From Peristeroidobacter agariperforans (GTDB taxonomy: Bacteria > Pseudomonadota > Gammaproteobacteria > Steroidobacterales > Steroidobacteraceae), in the NCBI RefSeq assembly GCF_004138335.1, contig NZ_RYFW01000002.1, positions 849,501-913,500 of the forward strand: a stretch of 64,000 nucleotides of DNA, in the 5' to 3' direction. A program made the translations under genes and the position numbers. Shown here one piece after another: positions 1 through 64,000 of the stretch. A model generated the notes under the pieces. The model did no database searches. It had not been told where the DNA came from and saw only the letters and a program-made list of their open reading frames with translations. Position 1 is the stretch's first letter; every line of letters begins with the position of its first letter.

Positions 1-297
1 AAGAATCAGCTGCTCCCAGGCATCCTTGAATCGAAAGCCGCTCCATTCGAGCGACAGATGACTCCAGCCGGCAGCGCAATGAAAGTCAGCCCGCTGCGTT
101 ACGCGCGGCAGTGTTGCGAGCTCGACGGCTGTCAGGACGAGGGGGTGCTCGATTGCACCGAGAATTTCGATACGAACGCCGCTCGCCGGGAGCTTTTGCC
201 TGGCGAAGGCCACGATGCCAAATCGAGGGAAGTCCGGGCGGACTCGTTGACCCGGCGGCAGGCGCGGCCGGGCGGTGTCATCCGAAGTAGTCTGCAT
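1..297 (-). CDS. Molybdopterin-dependent (sulfite oxidase-like) oxidoreductase, N-terminal part, cut by window edge
   Basis: Reading the minus strand from the ATG at 297 gives 99 codons open to base 1, so the 3' part lies outside the window. The peptide has the look of the Oxidored_molyb fold: a Pro-rich start (RPRLPPGQ), then DFPRFGI, then a hydrophobic beta-rich stretch, then DFHCAAGWSHLSLEWSGFRF. In this family the Cys in the xHCxxxWS motif ligates the molybdenum of molybdopterin, and that Cys is present here. It lies 76 bp downstream of the LysE-type exporter on the same strand and may be co-transcribed. An in-frame stop just upstream limits the start to this ATG or a CTG shortly before it. 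No good ribosome binding site was seen. The physiological substrate cannot be told from this part. Confidence 0.7.
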   Translation of the reverse strand, partial: MQTTSDDTARPRLPPGQRVRPDFPRFGIVAFARQKLPASGVRIEILGAIEHPLVLTAVELATLPRVTQRADFHCAAGWSHLSLEWSGFRFKDAWEQLIL

Positions 298-373
298 GGT
301 TGAATACTGCGTGAGCAGTTTTCATTCCTCAACCTGCAGAAATCGGTGAAAGAAACGACGGCCCAGAACCAGC

Positions 374-1000
374 TCAGGCCGATCTTGCGAAAGCCAGCTT
401 GATGCCCAGTGCGACGAACAGGCCACCGATGCAGCGGTTCATCCATGCGACCATTCCGCTGTTGCGCAGCTTGCCGCTGGCTTGCGCTGCGGACCAGGCG
501 ACGAGCAGGTTCCATAGCAGGCTGTTGAAATTGAAGAGCGTGCCCAGGAACAGGAACGCAGCCGCTTTCTCGGTGGCGCCGCTATTGATGAACTGGGGCA
601 CGAAGGCCAGAAAGAACAGCGCGACCTTCGGGTTCAGTGCGTTGGTCAAGAACCCCTGCAGAAACACCTTGCGCACGCGCGTCGGCACAGCTGCGGGGCT
701 GGTAGCCGTCGCTGGCCGCTGGATCATCAGCGAGACACCCACATAGATCAGATACGCGGCGCCGCAGATTTTCAGGATAGCGAAAGAGGTGGCAGAGGCC
801 ATCAAGAGCGCGGACAAGCCGAACGCTGCAGCCATGATATGTATGAAGCACCCGGCAGTGATGCCAAAAGCAGCGACCGCGCCCGATTTCCAGCCCTGCC
901 GCACGCTGCAGCTCGCGATGTACAGAACATCGGGCCCCGGAGTCACGTTGAGTAGCAACCCGGCGACGACGAACACCATGAGATCGTGCGTTTCGAACAT
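374..1000 (-). CDS. LysE/RhtB family amino-acid exporter
   Basis: A 208-residue membrane protein starting MFETHDLMVFVVAGLLLNVTPGPD. The NVTPGPD motif after the first helix is the signature of LysE/RhtB/CadD exporters, which pump amino acids or small related compounds across the inner membrane by proton antiport. About six hydrophobic segments follow, and the motif FLTNALNPKVALFFLAFVPQF in the middle is also typical. Length matches the family (200 to 210 residues). I chose the ATG at 1000 rather than upstream starts because the extra residues are not membrane-like and the TM1 motif sits at the usual distance. It is divergent from the ggt gene. The substrate is unknown. Confidence 0.9.
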   Translation of the reverse strand: MFETHDLMVFVVAGLLLNVTPGPDVLYIASCSVRQGWKSGAVAAFGITAGCFIHIMAAAFGLSALLMASATSFAILKICGAAYLIYVGVSLMIQRPATATSPAAVPTRVRKVFLQGFLTNALNPKVALFFLAFVPQFINSGATEKAAAFLFLGTLFNFNSLLWNLLVAWSAAQASGKLRNSGMVAWMNRCIGGLFVALGIKLAFARSA

Positions 1001-1194
1001 GGCCGCAGGATAGGGCAAGACGGGGTCGCCGCGACAGGATCTTGCCCGAATTCGGTCAGCTCCAAATCGGCCAGGGTTGAGGTCCTGCCGTGAGGCATTC
1101 ATAAGCGTCTGCTGCTGGCTATCCAACAGGGTATTCAGTTACCGCGCCGACTGCCGCACAATGCGCGGGCCCTTCGGACAGACAGGCCCGCCGC

Positions 1195-2925
1195 ATGAAG
1201 CTGCAAGCTCGATGTTTTGTATTTATTTTCACCCTGATCGTCGCGCCGTTGTGCTCCGGCGCGGGCATGCAGCCCGAGCGTGCCGACCATGGCATGGTCG
1301 CGAGCGTGCACGAGCTGGCATCGCAGGCCGGCGTCGACATGATGAAGGCGGGCGGGAACGCAATCGACGCGGCCGTCGCGACCGGATTTGCGCTCGCTGT
1401 CGTGCATCCGGCCGCGGGCAATCTCGGGGGCGGCGGCTTCATGCTGGTTCGCATGAGCTCGGGCGACACTCACTTCCTCGACTTCCGCGAGAAGGCGCCC
1501 GGCAAAGCCTCCGCGACCATGTATCAGGATGCGCAGGGCAATGTGGTTCCGATGCTCAGCCGGGTCGGCTACAAGGCTATTGGCGTGCCCGGCTCGGTCA
1601 AAGGCATGGTTCACGCGCAAAAGAAGTACGGCAAGCTGACACTGCAGCAGGTCGTCGCGCCGGCGATCAAGCTGGCGCGCGAAGGGTTCGAGCTCGATTG
1701 GGCCGAGGCGCGTGCGCTCACCAACGACAAGCACATGCCCAATTTCCCGGATTCCAAGCGCATCTTCCAGAACGACGGCAAAGGCTGGCATCAGGGCGAT
1801 GTGCTGAAACAGCCCGAGCTGGCGCGCACGCTGGAGCGCATCGTTGCCAATCCCGATGAGTTCTACACAGGCAAGATGGCGCGCGAGATCGCCGAGTTCA
1901 TGCAGCAGGGCGGCGGTCTGATCACGGTGCAGGATCTGAAAAACTATGAGGTCGTCGAGCGCGAGCCGGTGCGTGGCAGCTATCGAGGTCTCGAGGTGAT
2001 CAGTGCGCCGCCGCCGTCCTCGGGCGGTATCGCGCTGGTCGAGACGCTCAACATCCTCGAAGGCTTCGATCTCGCGAAGGCGGGCTTTGGCTCGGCGGAG
2101 GCGATTCACTTGATCGCAGAGAGCTACCGTCGCGCGTTCTACGATCGCGCGCAGTACCTGGGCGATCCGGAATTCAGCACGCTGCCGGTCATCGAGCTGG
2201 CCGATAAGAGATATGCCGTCGAGTGGCGGGCCTCCATCGACCCGCAGCGTGCCAGCGCGTCGACGCGGCTGGAGCGGCCGCAAGTGTCCAAAGCACTCGC
2301 CGAGTACGCGAAAAAGAAGCCGGTGAAGACGGCGCCCGAGTCGACGCAGACGACTCACTATTCGGTCGTCGACAAAGACGGCAACGCAGTCGCCGTGACC
2401 ACCACGCTCAACGGCAGCTACGGCTCGAAGGTGACGATCGGGTCGCTGGGCTTCCTGCTCAACAACGAGATGGACGATTTTTCGGCGAAGGCCGGTGTGC
2501 CCAACATGTTCGGCCTGATCCAAAGCGATGCCAACCTGGTCGGGCCGAACAAGCGGCCGTTGTCGGCCATGACGCCGACCATCGTGTTGAAAGACGGCAA
2601 ACTCTGGCTGGTGCTGGGCTCGCCGGGCGGCCCGACCATCATCACGACCGTCGCGAACATCCTGATCGGCGTCGCCGACTTCGGGCTCGACATCCAGCAG
2701 GCGGTCAATGCGCCGCGCTTTCATCATCAATGGTTGCCCGATCGGATCATCATGGAGCGCAATCGTTTCTCGCCCGATACGGTCAAGCTGCTCGAAGCTC
2801 GCGGACACGCGGTCAGCTTCGGCCTCGGCGGCGACGGCGAGTGCATCCAGATCGATCTCGCAACGGGCCAGCGGCTCGGCGCCAGCGATGGGCGCAACGA
2901 GCGCGGCAAGGCGATCGGATATTGA
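1195..2925 (+). CDS. ggt: Gamma-glutamyltransferase (gamma-glutamyltranspeptidase)
   Basis: A 576-residue periplasmic enzyme that hydrolyses or transfers the gamma-glutamyl group of glutathione and related compounds. Residues 1 to 23 form a signal peptide. The body starts with the family stretch ending GGNAIDAAVATGFAL (53 to 67), followed by GNLGGGGFM. The precursor cleaves itself before the catalytic Thr of TTHYSVVD; Thr387 is that residue. The small subunit carries GSYGSKV, LLNNEMDDF and GSPGGPTI, all usual substrate-binding elements. Length fits the family. The stop codon abuts the stop of the convergent acyltransferase remnant with no spacer. No strong ribosome binding site is visible before the ATG. 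Confidence 0.95.
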   Translation: MKLQARCFVFIFTLIVAPLCSGAGMQPERADHGMVASVHELASQAGVDMMKAGGNAIDAAVATGFALAVVHPAAGNLGGGGFMLVRMSSGDTHFLDFREKAPGKASATMYQDAQGNVVPMLSRVGYKAIGVPGSVKGMVHAQKKYGKLTLQQVVAPAIKLAREGFELDWAEARALTNDKHMPNFPDSKRIFQNDGKGWHQGDVLKQPELARTLERIVANPDEFYTGKMAREIAEFMQQGGGLITVQDLKNYEVVEREPVRGSYRGLEVISAPPPSSGGIALVETLNILEGFDLAKAGFGSAEAIHLIAESYRRAFYDRAQYLGDPEFSTLPVIELADKRYAVEWRASIDPQRASASTRLERPQVSKALAEYAKKKPVKTAPESTQTTHYSVVDKDGNAVAVTTTLNGSYGSKVTIGSLGFLLNNEMDDFSAKAGVPNMFGLIQSDANLVGPNKRPLSAMTPTIVLKDGKLWLVLGSPGGPTIITTVANILIGVADFGLDIQQAVNAPRFHHQWLPDRIIMERNRFSPDTVKLLEARGHAVSFGLGGDGECIQIDLATGQRLGASDGRNERGKAIGY

Positions 2926-3354
2926 TCAACTATCCGGAGCGCGGCCCGGCTGGAGGATCCGCTCCCTGAGCAGCAGGAACGGTCGCTCGACTGCCAGCCA
3001 GAGCAGCGCGCCGACCGCGATGCTGCTCACAAAGTAGAGCGCAAAACCGCCGGCGCCGCTCATCGACTCCTTGCCGAACAGCAGCTCGTTGGCGTGCGAG
3101 GTCAGCTTGTGCGACAGATAGATACTATAGGAGAGGATCGCGATCGTTCCCGCGCCGGGCACACGCCAGGCGCCGAAGGCTCGCTCCCACTCGAGCGACG
3201 CAGCTAGGGTGCACGCGCAGCCAAACGCGAGCAGAGGATAACCAAACACCGCTCCGGCCAGCGTCAATGTCGGCCCTCGAAAGCCGGGCGTGGCGGGATA
3301 GTGAAAGACGCTGACGCAGAGGGCGTCCCGACCTGACCGAGATGCACGCTCGCG
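2926..3354 (-). pseudogene. C-terminal remnant of an acyltransferase-3 (OafA/YrhL-like) membrane protein
   Basis: Only the last 130 or so codons of an acyltransferase-3 gene survive. The reading frame is closed upstream by a stop at 3355-3357 and has no ATG near its beginning. The surviving part has FHYPATPGF, a hydrophobic helix, ILSYSIYLSHK, and AVERPFL near the end, which match the terminal helices of these 10-11 TM O-acyltransferases. Full-length members are about 350 to 400 residues, so two thirds is missing. The bases between 3355 and 3436 do not supply the rest in another frame. A truncated pseudogene is the simplest reading. Confidence 0.65.
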
Positions 3355-3436
3355 TCACTTCGGCAGTCGATCTCCTGCTGAATGGCGCCCTGGCCGCACC
3401 GAGTCAGTACTCATACGCCCAAGCGGTATGTCGGCC

Positions 3437-4873
3437 TCAGGGCGTCCAGGCGCCGCCGAGCGCTTTATAGACCGCGACCCACTGAGTTCCCAGCTGAGTG
3501 TTGCTTTGACTGAAGGCGCGTTCGGTTTGCAGTAACGTGCGACGCGCATCGAGCTCGGCAAGATAGTTGATCATGCCGTGGTTGTAGCGGACTCGCGCGA
3601 TCTCGTACGCGTCGCGGCTCTGAGCGAGCGCGGTGGCGAGCTCGCTATTGCGCTCTCGCTCGGCGCTGTAGCCGCTCAGCGCATTCTCGATCTCATGCCA
3701 TGCGCGCAACACCGTTTGCTGATACGTAACAGCAGCCTGCTGTTGATCGAGCTTACGAAGCTCGACAGCGGCGCGTCGACGGCCGCCATCGAAGATCGGC
3801 AGGCTCAGGCTCGGCCCGATGGACCACTGCCGAGAGCCCCAGCCGGTGAGATCCGAGCCGTGCAGCGATTGTTGGACGAAGCTGCCGGTCAGCGTGAAGC
3901 GAGGATATAAGTCCGCGACGGCGACGCCGATTTCAGCCGTGGCCGCCTGCAACTGGGCTTCGGCCCGTTGAATGTCCGGGCGCCGCCTGGCCATTTCTGA
4001 AGGCACGCCGCCGGCCACCGTCGAGGGTACGGAGAAGGTCGGCGGCGTGGCGACGAGTTGCGCATCGAGAGCGCCGGGCTGCACGTTGAGCAACACTGCC
4101 AGGGCACTCACGAGCTGCGTTTCCTGTTGTCTCAGTTGCGGGATGTTCGATCTCGCTTCGGCGAGACGGGCGCGCTGCGTGGTGAGATCGAGCTCGTCGA
4201 CGAGACCGCCCTTGACTCGATACTGCGTAAGCTCCACCAGATCCGCGCTGGCGGCTACGTCCGCATTCGCGATGCGCAGCTGATCCTGTACGCCCCGCAA
4301 TTCGAGATAGCCGCGCACCACTTCGCCAACCAGAGAAAGTTGAGCGTCGCGCAGATCTTGTTCGCTCAGCCGCACGTTGGCGTTGGCCGCTTCGACCGAG
4401 CGGCGCACGCGACCCCACAGGTCCAGCTCCCAGCCGACGTCGAAACCGCCCTGGAAGACACTGAAGGGTTCGCTGAGCAGCGAGACGATCTGGTCGCGAC
4501 CGCTTGGCGGGGCGATCAAGTCGATCATGCGGGTGGCGGTGCCGTTCTCGCTGGTTCGCTCGCGTGAATAGACGGCGCTGGCGTTCAATACTGGCCAGCG
4601 CGCACCCGCCTCGACGCCACGGACTACGCGACTCTGCGCGACTCGCAGCGTCGCGATCTGCACCTGCGCGTTGTTCGCAAGCGCGCGTGTGACGAGATCA
4701 TCGAGCGTCGGATCCTGGAATTGCTTCCACCACTCGTGTTCGACCGCGGCGTTCGTCGCCGTCGGTGCTCGCCACTGTTGCGGCAGGTCGGCTTGCGGCT
4801 CCTTGAAGTCGGGGCCGACGGCGCACGCGCTCAACAGCGCCGAACTGAGGATGATCCAGATCTTGCTTCGCAT
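3437..4873 (-). CDS. Outer membrane efflux lipoprotein (TolC/NodT family)
   Basis: A 478-residue outer membrane factor of the NodT/CusC type. It starts with a lipoprotein signal (lipobox LLSAC at about residue 16), followed by the family's VGPDFKEP sequence and the WW motif (HEWWKQFQDP). Two repeated coiled-coil halves follow, with QLRIANADVAASADL and QAAVTYQQTVLRAWHEIENAL as the helical hairpins that build the periplasmic tunnel. It is the last gene of the ABC efflux operon (4881 to 9914), 7 bp after the upstream permease stop. It likely gives the inner-membrane ABC pump and its HlyD-type adaptor a direct exit to the outside. Confidence 0.92.
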   Translation of the reverse strand: MRSKIWIILSSALLSACAVGPDFKEPQADLPQQWRAPTATNAAVEHEWWKQFQDPTLDDLVTRALANNAQVQIATLRVAQSRVVRGVEAGARWPVLNASAVYSRERTSENGTATRMIDLIAPPSGRDQIVSLLSEPFSVFQGGFDVGWELDLWGRVRRSVEAANANVRLSEQDLRDAQLSLVGEVVRGYLELRGVQDQLRIANADVAASADLVELTQYRVKGGLVDELDLTTQRARLAEARSNIPQLRQQETQLVSALAVLLNVQPGALDAQLVATPPTFSVPSTVAGGVPSEMARRRPDIQRAEAQLQAATAEIGVAVADLYPRFTLTGSFVQQSLHGSDLTGWGSRQWSIGPSLSLPIFDGGRRRAAVELRKLDQQQAAVTYQQTVLRAWHEIENALSGYSAERERNSELATALAQSRDAYEIARVRYNHGMINYLAELDARRTLLQTERAFSQSNTQLGTQWVAVYKALGGAWTP

Positions 4874-4880
4874 GACGCAC

Positions 4881-5999
4881 CTAAACGAGCCGGTGTCTGA
4901 ACAACCACACGGCGGCCGGCAGGGTCACCAACGCGATGACCACCAGCGGCCACATGTCGTGGAGCAGATAGCCGAAGCTCGCTCCTTCGAGATACACCCG
5001 CCGCACCAGATCGATGGCATAGCGCAGCGGATTGGCATAAGTGAGGTATTGCATGGCCGGCGGCATGTTGCTGATCGCCGAGGTCAGGCCCGACAGCAGC
5101 ATCATCGGCATCAGCAAGACGAACGTGTACAGCATCGCCTGCTGCATGGTCTTCGAGAACGCCGAGAGCGCGAGGCCAATGCCGACCGCCGCGGTCGTGA
5201 ACAGCAGCAGGCCGGAATACAGCGTGAACAGCGAGCCTTGGAAAGGAATGCCGAACCAGAAGCGCGCGATCAGGAAAATGATGGAGGACTGCACCAGCCC
5301 GATCAGGATCGGCGGCACGGCTTTGCCGACCATGATCTCCGTCGGGCGCAGCGGCGTCACGAGCAGTTGATCGAACGTGCCCTGTTCGCGTTCCCTCGCC
5401 ACCGACAGTGCGGACAGCATCAGCACCTGAAGCATGCTCAGCGCGCCGATCAGGCTGGGAATCATGGCCCAGCGTGTTTCCAGATTCGGGTTGTACCAGG
5501 CGCGCGTTTCAATTCGCAGCGCTGGTGTCGGGCCGCCGCGCAGCTCGTTCCACTGAGCGTTGAAACGATCGACCGCCGCTGTGACATACGAGGCGGCAAC
5601 GTTGCCTGTGTTCGAGTTGCGACCGTCGGCGATGACCTGTACGACGCCGCCGCGTCCCGAAATGATGTTGCGCTCGAAGTCGGCGGGCAAATGGATGACG
5701 AGCAACGCGCGTTTCTTGCCGATGGTCTCGCCGATTTCCTTCGCGCTGCTCAGGTTCGCCACCCGATCGAATACGCCCGAGCCGTCGAGCAGAGTCACGA
5801 ACTGGGTCGAGGCATTGCTGCGGTCGGTGTCGAGCAGCGCGTAGGGCACCTCGTTCAGATCGAAGGTGGCCGCATAGCCAAACAGCAGCGATTGCAGGAC
5901 CACGGGCATCACCAGCACCAGGCGGCTGCGCGGATCTTTCAAGATGGCGATCAGCTCCTTGCGGATCAGGATCGCGATCCGATGTAGCGTCGCGTTCAT
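4881..5999 (-). CDS. ABC-2 type transporter permease (YbhR-like)
   Basis: A 372-residue integral membrane subunit of a drug or small-molecule ABC exporter. It begins with a cytoplasmic helix and RKELIAILKDPRSR, the usual start of ABC-2 permeases of the YhhJ/YbhR group. TM1 is followed by a large periplasmic loop (about 45 to 170) and five further membrane helices in the C-terminal half, with the REREQGTFDQLLVTPLRPTE motif at the start of the transmembrane core. Its ATG overlaps the stop of the preceding permease (ATGA), so the two are probably translationally coupled and form a heterodimeric membrane domain. Confidence 0.9.
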   Translation of the reverse strand: MNATLHRIAILIRKELIAILKDPRSRLVLVMPVVLQSLLFGYAATFDLNEVPYALLDTDRSNASTQFVTLLDGSGVFDRVANLSSAKEIGETIGKKRALLVIHLPADFERNIISGRGGVVQVIADGRNSNTGNVAASYVTAAVDRFNAQWNELRGGPTPALRIETRAWYNPNLETRWAMIPSLIGALSMLQVLMLSALSVAREREQGTFDQLLVTPLRPTEIMVGKAVPPILIGLVQSSIIFLIARFWFGIPFQGSLFTLYSGLLLFTTAAVGIGLALSAFSKTMQQAMLYTFVLLMPMMLLSGLTSAISNMPPAMQYLTYANPLRYAIDLVRRVYLEGASFGYLLHDMWPLVVIALVTLPAAVWLFRHRLV

Positions 6000-7135
6000 A
6001 CCAGTTGCTTCTTTGTGTTGATCCGGATCAGCACGAACAGCACGACAGCTGCTGTGAGCAGCACGGCCGTGTCTTTGATCAGCAGGCCGGGCACGTTACC
6101 GGCGAGAAATAGCGTCTGCAGCGCTTCGACGTAGTAGGTCGGCGGCAGCACAGTGCTGATGGCGCGCACGATCGCAGGCACGCTGCGCAGATCGAAAATA
6201 AACCCCGAGAGCATCAGCGCCGGCAGAAAGCTGGTGATCAGCGCGATCTGCGAGGCGAGGAATTGATTCTTGGTGGCAGCGGAGATCAGCAGGCCCAGGC
6301 TCAGCGACACCAGCAGGTACAGCATTGAGATCAACACGATCAGCAGCAACGAGCCGCGGATGGGGACGAAGAACATGAACTTGCCCGCGAGCAGGCACAT
6401 CGTGAGGCCCGCCAGGCCCACGCCGAAGTAGGGAATGAGCTTCGAGGCGATCAGCTCGCCAGTATTGATCGGCGTGACGAACAGCGATTCCAGCGTGCCG
6501 CGCTCCCATTCGCGGGCCATGACGAGCGACGTCAAGAGCGCGCCATTCAGCGTCATGATCAGCACGATGAGACCGGGCACCAGAAAGTGAGTGCTGGTGT
6601 TGGCTTCGTTGAACCACAAGCGCGTTTCCAGCCTGACCGCGGGCGCCGGGGCCATGCTGGCGCCAGACACTGCACGTTTGTTGCTCCACTGTGCAATCGC
6701 GCCTTGCGCAAACCCTTCGAGCACGCGCGCCCGGTTTGCGTCGACGCCGTTGACTAGCACCTGGATGGTCGCGTCGCTCGCAGCCAGTCGACGAGAAAAG
6801 TCGGACTGCAGATAGACGATCGCCTCGACCTTGCCGGCGCGCATCAAGCTCTGCGCCTCCGCCATGGAATTCAACTGGGTCACAGTGAAGTAGGGCGACA
6901 AATGGAAGCCGGAGACGACATCCTTGGCAGTGGGCGAGGTGTCCTGCGAGACGATCGCCACCGGTGCGTTGGTGATGTCGAACGACAAGCCGTAGCCGAA
7001 CACCAGAATCAGCACGAACGGCAGGAACAGGCCGACCATCAGGTTGCTCTTGTCACGAAGCAGCTGACGGGTTTCTTTCACCGTGAGCGCGCGCAAGCGC
7101 CGCCAGGACAGACGAGGTGGATGAACGTCGCTCAT
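5996..7135 (-). CDS. ABC-2 type transporter permease (YbhS-like)
   Basis: A 379-residue ABC-2 permease, paralogous to the next gene. It starts MSDVHPPRLSWRRLRALTVKETRQLLRDKSN, then TM1, a periplasmic loop of about 130 residues, and five helices. The core motif MAREWERGTLESLFVTPINTGE is present. The start at 7135 overlaps the stop of the ATPase gene by 4 bp (ATGA). The open frame continues upstream inside the ATPase gene, but that part is the shadow of the ATPase frame and is not a plausible N-terminus. It pairs with the downstream permease in one exporter. Confidence 0.9.
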   Translation of the reverse strand: MSDVHPPRLSWRRLRALTVKETRQLLRDKSNLMVGLFLPFVLILVFGYGLSFDITNAPVAIVSQDTSPTAKDVVSGFHLSPYFTVTQLNSMAEAQSLMRAGKVEAIVYLQSDFSRRLAASDATIQVLVNGVDANRARVLEGFAQGAIAQWSNKRAVSGASMAPAPAVRLETRLWFNEANTSTHFLVPGLIVLIMTLNGALLTSLVMAREWERGTLESLFVTPINTGELIASKLIPYFGVGLAGLTMCLLAGKFMFFVPIRGSLLLIVLISMLYLLVSLSLGLLISAATKNQFLASQIALITSFLPALMLSGFIFDLRSVPAIVRAISTVLPPTYYVEALQTLFLAGNVPGLLIKDTAVLLTAAVVLFVLIRINTKKQLV

Positions 7136-8892
7136 GCCGCGTGGTCCTGTCGCTGCGCCCGTTCTCGGGCTTGCTCGACGATGCCGATGAAGGCGTCTTC
7201 CATCGAGTGCGCAGGTTCGCCGCCCGAGCCGGCCTGTCTGCGCACTTCCTCCGGCGTGCCGATCGCCAGCATCGTGCCCGCGTCCTGGATCATGATCCGA
7301 TCGCAGTACTCGGCTTCTTCCATGAAATGAGTGGTGACCACGATGGTCGTGCCGTGATCGGCGAGCGAGCCGATACGCCGCCAGAACTCGCGCCTTGCCA
7401 AAGGATCCGCGCCGCTCGTCGGCTCGTCGAGGAACACGATGGCGGGCTCGTGCAGCAGGGCGGCGGCCATGGCCAGGCGGCGTTGGAAGCCGCCGGGCAG
7501 CGAGCCTGCCGTGGATGTCACGCGCTCCTTGAGCTCGAAATTGTCGAGCGCCCACTCGATGCGTTGTGCTGCTCGAGAATTTCGCAAACCGTAGGCGCCG
7601 GCGAAGAACTGCAGGTTCTCGAGCACGCTGATATCGCCATAGAGCGAGAATTTCTGCGCGACGTAGCCGATGTTCTGTCGCGCCTCGGCGCGTGCACGTC
7701 GCAGGTCAGCGCCGGCCACTTTCAATGTGCCGGACGTTGCTGGCAGCAAGCCACACAGCATACGAAAGGTAGTCGTCTTGCCAGCTCCGTTCGGGCCGAG
7801 CAGCCCAAACACTTCGCCGCGCTTCACTTCGAAGCTGGTCCGGTTCACCGCCGTGAAGTCGCCGAACTTGCGCACCAGGTCGTGCACTTCGATGACGACC
7901 TCGGAATGATCCTGTGAAGCCTTCTTGCTCAACTCCAGCGCCGCGTTCGCGGCAGGCTGCTCGTCCGTCTTGTGACGCAGCAGCATCATCAAGCTGTCTT
8001 CGAGGATGGGCGGCGTCGGTTCGAACGTCACGTCCTGCAGCGACAACGGCTCGCGATCTCCCAGAACCACCCGCACCTGGCCGCCGTGAGGCACGGCGTC
8101 GATTACGTCGGGGCGATCGATGAGGTCTGCTTGCAGTTTGCGCGCGGGAGTTTCGCGCTGTGACATCGCCAGGAACGAATGACCGGTCGCGCGGGACATC
8201 AACTCTTTCGGTGTGCCGTTCGCCAGTACGTTGCCCTCGTGCAGCACCACGACGTGCGCGCAACGCTCTGCTTCGTCCATATAGGACGTGCTGACGATCA
8301 CGGACAGTCCTTCGTTCTCCACGAGCCCGCTGACGATGTCCCACAGCTCGCGCCGCGAGAGTGGATCGACACCGACGGTCGGTTCGTCCAGCAACAACAG
8401 CTCCGGCGAGCGCACCAGCGTGCAGGCGAGGCCCAGCTTTTGTTTCATGCCGCCGGAGAGCTTGCCGGCGAGCCGGTCGAGAAAGGGCGCGAGTGCCGTC
8501 ATTTCCATGAGCCGTGGATAACGCTCGGCGCGTTGCTCCGGGCCGACGCCATGGAGGTCCGCATACAGATCGAGATTCTCCTGCACGCTCAAGTCCTCGT
8601 AGAGACCGAAGCGCTGAGGCATGTAGCTGATGCGATCCTGGATCGCTTGCGGCTGTTTCGCGGCGTCCAGGCCGAGCACGGTGAGGGTGCCTTCATCGGC
8701 CCGCATGAGTCCCGCTGTGAGACGCAGCAGCGTCGTCTTGCCTGCGCCGTCCGGACCGACGAGCGCGATCAACGCGCCAGGTCGTGCGCCGAACGACACG
8801 CGGTTGAGCGCCGTGACCGGGTCGAGCTTCGGACGTTCGAATCGTTTGGTGAGATTGTCACCACGAACGATGAAGTCGTCGGCGGCGTTCAT
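7132..8892 (-). CDS. ABC transporter ATPase with two fused nucleotide-binding domains (YbhF-like)
   Basis: A 586-residue cytoplasmic protein with two complete ABC ATPase units in one chain. The first has Walker A GPDGAGKTT, signature LSGGMKQKLGLA and Walker B LLLLDEPTVGVDP. The second has Walker A GPNGAGKTT, a slightly altered signature LPGGFQRRLAMA, and Walker B IVFLDEPTSGADP. Both have the D-loop and H-loop region, so both sites may hydrolyse ATP. This fused layout and the gene neighbours match the E. coli YbhGFSR exporter. The ATG at 8892 overlaps the stop of the HlyD gene by 4 bp. It powers the two permeases encoded downstream. Confidence 0.93.
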   Translation of the reverse strand: MNAADDFIVRGDNLTKRFERPKLDPVTALNRVSFGARPGALIALVGPDGAGKTTLLRLTAGLMRADEGTLTVLGLDAAKQPQAIQDRISYMPQRFGLYEDLSVQENLDLYADLHGVGPEQRAERYPRLMEMTALAPFLDRLAGKLSGGMKQKLGLACTLVRSPELLLLDEPTVGVDPLSRRELWDIVSGLVENEGLSVIVSTSYMDEAERCAHVVVLHEGNVLANGTPKELMSRATGHSFLAMSQRETPARKLQADLIDRPDVIDAVPHGGQVRVVLGDREPLSLQDVTFEPTPPILEDSLMMLLRHKTDEQPAANAALELSKKASQDHSEVVIEVHDLVRKFGDFTAVNRTSFEVKRGEVFGLLGPNGAGKTTTFRMLCGLLPATSGTLKVAGADLRRARAEARQNIGYVAQKFSLYGDISVLENLQFFAGAYGLRNSRAAQRIEWALDNFELKERVTSTAGSLPGGFQRRLAMAAALLHEPAIVFLDEPTSGADPLARREFWRRIGSLADHGTTIVVTTHFMEEAEYCDRIMIQDAGTMLAIGTPEEVRRQAGSGGEPAHSMEDAFIGIVEQARERAQRQDHAA

Positions 8893-9914
8893 CTTCCGGA
8901 CTCTCGCGTGTTCGCTGGCTGGCCAACGGGCGTGATCGTCACCGTCGCCGGCATGCCGAGCCGCAGCCGGTCGTCGGGATCGTCGACGAAGACGCGAATC
9001 TCGTAGACCAGGCTGGTGCGCAGCTCCTCGGTCTGCACGGTTTTCGGCGTGAACTCCGCCGTGGAGGAGATGAAACCGACTTTGCCCTCGAGCGGATCGT
9101 TCGGCGCACTGTCCATGGTTACGCGTGCCGGTGCGCCCAGTGCGACACGGCTCAATTCGACTTCGGACAGATATGCTCGCACCCATTTCGGCGTGGTGAT
9201 TGCAATCGCGAACACCGGCCGCTGCGGGTTGGCCAGCTCGCCTGGCTCCATGAGGCGATTGCGAATCACGCCATCGGTCGGCGCGAGCAGTTCCGCATCG
9301 GCAAGTTGTCGTTTGAGCAGGGCGAGATCGGCTTCGGCCGCATCGAGTTGCGCCTTTGCTTGGTCGATTTCTTCCTGGCGTGGGCCGGCGAGCGTCAGCT
9401 CGAGTGCTTTACGCGAACTCTCGGCCTGAGCTTCGCTCATGCGTGCCGCCGCGATAGCTGCTTCCAGATCCTGCGGGCTGATGGCGCGTCCTTTGGATTC
9501 GTCGCTGATACTGCGCAAACGCTGCAATTGGCTCGTGGCATTCGCGGCTTCGGCTTGCGCCGCTGCCAGGGCTGCTCGGGCTTGAGCAATCTCTTCGGGA
9601 CGCGCGCCATTGCGAAGTTTCCTGAGCACCTCACGTTGCGCGGCGGCGCGAGCTTCGGCCTGCGCGACGCGGGGCAGGAGTCGGCCGGTATCGAGCCGCG
9701 CTAGCACCTGGCCGGCCTTCACCTTGGAGCCTTCCTCGACCAGCACTTCGGCGATGCGCTCGCTGTCGTTGAACGGCAGTTCGATCTGACGCAGATCGAC
9801 GTTGCCCTGTAGAACGATGCGGGACTCGTCGTCGTTGCCGCCGAACACCCAATAGCCGAGCGCGGCGAGCGCCAGCAGAGCGACGACGGCGAGGGCGATA
9901 GTTCTTTTTGACAC
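8889..9914 (-). CDS. HlyD-family membrane fusion protein (YbhG-like adaptor)
   Basis: A periplasmic adaptor of 341 residues when read from the GTG at 9914. One N-terminal membrane helix (TIALAVVALLALAALGYWVF) anchors it. A biotinyl-lipoyl half (VEEGSKVKAGQVLARLD) leads to a long Ala/Gln/Glu-rich coiled coil, then the second lipoyl half (DAELLAPTDGVIRNR) and a beta-barrel. GTG is preferred because CGGGGA lies about 7 nt upstream; the alternative TTG at 9965 would overlap the candidate operator at 9954-9973. It is the first gene of the five-gene efflux operon and is divergent from its likely TetR regulator. Substrate unknown. Confidence 0.9.
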   Translation of the reverse strand: MSKRTIALAVVALLALAALGYWVFGGNDDESRIVLQGNVDLRQIELPFNDSERIAEVLVEEGSKVKAGQVLARLDTGRLLPRVAQAEARAAAQREVLRKLRNGARPEEIAQARAALAAAQAEAANATSQLQRLRSISDESKGRAISPQDLEAAIAAARMSEAQAESSRKALELTLAGPRQEEIDQAKAQLDAAEADLALLKRQLADAELLAPTDGVIRNRLMEPGELANPQRPVFAIAITTPKWVRAYLSEVELSRVALGAPARVTMDSAPNDPLEGKVGFISSTAEFTPKTVQTEELRTSLVYEIRVFVDDPDDRLRLGMPATVTITPVGQPANTRESGR

Positions 9915-9953
9915 GGCCAGTCCCCGAGCAGGGTTGCAAACTGCCGCCAGTCT

Positions 9954-9973
9954 ATTCAAAATCAAATTTGAAT
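9954..9973. promoter_or_regulatory. Candidate TetR (CecR-like) operator between the efflux operon and its regulator
   Basis: An AT-rich inverted repeat in a GC-rich gap: ATTCAAA, six spacer bases, TTTGAAT. A shorter perfect palindrome, TCAAATTTGA, sits inside it. It lies in the 80 bp between the divergent HlyD-type and TetR-type genes, where an autoregulating TetR repressor would bind. Binding is inferred from position and symmetry only. Confidence 0.45.
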
Positions 9974-9994
9974 TTCAACTCCACCTGAGTCGGC

Positions 9995-10714
9995 ATGCGT
10001 CCCCGCAAGACCCACAAGACCGCGTCCAAGCCACGGCGCGCAGCCAAACGCCCGCCGGCGCGCGCAGCAGTGCGCGAGGACGGCGTGCAGACGAAGCAGC
10101 AGTTGCTGGAAGTTGCGGGGCGCGTGTTTGCTGAACGGGGCTATGTCTACGCAACCAGCAAGGAAATCTGCGAGCACGCCAACGCCAACATTGCGGCCGT
10201 CAATTATCACTTCGGCGGCAAGGATGGTTTGTATGCCGCCGTGCTCGAGGAGGCGCACGCAAGGTTGGTCAGCATAGACATCGTCACGGAGATCACCCAA
10301 AGCGCCGCGAGCGGGGCCGACAAGCTGCGGCTGTTGCTGCGAAAGATCGTCGGCGAAGTCGCCAAGCGTGACGAGGGCGCGTGGGAGTTGCGAGTGTTGA
10401 GTCGGGAGCTGATGGCGCCCACATCGCTTATGGACAACATGATGAAGAACCAGGTCATGCCGAAGGCCAGGCTGGTGACCGGACTGATCGCCGACATTCT
10501 CGGCGTGCCGCCGACGCATCCCGCCGTGAGCCGCTCGACCGTGAGCATCGTGGGGCCCTGTCTGTTCATGTTGATCGCGAGCCCGGAATGGCAGAAGAAA
10601 ATATTTCCAACGCTGCTGGTCGACACCGACTCGCTGATCGATCACATGGTCGCTTTCGCACTGGGCGGATTGCAGTCCATTGCGGCGCAGCTACGCGGCG
10701 CGTCGCGCAAGTAA
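9995..10714 (+). CDS. TetR-family regulator (CecR/YbiH-like)
   Basis: A 239-residue DNA-binding repressor. A basic, Arg/Lys/Ala-rich tail (1 to 30) precedes the TetR helix-turn-helix: TKQQLLEVAGRVFAERGYVYATSKEIC, then ANIAAVNYHFGGKDGLYAAVL. NYHFGGKDGLY is the recognition-helix region. The C-terminal half is the longer ligand-binding domain seen in CecR (DUF1956). In E. coli CecR controls the ybhGFSR exporter; the same pairing occurs here, with the regulator divergent from the pump. A palindrome at 9954-9973 is the likely site of action. The ligand is unknown. Confidence 0.88.
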   Translation: MRPRKTHKTASKPRRAAKRPPARAAVREDGVQTKQQLLEVAGRVFAERGYVYATSKEICEHANANIAAVNYHFGGKDGLYAAVLEEAHARLVSIDIVTEITQSAASGADKLRLLLRKIVGEVAKRDEGAWELRVLSRELMAPTSLMDNMMKNQVMPKARLVTGLIADILGVPPTHPAVSRSTVSIVGPCLFMLIASPEWQKKIFPTLLVDTDSLIDHMVAFALGGLQSIAAQLRGASRK

Positions 10715-10839
10715 GAAATATATGTAGTGGGCAGGGGCGCTGTCTATTTCGCACATTGTAGGGAGTTCGCGGGCTGAGCTTGGGGATTTGCTGCAGTATT
10801 TTGTGGCCTCCGCACCCTAAGAACGTGCAGGGAGGGGAC

Positions 10840-12849
10840 ATGCAGAACGCTGCGAAGCAGAGGTCGCTGTACCGCGCGTTGATTTCGATTGTCGTTGTAT
10901 GTATTGCCGGATGCGGCGGCGGAGGCGGTGGGAGCGGAGGTCGTACACCCGGTCGCGCTTCGAATGCACCCCCCGTACTCGGAGCCACCGCTTTCTCGAC
11001 CAAGCTGAATACCGATCTACAGGGCCAGGTATCGGCAACCGATCCAACTGGCGATGCGCTCACGTTCTCGGTGGCCGTCAATCCCGGCAGCGGAACCTTG
11101 GTCAGCTTCAGTCCCAATGGCGCATTCGTCTATCGTCCGGCGGCGGGATTCCTCGGCGACGATAGCTTTCGTGTTCAGGTCAACGACAACGCCGGCAATT
11201 CGGTCCCTGGGACTGTCAATATCAACGTGCACCCCAATCGCGCTCCGGTCGCGGCGAACGACGCCTTGCGTGCGGATGGCGCCGCGCTAGCAAACATCGC
11301 AGTGCTGGCGAACGATACGGATGCGGATTCCGATCCGCTCACCGTGACGATCGAAGAGGGGCCGCTTGCGGGTAGCGCCATCGTCAACACCGACTCCTCG
11401 ATCGGCATCAGCGGGCTGCCTGGCGGTTTCAAGGGAGTCACTCGCTTCAAATATCGCGTGACCGATTCGAGCTCCGAGTCGGCCATCGGGACTGCCGCCA
11501 TCTTTGTCGGCGTCGAACCGTTTCGGGTCGTTTTTGCAGGCGAGGCGGCGGCGAATGGCTCGCCCGAGCTTTATATGAGCGATTTCGCTTCGGCGCCCAG
11601 AACACTGACGGCCGCCACCGAAGGCAACATGCGACTGCGTGGCTTCGCCGCTTCCCAAAACGGCGCGACCGTTGTTTATCGGCGCGAGGACCAAACAAAT
11701 GCGGCCACTGTCGATCTCGGATTCGTGCGAACGGCCGAGCCCGTTCAGCGAGGCGCCGTGCCATTGCCGTCCGGCGCAACGCTGCCGCTCGATGCGAGCA
11801 ACGCAGACCAGTTCATCGTCAGCCCTGACGGCCAGTGGATCGCACTGATCGCGCGCGCCGGCAGCGTCGACTCCGTGTATGTCTTCAACGCGGCGACTCC
11901 GGCCGCTTTGACCAAGGTCAGTCCGACGAATGCAGTGTTTGCAAGTAGACTGCGCTTCTCGCGGGACTCGCGAAATTTGTTCTTTCTGGCGGCGCCAGTT
12001 GCAGGAGGCGGCGCCAGGTCGCTCTACACTGTGACGCCCGTGGGTCCCAGCCCCACCGTTGCGGTCTCTGCAATCAGCGATCCGGCGACCAGCGACGACG
12101 TTTTGGATTATTCGATTTCTGCGGATCAGAGCGCGATTCTCATCCAAGGGAATCGCGGCGGGCGTCAGGGGCTGTTCTATATCGATGCACGTCAGCTGCG
12201 CGTGGAATCACAGGTGAGCCACACGCTTGCGTTCGGGGAATCGATCGGCGCGAGCACGATCGCGTTGACCGGTGGGACGATCGGCGGCGGCCTAGGGCAG
12301 CGCGTGGGTTACACAGTTCGGGTGCCGTTGCTGCCGAGCCGGGCGTACGTCGCAGAAATCTCGGCAACTCCCAATCCGCGCGAGGTTGCAACGGCCGCGG
12401 AAGTCGTAGGCTTGCGGCCCGATGACGGTGCACTGTTGTATGCGAAGAGCGGCCAGATATATGAACGGGATCTCGCCAGCAACGGGGCGGATACGCTCGT
12501 CGCAGCCGGCGGCACGGCGTGGTACGACTCCACAGGGAACATCGTGCTCGTCCAACAGGCGCAGTTCGTTGGAGGCATCCCGTACGCAGTGCTTGGCGCA
12601 ACGACTCGCGGAGCGTTTGGCTCTCCTCAACTGGTCGGTACGCCGGGGCAAGTGGCTCGTTTCAGCGAGGTGAGCGGGTTCGATCGCGGCGTCGCGCTGC
12701 TCGCCGAAGGAGCCCCGGGAGGTACGGCGCCCACTCGCGCCCGTGTCGCACTCGTGAATGCGCTCGCGCCCGACAGATTGTTCTATCTCGCCGATTTCGA
12801 AACACCGCTGCAGCTCACGTCATCGCCAGCGGTAGTAGTAGGGCACTGA
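10840..12849 (+). CDS. Secreted lipoprotein with Ig/cadherin-like repeats and a WD40-like beta-propeller
   Basis: A 669-residue predicted lipoprotein. The ATG at 10840 follows GGAGGGGA and is preferred over an upstream start. The signal peptide ends in a lipobox (CIAGC) followed by a Gly-rich linker. Residues about 40 to 220 contain two Ig- or cadherin-like repeats with the hallmarks NAPPVLGA, GDDSFRVQVNDNAG and ANDTDADSDPLTV. The rest (about 225 to 669) has repeated blades such as VSPDGQWIALIARAG and LRFSRDSRNLFFLA, as in TolB-type propellers. It is likely surface or periplasmic and may bind a polymer or partner protein. No enzyme motif was seen. Confidence 0.75.
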   Translation: MQNAAKQRSLYRALISIVVVCIAGCGGGGGGSGGRTPGRASNAPPVLGATAFSTKLNTDLQGQVSATDPTGDALTFSVAVNPGSGTLVSFSPNGAFVYRPAAGFLGDDSFRVQVNDNAGNSVPGTVNINVHPNRAPVAANDALRADGAALANIAVLANDTDADSDPLTVTIEEGPLAGSAIVNTDSSIGISGLPGGFKGVTRFKYRVTDSSSESAIGTAAIFVGVEPFRVVFAGEAAANGSPELYMSDFASAPRTLTAATEGNMRLRGFAASQNGATVVYRREDQTNAATVDLGFVRTAEPVQRGAVPLPSGATLPLDASNADQFIVSPDGQWIALIARAGSVDSVYVFNAATPAALTKVSPTNAVFASRLRFSRDSRNLFFLAAPVAGGGARSLYTVTPVGPSPTVAVSAISDPATSDDVLDYSISADQSAILIQGNRGGRQGLFYIDARQLRVESQVSHTLAFGESIGASTIALTGGTIGGGLGQRVGYTVRVPLLPSRAYVAEISATPNPREVATAAEVVGLRPDDGALLYAKSGQIYERDLASNGADTLVAAGGTAWYDSTGNIVLVQQAQFVGGIPYAVLGATTRGAFGSPQLVGTPGQVARFSEVSGFDRGVALLAEGAPGGTAPTRARVALVNALAPDRLFYLADFETPLQLTSSPAVVVGH

Positions 12850-12975
12850 GCTCGACCGGATGACGACTACGTCATGGTTTTGTACGGAAATCGTTGACGC
12901 AATGTGACTTGCAAAGCTAGCGTCCCGCCGCCCGTTGTTAACGGATTGAACAAATAAACTCGGCGGAGGATGAGC

Positions 12976-13503
12976 ATGAGTCAGAACAAGTGGGTTCGGG
13001 GCGCGCTGGCATTCGGAATGGTTGGAGCGAGCTTGTTTGCAGGCGGCTGCGCTTCCATTGTCCATGGCGGCAACCGGGAGATTTCGATTGCTACGCAACC
13101 GCCGGGCGCGACCGCGTCGGTGCGCAGGACCGGCGGCGACATCACGGACATCGTGGCGGTGGAAAAGACCCCGTGCACGGTCTCGCTCGATCCCAAGAAG
13201 GGCTACTTCTCGGGCCAGAGCTACACCTTGCGGCTGGAAATGCCCGGCTACAAAGTCGCCGAAGTGGCGCTGACGCCGAAGATGTCCGGCTGGTACTGGG
13301 GCAACCTGCTGATCGGCGGTTTGATTGGCATGCTGGCGGTGGATCCGGCCACGGGCGCCATGTGGAATATCTCGCCGGAGAAAATCGATCGCACGCTGGC
13401 AAGCGGCCAGGCGGCGCTGATCAAGAACAAGACCGGCTTCGTCGTCGTGCTCGAATCCGAGCTCACGCCCGCGGAACGTCTCGCCATGGTGCGGGTGAAC
13501 TGA
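12976..13503 (+). CDS. Small outer-membrane lipoprotein with PEGA-like domain
   Basis: A 175-residue lipoprotein. The signal peptide ends LFAGGCAS, which gives an acylated Cys. The mature part opens NREISIATQPPGATASVRRTGGD, the start of a PEGA-like beta-sandwich, with TPCTVSLDPKKGYF and YTLRLEMPGYKVAEVALTPK following, and ends in a glycine-rich hydrophobic segment (WYWGNLLIGGLIGML) as seen in many uncharacterised proteobacterial lipoproteins. Two ATGs compete; the second (12976) is chosen because GGAGG lies 7 nt before it but only 1 nt before the first. Function is unknown. Confidence 0.8.
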   Translation: MSQNKWVRGALAFGMVGASLFAGGCASIVHGGNREISIATQPPGATASVRRTGGDITDIVAVEKTPCTVSLDPKKGYFSGQSYTLRLEMPGYKVAEVALTPKMSGWYWGNLLIGGLIGMLAVDPATGAMWNISPEKIDRTLASGQAALIKNKTGFVVVLESELTPAERLAMVRVN

Positions 13504-13532
13504 TTCATCAATTGTTTGCACCGTCGGATCGG

Positions 13533-15335
13533 CTATCGGAGTCGCCGCCCCGATGTTTGTTCCAATCGCGGCGGGCTTCCGATATTGAACGTATCAGGTC
13601 GCACGCCGCGTTCGACGTCGTGCCACGTCACTGGCGCGGCGATCGGATAGCCCGGGCGCGCTCGCGGTGAATAAGTGCCGACGGCAGTAGTGCCCCGGCC
13701 ATTGCGCAAGAAATCGATGAATACCCGGCCCCGGCGCTGAGCGGGTGAAGCAGCCACTGTGTATCGATCGGGGTCCGTGCTGGCGAGCAGCTCGGAGATC
13801 TCACGGCTGCGTCGGTGAGCGGCATCATGAGTGATGCGCGTCGTCAGGGGCGCCATGACGTGAATGCCCTTGCCGCCGGAAAGCTTGGGCCAGCTGTGCT
13901 CCAAGCCGTGCTGATCGAGCAGCTCACGCAGGGTCAACGCCGTGTCGACAACGAACGTCCAGCCAATGCCGGGCCCCGGATCCAGATCGAACACCATGGT
14001 GTCCGCGTGCTCGATGTCGTCGACGATCGCGTTCCATGGGTGCAGCTCGACCACATCCATCTCCAGCAAGCCGAGCAGGCCCGCGAGGTCGTCGACCCAC
14101 ACCCGTGTTCCTGCGCCGCCTTCGCGCTTTTCGATCTGGAGTTGATGGACCGCGCTCGGCACGGGCGGCAGCTTGCCCTTGTGATAAAACGTTTGCCCCG
14201 CGACGTGTCGAACCAGTTTGAGCGGCCGGCGCGCCAGATACATCAAAGCGTCCTGGTGGATCCGCTGCCAGTAGCTCGCTAGCTCGTCCCAGTCGGGCGG
14301 CGTCGCATCCGGCAAGAGTTGCAGGATGTTTGTGCTGCTGACTCTGCGCGTCTTGGTGTGGCGGGCAGGGCGCGGTGCTACATCGCTGAGATCCTCTCTC
14401 ATGCCTTTGTAAACCGGCGCGCGCAGCCGTCCGTTGGCGGTAAAAGAACTGAATTCGATTTCGGCGTAGAGCCTGGGCTCCACCCAGGTGGCTTTGGGTT
14501 TGTCGATCGGTTCGTTGAGTGGCGACGTCGATCTGATGTAGGGATCTAGTTTTTCGCGCAACTCGTAGAGTTGCTGCGTTTTGAATCCGGTCTGGGCCTT
14601 GCCCGCGTAGAGCAGGCGTCCGTCCTCATAGCGGCCCAGGTACAGAGATGCGATCCGGCGTGGCCGGGCGCCCAGTTTTTCCACGAAAGCGACGACGGGA
14701 ACGGAGTCGGTGTTGCGACACTTTCGTTTCAGCCAGCTTTTTTGCCGGCCGGAGCGGTACGGTGCGTCGAGTCGCTTACTGACCACACCTTCCAGATTCA
14801 TCTCGCAGGCCCGCTGGAATATCTCGCTGCTCTCGGCCTCGATGCCGGCGCTGACGAACACGCGCTCGCTTCCTGCGCCGATGACCTGGTGTAACAGCGC
14901 CTTGCGATCGCGCAAGGCGCAATCTCGCAGGTCATATCGATTCAGATAGAGCAGGTCGAACGCACAGTAAACGAACCGGTCGTCACGGCCCCGATTCAAA
15001 TCCGTTTCCATCAGATGGAAATCGGCGCGGCCGTTCGCATCGGGAACGTAGATTTCGCCGTCGATGATCGCCGCTTCGACGTCCAACAGCTCGAGCGCCC
15101 GGGCGGTCGCGCCGAACAGCTCCGTCCAGTCGAACCCTCGTCGCGTGAACAGCGTCGACTTGCCCCGCTCCAGATGAGCCTGGATGCGGTAGCCGTCATA
15201 TTTTATTTCGTGGCTCCACTGGCCTTGCTGGGGCACGTTGTCCGCGGGCGTGGCAAGGCAGGGATCGATGAATCCAGGTTTCGGCGCGCGTCGTGCGCCG
15301 GCAATCCGTGCGAGTGATATCGAGCTCGCGGCCAT
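13533..15335 (-). CDS. ligD: DNA ligase D, ligase plus polymerase domains only
   Basis: A 600-residue protein of the bacterial non-homologous end-joining pathway. The N-terminal half is an ATP-dependent ligase with the nucleotidyl-transfer Lys45 in HEIKYDGYR and downstream motifs DGEIYVPD, LEGVVSKR and KSWLKRK. The C-terminal half (from about 345) is the primase/polymerase domain with WPKLSGGKGIHVMAPL and the metal-binding DLDPG. The third domain of many LigD proteins, the phosphoesterase, is absent at both ends. LigD normally works with Ku; no ku gene is in this window. The start at 15335 gives a standard N-terminus for two-domain members. Confidence 0.93.
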   Translation of the reverse strand: MAASSISLARIAGARRAPKPGFIDPCLATPADNVPQQGQWSHEIKYDGYRIQAHLERGKSTLFTRRGFDWTELFGATARALELLDVEAAIIDGEIYVPDANGRADFHLMETDLNRGRDDRFVYCAFDLLYLNRYDLRDCALRDRKALLHQVIGAGSERVFVSAGIEAESSEIFQRACEMNLEGVVSKRLDAPYRSGRQKSWLKRKCRNTDSVPVVAFVEKLGARPRRIASLYLGRYEDGRLLYAGKAQTGFKTQQLYELREKLDPYIRSTSPLNEPIDKPKATWVEPRLYAEIEFSSFTANGRLRAPVYKGMREDLSDVAPRPARHTKTRRVSSTNILQLLPDATPPDWDELASYWQRIHQDALMYLARRPLKLVRHVAGQTFYHKGKLPPVPSAVHQLQIEKREGGAGTRVWVDDLAGLLGLLEMDVVELHPWNAIVDDIEHADTMVFDLDPGPGIGWTFVVDTALTLRELLDQHGLEHSWPKLSGGKGIHVMAPLTTRITHDAAHRRSREISELLASTDPDRYTVAASPAQRRGRVFIDFLRNGRGTTAVGTYSPRARPGYPIAAPVTWHDVERGVRPDTFNIGSPPRLEQTSGRRLR

Positions 15336-15353
15336 GGGAATCGAGTCGCCTGT

Positions 15354-16427
15354 TTATTTCATATCCTCGCAGGCCGACGGCAGCTGCGGCATCGAGCCCT
15401 CGTTTCGGGCCGGCACCACAATTTCGCAGCGGATGCCGTCCTCTTTGAACTCGAGCCGCGTTTGCGTGCGGAGCTGGTAGGGCAGCGCCTCCTCGATCAG
15501 CTGGCTGCCATAACCGCGCCTGGTTCGGTGCTGCGGCAGAGTCACGCCCGATTCGGTCCAGTGCAGCCGGATGTGACTGTCGCCTTGCGGGGCCCAGGCG
15601 ATGGCAAGCCGGCCGGAAGGTTGCGCCAGCGCTCCATACTTGAGCGCCCCAGAGCGCGCAGCCGCCCTGACAGGTTGTCGTAGAACTGGTCCATGGTCGA
15701 GGCGGCTCTGTCGCGCAATCGCTTGCACGATCGACAGCAGATTGCGTGTCCGATGGTGCAGCTCCGCGAGCAGCACCTTCTGCTTGTCCTGTAACAGTCG
15801 CAGCTCATGAATGTCCGTTGAGGTGCCCACCCATTCACTGCTGGCGACGTGCTCGCGATCGGCGGGATGAACTGCTTCTAGCCACCGATACTCGAGGCTC
15901 TCGTTGAGGGTTAGCCCGGTGTAAAGGCTCCACTGCGGGCTGCCCCAGGTGCGCTCGCCGGCGCTACGGCAGCGGAACACCAGTTGCGGGATGTTGGTGG
16001 CGAGCAGCCGGAACAATTCTTCGTTCTGGCGCAACTGCTCTTCCATACGATGGTGGTCGGAGCGGTCTCTGAAGATTTTTACGAAGCCCTGAGTGCGGTC
16101 GGTGAGCGGCATCACCAGTCCCGAGGCCCAGAAGCGAACGCCGCCTTTTTTCAGCTGCCAGCGCTCATCCTCGGCACGTCCCACAAGCAGCGCCGTCCGC
16201 CGCTCTTCAGCAGGCACATGGCCGCGCTCCTCCGGCACGAACGTGATATCGGCAGAGGTTCCCAGAATTTCCCGCTCGTCGTACCCCAGCACTCGCTCGG
16301 CGCCGGTATTCCAGCTGGTGACGATGCCGTTCGGGTCCATGGTGAAGATCGCGAAATCCGTGGCGCTGTCGAATATCAGGCGCAACAGCTCGTCGGTTCG
16401 CGGATTCTTGGCAGGCGCGTCGCTCAT
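15354..16427 (-). pseudogene. PAS-domain HWE-type sensor histidine kinase, damaged in the kinase core
   Basis: The open frame (357 codons) begins with two PAS regions (IFDSATDFAIFTMDPNGIVT and a second about residues 130 to 210). The phosphoacceptor stretch LLAELHHRTRNLLSIVQAIARQ is of HWE/HisKA_2 type. Right after it the expected sequence leaves the frame: ASTMDQFYDNLSGRLRALGR is found in another frame, then the original frame resumes at ALKYGALAQPSGRLAIAW. The part that should join them, including the His-Glu-Leu-Ala-Thr-Asn half of the ATP-binding N box, is missing. I infer one small frameshift and one out-of-frame deletion of roughly 60 to 80 codons. The G-box end (GYGSQLIEEAL) is intact. 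The protein is unlikely to bind ATP normally. Confidence 0.7.
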
Positions 16428-16520
16428 GTCATTGCCGACGCACCGCAATCGACGATGGTTCCTAGGTACGCTTTCGACCTACGAGGCAGTTCTTACCGAT
16501 CATGCGGATGACCCGGAAGC

Positions 16521-17831
16521 CTACCTGGCGCGTGGGATCCTGACAGGCAGCGATCGATAGCCGTGCACGAACGTCGAGTAGACACGCTCGGGCGGGCCGA
16601 CGACCTCGATCATCGGGAAGCGTTTCAATATTTCTTCCCAGATGACCTGCAGCTGCAGCTCGGCGAGTCGATTGCCGACGCAGCGATGGATGCCGTAGCC
16701 GAATGAAATGTGCTGGCGCGGGCGCGCGCGGTCGATGATGTACTCGTGGGGTCGCTCGATGACCGTCTCGTCACGATTGCCCGAGAGATACCACATGACG
16801 ACCTTGTCGCCCTTGCGAATCAGCTTGCCGCCGAGCTCGACATCTTGCACGGCGGTGCGGCGCATGTGAGCGAGCGGGGTTTGCCAGCGGATGGTTTCGG
16901 ACACCATGCTGGGAACCAGCTCCGGATGCTCGCGGAGCTTTTGATATTGCTCCGGGTTTTGATTCAAGGCGAGTACGCTGCCAGTGATGCTGTTGCGGGT
17001 CGTGTCGTTGCCGCCGACGATGAGCAGCACCACGTTGCCTTGGAACTCATAGGGCGGCATGTTCCGCGTACCCGCGCCGTGCGCCAGCATCGAAATCAAA
17101 TCGTTGCCTGGCGGGCGCGCCGCGCGCTCGTTCCATAGCGCTTGAAAGGTGCTGAAACATTCAGACATTTCTTCGACCCATTGCTCGGGCCGGTCGATCA
17201 CGCCACCGCCGGGTACCGCCGTCGCTACATCGGACCAGCGAGTCAGCTTGCGTCGCTGCTCCTGCGGAAAATCCATCAGGGTGGCCAGCGTCATCGCAGT
17301 CAGTTCCACCGACACCTTGTCGACCCAGTCGAATTCGACGCCGATAGGCAGCTCGTCGAGGATCGCCGCGGCGCGGCTGCGAATCAGCGGCTCGAGATTG
17401 CGCAGGTTGGTGGGCGCAACGATGGGTTGTACCGCGCGACGTTGTTCATCGTGCTTGGGAGGATCCATCGCGATGAACATGGGCAGCGGGCTGCTCACGG
17501 TGTTGATGGTGATGCCGCCGAGCGCCGCCTCGGAAGAGAACTGCTGGTGATTGGTATCGACCGCCATGATGTCGTTGTAGCGCGTGATCGACCAATAGCC
17601 GCCAAACGTCGGGCTCACGACGTAGTGAATCGGATCTTCCCGGCGCAGTCGCTCGAAGTAAGGCTCCACGAGGTCGGCGTGAAACAGCTTTGGATTGGCG
17701 ACGTCGATGTCGGCCAGCGGCTGCGAGTTCGCGTGCGCGCGAGCGGCTTCGAGCGTTGGCGGCGCGTCCGGAAACACACCCAGACTGTAAGTGACCGGAG
17801 GCCCGGAGCGAGAGGCGAGCGTGTCAGTCAT
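16521..17831 (-). CDS. Cytochrome P450, CYP153-like alkane/fatty-acid hydroxylase
   Basis: A 436-residue soluble bacterial P450. The heme-binding loop is ISFGYGIHRCVGNRLAELQL with Cys384 as the thiolate ligand; the ExxR pair is E312/R315; the I-helix oxygen-binding motif is IVGGNDTTRNS. The stretches MFIAMDPPKHDEQRRAVQPIVAP and GNDTTRNS strongly resemble CYP153 enzymes, which hydroxylate the terminal carbon of alkanes or fatty acids. It is encoded 8 bp after a [2Fe-2S] ferredoxin, its probable electron donor. No ferredoxin reductase gene is adjacent. Family assignment is by motif, and substrate is inferred from the family. Confidence 0.88.
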   Translation of the reverse strand: MTDTLASRSGPPVTYSLGVFPDAPPTLEAARAHANSQPLADIDVANPKLFHADLVEPYFERLRREDPIHYVVSPTFGGYWSITRYNDIMAVDTNHQQFSSEAALGGITINTVSSPLPMFIAMDPPKHDEQRRAVQPIVAPTNLRNLEPLIRSRAAAILDELPIGVEFDWVDKVSVELTAMTLATLMDFPQEQRRKLTRWSDVATAVPGGGVIDRPEQWVEEMSECFSTFQALWNERAARPPGNDLISMLAHGAGTRNMPPYEFQGNVVLLIVGGNDTTRNSITGSVLALNQNPEQYQKLREHPELVPSMVSETIRWQTPLAHMRRTAVQDVELGGKLIRKGDKVVMWYLSGNRDETVIERPHEYIIDRARPRQHISFGYGIHRCVGNRLAELQLQVIWEEILKRFPMIEVVGPPERVYSTFVHGYRSLPVRIPRAR

Positions 17832-17839
17832 AGGAGGAT

Positions 17840-18160
17840 CTAGTGTTGAGATTCCGGTGTGTGGACGACGATGCCGTCGAGCTCGTCGCGCATTCGGATC
17901 TGGCAGGCAAGGCGCGAGTCCTCGGCGGCGCCATCCGCAAATTGGAGCATTTCACGCTCCGCATCCGAGGCGGGACCCACCTTGCCCAGCCAGTCCGCAG
18001 CGACATGAATGTGACAGGTGCCGCAGGCCGCGCAGCCGCCACAATCCCCATCGATTCCAGGAACTTGATTGTCGACCGCGCCCCTCATCAGCGACTCGCC
18101 TTCGGCCAGCTCGATGGTGTGGCCGGCGCCGTCGTGCGCGATGTAAGTGACTCGTCCCAT
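17840..18160 (-). CDS. [2Fe-2S] ferredoxin, electron donor to the P450
   Basis: A 106-residue ferredoxin of the adrenodoxin/putidaredoxin type. The cluster ligands are in DGDCGGCAACGTCHIHV (a Cys-x5-Cys-x2-Cys pattern, with one extra Cys inside) and the fourth in RLACQI. The C-terminal tail matches class I P450 partners. It is the first gene of a two-gene operon with the CYP153-like P450. A palindrome about 105 bp upstream (18264-18280) may control it. The fold and role are well supported; the partner is inferred from adjacency. Confidence 0.92.
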   Translation of the reverse strand: MGRVTYIAHDGAGHTIELAEGESLMRGAVDNQVPGIDGDCGGCAACGTCHIHVAADWLGKVGPASDAEREMLQFADGAAEDSRLACQIRMRDELDGIVVHTPESQH

Positions 18161-18263
18161 GGTTCGACTTCATCCAGCGGCAAAGACGCGAGCGGAAGAG
18201 TGCGCGCTCCGGCAGGGTGATGTCTACTGCCGGCAGTAAGAGATTTGTTGTATCCGCCGCATG

Positions 18264-18280
18264 GGTCGGACTGTCCGACC
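18264..18280. promoter_or_regulatory. Perfect palindrome, candidate operator upstream of ferredoxin-P450 operon
   Basis: GGTCGGAC, one base, GTCCGACC: an 8-bp perfect dyad, 104 bp upstream of the ferredoxin start. Its symmetry and position suit a dimeric repressor. No T-run follows, so a terminator is less likely. No regulator gene is adjacent. Confidence 0.4.
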
Positions 18281-18335
18281 GTAGTGCGTCGAGCGTCGGC
18301 AAAGATCCCGGTCCGCGACGTGGCGCGATTCTCCA

Positions 18336-18521
18336 CTATCGATGTCTCGATAGAACACGTTGCCCGCCAGTTGCAAGCCCTGCGTTGAGCTTGTGCGAGC
18401 CTCCGAGTATCAACTGCTTCTGCGTGTTCTCGGCGATGTCCGGCAACAACTCTTTGTCCTGACGCAGGACCGTGCCGCTCGCCTTCAACAGTTGCCGGCT
18501 ACGGGAGAAACGCGCGAACAT
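18336..18521 (-). pseudogene. Remnant with DUF6159-like N-terminus
   Basis: A 61-codon frame with ATG at 18521 and GGGAA five bases upstream. Its first residues, MFARFSRSRQLLKASGTVLRQDKELL, look like the start of the DUF6159 membrane protein family, which continues into a long hydrophobic region. Here the next residues (PDIAENTQKQLILGG) are hydrophilic and a stop follows soon. I read it as the 5' end of a gene whose membrane part is deleted. A short real protein cannot be excluded. The remaining bases from 18161 to 18335 and from 18522 to 18648 hold only the palindrome at 18264-18280. Confidence 0.4.
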
Positions 18522-18648
18522 ATATTCCCTTAGTTGTTGTGACCCGTCGCCCGGCCGCGGACGACAGCCGCTACGGTACCGAGCCGGTGGTAGCGACGAT
18601 GCACCGTGATAAACGGATATTGAGCTAATTATGGAAAGAGCGACGGAT

Positions 18649-19236
18649 ATGCAGATGACAAAGCGTATTCTGGGCGGGATCCGGACGCTGCGTTTCCTAT
18701 CTGTTCTGCCGCTGGCGCTATTGGCTGGCATGGCACACGCCGATGAGCCCATTACAGGAGCATATGCAGGAGTGGGGGTCGGCCGGGCGACCCTGCACCG
18801 TGCGCGCTTCACCAGGTCGGACGTTGAGGCGCACGATACCGCCTTCAAAGCACTGTTCGGATACCGCGCGATGCGCAGGCTGGCGTTTGAAGCGAGCTAT
18901 GCCGACTTCGGCGAGATGGCGAAGCGCGATGAACTGACCGGAGACGTTGAGGCTTTCAGCGTCGGCATCGTCGGCTTGATTCCTCTGCGCCAGGTCGAGC
19001 TGTTCGGCAAAGCCGGCTTCGGTGCGTGGCGGGGCACAACCGTGGACCGTAACGGACAGAGCGTCCGAGATGACGACATCGACCCGCTCTTGGGGCTCGG
19101 CGTCCAGCTGCGCAACGGTCGCTTCGCGGTCCGCGCCGAGATCGAAGCTCAGTTCCTCAGCTTCGACGCCGGCGAGCATGGCCGCGACGGCGATCTGCTC
19201 GACCTCATTTCGATCGGAGCGAACTGGAGATTTTGA
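18649..19236 (+). CDS. OmpA-like eight-stranded outer membrane barrel protein
   Basis: A protein of 195 residues, with a signal peptide ending GMAHA before DEPITGAYAG. The mature part alternates hydrophobic and polar residues: GAYAGVGVGRAT, FKALFGYRAMRRLAFEASYADFG, VELFGKAGFGAW, PLLGLGVQLRN, ISIGANWRF. It ends in Phe, the usual outer-membrane barrel C-terminus. The size suits an OmpA/OmpW-like eight-strand barrel with no peptidoglycan domain. Two in-frame ATGs lie at 18631 and 18649; the second has GAAAGAG at better spacing and a shorter n-region. Function is unknown. Confidence 0.8.
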   Translation: MQMTKRILGGIRTLRFLSVLPLALLAGMAHADEPITGAYAGVGVGRATLHRARFTRSDVEAHDTAFKALFGYRAMRRLAFEASYADFGEMAKRDELTGDVEAFSVGIVGLIPLRQVELFGKAGFGAWRGTTVDRNGQSVRDDDIDPLLGLGVQLRNGRFAVRAEIEAQFLSFDAGEHGRDGDLLDLISIGANWRF

Positions 19237-19325
19237 TCGACGCCTCGGCATCCGCACTTTAGTTCAGTGGATTGGCGCGACGGCCGGCGTACAGTGCAGC
19301 GGTCTTAGCTGCCAAGGCGCCTGTC

Positions 19326-20021
19326 TTGTTGAAAAGAACATTCCTGCTCGCGGTGTGCACGGCTGTTGCGGGGACGGTGTTTGCACAAGGGAACAAAGTA
19401 CGTCCCGGGTTGGGCAACGACCCTGGCGCTCCACAAACGCAGCCACTTCAATTGCCCGCGGGCGTGCGTCTCGACGGCCCCATCATCGGGGCCGATGCAG
19501 ACGGCGGCGAGTGCAAGGACAAAACCGCGACCGTCGGCAGCGGCCAGGGCGTGCGAGTCTGCGTGGCATTGTGCATGGATCGCCCGATGGCGACCGGCGT
19601 CGACGGCACCACTCTCATCGACATGCGCGACGGGCTGGTCATGATCTCCGAATACCAAGAGGGCCAGAACGGCCTGCTGGTCGAGCGCGTGCGAATCAAT
19701 ATGCCGTATACGCCGTGCTCAGGTGGCCTGGCCGGCAAGGAAGACGAGGAGAAGAAACGTCGCAAGTTCATCGTCGAAATGAATCTGCAGTGCTTGAACG
19801 AAGCCAAGTCGCCTTCGTTCGACAAGATGCAGTATCGGCTCGGCGGCATCACCACCGATCCTGATCTGCGGGAACTGCTGGCAATTCTCGCAGACAAGCA
19901 GATCGTCACCGAACAGCATCACCGCATCGTCGGCGACGCCGTGTACAGCATTACAGAGGGTGAAGGGCTCACGAGTGACGACAGGGCAAGGCTGGCTCGG
20001 CTGCCGGCTCGTAAACAATGA
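19326..20021 (+). CDS. Secreted protein of unknown function
   Basis: About 231 residues, probably exported: LLKRTFLLAVCTAVAGTVFAQG is a clear signal peptide. The likely start is one of two adjacent TTG codons (19326 or 19329) because no ATG lies near the signal peptide. The mature part has Cys residues (GGECKD, VCVALCMD, YTPCSGG, NLQCLNE) that may form two disulfides, then a Lys/Glu-rich stretch and a helical tail. I recognise no family. Its stop is 3 bp from the stop of the convergent serine hydrolase. Confidence 0.6.
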   Translation: MLKRTFLLAVCTAVAGTVFAQGNKVRPGLGNDPGAPQTQPLQLPAGVRLDGPIIGADADGGECKDKTATVGSGQGVRVCVALCMDRPMATGVDGTTLIDMRDGLVMISEYQEGQNGLLVERVRINMPYTPCSGGLAGKEDEEKKRRKFIVEMNLQCLNEAKSPSFDKMQYRLGGITTDPDLRELLAILADKQIVTEQHHRIVGDAVYSITEGEGLTSDDRARLARLPARKQ

Positions 20022-20024
20022 GAC

Positions 20025-21626
20025 TCAAGCACGAGCAACGGCGCCTCCCTTCAGCACCGGACGCGTCTCCGGATGCGTGCCGCCGCTGAGGGTTGTGATG
20101 CTGTTCCTGAATTCGATCTGCACGCGATCGTCCTCGAAGCGGCAGGTCACGACGTCGTGATGTGGCGTTCCATAGAAGCGCCATTGCATCTGGAAAGTAT
20201 TGGGGTCTTTCCAGACGCCCGCGGCTCCGACCTTCTCTGGCGTCTGCTCACCGACGGGTAGGCCGACCAGCCCGCTGATCTCCGGCGGCGTGCCCGGCAT
20301 GGACGTAACGCCGTCGGCCCAACGACCGATGCCACATTCCACGTCGAAGCGACCTGCAGCGGTCGTCAGTTCGAACTTGCACGCATCGCGATTGAAGTGA
20401 AACGCAACGTGCTTTGCGCCGAGGGTGTTCGATTCCACTTCGAATCTGCGCCCGTCGATACGCGCGCTCGTGGGGGACGAGTGTGAACCGGCGGGCAACG
20501 GCAGCGTCAACGAGTCGAGTTGTTCCTGCAATTGCGAGCTTGCCGCTGCATCCGGCGACAATGGTTTGTCACGCATGGCGGGCAAGAGGTGTTCCCAGAC
20601 CAGATTCAGCAGTCCTTGCATGTCGCCGGTGGCGCTGGTGATTGCAATCACCGCATCCTGCTTCGGCAGCACGATGCAATACTGTCCGAACGCTCCATCG
20701 CCGCGAAACGCATCGTGGCGGCAGCGCCAGAACTGATACGCGTAGCCTTGGTGCCAATCGCTGGTTTGTTTCAGCAGCGCAAGATCGCTGCCGGGCGCGG
20801 TTGCGGGCTGCTGAATCTTGAAGGTCGTCGCCTCCTTGATCCACGACTGCGGCAGCAGTTGTCTGCCGTTCCACTGACCCTGCTGCAGATACAACCGCCC
20901 GAACTTCGCGAGCGTCTCCGTGGTGGTGCTCAACCCCCAGCCGCCCGCGTCGACCCCCCGCGGACACTTCGCCCATCGAATCGGGCTCGCCTGCAGCGGC
21001 TCGAACAATCGCGGACGCAAGTAATCGCTCAGTTTGTCGCCCGTCACCTTCTGCACGATGGCAGACAGCATGTAAGTGGCGCCGCTGTTGTAGACGAACG
21101 CGCTGCCCGGCGCATTATCGATAGGTAACGCCAAGAATGCCTTGACCCAATTTTGTTCGCGCGTGATGAGCGGTGTGGGATCTTTCGCATGTCCCGCCGA
21201 CATGGTCAGCAAGTGCTGGATGCGCAGCGCTCTCAGGTTGTCGCTGACGTTGTCAGGCGCCTGCTCGGGAAAGAAGTCGAGTACGCGATCCGTAACCTTG
21301 AGCTTGCCTTCCGTGACTGCGAAGCCGACCGCGCTCGATGTGAAACTCTTGCTCAGCGAATACAAACTTTGCGGCGTATCGGCGCGATAAGGCCGCCACC
21401 ATCCCCGCGCGACGTTCTGGCCATGGCGCACGATCATGAGGCTGTGCACCTCGTGCTGTGAGCTCGCGACAGCGGCAAGGAACGTGCGAATCGCCTGTGA
21501 CGAAACGCCTGATGCCTCCGGCGCAGCGCGTGCGTCCGCCAACGCGCGCAGCGGGGCGCTCATGCCGAGTGCGACGGTTGAGAAGCCCGCCTGCCGCAAA
21601 AATGACCGACGATCGAATGTCAGCAT
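20025..21626 (-). CDS. Tat-exported serine hydrolase of the beta-lactamase / 6-aminohexanoate hydrolase fold
   Basis: A 533-residue protein. The signal DRRSFLRQAGFSTVALGMSAP is of the twin-arginine type. The catalytic SxxK is YSLSK (Ser90, Lys93) and the second motif is YNS at 179-181, as in class C beta-lactamase-like esterases and 6-aminohexanoate-dimer hydrolases. The body (50 to 370) matches this fold and an extra C-terminal beta-domain of about 150 residues follows. Likely periplasmic and acting on an ester or amide. The substrate is unknown; beta-lactam resistance should not be assumed. Confidence 0.88.
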   Translation of the reverse strand: MLTFDRRSFLRQAGFSTVALGMSAPLRALADARAAPEASGVSSQAIRTFLAAVASSQHEVHSLMIVRHGQNVARGWWRPYRADTPQSLYSLSKSFTSSAVGFAVTEGKLKVTDRVLDFFPEQAPDNVSDNLRALRIQHLLTMSAGHAKDPTPLITREQNWVKAFLALPIDNAPGSAFVYNSGATYMLSAIVQKVTGDKLSDYLRPRLFEPLQASPIRWAKCPRGVDAGGWGLSTTTETLAKFGRLYLQQGQWNGRQLLPQSWIKEATTFKIQQPATAPGSDLALLKQTSDWHQGYAYQFWRCRHDAFRGDGAFGQYCIVLPKQDAVIAITSATGDMQGLLNLVWEHLLPAMRDKPLSPDAAASSQLQEQLDSLTLPLPAGSHSSPTSARIDGRRFEVESNTLGAKHVAFHFNRDACKFELTTAAGRFDVECGIGRWADGVTSMPGTPPEISGLVGLPVGEQTPEKVGAAGVWKDPNTFQMQWRFYGTPHHDVVTCRFEDDRVQIEFRNSITTLSGGTHPETRPVLKGGAVARA

Positions 21627-21704
21627 CGCGCGCTGTCTCCTTTACCGTGACCAATTCGGCGTAAGGTACACTCCCCAGGGCAGTCCTTCCCAGCCGACCG
21701 CGGC

Positions 21705-22240
21705 TCAATCGGTCATGAGCCTGCGAAGGAGATCGTTGAGCGCAAGGTCGCACGCATGTTGCCGATGTCGCGCAGGAACTCGTGCTCCGCGCATCGCGTG
21801 CAGTTGCCTCAGGTGACGATGAGCGTCGGGATCCGACGGCTTAGCAGCGATATGTTGTTCGCAAGCCCGGATCGCCGCAGTCAGCCCTTCGCGATTCAGG
21901 ACGGACTGCAGCGCCGCTGTCGGCGAGCCGAACCGCGCGTAGGCGCTCGCTCGTCCGCGGCTTCGATATAGCGCTCATCGAGGACATTGCGAATCAGCAG
22001 CGCGAACTCCCACAAAGGCAGTCCCTTATAGAAGAGATTGAGATCGACGGGCTCGTAGCCATCGAGCCAGAGACGGTCGCGGTCGAGATGGCGTTGTATT
22101 CGACGCTCGGCAGCCTCGGCCGGTTCTGCGGCGCGGGCCTGCACACGTACTGCCGCAAGCAAAGTCTTCTTAAAGATCAAGGGTTTATCCCCAATGGACT
22201 TACTGTTGGCAAGACCTCCTCGGTCACGGCTGTGGGCCAA
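21705..22240 (-). pseudogene. Hypothetical helical gene with a frameshift
   Basis: Two frames read as one protein. The first frame runs through PAEAAERRIQRHLDRDRLW, then VDLNLFYKGLPLWEFALL and NVLDERYIEAADERA. It then becomes Arg-rich nonsense and stops. The other frame resumes from RASAYARFGSPTAALQSVLN, then LTAAIRACEQHIAAKPSDPDAH and DLALNDLLRRLMTD, stop at 21705. The switch is at about 21960-21970, where GAGCGAGCG is a short run of a 4-base unit; loss of one unit would restore DERASAYARFG. The start codon is not clear. The protein is probably all helical and of unknown function. A sequencing error is the alternative. Confidence 0.5.
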
Positions 22241-22344
22241 TGATGGTGGCTGTCATTGACAACGGAAACCATTATCAGCCGGGAATCGTTCGCATTTAGA
22301 GCGATATGACGGTATAACGAGCGCTCATTCCTGGGATGGTCGTC

Positions 22345-23487
22345 ATGCTGAGCTCGTCCGCGATTCGAGGTTGGTACTGGGTGCACAAGTGGACCAGTCT
22401 GGTGTCCACGCTGTTTCTGCTCATGTTGTGCATCACCGGTCTGCCGCTGATCTTCTATCACGAGATCGATCACGCGACCGGCTACTCGGTGGAGCCGCCG
22501 GAGCTGCCGGGTGTCACGAGTAAGGTCAGCCTCGATGAAATCGTGTCATCGGCGCGCGCCAAGCGGCCGCAGGATGTCGTGACATTTGTCTCGCGCGATC
22601 CCGACGAGCCGGAGGCGTGGTTCGTGTCCATGGCCGAGACGCCGCAGTCGCCCGACTCCTCGGCGTTTTATATGTTCGATGCGCGCACTGGCGACCTCCT
22701 GCACGAATATCCGTTGAACCAGGGCTTCATGAATTTCATGTTCCGCCTGCACTACGACATGTTCACCGGTCTGCCGGGCACGTTGTTCCTCGGGTTCATG
22801 GGATTGCTGCTGGCCGCGTCACTGGTGTCGGGCACCGTGGTTTACGGACCGTTCATGCGCAAGCTACCGTTCGGCACCGTGCGGCACGGCCGTTCGTCGC
22901 GACTGAAGTGGCTCGATCTCCACAACCTGCTCGGCATCGCGACCCTGATCTGGTTGCTGACCGTCGGCGTGACGGGCGTCATCAACACGCTGGCGATTCC
23001 GATCCTCGGCGTGTGGCAACAGACCGAGATGAGCGAGATGACCGCGAAATACAAAAACGAGCCTGCGGTCCAGCACCTCAGCTCGCCCGACGACGCGGTG
23101 AAGAAGGCGCTCGCGACCGTGCCTGGCACCGAGCTGAGCTTCATGGCCTTTCCGGGTACGAGTTTCTCGAGCCCGCATCACTATGTCGCCTTCATGGCTG
23201 GGGCGACGCCGCTCACCTCGAAATTGCTCACGCCCGTGTTGATCGATGCAAGCACCGGCGAGTTCATCGATAGTCGTTCGTTACCGTGGTACGTGAAGGC
23301 GCTGCTGGTGTCGCAGCCACTGCATTTCGGCGATTACGGCGGCATGATGTTGAAGATTCTGTGGGCGCTGCTCGACGTTCTCGCGATCGTCGTGCTCGGC
23401 AGCGGCGTCTATCTGTGGATCAAGAAGCGCAATGTGCCCATCGAAGCACGATTGGGCGCGCTGGTCGCGGAAGGGGCTGCTCAATGA
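22345..23487 (+). CDS. PepSY-associated membrane protein (iron-regulated membrane protein type)
   Basis: About 380 residues with four membrane helices: WYWVHKWTSLVSTLFLLMLC near the N-terminus, two in the middle (GFMGLLLAASLVSGTVVYG and LLGIATLIWLLTVGVTGV), and ALLDVLAIVVLGSGVYLW near the end. The two PepSY-type periplasmic regions lie between them. Family members (PiuB, FhuE-linked) are often tied to siderophore or heme uptake and may reduce iron. A half-site resembling a Fur box (CATTATC) lies upstream near 22273, too weak to call. Of two in-frame ATGs the second (22345) has the better spacing to GGATGG. Confidence 0.88.
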   Translation: MLSSSAIRGWYWVHKWTSLVSTLFLLMLCITGLPLIFYHEIDHATGYSVEPPELPGVTSKVSLDEIVSSARAKRPQDVVTFVSRDPDEPEAWFVSMAETPQSPDSSAFYMFDARTGDLLHEYPLNQGFMNFMFRLHYDMFTGLPGTLFLGFMGLLLAASLVSGTVVYGPFMRKLPFGTVRHGRSSRLKWLDLHNLLGIATLIWLLTVGVTGVINTLAIPILGVWQQTEMSEMTAKYKNEPAVQHLSSPDDAVKKALATVPGTELSFMAFPGTSFSSPHHYVAFMAGATPLTSKLLTPVLIDASTGEFIDSRSLPWYVKALLVSQPLHFGDYGGMMLKILWALLDVLAIVVLGSGVYLWIKKRNVPIEARLGALVAEGAAQ

Positions 23488-23687
23488 GCTCGAAAGCACC
23501 TGTCCGCGTTTGGACGGCGCCCATCGTTCTCGGTGTGCTGACGGCAGTCGGTTTGATCTCCGCGCTGGTTTCCGATTCCGCAGGCGATGTGCTCGCGTGG
23601 CTTACTGTCGGCGCGCCAGTCGCTGTCGTTCTGTGGTATCTGCCGCGACGTCAGCGTTTGTCGCCGACGTCACACCCCACGGATTGA
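23484..23687 (+). CDS. Small two-helix membrane protein coupled to the PepSY gene
   Basis: A 67-residue protein whose ATG overlaps the PepSY stop codon (ATGA), so it is probably translationally coupled. It has two hydrophobic helices (TAPIVLGVLTAVGLISALV and VLAWLTVGAPVAVVLWYL) and a short basic tail. Small membrane partners like this are commonly found after PepSY-type genes. No function is known; it may stabilise the larger protein. Confidence 0.75.
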   Translation: MSSKAPVRVWTAPIVLGVLTAVGLISALVSDSAGDVLAWLTVGAPVAVVLWYLPRRQRLSPTSHPTD

Positions 23688-23703
23688 ACGTCGAGACAAG
23701 CTC

Positions 23704-24093
23704 TCAAGTCGTTCCTCGAGCACAACGTTCGAGGCTCTCGATCGGACGGATCTCGATACCGCCAGCCATCATATCGCCCAGGTGCGTGCCCGGGTGCAGG
23801 CGGGCGATGCGGACGGCTTCGTCCATGTTCTCGGCCTCGACGATGAAGAAGGCGCCGAACGGCTCCTTGGTCTGCTCATAGGGCCCGGGCTCATCCGTCA
23901 CGGCGCCATTCTTTTTTGCGCGCAAGGTCCTGAACGCATTCGGCAGGGCCAGCGAGCCGATCAGCGAGACTTTTCCCGACGCCTTGAGGCGCGCGTCATG
24001 CGGTGCGCAGATCTCGCCCAGCTTCTTGAAGTCCTCGGGCTGGAGTTTCGCGAAGGCATCGGCGTCGTAATAGCAGGCACACAGGAATTGCAC
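23704..24093 (-). CDS. YCII-related domain protein
   Basis: 129 residues starting with a GTG at 24093 (GGAGA lies about 5 bases before). It opens VQFLCACYYDADAFAKL, the start of many YCII/DGPF-type proteins, and contains LKASGKVSLIGSLA, GPYEQTKEPFGAFFIVEAENMDEAVRIA and HPG, which match the ferredoxin-like YCII fold. Members may be small enzymes or ligand-binding proteins; the activity of this one is unknown. It is divergent from an HxlR regulator with two matching palindromes between them, so it is probably that regulator's target. Confidence 0.85.
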   Translation of the reverse strand: MQFLCACYYDADAFAKLQPEDFKKLGEICAPHDARLKASGKVSLIGSLALPNAFRTLRAKKNGAVTDEPGPYEQTKEPFGAFFIVEAENMDEAVRIARLHPGTHLGDMMAGGIEIRPIESLERCARGTT

Positions 24094-24120
24094 GACGGTC
24101 TCCGTTTGAGGCTTAACTGG

Positions 24121-24133
24121 TTGCACTCTGCAA
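24121..24133. promoter_or_regulatory. Candidate HxlR operator, copy 1
   Basis: TTGCA, three bases, TGCAA, centred 38 bp from a second copy of the same half-sites. Both lie in the gap between the divergent YCII and HxlR genes, where an autoregulating dimer would act. Confidence 0.55.
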
Positions 24134-24157
24134 GCAGTTGCGACTTTAGCCATTCCA

Positions 24158-24172
24158 GTTGCACAATGCAAC
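24158..24172. promoter_or_regulatory. Candidate HxlR operator, copy 2
   Basis: GTTGCA, CAA, TGCAAC: a perfect 6-bp dyad, ending 4 bases before the HxlR start codon. It shares TTGCA/TGCAA half-sites and spacing with the copy at 24121-24133. Confidence 0.6.
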
Positions 24173-24176
24173 CAGT

Positions 24177-24710
24177 ATGAGTGCCAAGATCGACAGCGCC
24201 TCGCTCGCCGTGAAATCCGGCTGCGCCATCAACCTCGCCACCGAAGTGCTCGGCGACCGCTGGAGCCTGGTGGTGCTGCGGGACATGATGTTCGGCAACT
24301 TCCGGCATTTCCGGGAGCTGTTGAGCAACAACATGGAGGGCATCGCCTCCAACATCCTGGCGGCGCGGCTCAAGCATTTGCAGGAAGTGGGGTTGATCAG
24401 CTGTGCGCAGGATCCGAGCCACAAGCAGAAGTTGATCTACAGCCTGACGGAGCCTGCGATCCAGCTGGTGCCGGTGATGGCGACACTCGGCGAGTGGGGG
24501 CGGCGGCATCTGCCCGTCACTCATGAGCTCAGCATCCGCGCGAAGCTGTTGTTCGAAGGCGGGCCGCAGATGTGGGAAGAATTCATGGAGGAGTTGCGAG
24601 AGCTGCACCTCGGTCGAAGGCGCGTGGTGCGGGCGGGCGCGGGGCCCGGCGTACTGCAGCGTCTTAATGACGCGTATCTCGCCGCGTCGAAAAAGAGTCG
24701 ATCACGCTGA
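24177..24710 (+). CDS. HxlR-family transcriptional regulator
   Basis: 177 residues with the HxlR winged helix: SGCAINLATEVLGDRWSLVVLRDMMFGNFRHFRELL, then ISCAQDPSHKQKLIYSLT as the wing. The conserved Cys of GCAI is present; in several family members this Cys senses oxidants or electrophiles. A C-terminal extension of about 60 residues follows the usual domain. It is divergent from a YCII gene with two TTGCA-n3-TGCAA repeats between them, which suggests it regulates itself and that gene. The AraC gene starts 10 bp after its stop. Confidence 0.9.
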   Translation: MSAKIDSASLAVKSGCAINLATEVLGDRWSLVVLRDMMFGNFRHFRELLSNNMEGIASNILAARLKHLQEVGLISCAQDPSHKQKLIYSLTEPAIQLVPVMATLGEWGRRHLPVTHELSIRAKLLFEGGPQMWEEFMEELRELHLGRRRVVRAGAGPGVLQRLNDAYLAASKKSRSR

Positions 24711-24720
24711 TGGTGACGAG

Positions 24721-25464
24721 ATGTTGACTGCCTCCTATTCGATTGCTGTTCGTTCCTACGGACCGCAGAGCACGGCCGATACTCACGATTTCTCTCAACT
24801 CGTATTGCCGCTGACTGGCGCACTGTCGATGGACATCGCGGGCCGCGAGTCGATCATCGATCGGACGGTGGTGGCCTATGTCGAGGCAGGCTCCCGACAC
24901 GATCAGGTGAGTGATGGGCTCAACCGTTCGCTCATTCTCGATCTGCACGCTCGCGAGCTCGATCCTCGAACTGCAGATCGTCTCGCCTCGCACCCTTTCA
25001 TGTCCGCGACGCCGGAGGCGATCAACCTGATCGACTACATGGGCGCGTTGCTCGCGAAAGAGCGCCTGCTGCCATGCAAGTTGAATCTGTGGGTGCCGCT
25101 GCTGGTGGACGCATTGCTGGGCGATGAGCCGCAATTGCCTTCACGACTGGCGGGGCTGCTCGCCACGGTCGAGGCAAATCTCTCGAAGCACTGGACCGTG
25201 GAGAACATGGCGGACCGAGTAGGCATCAGCGCCAGCAGGCTTCATGCGATATTTCAGGAGAATCTCGGCAAGTCGCCGCGCGTGTGGCTCACCGACCTGC
25301 GCTTGGAACATGTGTGTCGGTTGCTGAGTACTACCGACCTGGCGATTGCCGAGCTCGCGTATCGCTCCGGCTACGCTGATCAAAGCGCGTTGACCCGCGC
25401 CATGCGCAAGGCGACCGGGATGACGCCAGCGGCCTATCGACGCCAGGCTAGAGTCCGGGACTAA
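24721..25464 (+). CDS. AraC-family transcriptional regulator
   Basis: 247 residues. The N-terminal part (1 to 130) is a cupin-like sensor region of the AraC-binding type. The C-terminal part has two helix-turn-helix units: WTVENMADRVGISASRLHAIF and AIAELAYRSGYADQSALTRAM, followed by the end motif GMTPAAYRRQ. It is 10 bp after the HxlR gene, maybe in one operon, and is followed by an EamA transporter that it may control. Ligand and targets are unknown. Confidence 0.88.
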   Translation: MLTASYSIAVRSYGPQSTADTHDFSQLVLPLTGALSMDIAGRESIIDRTVVAYVEAGSRHDQVSDGLNRSLILDLHARELDPRTADRLASHPFMSATPEAINLIDYMGALLAKERLLPCKLNLWVPLLVDALLGDEPQLPSRLAGLLATVEANLSKHWTVENMADRVGISASRLHAIFQENLGKSPRVWLTDLRLEHVCRLLSTTDLAIAELAYRSGYADQSALTRAMRKATGMTPAAYRRQARVRD

Positions 25465-25533
25465 AACCCAAGAGCATCGGTCAAGACCGAGTGGCCGCCG
25501 TAGACATACCCTGCGCGTGTCGCGGAGGCATGC

Positions 25534-26523
25534 ATGCGGAATGATGGGCGGACTATTGCGGGTGTCGCATACGGTATCGGGGCGGGCGCGCTGTGGGGGC
25601 TGGTGTTCCTGGCGCCGGAGCTCGTGCCGGAGTTCGGGCCGTTACAACTGACGATCGGTCGCTACTTTTTCTACGGCCTGTTCTCCCTCTGCCTGATCGC
25701 GCCGATCTGGCACAAACTCAAACCGCTGCTGGGGCGGCGTGAGTGGATTGCGTTGGGATGGCTGGCGCTCACGGGCAACGTGCTCTATTACATCCTGCTG
25801 TCGAGTGCCGTTCGCCTCGGCGGTATTGCAATGACGTCTCTGGTCATTGGGTTTCTGCCGGTTGCCGTCACCATCGTCGGCAGCCGCGATAAGGGCGCGG
25901 TGCCGCTACACCGTTTGCTCCCATCTCTTGCGCTCAGCGCGCTCGGCGCGGTCTGCATCGGATGGCAGGCGCTCGCTGGGCCAGCTTCTGAGTCCGTGCT
26001 GACTCAAGTGGTCGGACTGCTTTGTGCCGTGGGAGCGCTGATCTCCTGGACGTGCTACGCCGTCGGAAATCGCCGCTGGCTGGTGCGACTCGACCATGTG
26101 TCGCCGCATGAGTGGAACATGCTCACTGGCGTGGTGACGGGAGCGCAAGTGGTTCTGCTGATTCCCCTGGCATTCGTGCTTGCCACCGAATCGCATGCGA
26201 CGCTGGCTTGGGCGAAACTCGCGGGTGTTGCCGCGGGTGTCGCGATCTTATGCTCCATGGTCGGTAACGCGTTGTGGAATCGCATGAGCAAACTGTTGCC
26301 GCTCACGCTGGTCGGTCAAATGATTCTATTCGAAACGCTGTTCGCGTTGATCTATGGTTTTCTGTGGGAGCAGCGCCTGCCCACCGCGCTCGAGTATGCG
26401 GCGTTTACGCTGGTAGTGCTCAGCGTTGTTTCATGCCTCGCTGTGCACGCAAAGCCTCGCAGTAACGTCAGCCACGCAGCAGCGCCGCCATACTCCGACG
26501 CTCATTCCCAAAGGGGCTCATGA
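25534..26523 (+). CDS. EamA-family (DMT superfamily) transporter
   Basis: 329 residues with ten hydrophobic helices in two repeated halves, as in the drug/metabolite transporter superfamily. The first half opens GVAYGIGAGALWGLVFLAPEL. The second half includes LISWTCYAVGNRRWL and ends LEYAAFTLVVLSVVSCLAVHA. GGAGG lies 5 bases before the ATG. Its last 56 bp overlap the end of the convergent acyl-hydrolase gene. It may export a metabolite; a role in the neighbouring PKS cluster is possible but not shown. Confidence 0.88.
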   Translation: MRNDGRTIAGVAYGIGAGALWGLVFLAPELVPEFGPLQLTIGRYFFYGLFSLCLIAPIWHKLKPLLGRREWIALGWLALTGNVLYYILLSSAVRLGGIAMTSLVIGFLPVAVTIVGSRDKGAVPLHRLLPSLALSALGAVCIGWQALAGPASESVLTQVVGLLCAVGALISWTCYAVGNRRWLVRLDHVSPHEWNMLTGVVTGAQVVLLIPLAFVLATESHATLAWAKLAGVAAGVAILCSMVGNALWNRMSKLLPLTLVGQMILFETLFALIYGFLWEQRLPTALEYAAFTLVVLSVVSCLAVHAKPRSNVSHAAAPPYSDAHSQRGS

Positions 26524-27403
26524 TCGCGTGCGCAGTCGATTGCGAATCTGGCGGCAGGCAGTATTTCGTGAACGTTGCCAACGTCCCCGCGGGCCCGACG
26601 TCGATGTAGCGGTGCGCGCCCCGTTGCTCCAGCGCAGCGATCGTGTCTTTGAAGCGGATCGGTTCGCGCACGACGCGCCAGAAGAAACCATTCGGTAGCC
26701 CGGTCAGCAACGTCGCTTCCCGAGAACATGTCAGCGGCAGCGTGCCAGGAGAGCAACGAATCGAGCTCATGAAGGACTCGAATGGCGCGCGAGCATCGTC
26801 GATCCACTGCGAGTGAAACGCGTACGAAACCGGCAAACGTTGGTAAACCACGTCGTGCTCGCCGAGCGAGCGTTCGATCTGTGTCAGATGGGCTTGGGGC
26901 GCAGAGACCACGATGTGCGAAGAGAAGTTGACTGCGGCCAGCTCGCTCCGCTCACGAAGATACGGCTGCGCATACAGGGTCTGATCCGCCAGCACCGCGA
27001 TCATGCCACCCCGATCGCAGCAAGCCTCGAATGCCGCAGCCTGTTGAACTACGGCTGACAGGGCATCTTCGACTTTTAGGAAGCCTGCCAACGTTGCCGC
27101 TGCAAAAGAGCCCAGGCTGGCGCCGAGGGCGATGTCGGGCTTCAGGCCGGCGTGAATCAGACTCTGCGCCAGCGAATACTCGACCATGAATATTGCCGGA
27201 TGAGTCTGCAACGTGCGATCGAAGCTGTCGCGATCGCGTGGCGAGTAAATGGCATCTACGACACGCTCGCCGCACAGGGATGACGCCAGATCGTCCAGGC
27301 GCAGCATCCATTCGCGAAATACCGGGTCGTGTTCGAACAGGTCCTGACCCATTCGAAAGTAGTGCGAGCCCTGGCCGGAAAACATGAAGACGGTCTTGCG
27401 CAT
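26468..27403 (-). CDS. Trans-acting acyltransferase-fold enzyme, probably acyl hydrolase (proofreading) of the PKS
   Basis: 311 residues of the FabD fold starting MRKTVFMFSGQGSHYFRMG. The nucleophile is Ser96 in GASLGSF and the catalytic His197 is in SYAFHSQW. In malonyl transferases an Arg follows the nucleophile by about 25 residues and binds the malonyl carboxylate (Arg117 in FabD). Here the aligned stretch is VVQQAAAFEAC, with Gln121 in that position. Together with the GASLG motif this favours the acyl-hydrolase branch of trans-AT systems (PedC type), which clears stalled chains, rather than malonyl loading. The start at 27403 follows GGGGAG. It is divergent from the PKS operon. Confidence 0.72.
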   Translation of the reverse strand: MRKTVFMFSGQGSHYFRMGQDLFEHDPVFREWMLRLDDLASSLCGERVVDAIYSPRDRDSFDRTLQTHPAIFMVEYSLAQSLIHAGLKPDIALGASLGSFAAATLAGFLKVEDALSAVVQQAAAFEACCDRGGMIAVLADQTLYAQPYLRERSELAAVNFSSHIVVSAPQAHLTQIERSLGEHDVVYQRLPVSYAFHSQWIDDARAPFESFMSSIRCSPGTLPLTCSREATLLTGLPNGFFWRVVREPIRFKDTIAALEQRGAHRYIDVGPAGTLATFTKYCLPPDSQSTAHAIMSPFGNERRSMAALLRG

Positions 27404-27420
27404 CGCGAACTCCCCGCGAT

Positions 27421-27460
27421 TGACAGTACACCGCATCGGCGGATGACGCAGCTACTGTCA
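27421..27460. promoter_or_regulatory. Long-spaced inverted repeat in the divergent PKS promoter region
   Basis: TGACAGTA and TACTGTCA are perfect 8-bp arms, 32 bp from start to start, in the 198-bp gap between the acyl-hydrolase and the PKS operon. A TTGACA (27420-27425) overlaps the left arm and would suit a -35 box, but no good -10 follows. Three turns of spacing would suit a regulator binding two half-sites. No other feature was seen in this gap. Confidence 0.4.
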
Positions 27461-27601
27461 TTCTTTGCAGGCGGCGTCTCGATCCAGTTCGGCTACCTTT
27501 TCCTCACCAACAAGAAAGCCGTTACCAGAAGTGACGGGGCGGAGCCTGCGCCAGACACTAGGACTTCATTGCGCTCTCAAACTGCCGGAGTAGGAGGAGT
27601 T

Positions 27602-27958
27602 ATGAGCATGCACGCGTTCGATGTATTGAGCGAGGAAGAGCTGGACCGCATGGAGCGTCGCGTGGCCGCGGCCACCCTCGGGCCGTGGCTTCCCGACAGC
27701 GACGAGACGGCCAACGTCAGCGTCATCGAATTGGGCTTGTGCAACGAGCTCGGTACGTTCAAGTCGATCGAGCTGGTCGGCGCGAGCGCGGCCGACCACG
27801 AGTTCATCGTCAATGCCAGGCAGGACATACCGCGACTGCTCCAGGAAGTGCGCCAGCTGCGGGCGCGGCTGCAATCGCTCAACACGTCGCTCGACGATCT
27901 CGAGCCACACATGAGAAGCGCCGGTGAGGAAGCGTTTCTCCTGTCGCCATCGATGTAG
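27602..27958 (+). CDS. Ead/Ea22-like small protein at the head of the PKS operon
   Basis: 118 residues with a very strong ribosome binding site (AGGAGG, 4 bases before the ATG region). VAAATLGPWLPDSDET and DHEFIVNARQDIPRLLQEVRQLRARL match the Ead/Ea22-like family, found mostly in phages and in actinomycete genomes, where AxxGPW precedes FIxxARxDxPxLLxEVxxLR. The end is a coiled coil. The function of this family is unknown. It is the first gene after the divergent promoter, on the same strand as the whole PKS cluster. Confidence 0.75.
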   Translation: MSMHAFDVLSEEELDRMERRVAAATLGPWLPDSDETANVSVIELGLCNELGTFKSIELVGASAADHEFIVNARQDIPRLLQEVRQLRARLQSLNTSLDDLEPHMRSAGEEAFLLSPSM

Positions 27959-28000
27959 CACCTCACACAACGGGCAAGGGAAACATCTGGGGAGCACGTC

Positions 28001-28207
28001 ATGGATATGCAGGTTGACGACGACATCGAGACCGCGGAGCACGACTACTGGCGTGTGCTGCGGATGTTGAGAAGCTTGCCCGATCAATGCGCCCTGGATG
28101 TAGGCGATCTCGCAGACCAGATCGGCGCGGACAAGCTGGAGCTGATCCAGTGGGTCAGGGCGGACATAGCGTTCGCGCGCCTGATCGAATCGAAAGTAAC
28201 CAAGTAA
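28001..28207 (+). CDS. Small acidic helical protein of unknown function
   Basis: 68 residues, ATG at 28001 with GGGGAG 7 bases upstream. It has ALDVGDLADQIGADKLELIQWVRAD, which looks like a helix-turn-helix-type segment, but the protein has no further recognised domain. It lies 43 bp after the Ead/Ea22-like gene and 66 bp before PKS A, in the same direction, so it is probably transcribed with the cluster. It could be a small regulatory or scaffold protein. Confidence 0.6.
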   Translation: MDMQVDDDIETAEHDYWRVLRMLRSLPDQCALDVGDLADQIGADKLELIQWVRADIAFARLIESKVTK

Positions 28208-28272
28208 TCGCGGCGGCCGGTCCCGGCCACGCTGGCTCGACTCCGGATCGAGCCTCCATCGAGAGCATCCCC

Positions 28273-31200
28273 ATGATCGATAACGAGCAGCTGGTTGAGC
28301 TGACCGAGTCCTATCTGAAGTCGCTGGTACGGACGGCGGTCGGCTCGATGAGCGCGGATTTTGCGTCGACGGCGCCGTTCGGCGAGCTGGGCATCGATTC
28401 GTTTCGCGTCCTGAAGATCATCAAGGCGCTGGAAGCGGACTTCGGCCGGCTGCCGAAAACCCTGCTGTTCGAGAACTTCAACATCGCCGACCTGGCGCAG
28501 TACTTCGTCGCCAGGCACGAGCAAACATTGCGTGCCCGGTTGTCGTCGCAGTTGAAACAGCCCGTCCAAGAGTGCGCGCCGGCTCCTGAGCCTGTCGTAA
28601 CGCCGAAGCAATCTGCGGAACGGGTGAAGCTGCGGCCCGCGGCGCAGCCTGTCCTCATGCTGGAGAGCGATGCCTGCACGCATCCGGAGCTCGGGCCGGT
28701 TGTTCGAAACATCTTCGAGCAATACAAGAACGAGGGATCGGTGTCCCGCGGCACGAGGAACATCGCTCCGAACCTGTTCATCGGCAGCGAGCGTCGCGGC
28801 TTTTTCCATTACAGCCGCAGCAACGACATCATCCTTGCCTACACCTACACCGGCCCGAGAGATTACTTCCCGGCGCTCGCGAAGGAGTTGTACGAGCACT
28901 GCGCCAGCCGGAAGCTCAGCGTCAACATCGTGTACGACGAAGAGACGCCGTCGATCTGCGGCATCCCGTTCACTTCGACACCGTTCGGCGCTCTGCAACG
29001 CGTCCTGGGATTGCAGCAGTTCACGCTCGACGGCAAGGCCATGCGCCGGCTGCGCTATCAGGTCTCGAAGTTCGAGAAGGCCGGCAACTGTCGTACCGAA
29101 GAATTTCGCTGCGGCTCCAACGACGGCGTGGCTCGTGCCATCGCCACCGTCATCGATCAATGGTGCGCGGCGCGTACCATGGTCAATCCGCTCATTCACA
29201 TCGTCAAAGACGAGATCCTCGCCGGCACGCTGGATCCGAAGCATCGCATCTTCGTGACCTATCTGGATGACGTGCTCCAGAACGCGATCCTGATCTCGCC
29301 GCTGGCTGCCGAACAGAACGGCTATTTGATGGATCTGGAGTTCTATCCAGACAGCATGCCGCTGGGCGGGTTGGAGTTCACGATCGTCAAGATCGTCGAG
29401 CGGCTGGTTGCCGAAGGTTGCGATGTGTTGAGCCTGGGCGGCACCTACGGCTGCAAGCTCGGCGACTCGAGCGTTCCGGACGCCGCGGTCGAGAAGATCC
29501 TGGATGATCTGCGCATGCAGAACATCTTCAATGACGAAGGCAATCTGCAGTTCAAGAACAAGTTCCGGCCGGAGAACAAGCCCATCTACTTGTGCCGGCC
29601 GCAGGGCCAGCCGAACGCCGATGAAGTTCTCGACATCATCATGATGATCGCAGACCCGATGAAGATGCAGACGTCGGACGCCGAGAATCATCTGGGCGCC
29701 GACACTGCCGCCGTTGTCGAGAACGCGCTGATCATCGAAGGCGAGGCGCGATCTGCCGATCTGCTCCAGTGCGGTTTCAACCCGCTCAATCTGTTGCCGC
29801 AGCAGGTCGAGTTCGACCTGAAGACGGATTCGTGGGCGCAGCTGCGCCTGCCGGCGATCGACAATCAGCGCAGGCTCCTCAGCGCGCAGTTGAATCAACG
29901 TGTCGATCTCGGCGCGACGCTGGCCGATCTGTTTCCGTTCGCTCACTTCGCCCTGACCACGTCCGGGCGGACGGCCGAGAGCGTTTTCTGTAGCGTTTGG
30001 CCGCGCAAGGGCGTCGTTCTGCAAAACCTGTTGTTTCCTACGACGCTCTTTCACCAGATGGACAACGCCCTGGTGCCGACAGAGCTGCCGCACGCGGAAG
30101 TGTTTCGGCTCGATTCGTCGCACTTGTACAAGGGCGACATGGATTGGGCGGCGCTGCAAAGGGAAGTATCGCGAGATCCAGCGGCGGTCGCGTATGTGTG
30201 CATCGAGGTCAGCGACAACGCAGCCGGCGGCCATCCTGTTTCGATCGAGCATCTGAAGCGGGTCAAGCAACTTGTCAAAGACGCGTCCATTCCGCTGGTG
30301 CTGGACGGCACGAGGATCATCGAGAACGCTTACTTCGTCATCGAGAACGAGCCGGGTTACGCCGGTAGAACGCTCTGGAGCGTAGTCCGCGAGATTCTGG
30401 GATATGCCGACGCCGTCCTGCTGAGCTTTGGTAAGAACTTCTGTGTGACTGGCGGGCTGATCGCCGTCAACGACGGGCAGTTGTTCCAGCAGGTGCAGGA
30501 TCGCATCCGCGCGCAAGGCTGCGGGTTGAGCGGTGTCGACAGGAAGCAGCTCGCGCTGGCCCTCCGCAGGCGCGAGTACATCGAGAGCCAGACATCGCGT
30601 CGCAAGCAGTCCGTGCGACGGATCTGGGACGCGCTGAAGGAGCAGGGCATTCCAGTCGTGCAGCCCGCCGGGGCGCATTGCATCTTGATCGATGTCAAGC
30701 AAGTGCCCGAGTTCCGGGACTTCAAACATCCCGTTGCATCGTTTCTGGCCTGGCTGTTCCTCAACACCGGCATTCGTGGAGGCGCGCACAACGCCGGGAT
30801 GCAGAGGAACACGGCGATCAACGATCTGGTTCGCCTGGCGATTCCGGTTGGGCTGTCGATGGAGCAGGTCGACTCGATCATCGAGAGGCTGGTCGAGCTG
30901 TTCGCTCAGCGCAGCAACATCCCTGAGCTCGCTTCGGTGCAAGACTCCGCCGACTCCGTGGGCGATATTCACGGCCGATACAAGCTCGTCAGGTATCACA
31001 ATGCATCGGGGCGGATCGTCAGCTCGATCGCTTCGTCGCCGCGCGAGCCGATCGTCCCGGCTCCCGCGGAACAGACAGTGCCGGGGTCATCGCGTGACGT
31101 TCCGACTCAGGACATAGCTATCGTCGGCATGGCGGGGCGCTATCCGCAAGCGAACAACTTGCAGGAGCTGTGGCAGAGCCTAGTGACAGGCAAGGACTGC

Positions 31201-34200
31201 ATCGAGTCCATTTCCGACGCGCGCCTGGCCCTTCGCTCGCCCAGCCAAGGTGGCGAGAAGTATCGGGGCGGATTCATCGCGGACGTCGACAAGTTCGATG
31301 CTCGCTTCTTCAACATTTCGGCGCGCGAGGCGCAGGTCCTGGATCCGCAGGAGCGCTTGTTCCTCGAAGTCGCCTACGAAACGCTGGAAGACGCGGGCTA
31401 CTACCCTGAATCATTGATTCGCGAGCGCAGCCGAGAAGTCGGCGTGTTCGTCGGCGCTGTGTGGTCGATGTACCAATTGCTCGGGCTCGAGGAGCGCATC
31501 GGCGGAAACCTCGTCAATCCAAGCTCCTTCTTCTGGAGCATTGCTAACCGCGTCTCGCACTGGATGAACTTCTCGGGCCCGAGTTTGACCGTCGACACTG
31601 CCTGTTCCGCGAGCTTGACGGCGCTGCACCTTGCTTGCGAAGCGATTCGACGCGGCGAATGTTTCGCGGCCCTCGTCGGCGGCGTGAACCTCGATTTGCA
31701 CCGGGCCAAGTTCGACCTCAACTCGGCGGGCGGGTCTTTCTCTCGCGACGGCGTGTGTCGCTCGTTCGGCAAGGGCGCGAACGGCTACGTCTCCGGCGAA
31801 GGCGTCGGGGCGGTGTTACTGAAGCGGCTGGATCAAGCGATCGCCGACGGCGACAACATCCATGGCGTCATCAAGAGCGTGGCCGTCACACACAGCGGTC
31901 GCACCAGCGGCTACACCGTTCCCGGTCCGCAATCGCAGAGCAAGCTGATACTGAAGGCCCTACAGCGCGCCGATATCGATGCGCGCAGCATCGGTTACAT
32001 CGAAGCACATGGGACCGGCACGGATCTCGGTGACTCCATCGAGATCGCCGGACTCACTCGCGCCTATCAGGAACACGGCGTCGCGAAGCAGAGCTGTCCC
32101 ATTGGCTCCGTAAAGACAAACATCGGCCATCTGGAAGCGGCGTCAGGCATCGTCGGTATGCAGAAGGTGCTGCTGCAGATGAAGCATCGCACGCTGGTGC
32201 CTTCGCTGCACTCGGTCGAGCTGAACGAAGGCATCGACTTCGCCGGATCGCAGTTCTATGTCCAACAGCGAGTGGAGGAGTGGGCGCCGCGAGAACTGGA
32301 TGGCGTGCGCCTTCCACGGCGCGCCGGACTCAGTGCAATCGGCGCGGGCGGAACGAACGCTCATGTCGTTCTCGAGGAATACAAGCATGCACCTCGAATC
32401 GATCAGCTCAACGGTCGCGGCGATCGGATTTTCCCGTTGTCAGCGGAGAGTGGGATACAGCTGCGCGAAGCAGCCGTTCGCTTGCATGGCTTCCTCAGCA
32501 AGCGCCCTGGCTATGACGCTGACGATGTCGCGCATACATTGCAGGTGGGCCGAAAGTCCTTTGATTTTCGCCTGGTTGTTTTCGCAAGCGATCTGCACGA
32601 TCTGGCGAACAAGCTCGACGCCTATCTGCAGGGGCGACATGAGGACGCAGTGACGAGCGGCTGCGTGAAGAATGCCGCGAGTGTCACCGGGCTGTTGAAT
32701 GCCACTGAGAAGCAGGAGTTCATCGAGCTTTTGGTTCGTAGCGGCGATCCGCGGCGCCTGTCGCGGTTATGGTGCGACGGTGTGATACCGGAATGGCGGG
32801 GCTTGGCTATCGCGCAGGCAGGAAGGAAGGTCTCGCTGCCTACTTATCCGTTCGCAGGCCAGCGCTACTGGCTCACGCAGCAGGAAGCCCAGCCGGACAT
32901 GCCGGTGACGCCTGTCGATGCCGAACCTGTCGCCAAGATCAGGCGAACCGAGAAATATCACTTCTCGTTCGGCGCCGAGTCCTCGCCGGCTGGAGGCCTC
33001 AAATTGGGCCTGGAAGACAGGGTCCGGCTGTTCGTGCGGCATCTGATCGCCAGCCAACTGCGCATCGGTATCGAAGAGATCGAGGACAGCCGCCATCTGA
33101 TGGAGACGGGCATCACTTCGCTGGACATGGCGGAGATCACCCAGTCGATCAAGCTTGGCGTCGACGAAGATTTCTCACCGATCGTCTTCTTCGAGTGCAC
33201 GACCATCCGATCGTTTGCGGAACTGCTGGCTCAGCGCTACGGCTCAGCCTTCGAGAAGCTGACCGTCACGCGATCGACCGTCGAGGAGGGCGAGACGGTC
33301 GTGCCGCTGAGAAGGAAAGCCGAGCCGACACAGGTCCCGGCATCGTCTCACATTCCTCTGCACGTCCACGATGCGAATGCCGATCTCGCGCTGGGCGACC
33401 TGAAGGCGCTCATGCCCGCACACCCAGGGAAGGCGCAACGATTGTTTCTGACCGGCGCCACCGGGTTCCTTGGCATCCATGTGCTTGCCGAGTTCTTAGG
33501 TGCAGATCCAGATGTGACTGCCTACTGCCTGGTGCGCGCGGCGTCCAAGGAGCAGGGGCTGCAGCGCATTCTGAAGCAGGCTGCGAAGTTCGAACTGGAT
33601 ATCGACGAGTCGCGCATCACCGTGGTGTGCGGGGACATCGGCGAACCGAAACTCGGATTGTCAGCGGAAGATTGGACGCTGTGTGCCCGTGAGGGGCAGC
33701 AGATTGTGCACGCCTCCGCGCGTGTGAACCATATCGAAGGGTACGCAACCTTCCGCGATTCCACGCTCGGCATGAAGGAGATCATCCGCCTCGCCAGCAG
33801 CGATCGGCTGAAAATGATCCAGTTCGTCTCCAGCATCGCCGGCTGCGCGCTGAAGATCGGCGAAGAGTTCTCGATCTACGAGAAAGAGGACTTCGTCGAG
33901 GCCGGCGCGCAAGTGTACGGCGGCTACGGCCAGTCCAAGTGGGTACAGGAAGCGCTGCTGAGGCGCGCCGCCGAGAGCGGCGTTCCCTATGTGATTTACC
34001 GGTTCGGCGAGCTGTCCGGCTCGGCCCGCACCGGGCTCGGGCAGACCGATGACATCGTGCACCGTCTGCTGCAGATGAGATTGGCGGTCGGGTGCAGAGA
34101 GAAGGTGTCGAACGATGTGCTCGACATGCTGCCCGTCGACTTCGCCGCTCGGCTGATCGTGAACACGGGCAACAAGCCGGAGTTGTGGAATGCGATTCTG

Positions 34201-34668
34201 CACGCGACCCATCTGAAGCCCTACAGCTTCGCCAACATGTATCGCCAGGCGCAACACCACGGGCTGCAATTCGCGCCGGTGACCCGCGCCGCCTACCTGT
34301 CACGATGCTATGACTTCGTCAGGTTCATTCATTCCATCAATCCCGTGAACGGCTTCGTGCTCGAGTGCGTGCTACGCGACGCGGAAGGGTCGGTGCGCAG
34401 TCGCAAGATGATGGATGCGTACTTTTCCGTGATCTTCCCGTTCGCTCAGGACAATTTCCGGCGCTCGTTGCAAACGTTGGGACTGTCGCTGCCCGAATGG
34501 GGCGCTTTGATCGACTCGTATTTCGCTCGCTGGAGCCGGGAAGACTGCGGGTTCATGGCCAGGATTTCCGAGTACCGGCGCTGGGCGCAACTGGAATCCA
34601 AAGCTAAAGCGGTGAGCAACAGCGCCGCTCGGGAAGAACTGCTGCTGGGAAAGGTCAATGGAGCCTAA
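28273..34668 (+). CDS. PKS A: ACP / DUF2156-like / tryptophanase-like PLP lyase / KS / ACP / thioester reductase
   Basis: 2131 residues. ACP1 (1 to 85) carries Ser43 in LGIDSF. Residues about 130 to 445 resemble the DUF2156/MprF-type acyl- or aminoacyltransferase fold (DGKAMRRLRYQVSKFEK, then LMDLEFYPDSMPLGGLEFTI and LSLGG). Residues about 490 to 885 are a tryptophan indole-lyase/tyrosine phenol-lyase-type PLP domain: SGR at 564-566, VSDNAAGGHPVS, VLDGTRIIENAYF, and Lys721 in LSFGKN as the predicted PLP lysine. The KS (945 to 1370) has Cys1111, His1246 and His1286. After the linker LPTYPFAGQRYW comes ACP2 (Ser1616). The C-terminus is a thioester reductase (1722 to 2131) with GATGFLG and Tyr1885-Lys1889. 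No AT is present. The TR suggests reductive release, so this protein may act last although it is encoded first. Confidence 0.88.
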   Translation: MIDNEQLVELTESYLKSLVRTAVGSMSADFASTAPFGELGIDSFRVLKIIKALEADFGRLPKTLLFENFNIADLAQYFVARHEQTLRARLSSQLKQPVQECAPAPEPVVTPKQSAERVKLRPAAQPVLMLESDACTHPELGPVVRNIFEQYKNEGSVSRGTRNIAPNLFIGSERRGFFHYSRSNDIILAYTYTGPRDYFPALAKELYEHCASRKLSVNIVYDEETPSICGIPFTSTPFGALQRVLGLQQFTLDGKAMRRLRYQVSKFEKAGNCRTEEFRCGSNDGVARAIATVIDQWCAARTMVNPLIHIVKDEILAGTLDPKHRIFVTYLDDVLQNAILISPLAAEQNGYLMDLEFYPDSMPLGGLEFTIVKIVERLVAEGCDVLSLGGTYGCKLGDSSVPDAAVEKILDDLRMQNIFNDEGNLQFKNKFRPENKPIYLCRPQGQPNADEVLDIIMMIADPMKMQTSDAENHLGADTAAVVENALIIEGEARSADLLQCGFNPLNLLPQQVEFDLKTDSWAQLRLPAIDNQRRLLSAQLNQRVDLGATLADLFPFAHFALTTSGRTAESVFCSVWPRKGVVLQNLLFPTTLFHQMDNALVPTELPHAEVFRLDSSHLYKGDMDWAALQREVSRDPAAVAYVCIEVSDNAAGGHPVSIEHLKRVKQLVKDASIPLVLDGTRIIENAYFVIENEPGYAGRTLWSVVREILGYADAVLLSFGKNFCVTGGLIAVNDGQLFQQVQDRIRAQGCGLSGVDRKQLALALRRREYIESQTSRRKQSVRRIWDALKEQGIPVVQPAGAHCILIDVKQVPEFRDFKHPVASFLAWLFLNTGIRGGAHNAGMQRNTAINDLVRLAIPVGLSMEQVDSIIERLVELFAQRSNIPELASVQDSADSVGDIHGRYKLVRYHNASGRIVSSIASSPREPIVPAPAEQTVPGSSRDVPTQDIAIVGMAGRYPQANNLQELWQSLVTGKDCIESISDARLALRSPSQGGEKYRGGFIADVDKFDARFFNISAREAQVLDPQERLFLEVAYETLEDAGYYPESLIRERSREVGVFVGAVWSMYQLLGLEERIGGNLVNPSSFFWSIANRVSHWMNFSGPSLTVDTACSASLTALHLACEAIRRGECFAALVGGVNLDLHRAKFDLNSAGGSFSRDGVCRSFGKGANGYVSGEGVGAVLLKRLDQAIADGDNIHGVIKSVAVTHSGRTSGYTVPGPQSQSKLILKALQRADIDARSIGYIEAHGTGTDLGDSIEIAGLTRAYQEHGVAKQSCPIGSVKTNIGHLEAASGIVGMQKVLLQMKHRTLVPSLHSVELNEGIDFAGSQFYVQQRVEEWAPRELDGVRLPRRAGLSAIGAGGTNAHVVLEEYKHAPRIDQLNGRGDRIFPLSAESGIQLREAAVRLHGFLSKRPGYDADDVAHTLQVGRKSFDFRLVVFASDLHDLANKLDAYLQGRHEDAVTSGCVKNAASVTGLLNATEKQEFIELLVRSGDPRRLSRLWCDGVIPEWRGLAIAQAGRKVSLPTYPFAGQRYWLTQQEAQPDMPVTPVDAEPVAKIRRTEKYHFSFGAESSPAGGLKLGLEDRVRLFVRHLIASQLRIGIEEIEDSRHLMETGITSLDMAEITQSIKLGVDEDFSPIVFFECTTIRSFAELLAQRYGSAFEKLTVTRSTVEEGETVVPLRRKAEPTQVPASSHIPLHVHDANADLALGDLKALMPAHPGKAQRLFLTGATGFLGIHVLAEFLGADPDVTAYCLVRAASKEQGLQRILKQAAKFELDIDESRITVVCGDIGEPKLGLSAEDWTLCAREGQQIVHASARVNHIEGYATFRDSTLGMKEIIRLASSDRLKMIQFVSSIAGCALKIGEEFSIYEKEDFVEAGAQVYGGYGQSKWVQEALLRRAAESGVPYVIYRFGELSGSARTGLGQTDDIVHRLLQMRLAVGCREKVSNDVLDMLPVDFAARLIVNTGNKPELWNAILHATHLKPYSFANMYRQAQHHGLQFAPVTRAAYLSRCYDFVRFIHSINPVNGFVLECVLRDAEGSVRSRKMMDAYFSVIFPFAQDNFRRSLQTLGLSLPEWGALIDSYFARWSREDCGFMARISEYRRWAQLESKAKAVSNSAAREELLLGKVNGA

Positions 34669-35611
34669 GAAAGTTCTGGTCACCGGCGGCAACGGCCATG
34701 TCGGTAACACCTTGGCCAAGGCGCTCAGCGAGCGCGGCTATGAAGTTCGCGTCACCGTACGCAATCCCGATGAAGTGCGATCAGCGGAGATATTCGCTGG
34801 CTATCCCATCGAGCTGTACCAGGCCGACATCAGGAACGAAGCGGCCATTGCCAGGGCCATGCAGGGCGTCAGCGGCGTTTTCCAGGTCGCCGCGCTCTAC
34901 AACTACGATGAGCAGAGCCTCGGCGAAGGCATCGTTGCAAACAACACTGCCGGTAGCCAGGTGGTACTGCGGGCTGCCGGCGATTGCGGCGTCGAGCGCG
35001 TCGTATTCACCAGCAGTATTGCTGCCGTTGGCTTCGGCGGAACGCAGGATCGGCCGCTGACCGAGCAGAGCTGGAGCGATCCGGCGGATCCCTACTGCCG
35101 TTCCAAGCTCGAAAGCGAGCAAGCCGCGTGGAACTACGCTCAGGAACAGGGGCTGGATCTGGTCGCGCTCTGTCCCAGCGTCGTGCTGGGTCCGAACTTC
35201 TACAAACACACGCCCAGCACGATCAACGTCGGTGCGTGCATCAACAACCAGGTCCCATTCCGCTTGCCCATGCAGTTCTCGGTCGTGGATGTGCGTGACG
35301 TGGCGGACGCTCATATCCGTGCATTCGAGAGCAAGAACGCGTCGGGGCGGTATCTGGTCACAGGAACGAATGTTCGCGACCTGATGACGGCGCTGAAGGA
35401 GATCGAGCCAGACATGGTGCTGCCCGAGCGCACCTTGACTGTCGCTGAAGCGAGGCAGCTGGCCGAGAAAGCGGGCATGCCCGTCGAGCTGGTTGGCCAG
35501 CCGTACATGTATTGCGACGAGAAGATTCGCGCCGAGCTCGGCTGGCAGCCGCGGCCACTGACCGAAACGTTGCGCGACACCGTCGCGTGGATCAAGGCCC
35601 GAGACCTGTAA
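34658..35611 (+). CDS. NAD(P)-dependent extended SDR (dihydroflavonol reductase-like)
   Basis: 317 residues of the extended short-chain dehydrogenase fold. TGGNGHVGNTL near the N-terminus is the cofactor-binding loop, SS(I)AAVGFG contains the catalytic Ser, and YCRSK has Tyr and Lys. It resembles dihydroflavonol reductase and 3-beta-HSD-like enzymes, which reduce or oxidise a carbonyl or alcohol. The ATG lies 11 bp inside the 3' end of PKS A, so translation is coupled. A natural job would be to reduce the aldehyde released by the thioester reductase or another carbonyl of the product; this is inference. Confidence 0.9.
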   Translation: MEPKKVLVTGGNGHVGNTLAKALSERGYEVRVTVRNPDEVRSAEIFAGYPIELYQADIRNEAAIARAMQGVSGVFQVAALYNYDEQSLGEGIVANNTAGSQVVLRAAGDCGVERVVFTSSIAAVGFGGTQDRPLTEQSWSDPADPYCRSKLESEQAAWNYAQEQGLDLVALCPSVVLGPNFYKHTPSTINVGACINNQVPFRLPMQFSVVDVRDVADAHIRAFESKNASGRYLVTGTNVRDLMTALKEIEPDMVLPERTLTVAEARQLAEKAGMPVELVGQPYMYCDEKIRAELGWQPRPLTETLRDTVAWIKARDL

Positions 35612-35631
35612 GCCAAACCTGGGAGACGAAC

Positions 35632-36957
35632 ATGTCCGGTCGGGAATATGACGTCATTATCGTGGGATCGGGCACCTGCGGCGCGACTCTCGCGCGCGAG
35701 CTCACGCGACGGAATAAAAAGGTGCTCATTCTCGAGCAGGGTCGGGACAGTGTGCTGCGTGAATCGTTCGGGTCGATGGCCGCGATCACCAAGGAATATT
35801 CCGTCGGCGACGACTTGAAGGCGGCTGCCGCGGCCACGGTAGGTGGCTCGACCAGCCTGTACTTCGGCGTCTGCAAGCTGCCGACCGCGGATACGTACTC
35901 GAGCCTCGGCATCGATCTTTCGGCTGAAGTGGCAGAGGCGAAGAGGGAACTGCCCATTGCCGAGTTGCCGGATGAGTTCTTGTCGCCGCAATCCCTGGTG
36001 TTGCGCAAGAGCGCAGCGGAACTTGGCTACAAGTTCAAAAAGAACCTGATGCTGGTCGATGCATCGAAGTGCGCATCGGGTGAGTACTCGTACGACGCTC
36101 GTTGGAAAGCCAAGGCGTACGTCGAGGAGGCAGTCGACTTTGGCGCGACGCTGATCACGCAGGCGACCGTCACCAGAGTGCTGGTCGAAGGCGGCCGGGC
36201 CACCGGTGTGGAGTACAAGCACAAGCAGGGCTTCATGCGCACGAAGCTCTGCACGGCGCGAGGCAAGCGTATCGTGTTGAGCGCCGGAGCGCTTGCTACA
36301 CCTAAGCTGCTCATCGACTGCGGCATCAAAAACATCGGCGATCGCGGCTTCTTCTGCAAGCCGGCGTACATGGTCTGCGGCACCGTGCCCGGCCTGGGCG
36401 CGACCGATACGTTCGTGGGCAATCAGGACATCGAGTTGGGCAAGGGGTTCTCTTTGGGCGACGGCGCCATGAGCTCGCTGTTGTTCAAGCTCGTCATGCT
36501 GGCCAATCTGAAGTGGCGCTATCTGTTCTCGTTCTCGAACATCCTGTCGATGGGGATCCTGATCTATGACTCGCTGGGCGGCGAGGTCGGCAAGGATGGC
36601 AGCTACCGCAAACAATTGACGCCCGCGGAGCTGCAGAAGCTGCAGGAAGCGGAGCAGATCGCGGTAAAGATATTGGAGAACGCCGGCGCGAAGAATATTT
36701 TTCGCACCAAACTGATGGCCGGCATCCCCGGCGGCACGATCCGGATCAAAGAGCATGTCGATGAGAACATGCAGACCGACATCGGCAATCTCTATGTCTG
36801 CGATCATTCGTTGATGTCGGATGTGATGATCACGCCGACCTTCACGCTCATCTGTCTGGCCAATCGCCTCGCCAGGCACCTCACGACCTCACTCCAGGTC
36901 CCGCCAGCCCGAGGTCCGCGACGATTCGAAGTCGTGGCTCGCATGCGCAGCCGCTGA
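35632..36957 (+). CDS. GMC-like FAD oxidoreductase
   Basis: 441 residues. The Rossmann motif is VIIVGSGTCGATLAREL, followed by VLILEQG. The C-terminal NLYVCDHSLM and ITPTFTLICLANRLARHL match the closing motif of glucose-methanol-choline oxidoreductases. VVLSAGAL(ATPKLL) is the typical flavin-facing stretch. The protein is shorter than the usual 500 to 600 residues, so some loops are reduced. GGGAGA lies about 7 bases before the ATG. Probably oxidises an alcohol or a carbon-carbon bond on the cluster product. The substrate is unknown. Confidence 0.85.
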   Translation: MSGREYDVIIVGSGTCGATLARELTRRNKKVLILEQGRDSVLRESFGSMAAITKEYSVGDDLKAAAAATVGGSTSLYFGVCKLPTADTYSSLGIDLSAEVAEAKRELPIAELPDEFLSPQSLVLRKSAAELGYKFKKNLMLVDASKCASGEYSYDARWKAKAYVEEAVDFGATLITQATVTRVLVEGGRATGVEYKHKQGFMRTKLCTARGKRIVLSAGALATPKLLIDCGIKNIGDRGFFCKPAYMVCGTVPGLGATDTFVGNQDIELGKGFSLGDGAMSSLLFKLVMLANLKWRYLFSFSNILSMGILIYDSLGGEVGKDGSYRKQLTPAELQKLQEAEQIAVKILENAGAKNIFRTKLMAGIPGGTIRIKEHVDENMQTDIGNLYVCDHSLMSDVMITPTFTLICLANRLARHLTTSLQVPPARGPRRFEVVARMRSR

Positions 36958-37005
36958 CAGCAGCTAGCCATCGTCCATTCGCACTGTTCCATTCGGAAGG
37001 GAACC

Positions 37006-37752
37006 ATGAAAGCTCTATTTGCCAAGATCGGGCGGGGGATATGCAAAGCCTTCGTGCCCACCGTCGTGACCCTGACCGTCGCCTTGACGACCGCTCATTT
37101 CTCCTGGAAGTACTCCGGGTCGAATGAGTGGGAGCTCAAGAAGGACGAGAACGGCGTGAAGGTGTACACCCTCAAGACGCCAGGCTCCACGTTACTGAAA
37201 GTCAAAGCGGATATGCAGGTGGCGACCAGTCTCACCAGCGCAGTGTTTCTGTTGCGCGGAGACGAGTCCACTTCCGACGACTTCGGCGGCAAGGATTTCA
37301 CAGTTGTCGAGCGCATCGAGACGCCGCAGCTGTTCATGGCTTGCTACTCGGCGAAACATCCCATGCCGCCGCCGTTTCGCACCAAGGAAATGGTCGTGAT
37401 GCTCAACTATGCACAGGACAAGGCGACCAAGAAGGTCGAGATCAATGTTCAGGCCGCGCCCGGCCGCACGCCGCCGAGCCCGAACACTTCGCGGGTCACC
37501 CATTTGAACAACATCTTTCGCCTGACGCCCCTGGCGAACGGCTTGATCGATTGGGAGATCACGTTGGACGTGGACATGGGGCTGCTATATCCGCTCGCCA
37601 ATCTTTCGATGCCGGAGTATTTGTTCAACGACCTCAGCTATCACAAGAAGCTGGTGCTGACGGAGAAGTATCAGAAGGCGCGGCTCATCTCCGTCGAAGA
37701 GCCTGGCAGCCCGCCGCAGGCGCTGACCTCCAGTCTGCAGGAATCACTTTGA
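37006..37752 (+). CDS. Membrane-anchored START-domain protein 1
   Basis: 248 residues. An N-terminal hydrophobic helix (AFVPTVVTLTVALTTAHFSW) anchors or exports the protein, then SGSNEWELKKDENGVKVYTL opens a START-like lipid-binding domain that ends with a long C-terminal helix (YLFNDLSYHKKLVLTEKY). START domains hold a hydrophobic ligand in a deep tunnel. It shares the SGS-N/D-E/Q-W motif and overall layout with the proteins at 37765 and 52675. GGAAGGG lies before the ATG. A role in binding or moving a lipid-like intermediate or product is inferred; catalytic residues are not evident. Confidence 0.8.
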   Translation: MKALFAKIGRGICKAFVPTVVTLTVALTTAHFSWKYSGSNEWELKKDENGVKVYTLKTPGSTLLKVKADMQVATSLTSAVFLLRGDESTSDDFGGKDFTVVERIETPQLFMACYSAKHPMPPPFRTKEMVVMLNYAQDKATKKVEINVQAAPGRTPPSPNTSRVTHLNNIFRLTPLANGLIDWEITLDVDMGLLYPLANLSMPEYLFNDLSYHKKLVLTEKYQKARLISVEEPGSPPQALTSSLQESL

Positions 37753-37764
37753 GGGAGCTGCCGA

Positions 37765-38442
37765 ATGAAACTGCTCAAACGTGTCTGCCTGTCGCTCGGC
37801 GCCGTGCTGATCGCGCTGTTCGGCGCCCACCTGGCGTGGACCAACTCCGGGTCGAACGAATGGAAACTGGTCAGCGATCAGGATGGGATCAAGATCTCGG
37901 CGTTGAAGTCGCCGGGGTACAGCCTGATGAAATACAAGGTCAACGTGCGCTTCGACTCGGAGCTGCCCGAAGTGCTGTTCATGCTGACCGATCTGGATAC
38001 CGGCAAGGACTTCGGCGCCTTTGACATCAAGCGCATCGAGGAGATCTCGACCCCCTCGCTGTTCTACGCCTATGACACCTACAAGCTCACCTTGCCGAAG
38101 CCCTTCGGCCAGGTCGAAGTGGTGCTGTTGAACCAGTGCTACGAAGACACCAAGACCAACCAGTACCACATCAATATTTATGCGGCCCCGAACCGAATTC
38201 CTCGCGAGGGGGACATTCCTCGCGTCGTTCACTTGAGCAACAACTGGACGCTGACGCCGGTGACCGACGGTGTGGATGTCGAGTCCGTGTCGGAGATGGA
38301 CCTCGGATTGCCGTATGTGCTGGCCAACCTCGCGATGCCCGAGGTGATCGGCAGCCAGATCAAAGCGATGCGCGAGGTGATGAAGACCGATCGTTACAAG
38401 AACGCCAAGCCGGTGTTGCTCAGCTCGTCACAGGCGCCGTGA
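37765..38442 (+). CDS. Membrane-anchored START-domain protein 2
   Basis: 225 residues. CLSLGAVLIALFGAHLAW is the N-terminal anchor, followed by SGSNEWKLVSDQDGIKISAL, the same motif as in START protein 1, and a START-like domain with VEVVLLNQCYEDTK, PRVVHLSNNWTLTP and YVLANLAMPEVIGSQIKAM. Only 12 bp separate it from START protein 1, so the pair probably arose by tandem duplication and is co-transcribed. It precedes PKS B by 21 bp. The ligand is unknown. Confidence 0.8.
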   Translation: MKLLKRVCLSLGAVLIALFGAHLAWTNSGSNEWKLVSDQDGIKISALKSPGYSLMKYKVNVRFDSELPEVLFMLTDLDTGKDFGAFDIKRIEEISTPSLFYAYDTYKLTLPKPFGQVEVVLLNQCYEDTKTNQYHINIYAAPNRIPREGDIPRVVHLSNNWTLTPVTDGVDVESVSEMDLGLPYVLANLAMPEVIGSQIKAMREVMKTDRYKNAKPVLLSSSQAP

Positions 38443-38463
38443 TACTTCCAGGAATCCTCGACA

Positions 38464-41400
38464 ATGGATGACTTGCACGTCGTCGCCGCGGCTGCGGAGT
38501 TGAGCGAGCGGGGCTATATCGTTCGGCCAGCTGCCGAAAGCGACCTGCCTCGCCTGGTTCAACTCGAAGAGCTGTGCTGGCAGCACACACGCACCTCGCA
38601 GCAGCAGCTGCTAGCGCGCGTGCAGCGATATCCCGAGGGCCAGTTCGTACTGGAGAAATCCGGCCAGGTTCTCGGCGCCGTTTATAGCCAGCGAATCAGA
38701 GATGTTGCCGCTTTGGCGAGCCGGAGCGCGGCCGACGTGCATGAGCTGCACGACGCGTCGGGCTCGATCGTCCAACTGCTGGCGCTGAACGTCGATCCCG
38801 CGGTCCAGAATTTGAGTCTGGGCGATCAGCTGCTGGAGTTCGCGCTGCAGCGATGCGGTTCGATGGACGGCGTCGACCGAGTGGTCGGGGTCACGTTGTG
38901 CAAGCGGTTCGACTCGACCCACGGGCTCTCGTTCGATGACTACATCCATCGGCAGGACGGTCAGCAGGATCCGGTGCTGGCCCTGCATTGCTCGCATGGT
39001 GCGACCGTCGTTGGATCGATCGCGAACTACCGGCCTGAGGACGTGGCCAATCAGCACAATGGCGTGCTGGTGTCCTACGATATCCGACGCCGGCAGGTCC
39101 GGTCATCGACAAAGCAATCGGATACAGCGATTACGTTCGACCGGAAAGAGGTCGAGCGCTTCGTGCGCGCCGAAGTCGCGCGGATCATCGGCGACGAGCA
39201 AGGTTTCGACTCGACTCGCCCGTTGATGGAGATGGGCCTGACCTCGGCCGACCTGTTGCAACTCCAGTTGCAAATGCAGCGGCAGTTCGGCTGCACGCTT
39301 CGCCCTGGCTTTTTCTTCGAGCACAACTGCGTCGACAAGGTCGTTGCGTATTTCTCTACGGACGCGAAAGCGGCCCCAGAGAAGCAAGCTTCACGGCCAG
39401 CCTCGAAACAATCCAAGGGCATCGCGATCGTCGGCATGTCGTGTCGGCTGCCCGGCGGCATCGAAACGCCTGATGATTTGTGGGAGGTGCTGGCTGCCGC
39501 GGAGTGCATGATCGGCTCATATCCGAAGAGGAGAGGGAACTGGCCCTCGGCCGCAAAGTACCCGGGAATCGATCAGGGCGGTTACTTGGCGGATGGTGAC
39601 GCCTTCGACGCATCGTTCTTCCGCGTATCGCCGACGGAAGCGCAGATCACCGATCCGCAGCAACGCATTCTGCTCGAGCTCGCGTGGTCGTGCCTGGAAG
39701 ATGCCGGTGTGTTGCCCGCGCACCTGCGTGGCACGCGCACCGGCGTATTCGTCGGTGCGAGTAACTGCGATTACAGTCGACTGATCCAGACCGCGGGAGT
39801 CGAGACCGAAGCTCACCACGCCACTGGCAGCTCGTTGGCCATCATCGCCAATCGCCTCTCGTACTTCCTCGACCTGTCCGGCCCGAGCATGCTGATCGAC
39901 ACGGCGTGCTCATCTTCATTGGTGGCGCTCCATGCCGCCGTTCAATCCCTGCATGCGGGCGAGTGCGACAGCGCGCTCGTCGGCGGCGTCAATTTCATCT
40001 GCCATCCAGACCTGAGCGTGGCGTATCACAAAGCCGGCATGCTGGCGCGCGACGGTCGCTGCAAAGTGTTCGACGCACGCGCGAATGGGTATGTGCGTGC
40101 GGAAGGCGGCGTGATGCTGCTGCTCAAGCCTTTGAGCGAGGCCATCCGGGCGCACGACAATATTCATGCGGTCATCCGCGGCAGTGCTGTCAATCATGGC
40201 GGTCTCAGCGGCGGGCTGACGGTTCCCGATCCGAAGAAGCAGAGCGAACTGTTGATTGCGGCTTGGAATAGCGCGGGTATTTCGCCCCGCGAGCTGAGCT
40301 ACATCGAGGCTCACGGGACCGGCACGTCGCTCGGCGATCCTATTGAAGTTCAGGGAATACAAACAGCGTATTCCAGCCTGGTCGGCGTTAGCGCCGACAA
40401 GACCTGCGCAGTTGGCTCGCTCAAGAGCAATCTCGGCCATCTGGAATCGGCCGCGGGCATCGCCGGTGTCTTGAAGGTCGTGCTGTCGATGCAACATCGG
40501 CAGCTGCCGGGGCAACCGACGTTCGACCAGCTCAATCCGAAAATCATTCTGGATGACAGTCCCTTTTACGTCGCCGAGCGCCACCAGGGCTGGCAATCAA
40601 ACCAGCGGCGGCTGGCAGGCGTAAGCAGCTTCGGATCCGGCGGCGCGAACGCGCACTGTGTCGTGCAGGAATACGTGGCCGAAGCTCAGGATACGGCTCG
40701 CGTCGCCGGCGTCGATCATCTGTTCGTGATCTCGGCCGCCGATGAAACACGACTCCGCGCCTGCGCCAGAAAGATCTTCGATTGGTTGGAAACAAACGAG
40801 CCTGGCGAGCGCTTTGGCGACGCAATCTATACCTGGCAGGCCGGTCGCACCGCCATGAAGCGGCGCCTCGCGATCAAAGTCAGGGACGCGGCGGAGCTTC
40901 GCGCGAAGTTGCAACAATGGTTGGCCGATTCGAGCTGTCCTGCCGATGCATGGCTGGATGAGGTGAATTCGCGCGATCCAAGCGCCAGTCGCTTGTGGCA
41001 GGAGGAAGAGGGACTGCATCTCGTCGAGCGAGCACTCGCCGAGCGGAATCTCGGTCAGCTCGGCGCCTTCTGGACTTCAGGGGCCGATGTCGACTGGCGA
41101 AAGCTGTACTCCGCCGAACCACGGCGCATCAGCGTCCCCACTTATTCGTTCGCGAGAGAGAGTCACTGGATCAGCGTCCCCGAGATCGAGACAAACGAGG
41201 CTGCGGAGCTCCCATCTGCATCAGGTCATCTGTTGGTGACTCCGGTTTGGGAGTCAGCATCGACACAGGCGGCCGCGCACGAGGTCGGATTCCGCGAACA
41301 CCGAGTTCTGCTCTGTGAGTTGCCAGACGTCGATGCGGAAAAGATTCGCACGTCGACGCAGTCGAACTACTGCTCACATCTGCGAAGTCGTGCGGAGTCG

Positions 41401-44400
41401 ATCGAGGGGCGCTATGTCGACCACGCCCTCAAGTGCTTTGAGGAAGTGAAACGGATACTCGCCGATAAACCACGCGGTCGGGTATTGTTCCAGGTCGTCG
41501 TCCCGCAACAGCACGGCGAAACACTGCTCGCCGGCTTGTCCGGGCTGCTCAGCACGGCCACTCGTGAAAATCCGAACCTCATCGGGCAGATGATCCTCAC
41601 CGAAGCGGGGATCAACCACGACGCGCTCGCCACGCAACTGCGTCGTGAGAAGGATTCATCTCGCGATACGCTCGTCAAGTATTCGCAGGGGCAGAGGCAC
41701 GTCCTACGTTGGCGGGAAGTCGGTGCGGCGGATTCGTCCTTGCTGGCCTTCAAGCACGACGGTGTCTACCTCATCACCGGCGGCTTGGGCGGATTGGGCA
41801 GGGTGTTCGCGAAGGAAATCCTTCGCCACGCCGTCCAAGCCCGAGTGGTTCTGACGGGCCGTTCTGCGCTGACGGATAAACAGCAGCGGCGTCTCGATGA
41901 ACTCGCGCGGCTGGCTGTTGAGACGGGCGCACGTGCGCCGGAGTATCGGCAGTTGGATCTGGCCGATCTGACTCAGACACAAGCGGTCATCGAAGCGATT
42001 ACGGAGCAGCACCAGCGCATCGACGGCATCATCCATTGCGCGGGCATGATCTCGGACAGCTTCATCCTCAGAAAGACCGCGGAGGAGTTCAAACGAGTCC
42101 TCGAACCCAAGGTGACCGGAACGTCCAACCTGGACGCAGCGAGCAAAGACCTGCAGCTCGACTTCCTGGTGCTGTTCTCGTCTTTCACCAGCGCCCTCGG
42201 CAACGTCGGGCAGGCGGATTACGCGGCTGCCAACGGCTTCATGGATCAGTTCGCCGCGTATCGAAATCGTCAGGTCGATGCCGGGCAGCGGTACGGCCGC
42301 ACGCTGTCCATCCATTGGCCACTTTGGCAGGAAGGCGGAATGACGATGGACGCGGAGAGTGCAGAAACGCTCCGCCAGGCCACGGGCATTCAACCCATGC
42401 AGACCGCCATCGGAGTGCGTGCGTTTCACGACAGCCTGTTGTCGAGAAATGCGCGCACGATGGTGTTGGAAGGCGACGTACAAATGTTGCAGCAGACGCT
42501 CGCGCGTGCGAACGAAATCCAGGCGAGCACACTTCCAACGACATCCGCAACGACAAGCGCAGACCTGTTGCGCGAAGCGACTCTGAAGAGGATCAAGCAG
42601 CTGTTCGGCGAAGCTCTCAAGCTGCCGGCGGCGAAGGTGGATGCCGACGAGCCATTCTCGAGCTATGGCATCGATTCGATCCTGATCAATCAGATGAATC
42701 GCAAGCTGGCCGAGGTCTTCGGCGCTATCTCGAAAACGCTGTTCTTCGAGTACAGGACACTCGCAGAGCTCACGGCGCACCTCGTTCAAATGCACGCAGC
42801 AGGCTGCGTCGCGTGGACGGGATCGACGGCATCCTCGGGGGCGGTCGCTACGGTGACTCCCTCTCGCCGAGTCGAGGCGATCAAACCAAAGGTTCCGGGG
42901 ACGAGCGCCTACCGAAGAGAGCCCATCGCAATCATCGGTATCAGCGGCATCTATCCGCAAGCCGCCACGCTGGACGAGTTCTGGAAGAACCTCGAGAGTG
43001 GCCGTAGTTGCGTTAGCGAGATCCCGCCGGAGCGCTGGTCGCTCGACGGTTTCTATGTTCCGGACGTGGAGCAGGCGATTGCGCAAGGCAAGAGCTACAG
43101 CAAGTGGGGCGGATTCATAGAGCAGTTCGCGCAGTTCGAGCCGCTGTTCTTCAATATCTCGCCGCGCGAAGCGCTGAACATGGATCCGCAGGAGCGTTTG
43201 TTCCTGCAGGAAGCCTGGCGAGCGATGGAGAACGCTGGCTACACGCGCAACGATCTGAAGCATCGCTTCCAGCGCAAGGTCGGCGTCTTTGCCGGCATCA
43301 CCAAGACCGGTTTCGAGCTGTACGCGACGCCCGCAGCCTCCATCGAGGATGGCTTCTACCCGCGCACCTCGTTCAGCTCCGTCGCCAATCGCGTTTCTTA
43401 CTTCCTGGACCTCACCGGCCCCAGCCTGCCGATCGATACGATGTGCTCGTCGTCCCTGACGGCGATCCACGAAGCTTGCGAGCACATCAATTGCGGCGAC
43501 TGCGAACTGGCCTTTGCGGGCGGCGTCAACCTTTATCTGCATCCCGCGACCTATACCTGGTTGAGCTCGCAGCAGATGTTGTCTCGCGACGGTTTGTGTC
43601 GCAGCTTCGGCGCCGGTGGCAACGGCTACGTGCCCGGAGAGGGCGTTGGCGTCGTGCTGCTGAAGTCTTTGCCCAGCGCACTGCGCGACAACGACAGCAT
43701 TCACGGCATCATCCTGGCAACGCATGTCAATCACGGCGGCAAGGCCAATGGTTACACCGTGCCGAGCCCGAGGGCGCAAGCCGAGCTGATCAGCCGCGCC
43801 ATCGAAAAGGCCGGGATCAAAGCTGACGACATCAGCTATATCGAAGCCCACGGCACCGGTACCGAACTGGGCGATCCGATCGAGATCTCTGGGTTGCAGC
43901 AGACGTTTGCAGGCACATCGAAGCCTTGCTCGATCGGTTCGGCCAAATCCAACATCGGCCACCTGGAATCGGCCGCGGGCATCGCGGGGCTGACCAAGGT
44001 GCTGCTGCAGATGAAGCATCGGTCCATCGCGCCGAGCCTGCACGCGAGCCAGCTCAATCCAAATATCGATTTCGACAAGAGCGCGTTCCGGGTCAATCGC
44101 AGCTTGTCACCGTGGTTGGTCCGCAGCGACGACGGCAAGGAAGCCCCGCGCATTGCTGGAATTTCGTCCTTTGGTGCGGGCGGCTCTAATGCGCACATCA
44201 TCGTGCAGGAGTTCCCGGTCACTGCAACGTCTTCGAGCACACACGAGCCGCACGCCATCCTGCTGTCTGCCCGCACTTCGGAGCAGCTGAGACAAAGAGC
44301 GCGGGACTTGCTGGCTTTCGTTCAAGTCGAACGAGCTGCATTCGACCTACGCTCCATGGCCTACACCCTGCAAGTGGGACGGGAGGCGATGGAAGCGCGC

Positions 44401-47400
44401 CTGGGCATGCTCGTGAGTTCGGCCGATCATTTGGTCGACAAGCTGCAAGCGTTTCTTGCCGGCGAACAGGACATCGAGGACATCTATCTGGGCCAGGCGA
44501 AGAGCAACAAAGAAACCTTGCGGCTGTTCGGCGGTGATGAGGATTTCCAGGCGACGCTGGATCGTTGGCTGGCGCGCCACAAGTTTTCCAAGCTGCTGGA
44601 GCTGTGGGCCAAGGGATTGGATATAGAGTGGGACAAACTCTACGAGTCGGCCCGGCCGCGACGCATGGCGCTGCCGACGTATCCATTCAACCCGGAGCGC
44701 TACTGGATCGATGCCGTAGAAGGTGTGCGGGCGTGGGACGCACCAGCTGCACCTTCGATTGCGCCTGCAGCTCATCCATTACTGCACACGAATACATCCA
44801 ATCTCGATCGGCAAAGCTATAGCTCCGTCTTCAGCGGCGGAGAATTCTTTCTGCGCGATCACAAGGTTCGAGGCAGCAAGGTGCTGCCGGCCGTCGCCTA
44901 TCTGGAGATGGCGCGCGCGGCCGTCGAGCTCGCGTCCCCCAAGCAGGCCCGCGGACGCATTCTGGAATTGCAGCACACGGCCTGGTTGCAGCCGATTGCC
45001 GTGTCTTCGTCGACGGAAGTCAGCATCGCTCTGTATCTGAATGAAAGCGATCCGACAGAGATCGATTTCGAAGTCCAGTCTGCCGGGGCTGAAGCGATTC
45101 ATTGCCAGGGGCAGGCTCGATGGGTGGACGCGCACACGGTGCCGGGCATCGATATCCCGCAGCTCAAAGCCGAGATGAGGTTGGGACAATTGAATGTCGA
45201 GGAGTTCTATGGCCGCTTCACGCAGTCCGGCATCAGCTATGGACCGGCGCATCGAGCCATCACGGGGATTCATCTCGGCGAGGGGCAATTGCTCGCGCAG
45301 CTGACTCTGCCTGGTGCCGTCGAGTCGACGAGTCACTCCTATGTGCTGCATCCCAGCCTGATGGACAGCGCTTTGCAAGGCTGTCTGGCCTTGATTGGAG
45401 AGTCCGAGGGCGGTCCGCTTCTGCCATTCGAGCTAGACACGTTGCGCGTCGTCGCTCCGTGTACGTCCGAGATGTACGCATGGGTGCGTCGCTCGGATCA
45501 GCTCAAGTTCGATGTCGATCTGTGCGATCGCTTGGGCAACGTCTGCGTGGAGATGTCCGGCTTCGCTTCTCGTGCCCTGGATGCGGGGCTCGCGAGTAAC
45601 GCAGAGAACCAGGGGCTATTGTATCCGCTGGCGCCGATCTGGAGCCGAGTGCGCGCACAGCACGCCGGCGAGGGTCGGTACTCGCCGAACAACATTCTGT
45701 TGTTGGGCGAGGATGAAGCTCCGCTTGCCTGGCTGCGACAGTCATATCCGCAAGCCGAGTTCGTGCAGCTGCCCGCGAATGCGAGCATCGAGACCATGCA
45801 GGAGCTGCTCGAACCTCGCGCCTTCGAGCATCTGCTGTGGATTGCGCCGGACGTTCTGGCGGCGCAGGGCGAGGACGACATCGTCGCCGGCCAGGAACGG
45901 GGCGTGTTGACGGTCTTCCGAATCGCCAAGGCGTTGCTGAATTCGAATCGAGCCGAGCGGAGCCTGCACTGGACGCTCATCACACGCCACACCCAGAACG
46001 TCAGGAAGACTGATCGAATTGCGCCGACCCACGGTGCGGTCGCCGGCTTGGTGGGCAGCCTGGCGAAGGAATATCCAGAGTGGACTCTGCAGCTTTTGGA
46101 TGTCGACGACTTGCAGTTTGTCAGCGCCGAACAATGCCTGACATCGCCAGCAAACAAACAGGGCGATTGTCTGGCGCATCGGCAGGGAGAGTGGCTCGTA
46201 GAAGGACTGGCGCGGGTCGGCACATTGCCGGAGTCGCCGGCCGCGTATCGGCAAGGCGGTGTTTATGTCGTGATCGGCGGCGCCGGCGGCATTGGCGAGG
46301 TGTGGAGCCGCTTCATGGTCGAGCACTACCAGGCCCAGTTGGTCTGGATCGGCCGGCGTCCGCTCGACGCCGCGATTGAAGACAAGCTGCAGACGCTTGC
46401 CCAGCTCGGGCCTGCGCCACGATATTTCAGCGCCGACGCAACCCGGCAGGATTCGTTGCAAGCGACGTTCGAGCAGATCCGCGAAATCCATCCCAGGATT
46501 CACGGTGTCGTGCATTCCGCCATCGTCCTGCAGGATCAAAGCCTGTCGCGCATGGACGAGGCGACGTTCAGGAGCAGCCTCGCCGCCAAGGTCGACGTGA
46601 GCGTCAACATGGACGCCGTGTTCGGCAGCCTGGACCTGGACTTCATGTTGTTCTTCTCGTCGCTGATCTCGTTCACCAAGGCGCCCGGCCAGTCCAACTA
46701 CGCTGCGGGTTGCACTTTCAAGGACAGCTTCGCGCACAGCCTGGCACGGCGTCGCAGCTATCCGATCAAGATCATGAACTGGGGCTTCTGGGGCAACGTC
46801 GGCATCGTCGCGGCCGAGTTCTACAACCGTCGCATGCAGCAGATGGGCTTCGGTTCCATCGAAGCCCCGGAAGCGATGGATGCGCTGAGAACATTGGTCA
46901 GTTCGGACGTGAACCAGCTGGCGCTGGTGAAGGCCATCGATGTGCGTGCAGTTGAAGGCATCACCCAGCCTGAAACTATCGGCTACGCTTCGACTGGCGT
47001 CACCAATGTGCTGCCGTCGTTGCGAAAGCAGATCAGCTCGGGCGAGCCGCCCGCAGCGCTGAGCGAGAGCGTGCTGGCGCAAGATGTGATGGATCTGGCC
47101 GAACAGATCCTCGCGGCGAGTCTTCAATCCTTCGAGAGGGCGCGGATGACTGATCCGCTGCTCGGTCGATGGCTCGATGCGAGTGTCGAGTATCTGGCGC
47201 GTCAGGGGCGCACGTCGCACGCTAACGTAGAGGAGCTCTGGTCATCGTGGGCTGCGAACGAAGCGGTTTGGCAAGAGAATCCGAGCACGCGACCTCATCT
47301 GGAACTGCTCAAAGTCTGCTTGCGGGCGCTGCCCGAAATTCTCTCCGGCACGCGCAAGGCGGCGGACGTGATGTTCCCAGAGTCCTCGCTGCGCCTGGTC

Positions 47401-50400
47401 TCTGGTGTGTACGCCGGCAACGCAGTCTCGGACTACTACAACGGGGCGCTGGCGCAAACGCTGTGTGCGTGCATCAGGCAGCGCCGTCAGGCGGAGCCGT
47501 CAAGCAAGATTCGTGTCTTGGAAATTGGTGCGGGAACGGGCGGAACGACCAAAGCGGTGCTGCCGCTGCTGCGCGAGTTCGATGGTGCCATTGAGGAGTA
47601 CTGCTACACCGATCTCTCCAAAGCCTTCCTGATCCATGCGGAGGAACATTACCGGCCTGGATTCCCGGCATTGCGCACGGCGCTGTTCGATGCCTCGAAG
47701 CCGCTGTCGTCACAGGCGATGGCGGCGAATCAGTACGACTTCGTCATTGCGACGAACGTATTGCACGCGACGGCAGATATCCGGGAGACGATGCGCAACG
47801 CCAAGGCATTACTGAAGAAGCACGGCATCATCCTGCTCAACGAGATGTCCGAGTGGTCGCTGTTCAACCACCTGACGTTTGGGCTGTTGGACGGATGGTG
47901 GTTGTACGAAGACGCTGCGCTGCGCATTCCCGGCAGTCCTGGGCTGGCGCCAGAAACCTGGGGCAGAGTGCTGAAGGAAGAAGGATTCGAGAACGTCGCG
48001 CTGCCGGCCGAGCAGGCCCGTGCGTTCGGACAGCAGATCATCGTGGCGAGCAGCGACGGCCGAGTGCGGCAGCGAGTATCCAAGGCGCCGCAGGTGGTCG
48101 CAGGTGCATCGAGCAAGCGTCCGACGGTGGCGAAGCACGCGACGCCGGCATCGGGCAGCACCCTGGCTGACGTTCCTCGAACAGGGCTGTCCCTGCGCGA
48201 TAAGGCAGTGACGTATCTTCAAGGCGTCGTTGCAAAGGCGCTGCGCATGGAACCGTCGCAGTTGGAGCCCAGCCGCCCACTCGCCGAGTACGGCCTGGAT
48301 TCCATCGTCGTTGTCGGAGTCACCAGCCAGCTGCGACGCGCGTTCACCGGCGTGACGAGCACATTGTTCTTCGAGCTGCGCAGTATCGATTGCTTCGCCG
48401 ATTTCATTCTCGAGAACAAGAAGGAAGAGCTGATTGCGCTGATCGGCGGCGATGAGGGCGCGATTCCTGAGATCAAAGTCAGCGTCGAAACGCGTAGCGT
48501 CTCCCGACCCTCTCGACGAATTCGTCCGCAAGCCGCGACAGTGGCTACACCGACGCCCGCCGCGACTCCCACGGTGTTCGATGTCGCAATCATTGGCATC
48601 GCAGGTCGCTATCCGCAATCGGCGAACCTGAGCGCGTTCTGGAACAACCTGGCGAACGGCCGTAACTGTGTCACCGAGGTGCCCAAAGACCGCTGGGACT
48701 GGCAGGAATTCTTCGACGCAGAGCGCGGCAAGGCGGGCAAGATCTATACGAAGTGGGGCGGCTTCCTCGACCGCATCGACGGCTTCGATCCGTTGTTCTT
48801 CAAGATTGCACCCAGGGAAGCCAAGGCCATGGATCCTCAGGAACGGCTGTTCCTCGAGTCCTGCTATCACGCCATCGAAGATGCGGGATACACGCCCGCG
48901 AGCCTGGGCGACATCGACAAAGTCGGCGTGTTCGTCGGAGTGATGAACTCCCGGTATACGCCGCAGCCGCTGCACTATTCGATCGCGAACCGGGTGTCCT
49001 ACGTGATGAATTTCCAGGGCCCGTCGCTCGCCGTGGACACCGCCTGCTCCGCGTCCCTTACAGCGATCCACCTCGCCCTCGAAAGTATCTATAGCGGCTT
49101 GAGCGAATGCGCCATCGCCGGCGGCGTCAACCTGATCATCGATCCGGTGCACTACCTCGAGCTGTCCGCCTTGACGATGTTGTCGGCGGGGCAGGAGTGC
49201 AAGTCGTTTGGAAATGAAGCGGACGGGTTCGTCGATGCCGAAGGCGTGGGAGCCATCGTGCTCAAGCCATTGAGCAAGGCTGAGCGGGACGGCGATCACA
49301 TCTACGGCGTCATCAAGGGCAGTGCGCTGAATGCGGGCGGCAAGACCAACGGCTACACCGTCCCGAATCCGCAGGCTCAATCCGCCGTCATATCGAAAGC
49401 ACTTCGGCGTGCAAACATCGCCGCGAGCGAGATCAGCTATGTCGAGGCGCACGGCACGGGTACGGCGCTCGGCGATCCGATCGAGATTGCCGGTCTCACG
49501 CGCGCGTTCGAGCAAGCGCCGGGTGACAGGCAGTTCTGCGCCATCGGCTCGTTGAAGTCGAACATCGGCCACTGCGAGTCCGCGGCCGGCATCGCCGGTT
49601 TGACCAAGGTGCTGCTGCAGCTGGAGCACAAACAGCTGGTGCCCTCGCTGCACGCCGATGTGCCCAACCCGGAAATCGAGTTCGAGCGAACGCCGTTCAA
49701 AGTTCAACGGGCGCTGGAAGAGTGGCAGCGTCCACGGCGCGAGGTCGACGGCGTCAGCAAAGAGATCGCTCGCACGGCCGGCATCTCGTCATTTGGCGCC
49801 GGCGGAGCCAATGCTCACATCATCGTGCAGGAGCACGAGTACGCAACGGCGGTGAATGCAGCAGCCGGTGCAGTCATTGTTCCGCTGTCTGCCAGAACCT
49901 CTGACCAGTTGCGCACCAAGGCGTGCGATCTGCTCGACCTGCTGCGCTTACCAGATCAATCGTTCGACTTGCTCGCGACGGCCTACACGCTGCAGGTGGG
50001 CAGAGAGCCGATGGAAGAGCGGGTGGCGCTCGTGGTCGCTTCGATCGATGAGCTCGCGGCCAGGCTCGAGTCGTTTGTCGCAGGCGAGGCGGGCGAGGAA
50101 ACTCATCGGGGCCGGTTCAAGCGGAGTCACGGAAGGACAACGGCGCCGACCGGCGTAGATGAAGCCGTAGCGGACCGAAATCTGTCTCGCCTTGCGCACC
50201 TCTGGACTCAAGGCGCAGACATTGAGTGGGGCAAGTTGTACGGGGATGCGAAGCCGAGGCGCATCAGCCTGCCGGTGTATCCGTTCGCCAAGGAGCGCTA
50301 CTGGCGCGAGCGCACCGATGCGCCGACGAAGCTTTCGGTCGAGACCAGGTTGCATCCGCTCCTGCACCGAAACGTTTCGGGGGTGCGCCACTTGGGTTAC

Positions 50401-51216
50401 AGCGCGACCTTTAGCGGCGGAGAGGATTTCCTGATCGATCATCCGGTCGCGCCGCCTCCGGTGGTGTATTTGGAAATGGCTCGAGCGGCGATCCAGGATG
50501 CCACGGCGTCCCAATCGAGCACCGGGCTGGAACTCTTCAACGTCGTCTGGGCGGACACTACCGGCGTTCTCGCGAACGATTCGATCAACGTGGCGCTGTT
50601 CGCTCGAGACGACGATCAGCTCGATTATGAGATCTACAGCCAGCAGGACGAGGGCGACACCGTTCATCTCCAGGGTCAGTCGGTGCTCAGCGCCGAGGCC
50701 CCACCGACTAAGCTCGACATCGCTCGTCTGCGAGCGCAAATGCAGACGGGCAAGCGCCACTCCAACGGCTTCTACAGCAGTCTGGTCGACGCAGGCATTC
50801 ACTACGGTCCCGCGTATCAGGCAGTGACGGAAATATCGCTGGGCGATCGGGAATTGCTTGCGCAGATCAGTGTGCCGAAGGCAACGGCAGAGCTGGTCCT
50901 GCACCCCGTCGTCATGGATTGCGCCTTGCAGGCAGCGTTCGGTCTCATCCCTCGCGAACAGCGACCGTCACAGCCGCTGGCATTGGAGTCACTGCGCATT
51001 CTCGGCGCCTGCGGCGAGCGCATGTTCGCCTGGGTGCGCTACTCGCAGGGCGAATACACCGAGCAAATGAACGTTCAATTGGACATCGATCTGTGCGACC
51101 CGCACGGCAACGTCAGCGTTCAGATGCGTGGCGTCACTTATGAGCTGGCTCGCGATGTCGCTAGGGACACCACCGGCTCGCTCGATTCCACCGACGTGGA
51201 AGGAACATGGACATGA
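38464..51216 (+). CDS. PKS B: GNAT-ACP-KS-KR-ACP-KS-DH-KR-MT-ACP-KS-DH, trans-AT type
   Basis: 4250 residues. Domains: GNAT (15-205); ACP (225-300, Ser261 in GLTSADL); KS1 (318-740; Cys482, His617, His659); KR1 (920-1340; GGLGGLG, Tyr1253); ACP (1365-1440, Ser1405); KS2 (1485-1915; Cys1661, His1796, His1833); DH1 (2100-2370; His2133, Asp2301, Gln2305); KR2 (2390-2830; GGAGGIG, Tyr2746); C-methyltransferase (2860-3195; LEIGAGTGGTT); ACP (3245-3315, Ser3280); KS3 (3370-3785; Cys3528, His3663, His3703); DH2 (3960-4228; His3993 and Asp4152 kept, but the Gly and spacing of HxxxGxxxxP are altered). No AT is seen after any KS, and the linkers end LPTYSFARESHW, LPTYPFNPERYW and LPVYPFAKERYW. It ends in DH2 without an ACP, so that module probably continues on the next protein. 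The ATG follows AGGA by about 10 bases. Confidence 0.9.
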   Translation: MDDLHVVAAAAELSERGYIVRPAAESDLPRLVQLEELCWQHTRTSQQQLLARVQRYPEGQFVLEKSGQVLGAVYSQRIRDVAALASRSAADVHELHDASGSIVQLLALNVDPAVQNLSLGDQLLEFALQRCGSMDGVDRVVGVTLCKRFDSTHGLSFDDYIHRQDGQQDPVLALHCSHGATVVGSIANYRPEDVANQHNGVLVSYDIRRRQVRSSTKQSDTAITFDRKEVERFVRAEVARIIGDEQGFDSTRPLMEMGLTSADLLQLQLQMQRQFGCTLRPGFFFEHNCVDKVVAYFSTDAKAAPEKQASRPASKQSKGIAIVGMSCRLPGGIETPDDLWEVLAAAECMIGSYPKRRGNWPSAAKYPGIDQGGYLADGDAFDASFFRVSPTEAQITDPQQRILLELAWSCLEDAGVLPAHLRGTRTGVFVGASNCDYSRLIQTAGVETEAHHATGSSLAIIANRLSYFLDLSGPSMLIDTACSSSLVALHAAVQSLHAGECDSALVGGVNFICHPDLSVAYHKAGMLARDGRCKVFDARANGYVRAEGGVMLLLKPLSEAIRAHDNIHAVIRGSAVNHGGLSGGLTVPDPKKQSELLIAAWNSAGISPRELSYIEAHGTGTSLGDPIEVQGIQTAYSSLVGVSADKTCAVGSLKSNLGHLESAAGIAGVLKVVLSMQHRQLPGQPTFDQLNPKIILDDSPFYVAERHQGWQSNQRRLAGVSSFGSGGANAHCVVQEYVAEAQDTARVAGVDHLFVISAADETRLRACARKIFDWLETNEPGERFGDAIYTWQAGRTAMKRRLAIKVRDAAELRAKLQQWLADSSCPADAWLDEVNSRDPSASRLWQEEEGLHLVERALAERNLGQLGAFWTSGADVDWRKLYSAEPRRISVPTYSFARESHWISVPEIETNEAAELPSASGHLLVTPVWESASTQAAAHEVGFREHRVLLCELPDVDAEKIRTSTQSNYCSHLRSRAESIEGRYVDHALKCFEEVKRILADKPRGRVLFQVVVPQQHGETLLAGLSGLLSTATRENPNLIGQMILTEAGINHDALATQLRREKDSSRDTLVKYSQGQRHVLRWREVGAADSSLLAFKHDGVYLITGGLGGLGRVFAKEILRHAVQARVVLTGRSALTDKQQRRLDELARLAVETGARAPEYRQLDLADLTQTQAVIEAITEQHQRIDGIIHCAGMISDSFILRKTAEEFKRVLEPKVTGTSNLDAASKDLQLDFLVLFSSFTSALGNVGQADYAAANGFMDQFAAYRNRQVDAGQRYGRTLSIHWPLWQEGGMTMDAESAETLRQATGIQPMQTAIGVRAFHDSLLSRNARTMVLEGDVQMLQQTLARANEIQASTLPTTSATTSADLLREATLKRIKQLFGEALKLPAAKVDADEPFSSYGIDSILINQMNRKLAEVFGAISKTLFFEYRTLAELTAHLVQMHAAGCVAWTGSTASSGAVATVTPSRRVEAIKPKVPGTSAYRREPIAIIGISGIYPQAATLDEFWKNLESGRSCVSEIPPERWSLDGFYVPDVEQAIAQGKSYSKWGGFIEQFAQFEPLFFNISPREALNMDPQERLFLQEAWRAMENAGYTRNDLKHRFQRKVGVFAGITKTGFELYATPAASIEDGFYPRTSFSSVANRVSYFLDLTGPSLPIDTMCSSSLTAIHEACEHINCGDCELAFAGGVNLYLHPATYTWLSSQQMLSRDGLCRSFGAGGNGYVPGEGVGVVLLKSLPSALRDNDSIHGIILATHVNHGGKANGYTVPSPRAQAELISRAIEKAGIKADDISYIEAHGTGTELGDPIEISGLQQTFAGTSKPCSIGSAKSNIGHLESAAGIAGLTKVLLQMKHRSIAPSLHASQLNPNIDFDKSAFRVNRSLSPWLVRSDDGKEAPRIAGISSFGAGGSNAHIIVQEFPVTATSSSTHEPHAILLSARTSEQLRQRARDLLAFVQVERAAFDLRSMAYTLQVGREAMEARLGMLVSSADHLVDKLQAFLAGEQDIEDIYLGQAKSNKETLRLFGGDEDFQATLDRWLARHKFSKLLELWAKGLDIEWDKLYESARPRRMALPTYPFNPERYWIDAVEGVRAWDAPAAPSIAPAAHPLLHTNTSNLDRQSYSSVFSGGEFFLRDHKVRGSKVLPAVAYLEMARAAVELASPKQARGRILELQHTAWLQPIAVSSSTEVSIALYLNESDPTEIDFEVQSAGAEAIHCQGQARWVDAHTVPGIDIPQLKAEMRLGQLNVEEFYGRFTQSGISYGPAHRAITGIHLGEGQLLAQLTLPGAVESTSHSYVLHPSLMDSALQGCLALIGESEGGPLLPFELDTLRVVAPCTSEMYAWVRRSDQLKFDVDLCDRLGNVCVEMSGFASRALDAGLASNAENQGLLYPLAPIWSRVRAQHAGEGRYSPNNILLLGEDEAPLAWLRQSYPQAEFVQLPANASIETMQELLEPRAFEHLLWIAPDVLAAQGEDDIVAGQERGVLTVFRIAKALLNSNRAERSLHWTLITRHTQNVRKTDRIAPTHGAVAGLVGSLAKEYPEWTLQLLDVDDLQFVSAEQCLTSPANKQGDCLAHRQGEWLVEGLARVGTLPESPAAYRQGGVYVVIGGAGGIGEVWSRFMVEHYQAQLVWIGRRPLDAAIEDKLQTLAQLGPAPRYFSADATRQDSLQATFEQIREIHPRIHGVVHSAIVLQDQSLSRMDEATFRSSLAAKVDVSVNMDAVFGSLDLDFMLFFSSLISFTKAPGQSNYAAGCTFKDSFAHSLARRRSYPIKIMNWGFWGNVGIVAAEFYNRRMQQMGFGSIEAPEAMDALRTLVSSDVNQLALVKAIDVRAVEGITQPETIGYASTGVTNVLPSLRKQISSGEPPAALSESVLAQDVMDLAEQILAASLQSFERARMTDPLLGRWLDASVEYLARQGRTSHANVEELWSSWAANEAVWQENPSTRPHLELLKVCLRALPEILSGTRKAADVMFPESSLRLVSGVYAGNAVSDYYNGALAQTLCACIRQRRQAEPSSKIRVLEIGAGTGGTTKAVLPLLREFDGAIEEYCYTDLSKAFLIHAEEHYRPGFPALRTALFDASKPLSSQAMAANQYDFVIATNVLHATADIRETMRNAKALLKKHGIILLNEMSEWSLFNHLTFGLLDGWWLYEDAALRIPGSPGLAPETWGRVLKEEGFENVALPAEQARAFGQQIIVASSDGRVRQRVSKAPQVVAGASSKRPTVAKHATPASGSTLADVPRTGLSLRDKAVTYLQGVVAKALRMEPSQLEPSRPLAEYGLDSIVVVGVTSQLRRAFTGVTSTLFFELRSIDCFADFILENKKEELIALIGGDEGAIPEIKVSVETRSVSRPSRRIRPQAATVATPTPAATPTVFDVAIIGIAGRYPQSANLSAFWNNLANGRNCVTEVPKDRWDWQEFFDAERGKAGKIYTKWGGFLDRIDGFDPLFFKIAPREAKAMDPQERLFLESCYHAIEDAGYTPASLGDIDKVGVFVGVMNSRYTPQPLHYSIANRVSYVMNFQGPSLAVDTACSASLTAIHLALESIYSGLSECAIAGGVNLIIDPVHYLELSALTMLSAGQECKSFGNEADGFVDAEGVGAIVLKPLSKAERDGDHIYGVIKGSALNAGGKTNGYTVPNPQAQSAVISKALRRANIAASEISYVEAHGTGTALGDPIEIAGLTRAFEQAPGDRQFCAIGSLKSNIGHCESAAGIAGLTKVLLQLEHKQLVPSLHADVPNPEIEFERTPFKVQRALEEWQRPRREVDGVSKEIARTAGISSFGAGGANAHIIVQEHEYATAVNAAAGAVIVPLSARTSDQLRTKACDLLDLLRLPDQSFDLLATAYTLQVGREPMEERVALVVASIDELAARLESFVAGEAGEETHRGRFKRSHGRTTAPTGVDEAVADRNLSRLAHLWTQGADIEWGKLYGDAKPRRISLPVYPFAKERYWRERTDAPTKLSVETRLHPLLHRNVSGVRHLGYSATFSGGEDFLIDHPVAPPPVVYLEMARAAIQDATASQSSTGLELFNVVWADTTGVLANDSINVALFARDDDQLDYEIYSQQDEGDTVHLQGQSVLSAEAPPTKLDIARLRAQMQTGKRHSNGFYSSLVDAGIHYGPAYQAVTEISLGDRELLAQISVPKATAELVLHPVVMDCALQAAFGLIPREQRPSQPLALESLRILGACGERMFAWVRYSQGEYTEQMNVQLDIDLCDPHGNVSVQMRGVTYELARDVARDTTGSLDSTDVEGTWT

Positions 51217-52439
51217 ACACTGCCGATGCGTCGAAGTTTCACCAGCTCTATGGGGTGCACAGCCCCAGGATGGCCTACCGCCGCGACGACTTCATCGACT
51301 ACGTCTTGATGATTGCGCTGTGCGGTGGCCTGCTCAGCCTGGTGTACGGACTGCCGAGCGTAATGTCGATCATCGGCCTGGCGCTGTGTGTGTGCCTCAT
51401 CGGTACGTTCTTGCTCCGGCACGGCTGGAAGCTGCGAACACCAGTCATCGTGAAGCGGCCGCAAGACGTCCTCTACATGCTCGTCTACAAGCTGCGGAAC
51501 ATGACGGTTCCTTACTTCCTTGCCGCGGCGCTGCTGCTGTTGGAAAACGTGCTGATCCATCTCACGCCGCAGTGGCCGCACCACACGGAGCTGATGCAAA
51601 AAATTGCAATCGGCTTGTTCTACACACACTTCGTCGCGTTGACGGTCTTTCGAACCGCGAGCCTGATCTCACACCTGCGACTGAAGGAACATGTCCGCGG
51701 CTTCCTGCTGCAGACGAACTGGAAAGTCGCCCTCCAGCGGCAGCCCAGCGTCGTCCTGGAGATCGTGCATGCGTATTTCACCGGCCTGCTGGCGCATGTG
51801 ATCCTGATCGCGCCGTGGTACATCGTCATCACGCACGTCCAGTACTCGCTGCTGTTCCTGCCGATCGCGCTGGTCGCAAACTTCCTGATTCACGCCAGCT
51901 TCATGAAAGTGCTCAATCGCTGGTTCTATCGCGACCACTGGCTGGGCCACAACTCGGAGCTCGAGTTCGTCTATCTGCACGGGCCGCACCACGATGCCAT
52001 CCCGAGCGGCTTGATCGGCGTGTCCGGCAACGGATTTCTGGAAGGATTCGCGCGATATACGCTGGGCGGTCCCGGGATCTTCTATAACCCGCTGCTGCTG
52101 TTCGTCTTCTACAGCATCGATGTGAAGTCCGACATCGACGGCCACCAGTTCATTCCCGGCGTGTATCCGCGCATCCCGAAAGAGTTCCAGGACATCAATC
52201 AGCACTCGACCCATCACTACGGAAACCTCACGCCGTACGGCGTCGGCATGAATCTGGATCAGCCGCAGCTGTCCGCTGAGCTGCGCAAGAAGTATCGATT
52301 CCTGCCCAAGGAAATGCAGCACGCGATCAAGTTGGATGAGCAACTGGACGGCTTCAAGTGGGACACGCCGAGGTATCGTCGATTCGTCGAGCTGTACACG
52401 AAGCATGTAACGAAGAACGACGCAGCTCGCGATCGGTGA
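51213..52439 (+). CDS. Fatty acid hydroxylase / sterol desaturase superfamily membrane enzyme
   Basis: 408 residues with several membrane helices. The His clusters of the di-iron site are visible: LIHASF, YLHGPHHD (HxxHH) and QHSTHHYG (HxxHH), as in fatty acid hydroxylases and sterol desaturases. They place two irons at the cytoplasmic face. The start overlaps the PKS B stop (ATGA) and AGGA sits 8 bases before it; an alternative ATG 6 bases earlier is only 2 bases from AGGA. Translational coupling to PKS B suggests it hydroxylates or desaturates the cluster product or a lipid precursor. Confidence 0.88.
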   Translation: MNTADASKFHQLYGVHSPRMAYRRDDFIDYVLMIALCGGLLSLVYGLPSVMSIIGLALCVCLIGTFLLRHGWKLRTPVIVKRPQDVLYMLVYKLRNMTVPYFLAAALLLLENVLIHLTPQWPHHTELMQKIAIGLFYTHFVALTVFRTASLISHLRLKEHVRGFLLQTNWKVALQRQPSVVLEIVHAYFTGLLAHVILIAPWYIVITHVQYSLLFLPIALVANFLIHASFMKVLNRWFYRDHWLGHNSELEFVYLHGPHHDAIPSGLIGVSGNGFLEGFARYTLGGPGIFYNPLLLFVFYSIDVKSDIDGHQFIPGVYPRIPKEFQDINQHSTHHYGNLTPYGVGMNLDQPQLSAELRKKYRFLPKEMQHAIKLDEQLDGFKWDTPRYRRFVELYTKHVTKNDAARDR

Positions 52440-52449
52440 ACGTTTCGTT

Positions 52450-52484
52450 TGTTTGTTTCGCTGCGCGACCTGACAAAACAAACA
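52450..52484. repeat. AT-rich inverted repeat in the 235-bp gap after the hydroxylase
   Basis: TGTTTGTTT and AAACAAACA, 9-bp arms with a 17-base loop, just after the hydroxylase stop. It has no GC-rich stem or following T-run, so it is unlikely to be an intrinsic terminator. It might be an operator. In the rest of the gap (52440-52674) I see only a weak TTGTTA/TTCATA promoter-like pair near 52508 and the ribosome binding site before the START gene. Confidence 0.3.
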
Positions 52485-52674
52485 GGCATCATCCGCGGCG
52501 CGCTTTGTTATCTTGATTCCACTTCATAGCGTGACGCACGCGAATCGAAAGGGCGGAGCCTGCCCGATTCCCCCACGGTAGATGCGTCAACGACCGGCCG
52601 CGATTGTTCGCGCCGCGACCGAACCAGATCGTTCCTTTGTCCTGCTGGTCTTCGATCTCTCAAGGAGAGCCCCC

Positions 52675-53451
52675 ATGTCGAAGTTCTTGAAAGTCGCCTT
52701 GTACGGCGGCTGCTTTGCCGCTGCGCTGCTGGTCGGCGCGCACTACACCTGGAAGATGTCCGGCTCGGATCAGTGGCGCATGGTCTCCGACAAGGAAGGC
52801 GTGCGGGTGTACGAGATGAAAGAGCCCGGCTCGACCTTCATGAAGTACAAGGCGACCATGCGGATGAAGTCCACGATGAATCGCATCGTGGCCGGCATGA
52901 TGGATCGGGATCTGAAGTCCTGTGCGCAATGGAATCCGGGCTGCGTCAGCGAGCAGACGGTGCAGCCGTGGGATCAGCAGGATCGCAGCTTCGTGCACTT
53001 CTATCGAGTGAACCTGCCGAATCCGATGGCGCCGCGGGAATTCCTGCTCAAGGCGCAGTTCACGCCGGACTCGCAAGATCAATCCGTTTTCATCCAGTAC
53101 ACGGCCATGCCGGACGAGCTGCCGCGCAACGACTGCTGCTATCGGGTCACTCACATGAACAACAACTGGCGCTTCACGCCGGCGGGCAAGGGCGAGATCG
53201 AAGTGGACTTCATGCAGGACATGGACGTGGGGATGCCGTACTTCGTTTACAACCTGCTCGCACCGGGCTTCGTGCACGACGGGTTGATGTCGTTGCCGAG
53301 AATCGTCAACCAGTCGAAGTACGACCAGGAAAACGTTCTGTTCGCCACGACGGCCGAGACGCGGACGCTGACGCCGCCGACCACCCTGGCATCACCGATC
53401 GTGACGACCAAGACTCCGGCCAGTGCCTTTGCCACGGCCGCATTCAAGTAG
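52675..53451 (+). CDS. Membrane-anchored START-domain protein 3
   Basis: 258 residues. FLKVALYGGCFAAALLVGAH is the N-terminal helix, then SGSDQWRMVSDKEGVRVYEM, the same motif as in START proteins 1 and 2, and a full START-like domain: MMDRDLKSCAQWNPGC, DRSFVHFYRVNLPNPMAPREFLL, YRVTHMNNNWRFTP. AAGGAG lies 8 bases before the chosen ATG; an upstream in-frame ATG (52582) has no such site and adds a non-membrane stretch. The C-terminal Thr/Pro-rich tail is unlike the other two. It lies 53 bp before PKS C. Confidence 0.82.
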   Translation: MSKFLKVALYGGCFAAALLVGAHYTWKMSGSDQWRMVSDKEGVRVYEMKEPGSTFMKYKATMRMKSTMNRIVAGMMDRDLKSCAQWNPGCVSEQTVQPWDQQDRSFVHFYRVNLPNPMAPREFLLKAQFTPDSQDQSVFIQYTAMPDELPRNDCCYRVTHMNNNWRFTPAGKGEIEVDFMQDMDVGMPYFVYNLLAPGFVHDGLMSLPRIVNQSKYDQENVLFATTAETRTLTPPTTLASPIVTTKTPASAFATAAFK

Positions 53452-53504
53452 TGCAGCGACTCTGGCACACCCCTCCGGCGAACATCTCAGGGTAAGCAAA
53501 CTCG

Positions 53505-56500
53505 ATGAGCAGCCAAATCCTAGATATCCGCTCTTTCGCCGATCAGGACCTGGTCGAGGCGCCGCATTCCGCCGACTGCACCATTGCCGTGCTCGCGAAA
53601 GACCCGGCTGAACACTGTCTGGACGGCGCAGGACCGCGGCGCGACGCGTTGTATGTTCTTAGCCAGTGGCAGCAGCAGCTGCGCGCTCATGCCGAACGCC
53701 GACAGACCGATCTGCTGGGCGAGGAGTACTTCGATACGCTGAATCATCTGGCGCATCGTTATCCGATCAGCTCGGAGGCGTTCATCGTCGTGGCGGGCAG
53801 CGTAGGATTGTTCAGCGACGAGCCGATCAAGCACTATCCGAATATCGACAGTCTTTGCCGCAGCAATTTGCGGCGCTTCTGCAAGCGCGACTACATCGTG
53901 CGCTACGCGGCAGAAGGGGACATCGATCGCTTGTGCGAGCTCGAAAAGCTTTGCTGGCAGCACACACGGACGCCCAAGCAACGAATCCGCGCGCGGCTGC
54001 AGAAATATCCCCAAGGTCAGTTCGTCCTGGAGCGTGCGGGCCGCGTGCTGGGCGTGATCTATAGCCAGCGCATCGCGGACGTGGATGCACTCGACGAGGC
54101 GAACGCGACGAACGTGCATCGCCTGCACGATGACGCCGGCGCGAACATCCAGTTGCTGGCAATCAACGTCGATCCGGACGCGCAGAACTTCGGCTACGGC
54201 GATCAGTTGCTGGAGTTCATGTTGCAGCGGTGCGGCCTCGTGGCAGGCGTCGATCGCGTCGTTGCGGTCACGCTGTGCAAAGACTTTGACGCCAGCGGCG
54301 CGCACTCGATGGATCGTTATATCGAGCTGCAGGGGAACGAGCAGGACGCCGTGCTGGCTTTCCACCAGACGCACGGCGCGACGATACTCAAATCGGTTCC
54401 GGGGTATCGGCCGCAAGACCGCGCTAACGGCGGACAAGGCGTGTTGGTGACCTATGACATTCGCCACCGCGAGCCCCGATCCAAGCAAGGCGATGTTGTT
54501 GTTGCGAATCGCGTCGGCACGATGCGGCCTCAGCAGCTCGAACAGTTCGTCCACGACAGCGTCACCGACCTGTTGGGGGTCGACAGTCGTGAGTTCCATG
54601 TCGATCGCCCGTTGATGGAGATGGGCCTGGACTCGGCCGATCTGCTGAAGCTGCAGCTGAAGGTGGAAGAGCGGCTCGGCTGCCGCTTGCAGGCCGGATT
54701 CTTCTTCGAGTTCAACAGCACGCGCAAGGTGACGGATCGCTTGTTGACGCTCGTGAAATTCGATGCCAACGGCGAGCGGAGAATGCCGGAGAACGATGAC
54801 GACTCCGACGGACGTGGCTCGAGCTCGAGAAAGGCCAGGAGCCTGGACACGGACATTGCCATCATCGGCATGTCCTGCAAACTCCCGGGCGGCATAGAAA
54901 CGCCGGACCAGTTGTGGCAAACGCTCGTCGGCGCAACCTCGGTCGTGGGTTCGTTCCCTGAAAGCCGTGGGCGATGGCCGGACAGCAGTGACATGCCCGG
55001 CATCGACAAGGGCGGATTTGTCAGCGATGCAGATGCCTTCGACGCCGCTTTCTTCCGGATGTCGCCGGCGGAAGCCGTCGTCACAGATCCACAGCAACGG
55101 ATGTTGCTCCAGCTGGCATGGGCCTGTCTGGAGGACGCGGGCACTGTGCCTGCCGCGCTCCAAGGCACGAAGACCGGTGTGTTCGTCGGCGCCAGCAATT
55201 GCGACTACAGCCGCTTGACGCAAGCGGCGGGCCTGGAAGTCCAGGCTCATCACGGCGTCGGCAGTTCGCTCGCCATTCTGGCCAACCGTCTTTCGTATTT
55301 CTTCGATTGCTCGGGTCCGAGTCTGCTGATCGACACCGCTTGTTCGTCGTCGCTGGTGGCCTTGCACTCAGCCGTTCAATCGTTGCGCTCTGGCGAGTGC
55401 ACGACGGCGCTCGTCGGTGGTGTGAATCTCATCTGTCATCCCGACCTGTCGATTGCCTATCACAAGGCGGGGATGTTGGCGGCCGACGGTCGCTGCAAGA
55501 CGTTCGACGCCACCGCGAATGGCTACGTGCGCTCCGAAGGCGCGGTGATGATGTTGCTCAAGCCGCTGAAGCAGGCGGTAGAGGATCACGATCGCATTCA
55601 TGCGGTAATCAAGGGTAGCGCGACCAATCACGGCGGCCTGGCCGGCGGCCTGACCGTTCCCAACCCGCAGAAGCAGAGCGAGTTGTTGCGAGCAGCATGG
55701 AAGGATGCGGGCGTCGCTGCGCGCGATCTCACATATATCGAGGCGCACGGCACGGGCACCTCGTTGGGCGACCCGATTGAGATTCAGGGCATTCAGACTG
55801 CTTACGGCGATGAGGCGGCGGGCAGAACGTGCGCCATCGGCTCGGTCAAGAGCAACCTCGGTCATCTGGAGCCGGCCGCCGGTATCGCGGGCCTGCTCAA
55901 GATCGTGCTGTGCATGCGGAACGGTCAGCTGCCGCCGTCGCTGAATTTTTCCCGGCTCAATCCCAAGATTCGTCTGGAGGGCACGCCCTTCCAGGTTCAG
56001 GAGCGTCTTGGTCCGTGGGCTGCTGAGCGACGCGTTGCGGGCGTCAGCAGCTTCGGCTCGGGCGGCGCCAATGCGCACGTCGTCGTTGCGGAATATTCGA
56101 GTGGCACGAGCGCCGACACGGCGGGGCAGGAGCATTTGTTTGTTTTGTCCGCCGCCAACGACGAGCGCCTGCGCACGTATGCAGCCGAAGTCATGCAATG
56201 GCTGAACAGCGCCGCGGCCGATGTCAGTTTCGCGGACGCCATCCATACCTGGCAGGTCGGCCGCACGTCGATGAAGGCGCGCCTCGCGATCAGAGTGGCT
56301 GACGCCGCGGACCTGCGTGCCAGGCTGAGCAGCTGGCTCGCGGGCGCCGAGAACCCAGTGAATGTTTGGTCGGGCACGGCTGATTCGGGCGCCACCGGAC
56401 TCGGCCGCGTGTGGCAAGGCAAGGCCGGGCAGCGGCTCATTGAAGAGGCTCTGCGCGAGTGGGATATCGAGCAGCTTGCTGAGTTGTGGACCTCGGGCAT

Positions 56501-59500
56501 CGAAATCGATTGGCGCCGAGGGCACAAGTCGGCCCGCGCGAAGGTGAGTTTGCCGACATACCCGTTCGCGAAAGATCGCTATTGGGTGACGAATGACGTG
56601 ACTCACAGCCCGACAGCTCGAGTCGGCTCTGGATCCGCGATTCTGCATCCTTTGTTGCATGCGAATACGTCGGAGCTGTTCCAGCACGGGTATAGCTCTA
56701 CGTTCAGTGGCGATGAGTTCTTCCTTGCCGATCATCGCGTGAATCTGGGTGAGCGCGGCAGTGAACGAGTGATGCCCGCAGTGGCCTACCTGGAGATGGC
56801 GCGCGCGGCTGTTGAGAGAGCGCAGCCTACGCGGCCGGAAGCATCTCTGCTCGAGCTACGCGATGTCGAATGGACACAGCCGCTGATCGTTGACGGCCAG
56901 AAGCAGGTCAGCATCAAGCTCGCGCCGCAGGGCGATGATGAGATCGAATGCAAGGTCACGAGTCAGGACGACGGGCACGAGACAGCTCACTGCATCGGGC
57001 GCGCATCGTTCTGCACCGACCCGATGCCGGCCAAGCTCGATTTGCAGCAGCTGAAAGCCGAAATGGCTGGCGCGCGCGTCGACGCTACCCGCATCTACGA
57101 TGCCCTGGCGACCATGGGACTGCTGTACGGTCCCTCGCATCGCTCGATCACCGCGCTCTATCGCAGCGAGCGTCAACAGGTCGTGGAGCTCGCTCTGCCG
57201 CCCGCCGCAGGTCGTGATTTTCAGCTGCACCCGAGCTTGATGGACGGCGCCCTGCAGGCAGCGATCTGCCTCAGTATCGATCTGGATCGCGTTCCCAGCC
57301 GCGCAGCCATGCCGTTCGCGCTGGAGTCGTTGCGCATCATAGGACCTTGCACCGAAAAGATGTGTGCCCTGGTGCGATATGCATCGGGTAGCAATGCCGG
57401 CGATATCGTGAAGAAGTTCGATATCGATCTCTGCGATGAGCAGGGGAACGTCAAGGTGCAGTTCCGTGGATTCTCGGCGCGCGATGTGAAGGGCGACGGC
57501 CCGCGGCCAAGGAAGCTGACATCGGATCTGCAATGTTTCGTGCCGATCTGGAGTCAGCTGCCGACCGGGAAGCGCGAGCCGAACGCTTTCCCGGATCTGG
57601 CCAAGGTGTTGCTGCTGGGAACGGACGCAACTCATCTCGACTGGTTGCAGCGGACGCACACGAATGTGGAGTCGCTGGAGCTGGCGTCGTCGGCCTCTAT
57701 CGAGGCTGCGCACGAGGCGCTGAAGGCTCGTTCCTTCGATCGCCTGATGTGGATCGCGCCCGATGTGGCGTGCGAAACCGCGGATTCGATGGTCGAAGCA
57801 CAGGAAGTCGGTGTACTGGCGGTGTTCAGGATCGCGAAGGCATTGCTACAGCTAGGCTACGCAGACAAGGAGCTCGCCTGGACGCTCGTCACGCGCCGCA
57901 CGCAGCAAGCGAGAAAATCCGATCCAGTCCATCCTGCTCATGCAGCCATCGCAGGTTTCGTCGGCAGCCTGGCGAAGGAATATCCGCACTGGAAGGTGAC
58001 GTTGCTGGATGTCGATTCGCTGGAATCCGTGACCGCCGGCGAATGCCTGTCACGGGCCACCGACAGCCAACCTAGCCGGCTCGCGCATCGCGATGGTGAG
58101 TGGTTGCAACAGACGTTCGCACAGGTGCCGTCGGTGCCGCCGTCGCGGCCTGTGTACTACAAGCAGAAGGGCGTGTACGTCGCTATCGGCGGTGCGGGCG
58201 GGCTCGGAGAAGTGTGGAGCCGCTTCATGATCGAGCACTTCCAGGCCCGGATGGTCTGGATCGGTCGTGACGAGTTGAATGCCACGATTCAAGGCAAGAT
58301 CGACGCGCTGGCCCGGCTTGCGGGTCCCGCTGGCCGCGCACCTCTATATATAAGAGCGGATGCGACCGATCCGAACGCGTTGCAGCGGGCCTTGGACACC
58401 CTCTTGGAGACCTATCCCTCCGTGGACGGGGTCGTGCATTCGGCCATCGTCCTGCAGGACCAGAGCGTGCAGCACATGGAGGAGAGCCGGTTTCGCGCCG
58501 GACTGTCCGCCAAGGTCGATATCAGCGTGAACCTGGACCGCGTGTTCGGGCAGCAGCCGCTCGACTTCATGCTGTTCTTTTCATCGATTCTGTCGTTCAT
58601 CACTTCGCCCGGCCAATCCAACTACGCCGCGGGCTGCACGTTCAAAGACAGCTTCGCGCAGCACCTGGAGCAGCAGCGCCCTTATCCGGTGAAGATCGTG
58701 AACTGGGGCTACTGGGGCAATGTTGGGATCGTCGCCGACGACGCGCACAGCAAGAGCATGGAGCGGATCGGCATCGGCTCCATCGAGCCGCGCGAGGGCA
58801 TGCCGTTCCTGCAATCGCTGATCAGCTCGGACCTGAGCCAGGCGGCGTTGATCAAGACGGTCGCGGGCCGCAGCCCGGACGACATCGAGTATTCGGAGCA
58901 GTGGGTTCATTTCGGAAAAGCCCGCGCCGAGAAGGATCTGGGCAGCGAAGAGTTGCCTACGCTAGTGACTTGCCAGGAGCCGACCGCGCGCGAAGGCGGC
59001 TTGCAGACGCCGATGATGGACGAGCTGCTCGCAGAATTGCTGCTGTCGAGCCTGGTCTCCGTCGGCCTGTTCCAGAATGGCATATGTCAGCTGGCCGATT
59101 TACCGGCGCAGCGACGCGTTACGACGTTCCGCGAGCGTTGGCTCGAAAGCAGCATCCGCTACTTGCGTCAGCACGCGTGGCTCACTGCGGACCTCACGCC
59201 GACCAGCAAAGTGCGGTCGTTGAGCGGCGTCTGGGCCGAGTGGCAGCAGAAGCAGTCGCAATGGAAGAGCAACGCAGATCTGCGCGCACAGGTGGTCCTG
59301 TTGGACGAGTGCTTGAGCGCACTGCCCGATATTCTGCTCGGCAAACAGTCGTCGACCGATGTGATGTTTCCGAACTCCTCCATGCACCTCGTGGAAGGAA
59401 TTTACGGCGGCAACGCCGTGGCGGATTACTTCAATGCCGCGCTGGGCGAGACTCTGCTGACGCATATCCTGCGACGGACCAGGAACGTCAAAGATCGCGA

Positions 59501-62500
59501 GATTCGCATTCTCGAAATCGGCGCCGGCACGGGCGGCACCACCGCGAGCATCCTGCCCGAGCTACGCAACCTGCCGATCGCGGAGTACTGCTATACCGAC
59601 GTGTCCAGGGCTTTCCTGATGCACGCGGAGAAGCACTATCAGCCCGGCTTCCCGGCGTTGACCACCGCGCTGTTCGATGTTTCCAAACCCGTCGGCTCGC
59701 AGCAGATCGAGCTGGGTTGTTACGACTACGTCATCGCAACCAACGTGTTGCACGCGACGCCGAATATCCGGCAGACCGTGCGTCACGCCAAAGCGGTTCT
59801 CGCGCAGGACGGAGTCCTGCTGCTGAATGAAATCAGCACCTGGTCGCTGTTCAGTCACCTGACCTTCGGCTTGCTGGAGGGCTGGTGGTTGCACGAGGAC
59901 TCGTCGCTGCGCTTGCCCGGCAGCCCAGGGTTGTCGCCCGAGAAATGGCGCGCTGTACTGCTGGAGGAGGGCTTCGGCACGGTCACTTTCCCGGCCCAGA
60001 ACGCGCACCGCTTCGGACAGCAGATCGTCGCGGCACGCAGCGACGGATGGGTACGGCAGCATCTCGAGCAACGCTCGCCAATCGTTCTGGATGACAGCGA
60101 GGCGGTTGAGGTTCCGGCCAAGCCGGCGCCAGTGCAAGTCGCGCCCGCCAGCTCCGAAACTTCCATGCGCACTGCAGGCATTGCTCACTTTCAACAGGTG
60201 ATCGCATCGGTGCTGCGGATGCAGCCGCACGAGATCGAGGCGCGTCGGCCGTTCGCTGAGTATGGCCTGGACTCCATCTTGATCGGCCAGCTCAACTATC
60301 AGCTGCGCAAGGTCTTCCCGGGCATCTCGAGCACTTTGTTCTTCGAAGTGCAGACGGTCGCGGGTCTGGTCGATTATCTGCTGGAGAACAGGAAAGAGGA
60401 GTTGCGCAAGGTTCTGCCGACTTCCGCGTCGGCTGTGCCGGCTCCACAAACGCCTCCATCGGTGAATGCGTCCGCTGCGCAGGAGCGTCCTCGTCCCGTA
60501 CCGATCTCACCTTCCAAAGCTTCCAAGAAGGGACCCGAGCAGCCCGAGAAGTCGACGTCGGCACCCGGCGCAACGTCAGCGGTGTTCGACGTTGCCATCG
60601 TTGGATTGAGCGGACGTTATCCGCGCTCCAACGACCTGACGGAGTTCTGGTCGCATCTGGCAAACGGTCGGAGCTGTGTTACCGAAATCCCGCGGGAGCG
60701 CTGGCGCTGGGAAGATTATTACGACGCCGACAAGGGCAAGTCCGGCAAGATCTATAGCAAGTGGGGCGGCTTCCTGGACGGCATCGACCAGTTCGACCCG
60801 CTGTTCTTCAAGATCGCGCCCAAGGAAGCCAAGCGCATGGATCCGCAGGAGCGTTTGTTCCTGCAGTCCTGCTATGAGGCCATCGAGGATGCCGGATACA
60901 CGCCGGAGTCCTTGGGGCCGGCCGAAAAGATCGGTGTGTTCGCGGGTGCGATGAATGCGCGTTACATCCCGCAGCCCGCGCACTATTCGATTGCGAACCG
61001 GGTTTCCTACGTCTTCAACTTCCAGGGCCCGTCGATGGCCGTCGATACGGCGTGCTCGTCGTCGCTGACCGCCGTTCACCTGGCGCTGGAGAGTCTGTAT
61101 AGCGGTTCGAGCGATTGCGCCATCGCCGGCGGCGTGAACCTCATCATCGACCCGGTCCATTACATGGAACTGTCGCAGATGACGATGCTGTCGAGCGGCA
61201 GCGAGTGCAAGTCGTTCGGCGAGAACGCGGACGGGTTCGTGGATGCGGAGGGCGTGGGCGTCGTCGTGCTGAAGCCGCTGCACCTGGCGGAGCGCGACGG
61301 CGATCATATCTACGCGGTCATCAAGGGCAGCGCCGTCAATGCGGGCGGCAAGACCAACGGCTATACCGTTCCCAATCCAATTGCTCAAGCTTCGCTGGTT
61401 TCTCTGGCGCTGGAGCGCGCCAAGGTGGCGCCCGAGCACGTCAGTTACATCGAGGCCCACGGGACGGGGACAGCGCTCGGCGATCCCATCGAGATCTCCG
61501 GCTTGACGCGTGCGTTCAACGGCAACGCATCCAATGGCGGTGGCGGCGGCAAGCAGTACTGCGCCATCGGCTCGTTGAAATCGAACATCGGCCACTGCGA
61601 ATCGGCCGCCGGCATCGCCGGCCTGACCAAGGTGCTGCTGCAGCTGAAACATCGGCAACTGGTGCCTTCACTGCACTCTGAAGTCACGAACTCGCGTATC
61701 GACTTCGAGCAAACGCCGTTCCGGGTCCAGCACAGCCTGCAGCCCTGGGCTCGCCCGATGCGGGAAGTGGATGGCGTCGTGCGTGAGATTCCACGCATCG
61801 CCGGTGTTTCTTCTTTCGGCGCGGGCGGGTCGAACGCCCATGTGATCGTCCAGGAATACATTCCGACGAACGAATTTCGACGCTCCGGCGCGGTAGCGCC
61901 GACGATCGTGCCGCTGTCCGCGAGGACGGCGGAGCAGCTCGAACAGAAGGTGCGAGATCTGCTGACTTACGTTCGCTCGGCCGAGGCGATCGATCTCCCC
62001 GCGCTGGCTTATACGTTGCAAACCGGTCGCGAGGCGATGGACGAGCGCCTCGGCATGATCGTGGGCTCGGTCGAGCAACTCGCGTCGAAGTTGCAAGCAC
62101 AGCTGGATGGCAAGCCGCACAGCGACGATGGGCGAGGCCAGGTCAAACGCAAGGAAGCGGCGGCGCTGTTCGGCAGCGAAGCTGACGTGCAACGAATCCT
62201 CGACGGTGCAATTGCCAGCAAAGATCTGATCAGGCTGCTGGATCTCTGGGTCAAGGGGCTGGCGCTGGATTGGCGAAAGCTCTACGGAGAGAGCGCGCCG
62301 GCGCGCCTGAGTCTGCCCACGTATCCATTCGCGAAAGAGCGGTACTGGATGGATAGAACGGCAGAGGTCCGTGCGGTCGCCGCACCGGCAACAGCGATTC
62401 TGCATCCCTTGCTTCACACCAACACGTCGGAACTCGGGCAGCAACGCTACAGCTCGACGTTTACTGGTCGCGAAACATTCCTCGTCGAGCGGACCTTGCC

Positions 62501-64000
62501 AGCGGGCGCTTATCTGGAGATGGCACGAGCTGCGATCGAACACGCGTCCTCGGAGCGTCCGAAGTCGGCGGTGCTCGAGCTGCGAGAGGTGGTCTGGGCG
62601 GAGTCGATCGAAGTCGACGAAACGCGGCCCATCAGCGTGGCCTTGCGGACCAGTGCGACGGAGGGAGTCGATTTCGAGATCTACAGCGAAGCTGGCGAGG
62701 AGATCATCCATTGCCAGGGGCGCGCTGTGTTCGATCAGGACCCCGGGCCGATCGAGCTCGATCTCGATCGTCTCGGGAGCCAGGCGGGCGATCGGCAACG
62801 TCTCATGCAACTCCGCGCGCTATCGGAGGTAGGGGAGTTGGGCCTGCATCCCAGCTTGATTGAAGATGCCCTGCAGGCCGTGCGTGCCCTGATCGCTGGC
62901 ACGAAGTCACTCGCGACCTCACCGCGCTTGCCGCTCGAGCTGCATTGCCTGCGCATGCTTCGCAAGTGCGAAGCGCAAATGATGGCCTGGATCCGCTTCT
63001 CGGACAGTGCTCGCGTCGATGTCGATCTCTGCGACGTGCAGGGGCGTGTCTGCGTTCAGATGCGCGGGATCAGCTATCCAACCGAGCCGCCACTGACTTC
63101 TCTACCAGTCCCTACTGCTGTGACGGCCATTGCGCCGAAGCCGAAGGAAATCGCAATGCTCCCGACTGTTACCCCCTCTGTGGTGCTGGGCGAGTTGCAC
63201 TCGCCGCAAGCCGCTCCGGTCGAGCGCAAGAAGGCCACCGGCATTTCGTTGGCTGCGCCGGCTGAAGTTGCCGGATCGAGCGCTGTCAGTTTGTACCAGC
63301 ACGGCAGCGGCGTTTATTCCATTCGCATTGCCACGCCGGACGGCAACATGCTCTCCGCCGAGGTGATCGAGAAACTGGTTCAGGCGCTGGCCACGGCGAA
63401 ACAAGCGGCCGACCTGAAAGCCCTGATCATCAATGGGGCAGAGCGGTGTTTCCTGCGTGGCGGCTGCCAGCAGTACGACCGCGCTGTCGAGCAAGGGCTG
63501 TTCCATGCGATTGTTTCCTTTCCATGCCCGGTCATCGCAGCCATGCGTGGCGACGCGACCGGAGCGGGATTCCTGGTGGGAACGCTTGCTGACTTCATGA
63601 TCTGCGGCGAGCAAGCCACCTACAGTTACACCCGGCTGAGCGACGACTTCTATCCCACGGCCGAGCAGGTGGCGCTCTTCAACGACCGTTTTGGCGAGGC
63701 GCGCGCGCACGACCTTTTGTATGTGTCGCTTACTGCAACCGGAACGGAGCTGCGTGACAAGTGCTGGACCTGCCCGATCGTCCCGCAGGCGGAAGTCGAA
63801 AGCTATGCGCTGGAATTGGCGCAGTCGTTGTCCGCGAAGTCCCAACAGGCGCTGCATCTGCTGAAGCAGCACTTGTCACGTCGCTTGCTCGAGCAGGTGA
63901 AGAGCCTCACCGTCGGTCAAGGGGAACGGACAACCGCCGAGCGGCCGTTGAATGAAGCGGGTTTCGCGGCACGAATCACTTCGCCCTCCGGCGATCTGCA
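53505..64000 (+). CDS. PKS C: N-extension-GNAT-ACP-KS-DH-KR-MT-ACP-KS-(DH)-ECH, continues beyond window
   Basis: Open to the right edge: 3498 codons with no stop. An in-frame TAA at 53493 fixes the ATG at 53505. Residues 1-125 match nothing I know. Domains: GNAT (about 130-325); ACP (339-419, Ser377); KS1 (449-865, Cys613); DH1 (1044-1332; His1077, Asp1247, Gln1251); KR (1344-1795; GGAGGLG, Tyr1707); C-MT (1836-2182; LEIGAGTGGTT near 2003); ACP (2222-2302, Ser2257); KS2 (2361-2785, Cys2517); a DH-like region (2964-3195) in which the catalytic His is lost (VERTLPAGAYLEMA) and the Asp of DxxxQ is Glu; then an enoyl-CoA-hydratase-like domain (3262-3486) resembling PksI-type ECH2. No AT is present. 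The DH1-KR-MT-ACP-KS2-DH order mirrors the second half of PKS B, so the two probably share a duplication. Confidence 0.88.
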   Translation, partial: MSSQILDIRSFADQDLVEAPHSADCTIAVLAKDPAEHCLDGAGPRRDALYVLSQWQQQLRAHAERRQTDLLGEEYFDTLNHLAHRYPISSEAFIVVAGSVGLFSDEPIKHYPNIDSLCRSNLRRFCKRDYIVRYAAEGDIDRLCELEKLCWQHTRTPKQRIRARLQKYPQGQFVLERAGRVLGVIYSQRIADVDALDEANATNVHRLHDDAGANIQLLAINVDPDAQNFGYGDQLLEFMLQRCGLVAGVDRVVAVTLCKDFDASGAHSMDRYIELQGNEQDAVLAFHQTHGATILKSVPGYRPQDRANGGQGVLVTYDIRHREPRSKQGDVVVANRVGTMRPQQLEQFVHDSVTDLLGVDSREFHVDRPLMEMGLDSADLLKLQLKVEERLGCRLQAGFFFEFNSTRKVTDRLLTLVKFDANGERRMPENDDDSDGRGSSSRKARSLDTDIAIIGMSCKLPGGIETPDQLWQTLVGATSVVGSFPESRGRWPDSSDMPGIDKGGFVSDADAFDAAFFRMSPAEAVVTDPQQRMLLQLAWACLEDAGTVPAALQGTKTGVFVGASNCDYSRLTQAAGLEVQAHHGVGSSLAILANRLSYFFDCSGPSLLIDTACSSSLVALHSAVQSLRSGECTTALVGGVNLICHPDLSIAYHKAGMLAADGRCKTFDATANGYVRSEGAVMMLLKPLKQAVEDHDRIHAVIKGSATNHGGLAGGLTVPNPQKQSELLRAAWKDAGVAARDLTYIEAHGTGTSLGDPIEIQGIQTAYGDEAAGRTCAIGSVKSNLGHLEPAAGIAGLLKIVLCMRNGQLPPSLNFSRLNPKIRLEGTPFQVQERLGPWAAERRVAGVSSFGSGGANAHVVVAEYSSGTSADTAGQEHLFVLSAANDERLRTYAAEVMQWLNSAAADVSFADAIHTWQVGRTSMKARLAIRVADAADLRARLSSWLAGAENPVNVWSGTADSGATGLGRVWQGKAGQRLIEEALREWDIEQLAELWTSGIEIDWRRGHKSARAKVSLPTYPFAKDRYWVTNDVTHSPTARVGSGSAILHPLLHANTSELFQHGYSSTFSGDEFFLADHRVNLGERGSERVMPAVAYLEMARAAVERAQPTRPEASLLELRDVEWTQPLIVDGQKQVSIKLAPQGDDEIECKVTSQDDGHETAHCIGRASFCTDPMPAKLDLQQLKAEMAGARVDATRIYDALATMGLLYGPSHRSITALYRSERQQVVELALPPAAGRDFQLHPSLMDGALQAAICLSIDLDRVPSRAAMPFALESLRIIGPCTEKMCALVRYASGSNAGDIVKKFDIDLCDEQGNVKVQFRGFSARDVKGDGPRPRKLTSDLQCFVPIWSQLPTGKREPNAFPDLAKVLLLGTDATHLDWLQRTHTNVESLELASSASIEAAHEALKARSFDRLMWIAPDVACETADSMVEAQEVGVLAVFRIAKALLQLGYADKELAWTLVTRRTQQARKSDPVHPAHAAIAGFVGSLAKEYPHWKVTLLDVDSLESVTAGECLSRATDSQPSRLAHRDGEWLQQTFAQVPSVPPSRPVYYKQKGVYVAIGGAGGLGEVWSRFMIEHFQARMVWIGRDELNATIQGKIDALARLAGPAGRAPLYIRADATDPNALQRALDTLLETYPSVDGVVHSAIVLQDQSVQHMEESRFRAGLSAKVDISVNLDRVFGQQPLDFMLFFSSILSFITSPGQSNYAAGCTFKDSFAQHLEQQRPYPVKIVNWGYWGNVGIVADDAHSKSMERIGIGSIEPREGMPFLQSLISSDLSQAALIKTVAGRSPDDIEYSEQWVHFGKARAEKDLGSEELPTLVTCQEPTAREGGLQTPMMDELLAELLLSSLVSVGLFQNGICQLADLPAQRRVTTFRERWLESSIRYLRQHAWLTADLTPTSKVRSLSGVWAEWQQKQSQWKSNADLRAQVVLLDECLSALPDILLGKQSSTDVMFPNSSMHLVEGIYGGNAVADYFNAALGETLLTHILRRTRNVKDREIRILEIGAGTGGTTASILPELRNLPIAEYCYTDVSRAFLMHAEKHYQPGFPALTTALFDVSKPVGSQQIELGCYDYVIATNVLHATPNIRQTVRHAKAVLAQDGVLLLNEISTWSLFSHLTFGLLEGWWLHEDSSLRLPGSPGLSPEKWRAVLLEEGFGTVTFPAQNAHRFGQQIVAARSDGWVRQHLEQRSPIVLDDSEAVEVPAKPAPVQVAPASSETSMRTAGIAHFQQVIASVLRMQPHEIEARRPFAEYGLDSILIGQLNYQLRKVFPGISSTLFFEVQTVAGLVDYLLENRKEELRKVLPTSASAVPAPQTPPSVNASAAQERPRPVPISPSKASKKGPEQPEKSTSAPGATSAVFDVAIVGLSGRYPRSNDLTEFWSHLANGRSCVTEIPRERWRWEDYYDADKGKSGKIYSKWGGFLDGIDQFDPLFFKIAPKEAKRMDPQERLFLQSCYEAIEDAGYTPESLGPAEKIGVFAGAMNARYIPQPAHYSIANRVSYVFNFQGPSMAVDTACSSSLTAVHLALESLYSGSSDCAIAGGVNLIIDPVHYMELSQMTMLSSGSECKSFGENADGFVDAEGVGVVVLKPLHLAERDGDHIYAVIKGSAVNAGGKTNGYTVPNPIAQASLVSLALERAKVAPEHVSYIEAHGTGTALGDPIEISGLTRAFNGNASNGGGGGKQYCAIGSLKSNIGHCESAAGIAGLTKVLLQLKHRQLVPSLHSEVTNSRIDFEQTPFRVQHSLQPWARPMREVDGVVREIPRIAGVSSFGAGGSNAHVIVQEYIPTNEFRRSGAVAPTIVPLSARTAEQLEQKVRDLLTYVRSAEAIDLPALAYTLQTGREAMDERLGMIVGSVEQLASKLQAQLDGKPHSDDGRGQVKRKEAAALFGSEADVQRILDGAIASKDLIRLLDLWVKGLALDWRKLYGESAPARLSLPTYPFAKERYWMDRTAEVRAVAAPATAILHPLLHTNTSELGQQRYSSTFTGRETFLVERTLPAGAYLEMARAAIEHASSERPKSAVLELREVVWAESIEVDETRPISVALRTSATEGVDFEIYSEAGEEIIHCQGRAVFDQDPGPIELDLDRLGSQAGDRQRLMQLRALSEVGELGLHPSLIEDALQAVRALIAGTKSLATSPRLPLELHCLRMLRKCEAQMMAWIRFSDSARVDVDLCDVQGRVCVQMRGISYPTEPPLTSLPVPTAVTAIAPKPKEIAMLPTVTPSVVLGELHSPQAAPVERKKATGISLAAPAEVAGSSAVSLYQHGSGVYSIRIATPDGNMLSAEVIEKLVQALATAKQAADLKALIINGAERCFLRGGCQQYDRAVEQGLFHAIVSFPCPVIAAMRGDATGAGFLVGTLADFMICGEQATYSYTRLSDDFYPTAEQVALFNDRFGEARAHDLLYVSLTATGTELRDKCWTCPIVPQAEVESYALELAQSLSAKSQQALHLLKQHLSRRLLEQVKSLTVGQGERTTAERPLNEAGFAARITSPSGDL

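Follow-up and report, generated by a model that had tools for sequence, protein, structure and literature searches.

What does a tryptophanase-like domain do in the middle of a polyketide synthase? The question was raised by a window of 64,000 nucleotides from Peristeroidobacter agariperforans (the whole stretch of DNA analyzed here; contig C10 of genome G000, 849501-913500), for which a preliminary description had reported an MprF/DUF2156-like region and a tryptophanase-like PLP lyase after the first ACP of a PKS. We analyzed the two domains, their relatives in other genomes, and the ACP and the PKS that come before them.

The PKS A gene and its didomain

The gene, designated PKS A (28273..34668, forward strand), encodes ACP1-DUF-SH-KS-ACP2-thioester reductase according to Pfam domain matches and homologue alignment. 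Its longest ORF (P0002) is open from 28087 and is uninterrupted over the whole didomain. The first 62 codons of this ORF run into a small ORF upstream, and the S. agaridevorans homologue has nothing equivalent to them at its start; there, the ACP match begins at residue 9, and the position equivalent to ATG 28273 is that of the first start codon to follow a stop. ATG 28273 is therefore the likely start of PKS A.

All domains of PKS A are on the forward strand. ACP1 (28297..28512; Pfam and homologue alignment) carries the phosphopantetheine serine in a GIDS motif (Ser105 of P0002, 28399-28401). It is followed by the DUF domain of the LPG_synthase_C/MprF family (28663..29676; Pfam and hhalign) and by the SH domain (29692..30951), which was assigned by Pfam, curated models, alignment and tree to a putative PLP-dependent (thio)cysteine-lyase type. 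Next come a KS with intact Cys-His-His motifs (31102..32406; Pfam, motif check and KS tree), ACP2 (33007..33234; Pfam and homologue alignment), and the thioester reductase release domain, TD (33427..34278; 165.7 bits against Pfam NAD_binding_4), which scored 209.6 bits against TIGR01746, with a cut-off of 213.35.

Beside PKS A, a free-standing acyltransferase (trans-AT) is encoded on the reverse strand (26468..27436; 113.9 bits against Pfam Acyl_transf_1). Domain scans placed PKS B with a GNAT-type start (38464..51216) and PKS C (53505..64000, extending past the window end) in the same cluster, both on the forward strand, and PKS E, the presumed feeder of PKS A, outside the window (contig C10 933077-944794). 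PKS C contains modular ECH domains, with a Trp-flag ACP further along the protein; such ACPs are also present in PKS D and E. HCS, two ECH and KS0 genes sit downstream of the PKS genes (Pfam/NCBIfam), and a donor ACP for this HCS cassette was not located in a scan of the cluster's flanking proteins. A defence-gene scan of three upstream genes gave no match.

The DUF domain scored 60.3 bits against Pfam LPG_synthase_C (cut-off 27.5) and the SH domain 91.4-93.6 bits against Beta_elim_lyase (cut-off 27), which bore out the pair of domains described after ACP1. The pair had been placed at 28660..30927; the location was right, and the end lies a little further on, with the SH match running to 30951. 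All the tryptophan indole-lyase motifs that had been named are present: TSGR, DNAAGGHPVS, VLDGTRIIENAYF and SFGKN. The lysine in the last of them, called Lys721 in the preliminary description, is numbered correctly when counted from ATG 28273 (Lys783 of P0002, Lys592 of P0001; codon 30433..30435), and it aligned with the PLP lysine Lys257 of tyrosine phenol-lyase (TPL) in all 14 DUF-SH sequences.

Membership in the family did not extend to the curated enzymes within it. The SH domain scored 205 bits against the tryptophanase model PRK13238 (cut-off 285), 163 bits against the TPL model TIGR02618 (cut-off 720.7), and 134 of 750 and 114 of 825.8 bits against the other two curated tryptophanase/TPL models; two of these four cut-offs are strict, as an annotated Vibrio tryptophanase also fails both. 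PRK13238 was the most informative model: with it, the Vibrio tryptophanase scored 679 bits, a TPL 657 bits, and the leinamycin-type L021 145 bits. Identity of the SH domain to a TPL was 30%.

The pocket residues were compared with those of TPL. Lys592, Asp549, Arg552, Asn520 and Arg725 of P0001 correspond to TPL K257, D214, R217, N185 and R404, and were kept in 14 of 14 DUF-SH sequences. E103 and G99 were likewise kept in all 14, and T49 in 13. Among the kept residues is the arginine with which TPL binds a free alpha-carboxylate. In TPL, Tyr71 is catalytic, and Arg381 and Thr124 bind phenol. Neither Tyr71 nor Arg381 was kept in any of the 14 sequences, and the position of Thr124 is Pro in 13 of them, with Thr in the divergent locus G293 only. 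In the alignment, the window has Arg414 at the Tyr71 site, a gap at the Arg381 site and Pro460 at the Thr124 site.

In a tree of 19 sequences, 14 PKS SH domains (eight of the window lineage and six leinamycin-type, counting G020 and PDB 9cen; the divergent G293 was left out) were separated from all five free lyases by a branch with 100/100 support. The leinamycin group including G020 and PDB 9cen was supported at 100/99, and the window lineage formed one side of a branch in just 46% of 200 bootstrap trees. The scores below the cut-offs, the absence of the leaving-group residues and the placement with PKS SH domains led us to reject the identity of the SH domain as a tryptophanase or TPL. A plain aminotransferase was rejected as well, with 23.9 bits for Aminotran_1_2 versus 93.6 bits for Beta_elim_lyase. 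Thus, a PLP pocket and a grouping outside the aminotransferases, the opposites of which the preliminary description had named as counter-evidence, both hold as far as sequence can tell. The SH domain keeps the residues of a PLP pocket, and by homology its role may be that of a (thio)cysteine lyase.

The DUF domain matched an alignment of leinamycin-type DUFs with an hhalign probability of 100% (E 7.9e-87). Its kinship with MprF, clear by Pfam, was weak when measured on solved MprF chains, with about 18-26 bits (best E 3.9e-5), mainly in the C-terminal part. An F-K-x-K-F motif and one Asp are common to the DUFs and the MprF chains, and were kept in 14 of 14 DUFs. All 14 DUFs read D-x-E-F-Y at this Asp, where the three solved MprF chains that were aligned read D-L-M-R.

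A tblastn search of plasmid records returned 80 with a match. Coverage of the query reached at least 80% in four of them (L021-L024), each from Streptomyces or Kitasatospora. In L021, L023 and L024, genes of the LnmK family and HCS genes follow the PKS (the record of L022 is without annotation), and carrier-protein genes are also among the neighbours in the clusters whose didomains align to both halves. The window was 46% identical to L021 in the DUF and 38% in the SH domain. Both LPG_synthase_C and Beta_elim_lyase matched all six further didomains that were scanned, three of them leinamycin-type. A PLP lyase inside a PKS thus groups with SH domains, a homologous DUF lies directly before it, and an ACP lies before the DUF. 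The resemblance to the leinamycin didomain that had been noticed is homology of both halves, and we regard the assignment of the window pair as a DUF-SH didomain as settled at the level of sequence.

Distribution, carrier proteins and the upstream KS-DH

Of 31 stretches returned by a pattern scan of named genomes, five encode the didomain, with 56-94% identity over it: S. agaridevorans (94%), two Massilia, Aliikangiella coralliicola and Chitinophaga varians. The dN/dS of the didomain against S. agaridevorans was 0.09 (DUF, 0.08; linker plus SH, 0.10). These five related loci and the low dN/dS indicate that the didomain is not a product of chance. In whole-genome searches with an E-value limit of 0.001, it was found in three of the 14 genomes from the genus of the window, whose own genome is one of the three. 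With the limit at 1e-60, it was found in 3 of 398 genomes sampled from the phylum (again counting that of the window), 2 of 98 genomes of one family of the window's class, and 1 of 79 genomes of the genus of C. varians. A search of viral contigs found no relative.

An N-terminal ACP-DUF-SH-KS was common to eight loci. It is followed by ACP-TD in Steroidobacter (the window and S. agaridevorans) and Massilia, and by further modules in Aliikangiella, Chitinophaga, G003 and G563. In a tree of 101 KS domains, seven post-SH KSs of these loci, including that of the window, formed one clade (SH-aLRT 100); the S. agaridevorans KS was not included. Two other loci stand apart: G020 looks leinamycin-like, and G293 is divergent, with a DUF identity of 28.6% and a post-SH KS outside the clade. 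What appears to be new here is the recognition of the window's type as a second DUF-SH lineage with a single ACP before the didomain; the word lineage refers to the architecture, the identity, the post-SH KS clade (seven of eight) and the group of ACP1s described below.

Beta-branching ACPs of the leinamycin family have Asp at -1, Arg at +3, Asp or Glu at +5 and a Tyr in helix III (PMC7618002). All four features were found in the first tandem ACP of four of four leinamycin-type loci. The second tandem ACP, adjoining the DUF, has Met+3, Arg+5 and Phe in the leinamycin-type sequences compared. ACP1 of the window has no Trp flag, and has Val+3, Lys+5 and Phe in helix III. In all eight members of the lineage, the lone ACP combines Val+3 and Phe with Lys+5, which is replaced by Gln in Chitinophaga; Arg+3, Asp+5 and the helix-III Tyr were seen on the single ACP in none of them. 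PKS A has one ACP before the DUF, without three of the four branching features, and no branching-type ACP ahead of it. The DUF-adjacent leinamycin ACP is likewise without these features, so their absence from ACP1 does not set the two apart.

A tree of 25 ACPs was split at 100/99 into a branching side and another side. One ACP of G020 fell on the former, together with the four first-tandem ACPs and the three Trp-flag ACPs found in PKS C, D and E; all eight ACP1s and all four second-tandem ACPs fell on the latter. Of the three ACPs of G020, the one on the branching side comes first, and the remaining two, which are closer to the DUF, were placed opposite. In G293, the protein preceding the DUF ends in two ACPs, with Val or Ile+3 and Glu+5. 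ACP1 scored higher with the second than with the first tandem ACP in 31 of 32 same-locus comparisons, with one tie. The ACP1 group was recovered in 98% of 200 bootstrap trees, with just 79/51 for its own branch.

By sequence, ACP1 thus matches the non-branching, DUF-adjacent second leinamycin ACP, and the branching first ACP has no counterpart. Because of this correspondence, ACP-DUF-SH looks like a conserved sulfur unit. The role of the second leinamycin ACP has been called elusive, with off-loading to the TE proposed (PMC7618002). A lone ACP of the second kind with no TE behind the didomain points to sulfur installation rather than off-loading, which suggests that the second leinamycin ACP is the partner of the DUF and SH domains.

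PKS E ends in KR-ACP-KS-DH without a terminal ACP, and PKS A opens with an ACP. The same ending was found in five of the seven clusters examined, those of the window, both Massilia, Aliikangiella and G563; the contigs of Chitinophaga and G003 ended before a feeder PKS, and the S. agaridevorans cluster was outside the seven. The DHs of the other four feeders scored 284-320 bits against the PKS E DH. In the 101-KS tree, the five feeder terminal KSs formed one clade (SH-aLRT 100), apart from the last-module KSs of four leinamycin-type loci, G020 included (99). The His and Asp motifs of the DH were present in all three feeder DHs checked, and Cys-His-His was kept in all three feeder KSs checked. 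With its catalytic residues intact, the feeder KS could also elongate; if it does, its module contains no KR to make the beta-hydroxyl for the DH. The non-branching kind of ACP1 and the presence of the KS-DH feeder in five of seven clusters point most simply to an acceptor on ACP1 made by a dehydratase, so that sulfur probably adds to an enoyl chain whose elongation then continues.

A proposed route of sulfur and its alternatives

We consider it quite probable that the DUF-SH didomain puts sulfur on a growing enoyl polyketide chain delivered by the KS-DH. The parts of this reading taken from sequence are the identity and order of the domains, the PLP lysine, the carboxylate arginine, the relatedness to leinamycin, the kind of ACP1 and the KS-DH feeder. 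As in a dehydrating bimodule, a single split module would be made up of the KS-DH that ends PKS E and the ACP with which PKS A opens. The feeder KS would pass a beta-hydroxy chain to the DH, and an alpha,beta-unsaturated acyl chain would be delivered to ACP1. The DUF would help L-thiocysteine (or cysteine) to add via its sulfur to the beta carbon, and SH would cleave the cysteine C-S bond via PLP, leaving -SSH (or -SH) on the chain. The remainder would leave as aminoacrylate, which would give pyruvate and ammonia by general PLP chemistry. The next KS would add one unit on ACP2, and the reductase would release an aldehyde or alcohol. The thiol or persulfide would then be carried by C5 of a 3-oxo-aldehyde, or of the corresponding alcohol, and a thiol could close a thiopyran-type ring.

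Every chemical step here is one that we infer, as are the use of thiocysteine over cysteine and the passing of a beta-hydroxy chain by the feeder KS. The steps of DUF and SH are proposed by analogy with GnmT-, LnmJ- and WsmR-SH, demonstrated thiocysteine lyases that cleave the thiocysteine adduct 50-106 times more efficiently than the cysteine adduct (PMC8479088). The low identity of the window SH to the four Streptomyces/Kitasatospora SH domains (34-37%) leaves room for cysteine rather than thiocysteine. As candidates for thiocysteine supply, five strong Cys_Met_Meta_PP genes are present in the window's genome, but the family was also found in all 14 control genomes.

A course closer to that of leinamycin, in which HCS enzymes make a beta-branched enoyl on ACP1, thiocysteine adds to it and the upstream DH is idle, seems unlikely to us. 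The HCS, two ECH and KS0 genes in the cluster favour it, leinamycin family members branch before sulfur addition (PMC7618002), and the leinamycin-type branching ACPs are also without a Trp flag. However, ACP1 has Val+3, Lys+5 and Phe in place of the Arg, Asp and Tyr of branching tandem ACPs, and groups with the second, non-branching one; in WsmR, an E41R change abolished HMG formation (PMC7618002). Moreover, the cassette has Trp-flag ACPs elsewhere in the cluster, and the KS-DH feeder is retained in most of the clusters examined.

It is very unlikely that, as in the preliminary description, aminoacyl-tRNA provides an amino acid which the DUF joins to the chain or the carrier and which SH then cleaves; such loading would fit the family of the DUF, but none of our results calls for it. 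The DUF belongs to the LPG_synthase_C family, of which MprF members use aminoacyl-tRNA (PMC8131360), and it shares F-K-x-K-F and the Asp with them; FemX, a relative of double-GNAT type, combines a single reactive lysine with a tRNA donor (PMC12945691). On the other hand, the DUFs depart from MprF after the shared Asp, adducts of free thiocysteine are substrates for leinamycin SH domains (PMC8479088), and no tRNA synthetase was found among 20 flanking proteins by Pfam, 10 of them also by NCBIfam (best 25 matches). Since SH keeps, in all 14 sequences, the arginine for a free alpha-carboxylate, we think it unlikely that the DUF still binds tRNA. There is a slim chance, slighter again, that the DUF is a repurposed aminoacyl-tRNA transferase whose sulfur donor still comes from tRNA charged with cysteine or persulfidated cysteine. 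Persulfide on CysRS is the background to this idea. If true, the translation machinery would supply sulfur to a polyketide synthase, which would explain both the kinship with MprF and the making of the thiocysteine adduct in leinamycin-type pathways.

That the didomain has decayed or is non-catalytic, and serves as a mere linker, is highly improbable in view of the dN/dS and the conserved active-site residues. The release of indole or phenol inside the PKS by a tryptophanase or TPL domain, as had been suggested, is scarcely credible and was abandoned: the matching curated models are indeed those of tryptophanase and TPL, and SH has 30% identity to a TPL, but it falls below all four cut-offs, lacks Tyr71, Thr124 and Arg381, and goes with PKS SH domains in the tree.

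Comparison with known systems

Tryptophanase and TPL belong to the same sequence family as the window SH and share its PLP-binding residues, but differ in the leaving-group residues and are set apart by the 100/100 branch. The best solved relative of SH was PDB 9cen, 'Polyketide Synthase Protein' (206 bits), which groups with the leinamycin-type SH domains and is presumably linked to Steele et al. 2024 (10.1021/jacs.4c11656). The aminoacyl-tRNA transferases of the MprF/LPG_synthase_C family share the Pfam family and the F-K-x-K-F motif with the DUF, and differ in what comes after the shared Asp. No function of the DUF has been proven for leinamycin either (PMC8479088), and its placement in this family gives a structural starting point.

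Non-leinamycin DUF-SH clusters of three families were reported in 2021 (PMC8479088), so the kind is already known. Their modules have one ACP and no TE (PMC7618002), as in the window lineage, which may well be among them as far as the available parts of these papers tell. A DH-fed acceptor, a KS-DH / ACP-DUF-SH-KS block and the lone-ACP match were not found in those parts of PMC8479088 and PMC7618002. Among the titles and abstract openings listed in literature searches, none named a Steroidobacter or Massilia DUF-SH cluster, although one may already be in print.

Leinamycin-type pathways revealed hydropersulfide installation by a PKS, coupled there to a terminal beta-branch. The window lineage suggests that this sulfur toolkit also acts on a plain enoyl chain while assembly is still under way, and the didomain may therefore be more portable than leinamycin suggests. 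The action of the DUF and the purpose of the second leinamycin ACP would become testable with a simple enoyl-ACP substrate.

LnmJ, GnmT and WsmR (PMC8479088) have the same two domains in the same order, after the same kind of ACP. Their terminal module, KS-ACP-ACP-DUF-SH-TE with a branching first ACP, stands at the end of the chain and is absent from the window, where the arrangement is ACP-DUF-SH-KS-ACP-TD. In contrast to leinamycin, a single ACP-DUF-SH opens the protein, the KS-DH of another protein precedes it and a KS follows it, and either a reductase terminates the assembly line, as in Steroidobacter and Massilia, or further modules come next.

Divergent DUF-SH didomain in another genome

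A divergent counterpart of the didomain of PKS A, in which an MprF-family DUF is joined to a PLP lyase domain (SH), was encoded in genome G293 (locus L049, 7799-13571), with identities of 28.6% for the DUF and 29.5% for SH. The protein preceding it has the domain order KS-DH-KR-ACP-ACP, and the SH of the didomain carries Thr at the position that is Pro in the other SH domains. This didomain is possibly a third kind.

Genes accompanying the PKS genes

Two small ORFs (27603-27959 and 28002-28207) were found immediately upstream of PKS A; the second overlaps what appears to be an N-terminal extension of that protein. Three START-like proteins that look alike are encoded between the PKS genes: those at 37006-37752 and 37765-38442 gave no Pfam START match, and only the last (52582-53451) gave one, with 24 bits against a cut-off of 22. 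A membrane protein (51207-52439) looks by eye like a sterol desaturase/fatty-acid hydroxylase; at E up to 0.001 it matched neither Pfam nor NCBIfam models. Directly past the gene for KS0, which lies downstream of the PKS genes, a NusG-like protein (L016:5620-6300) and a LuxI-type autoinducer synthase (L016:6346-6972) are encoded outside the window, suggesting quorum control and antitermination.

GNAT-like starts of PKS B and PKS C

Both PKS B (at 38464-39108) and PKS C (from 53505) open with a GNAT-like region followed by KS, thus the cluster possesses two such starts, whereas each of the two related Massilia clusters has one in the stretches read.
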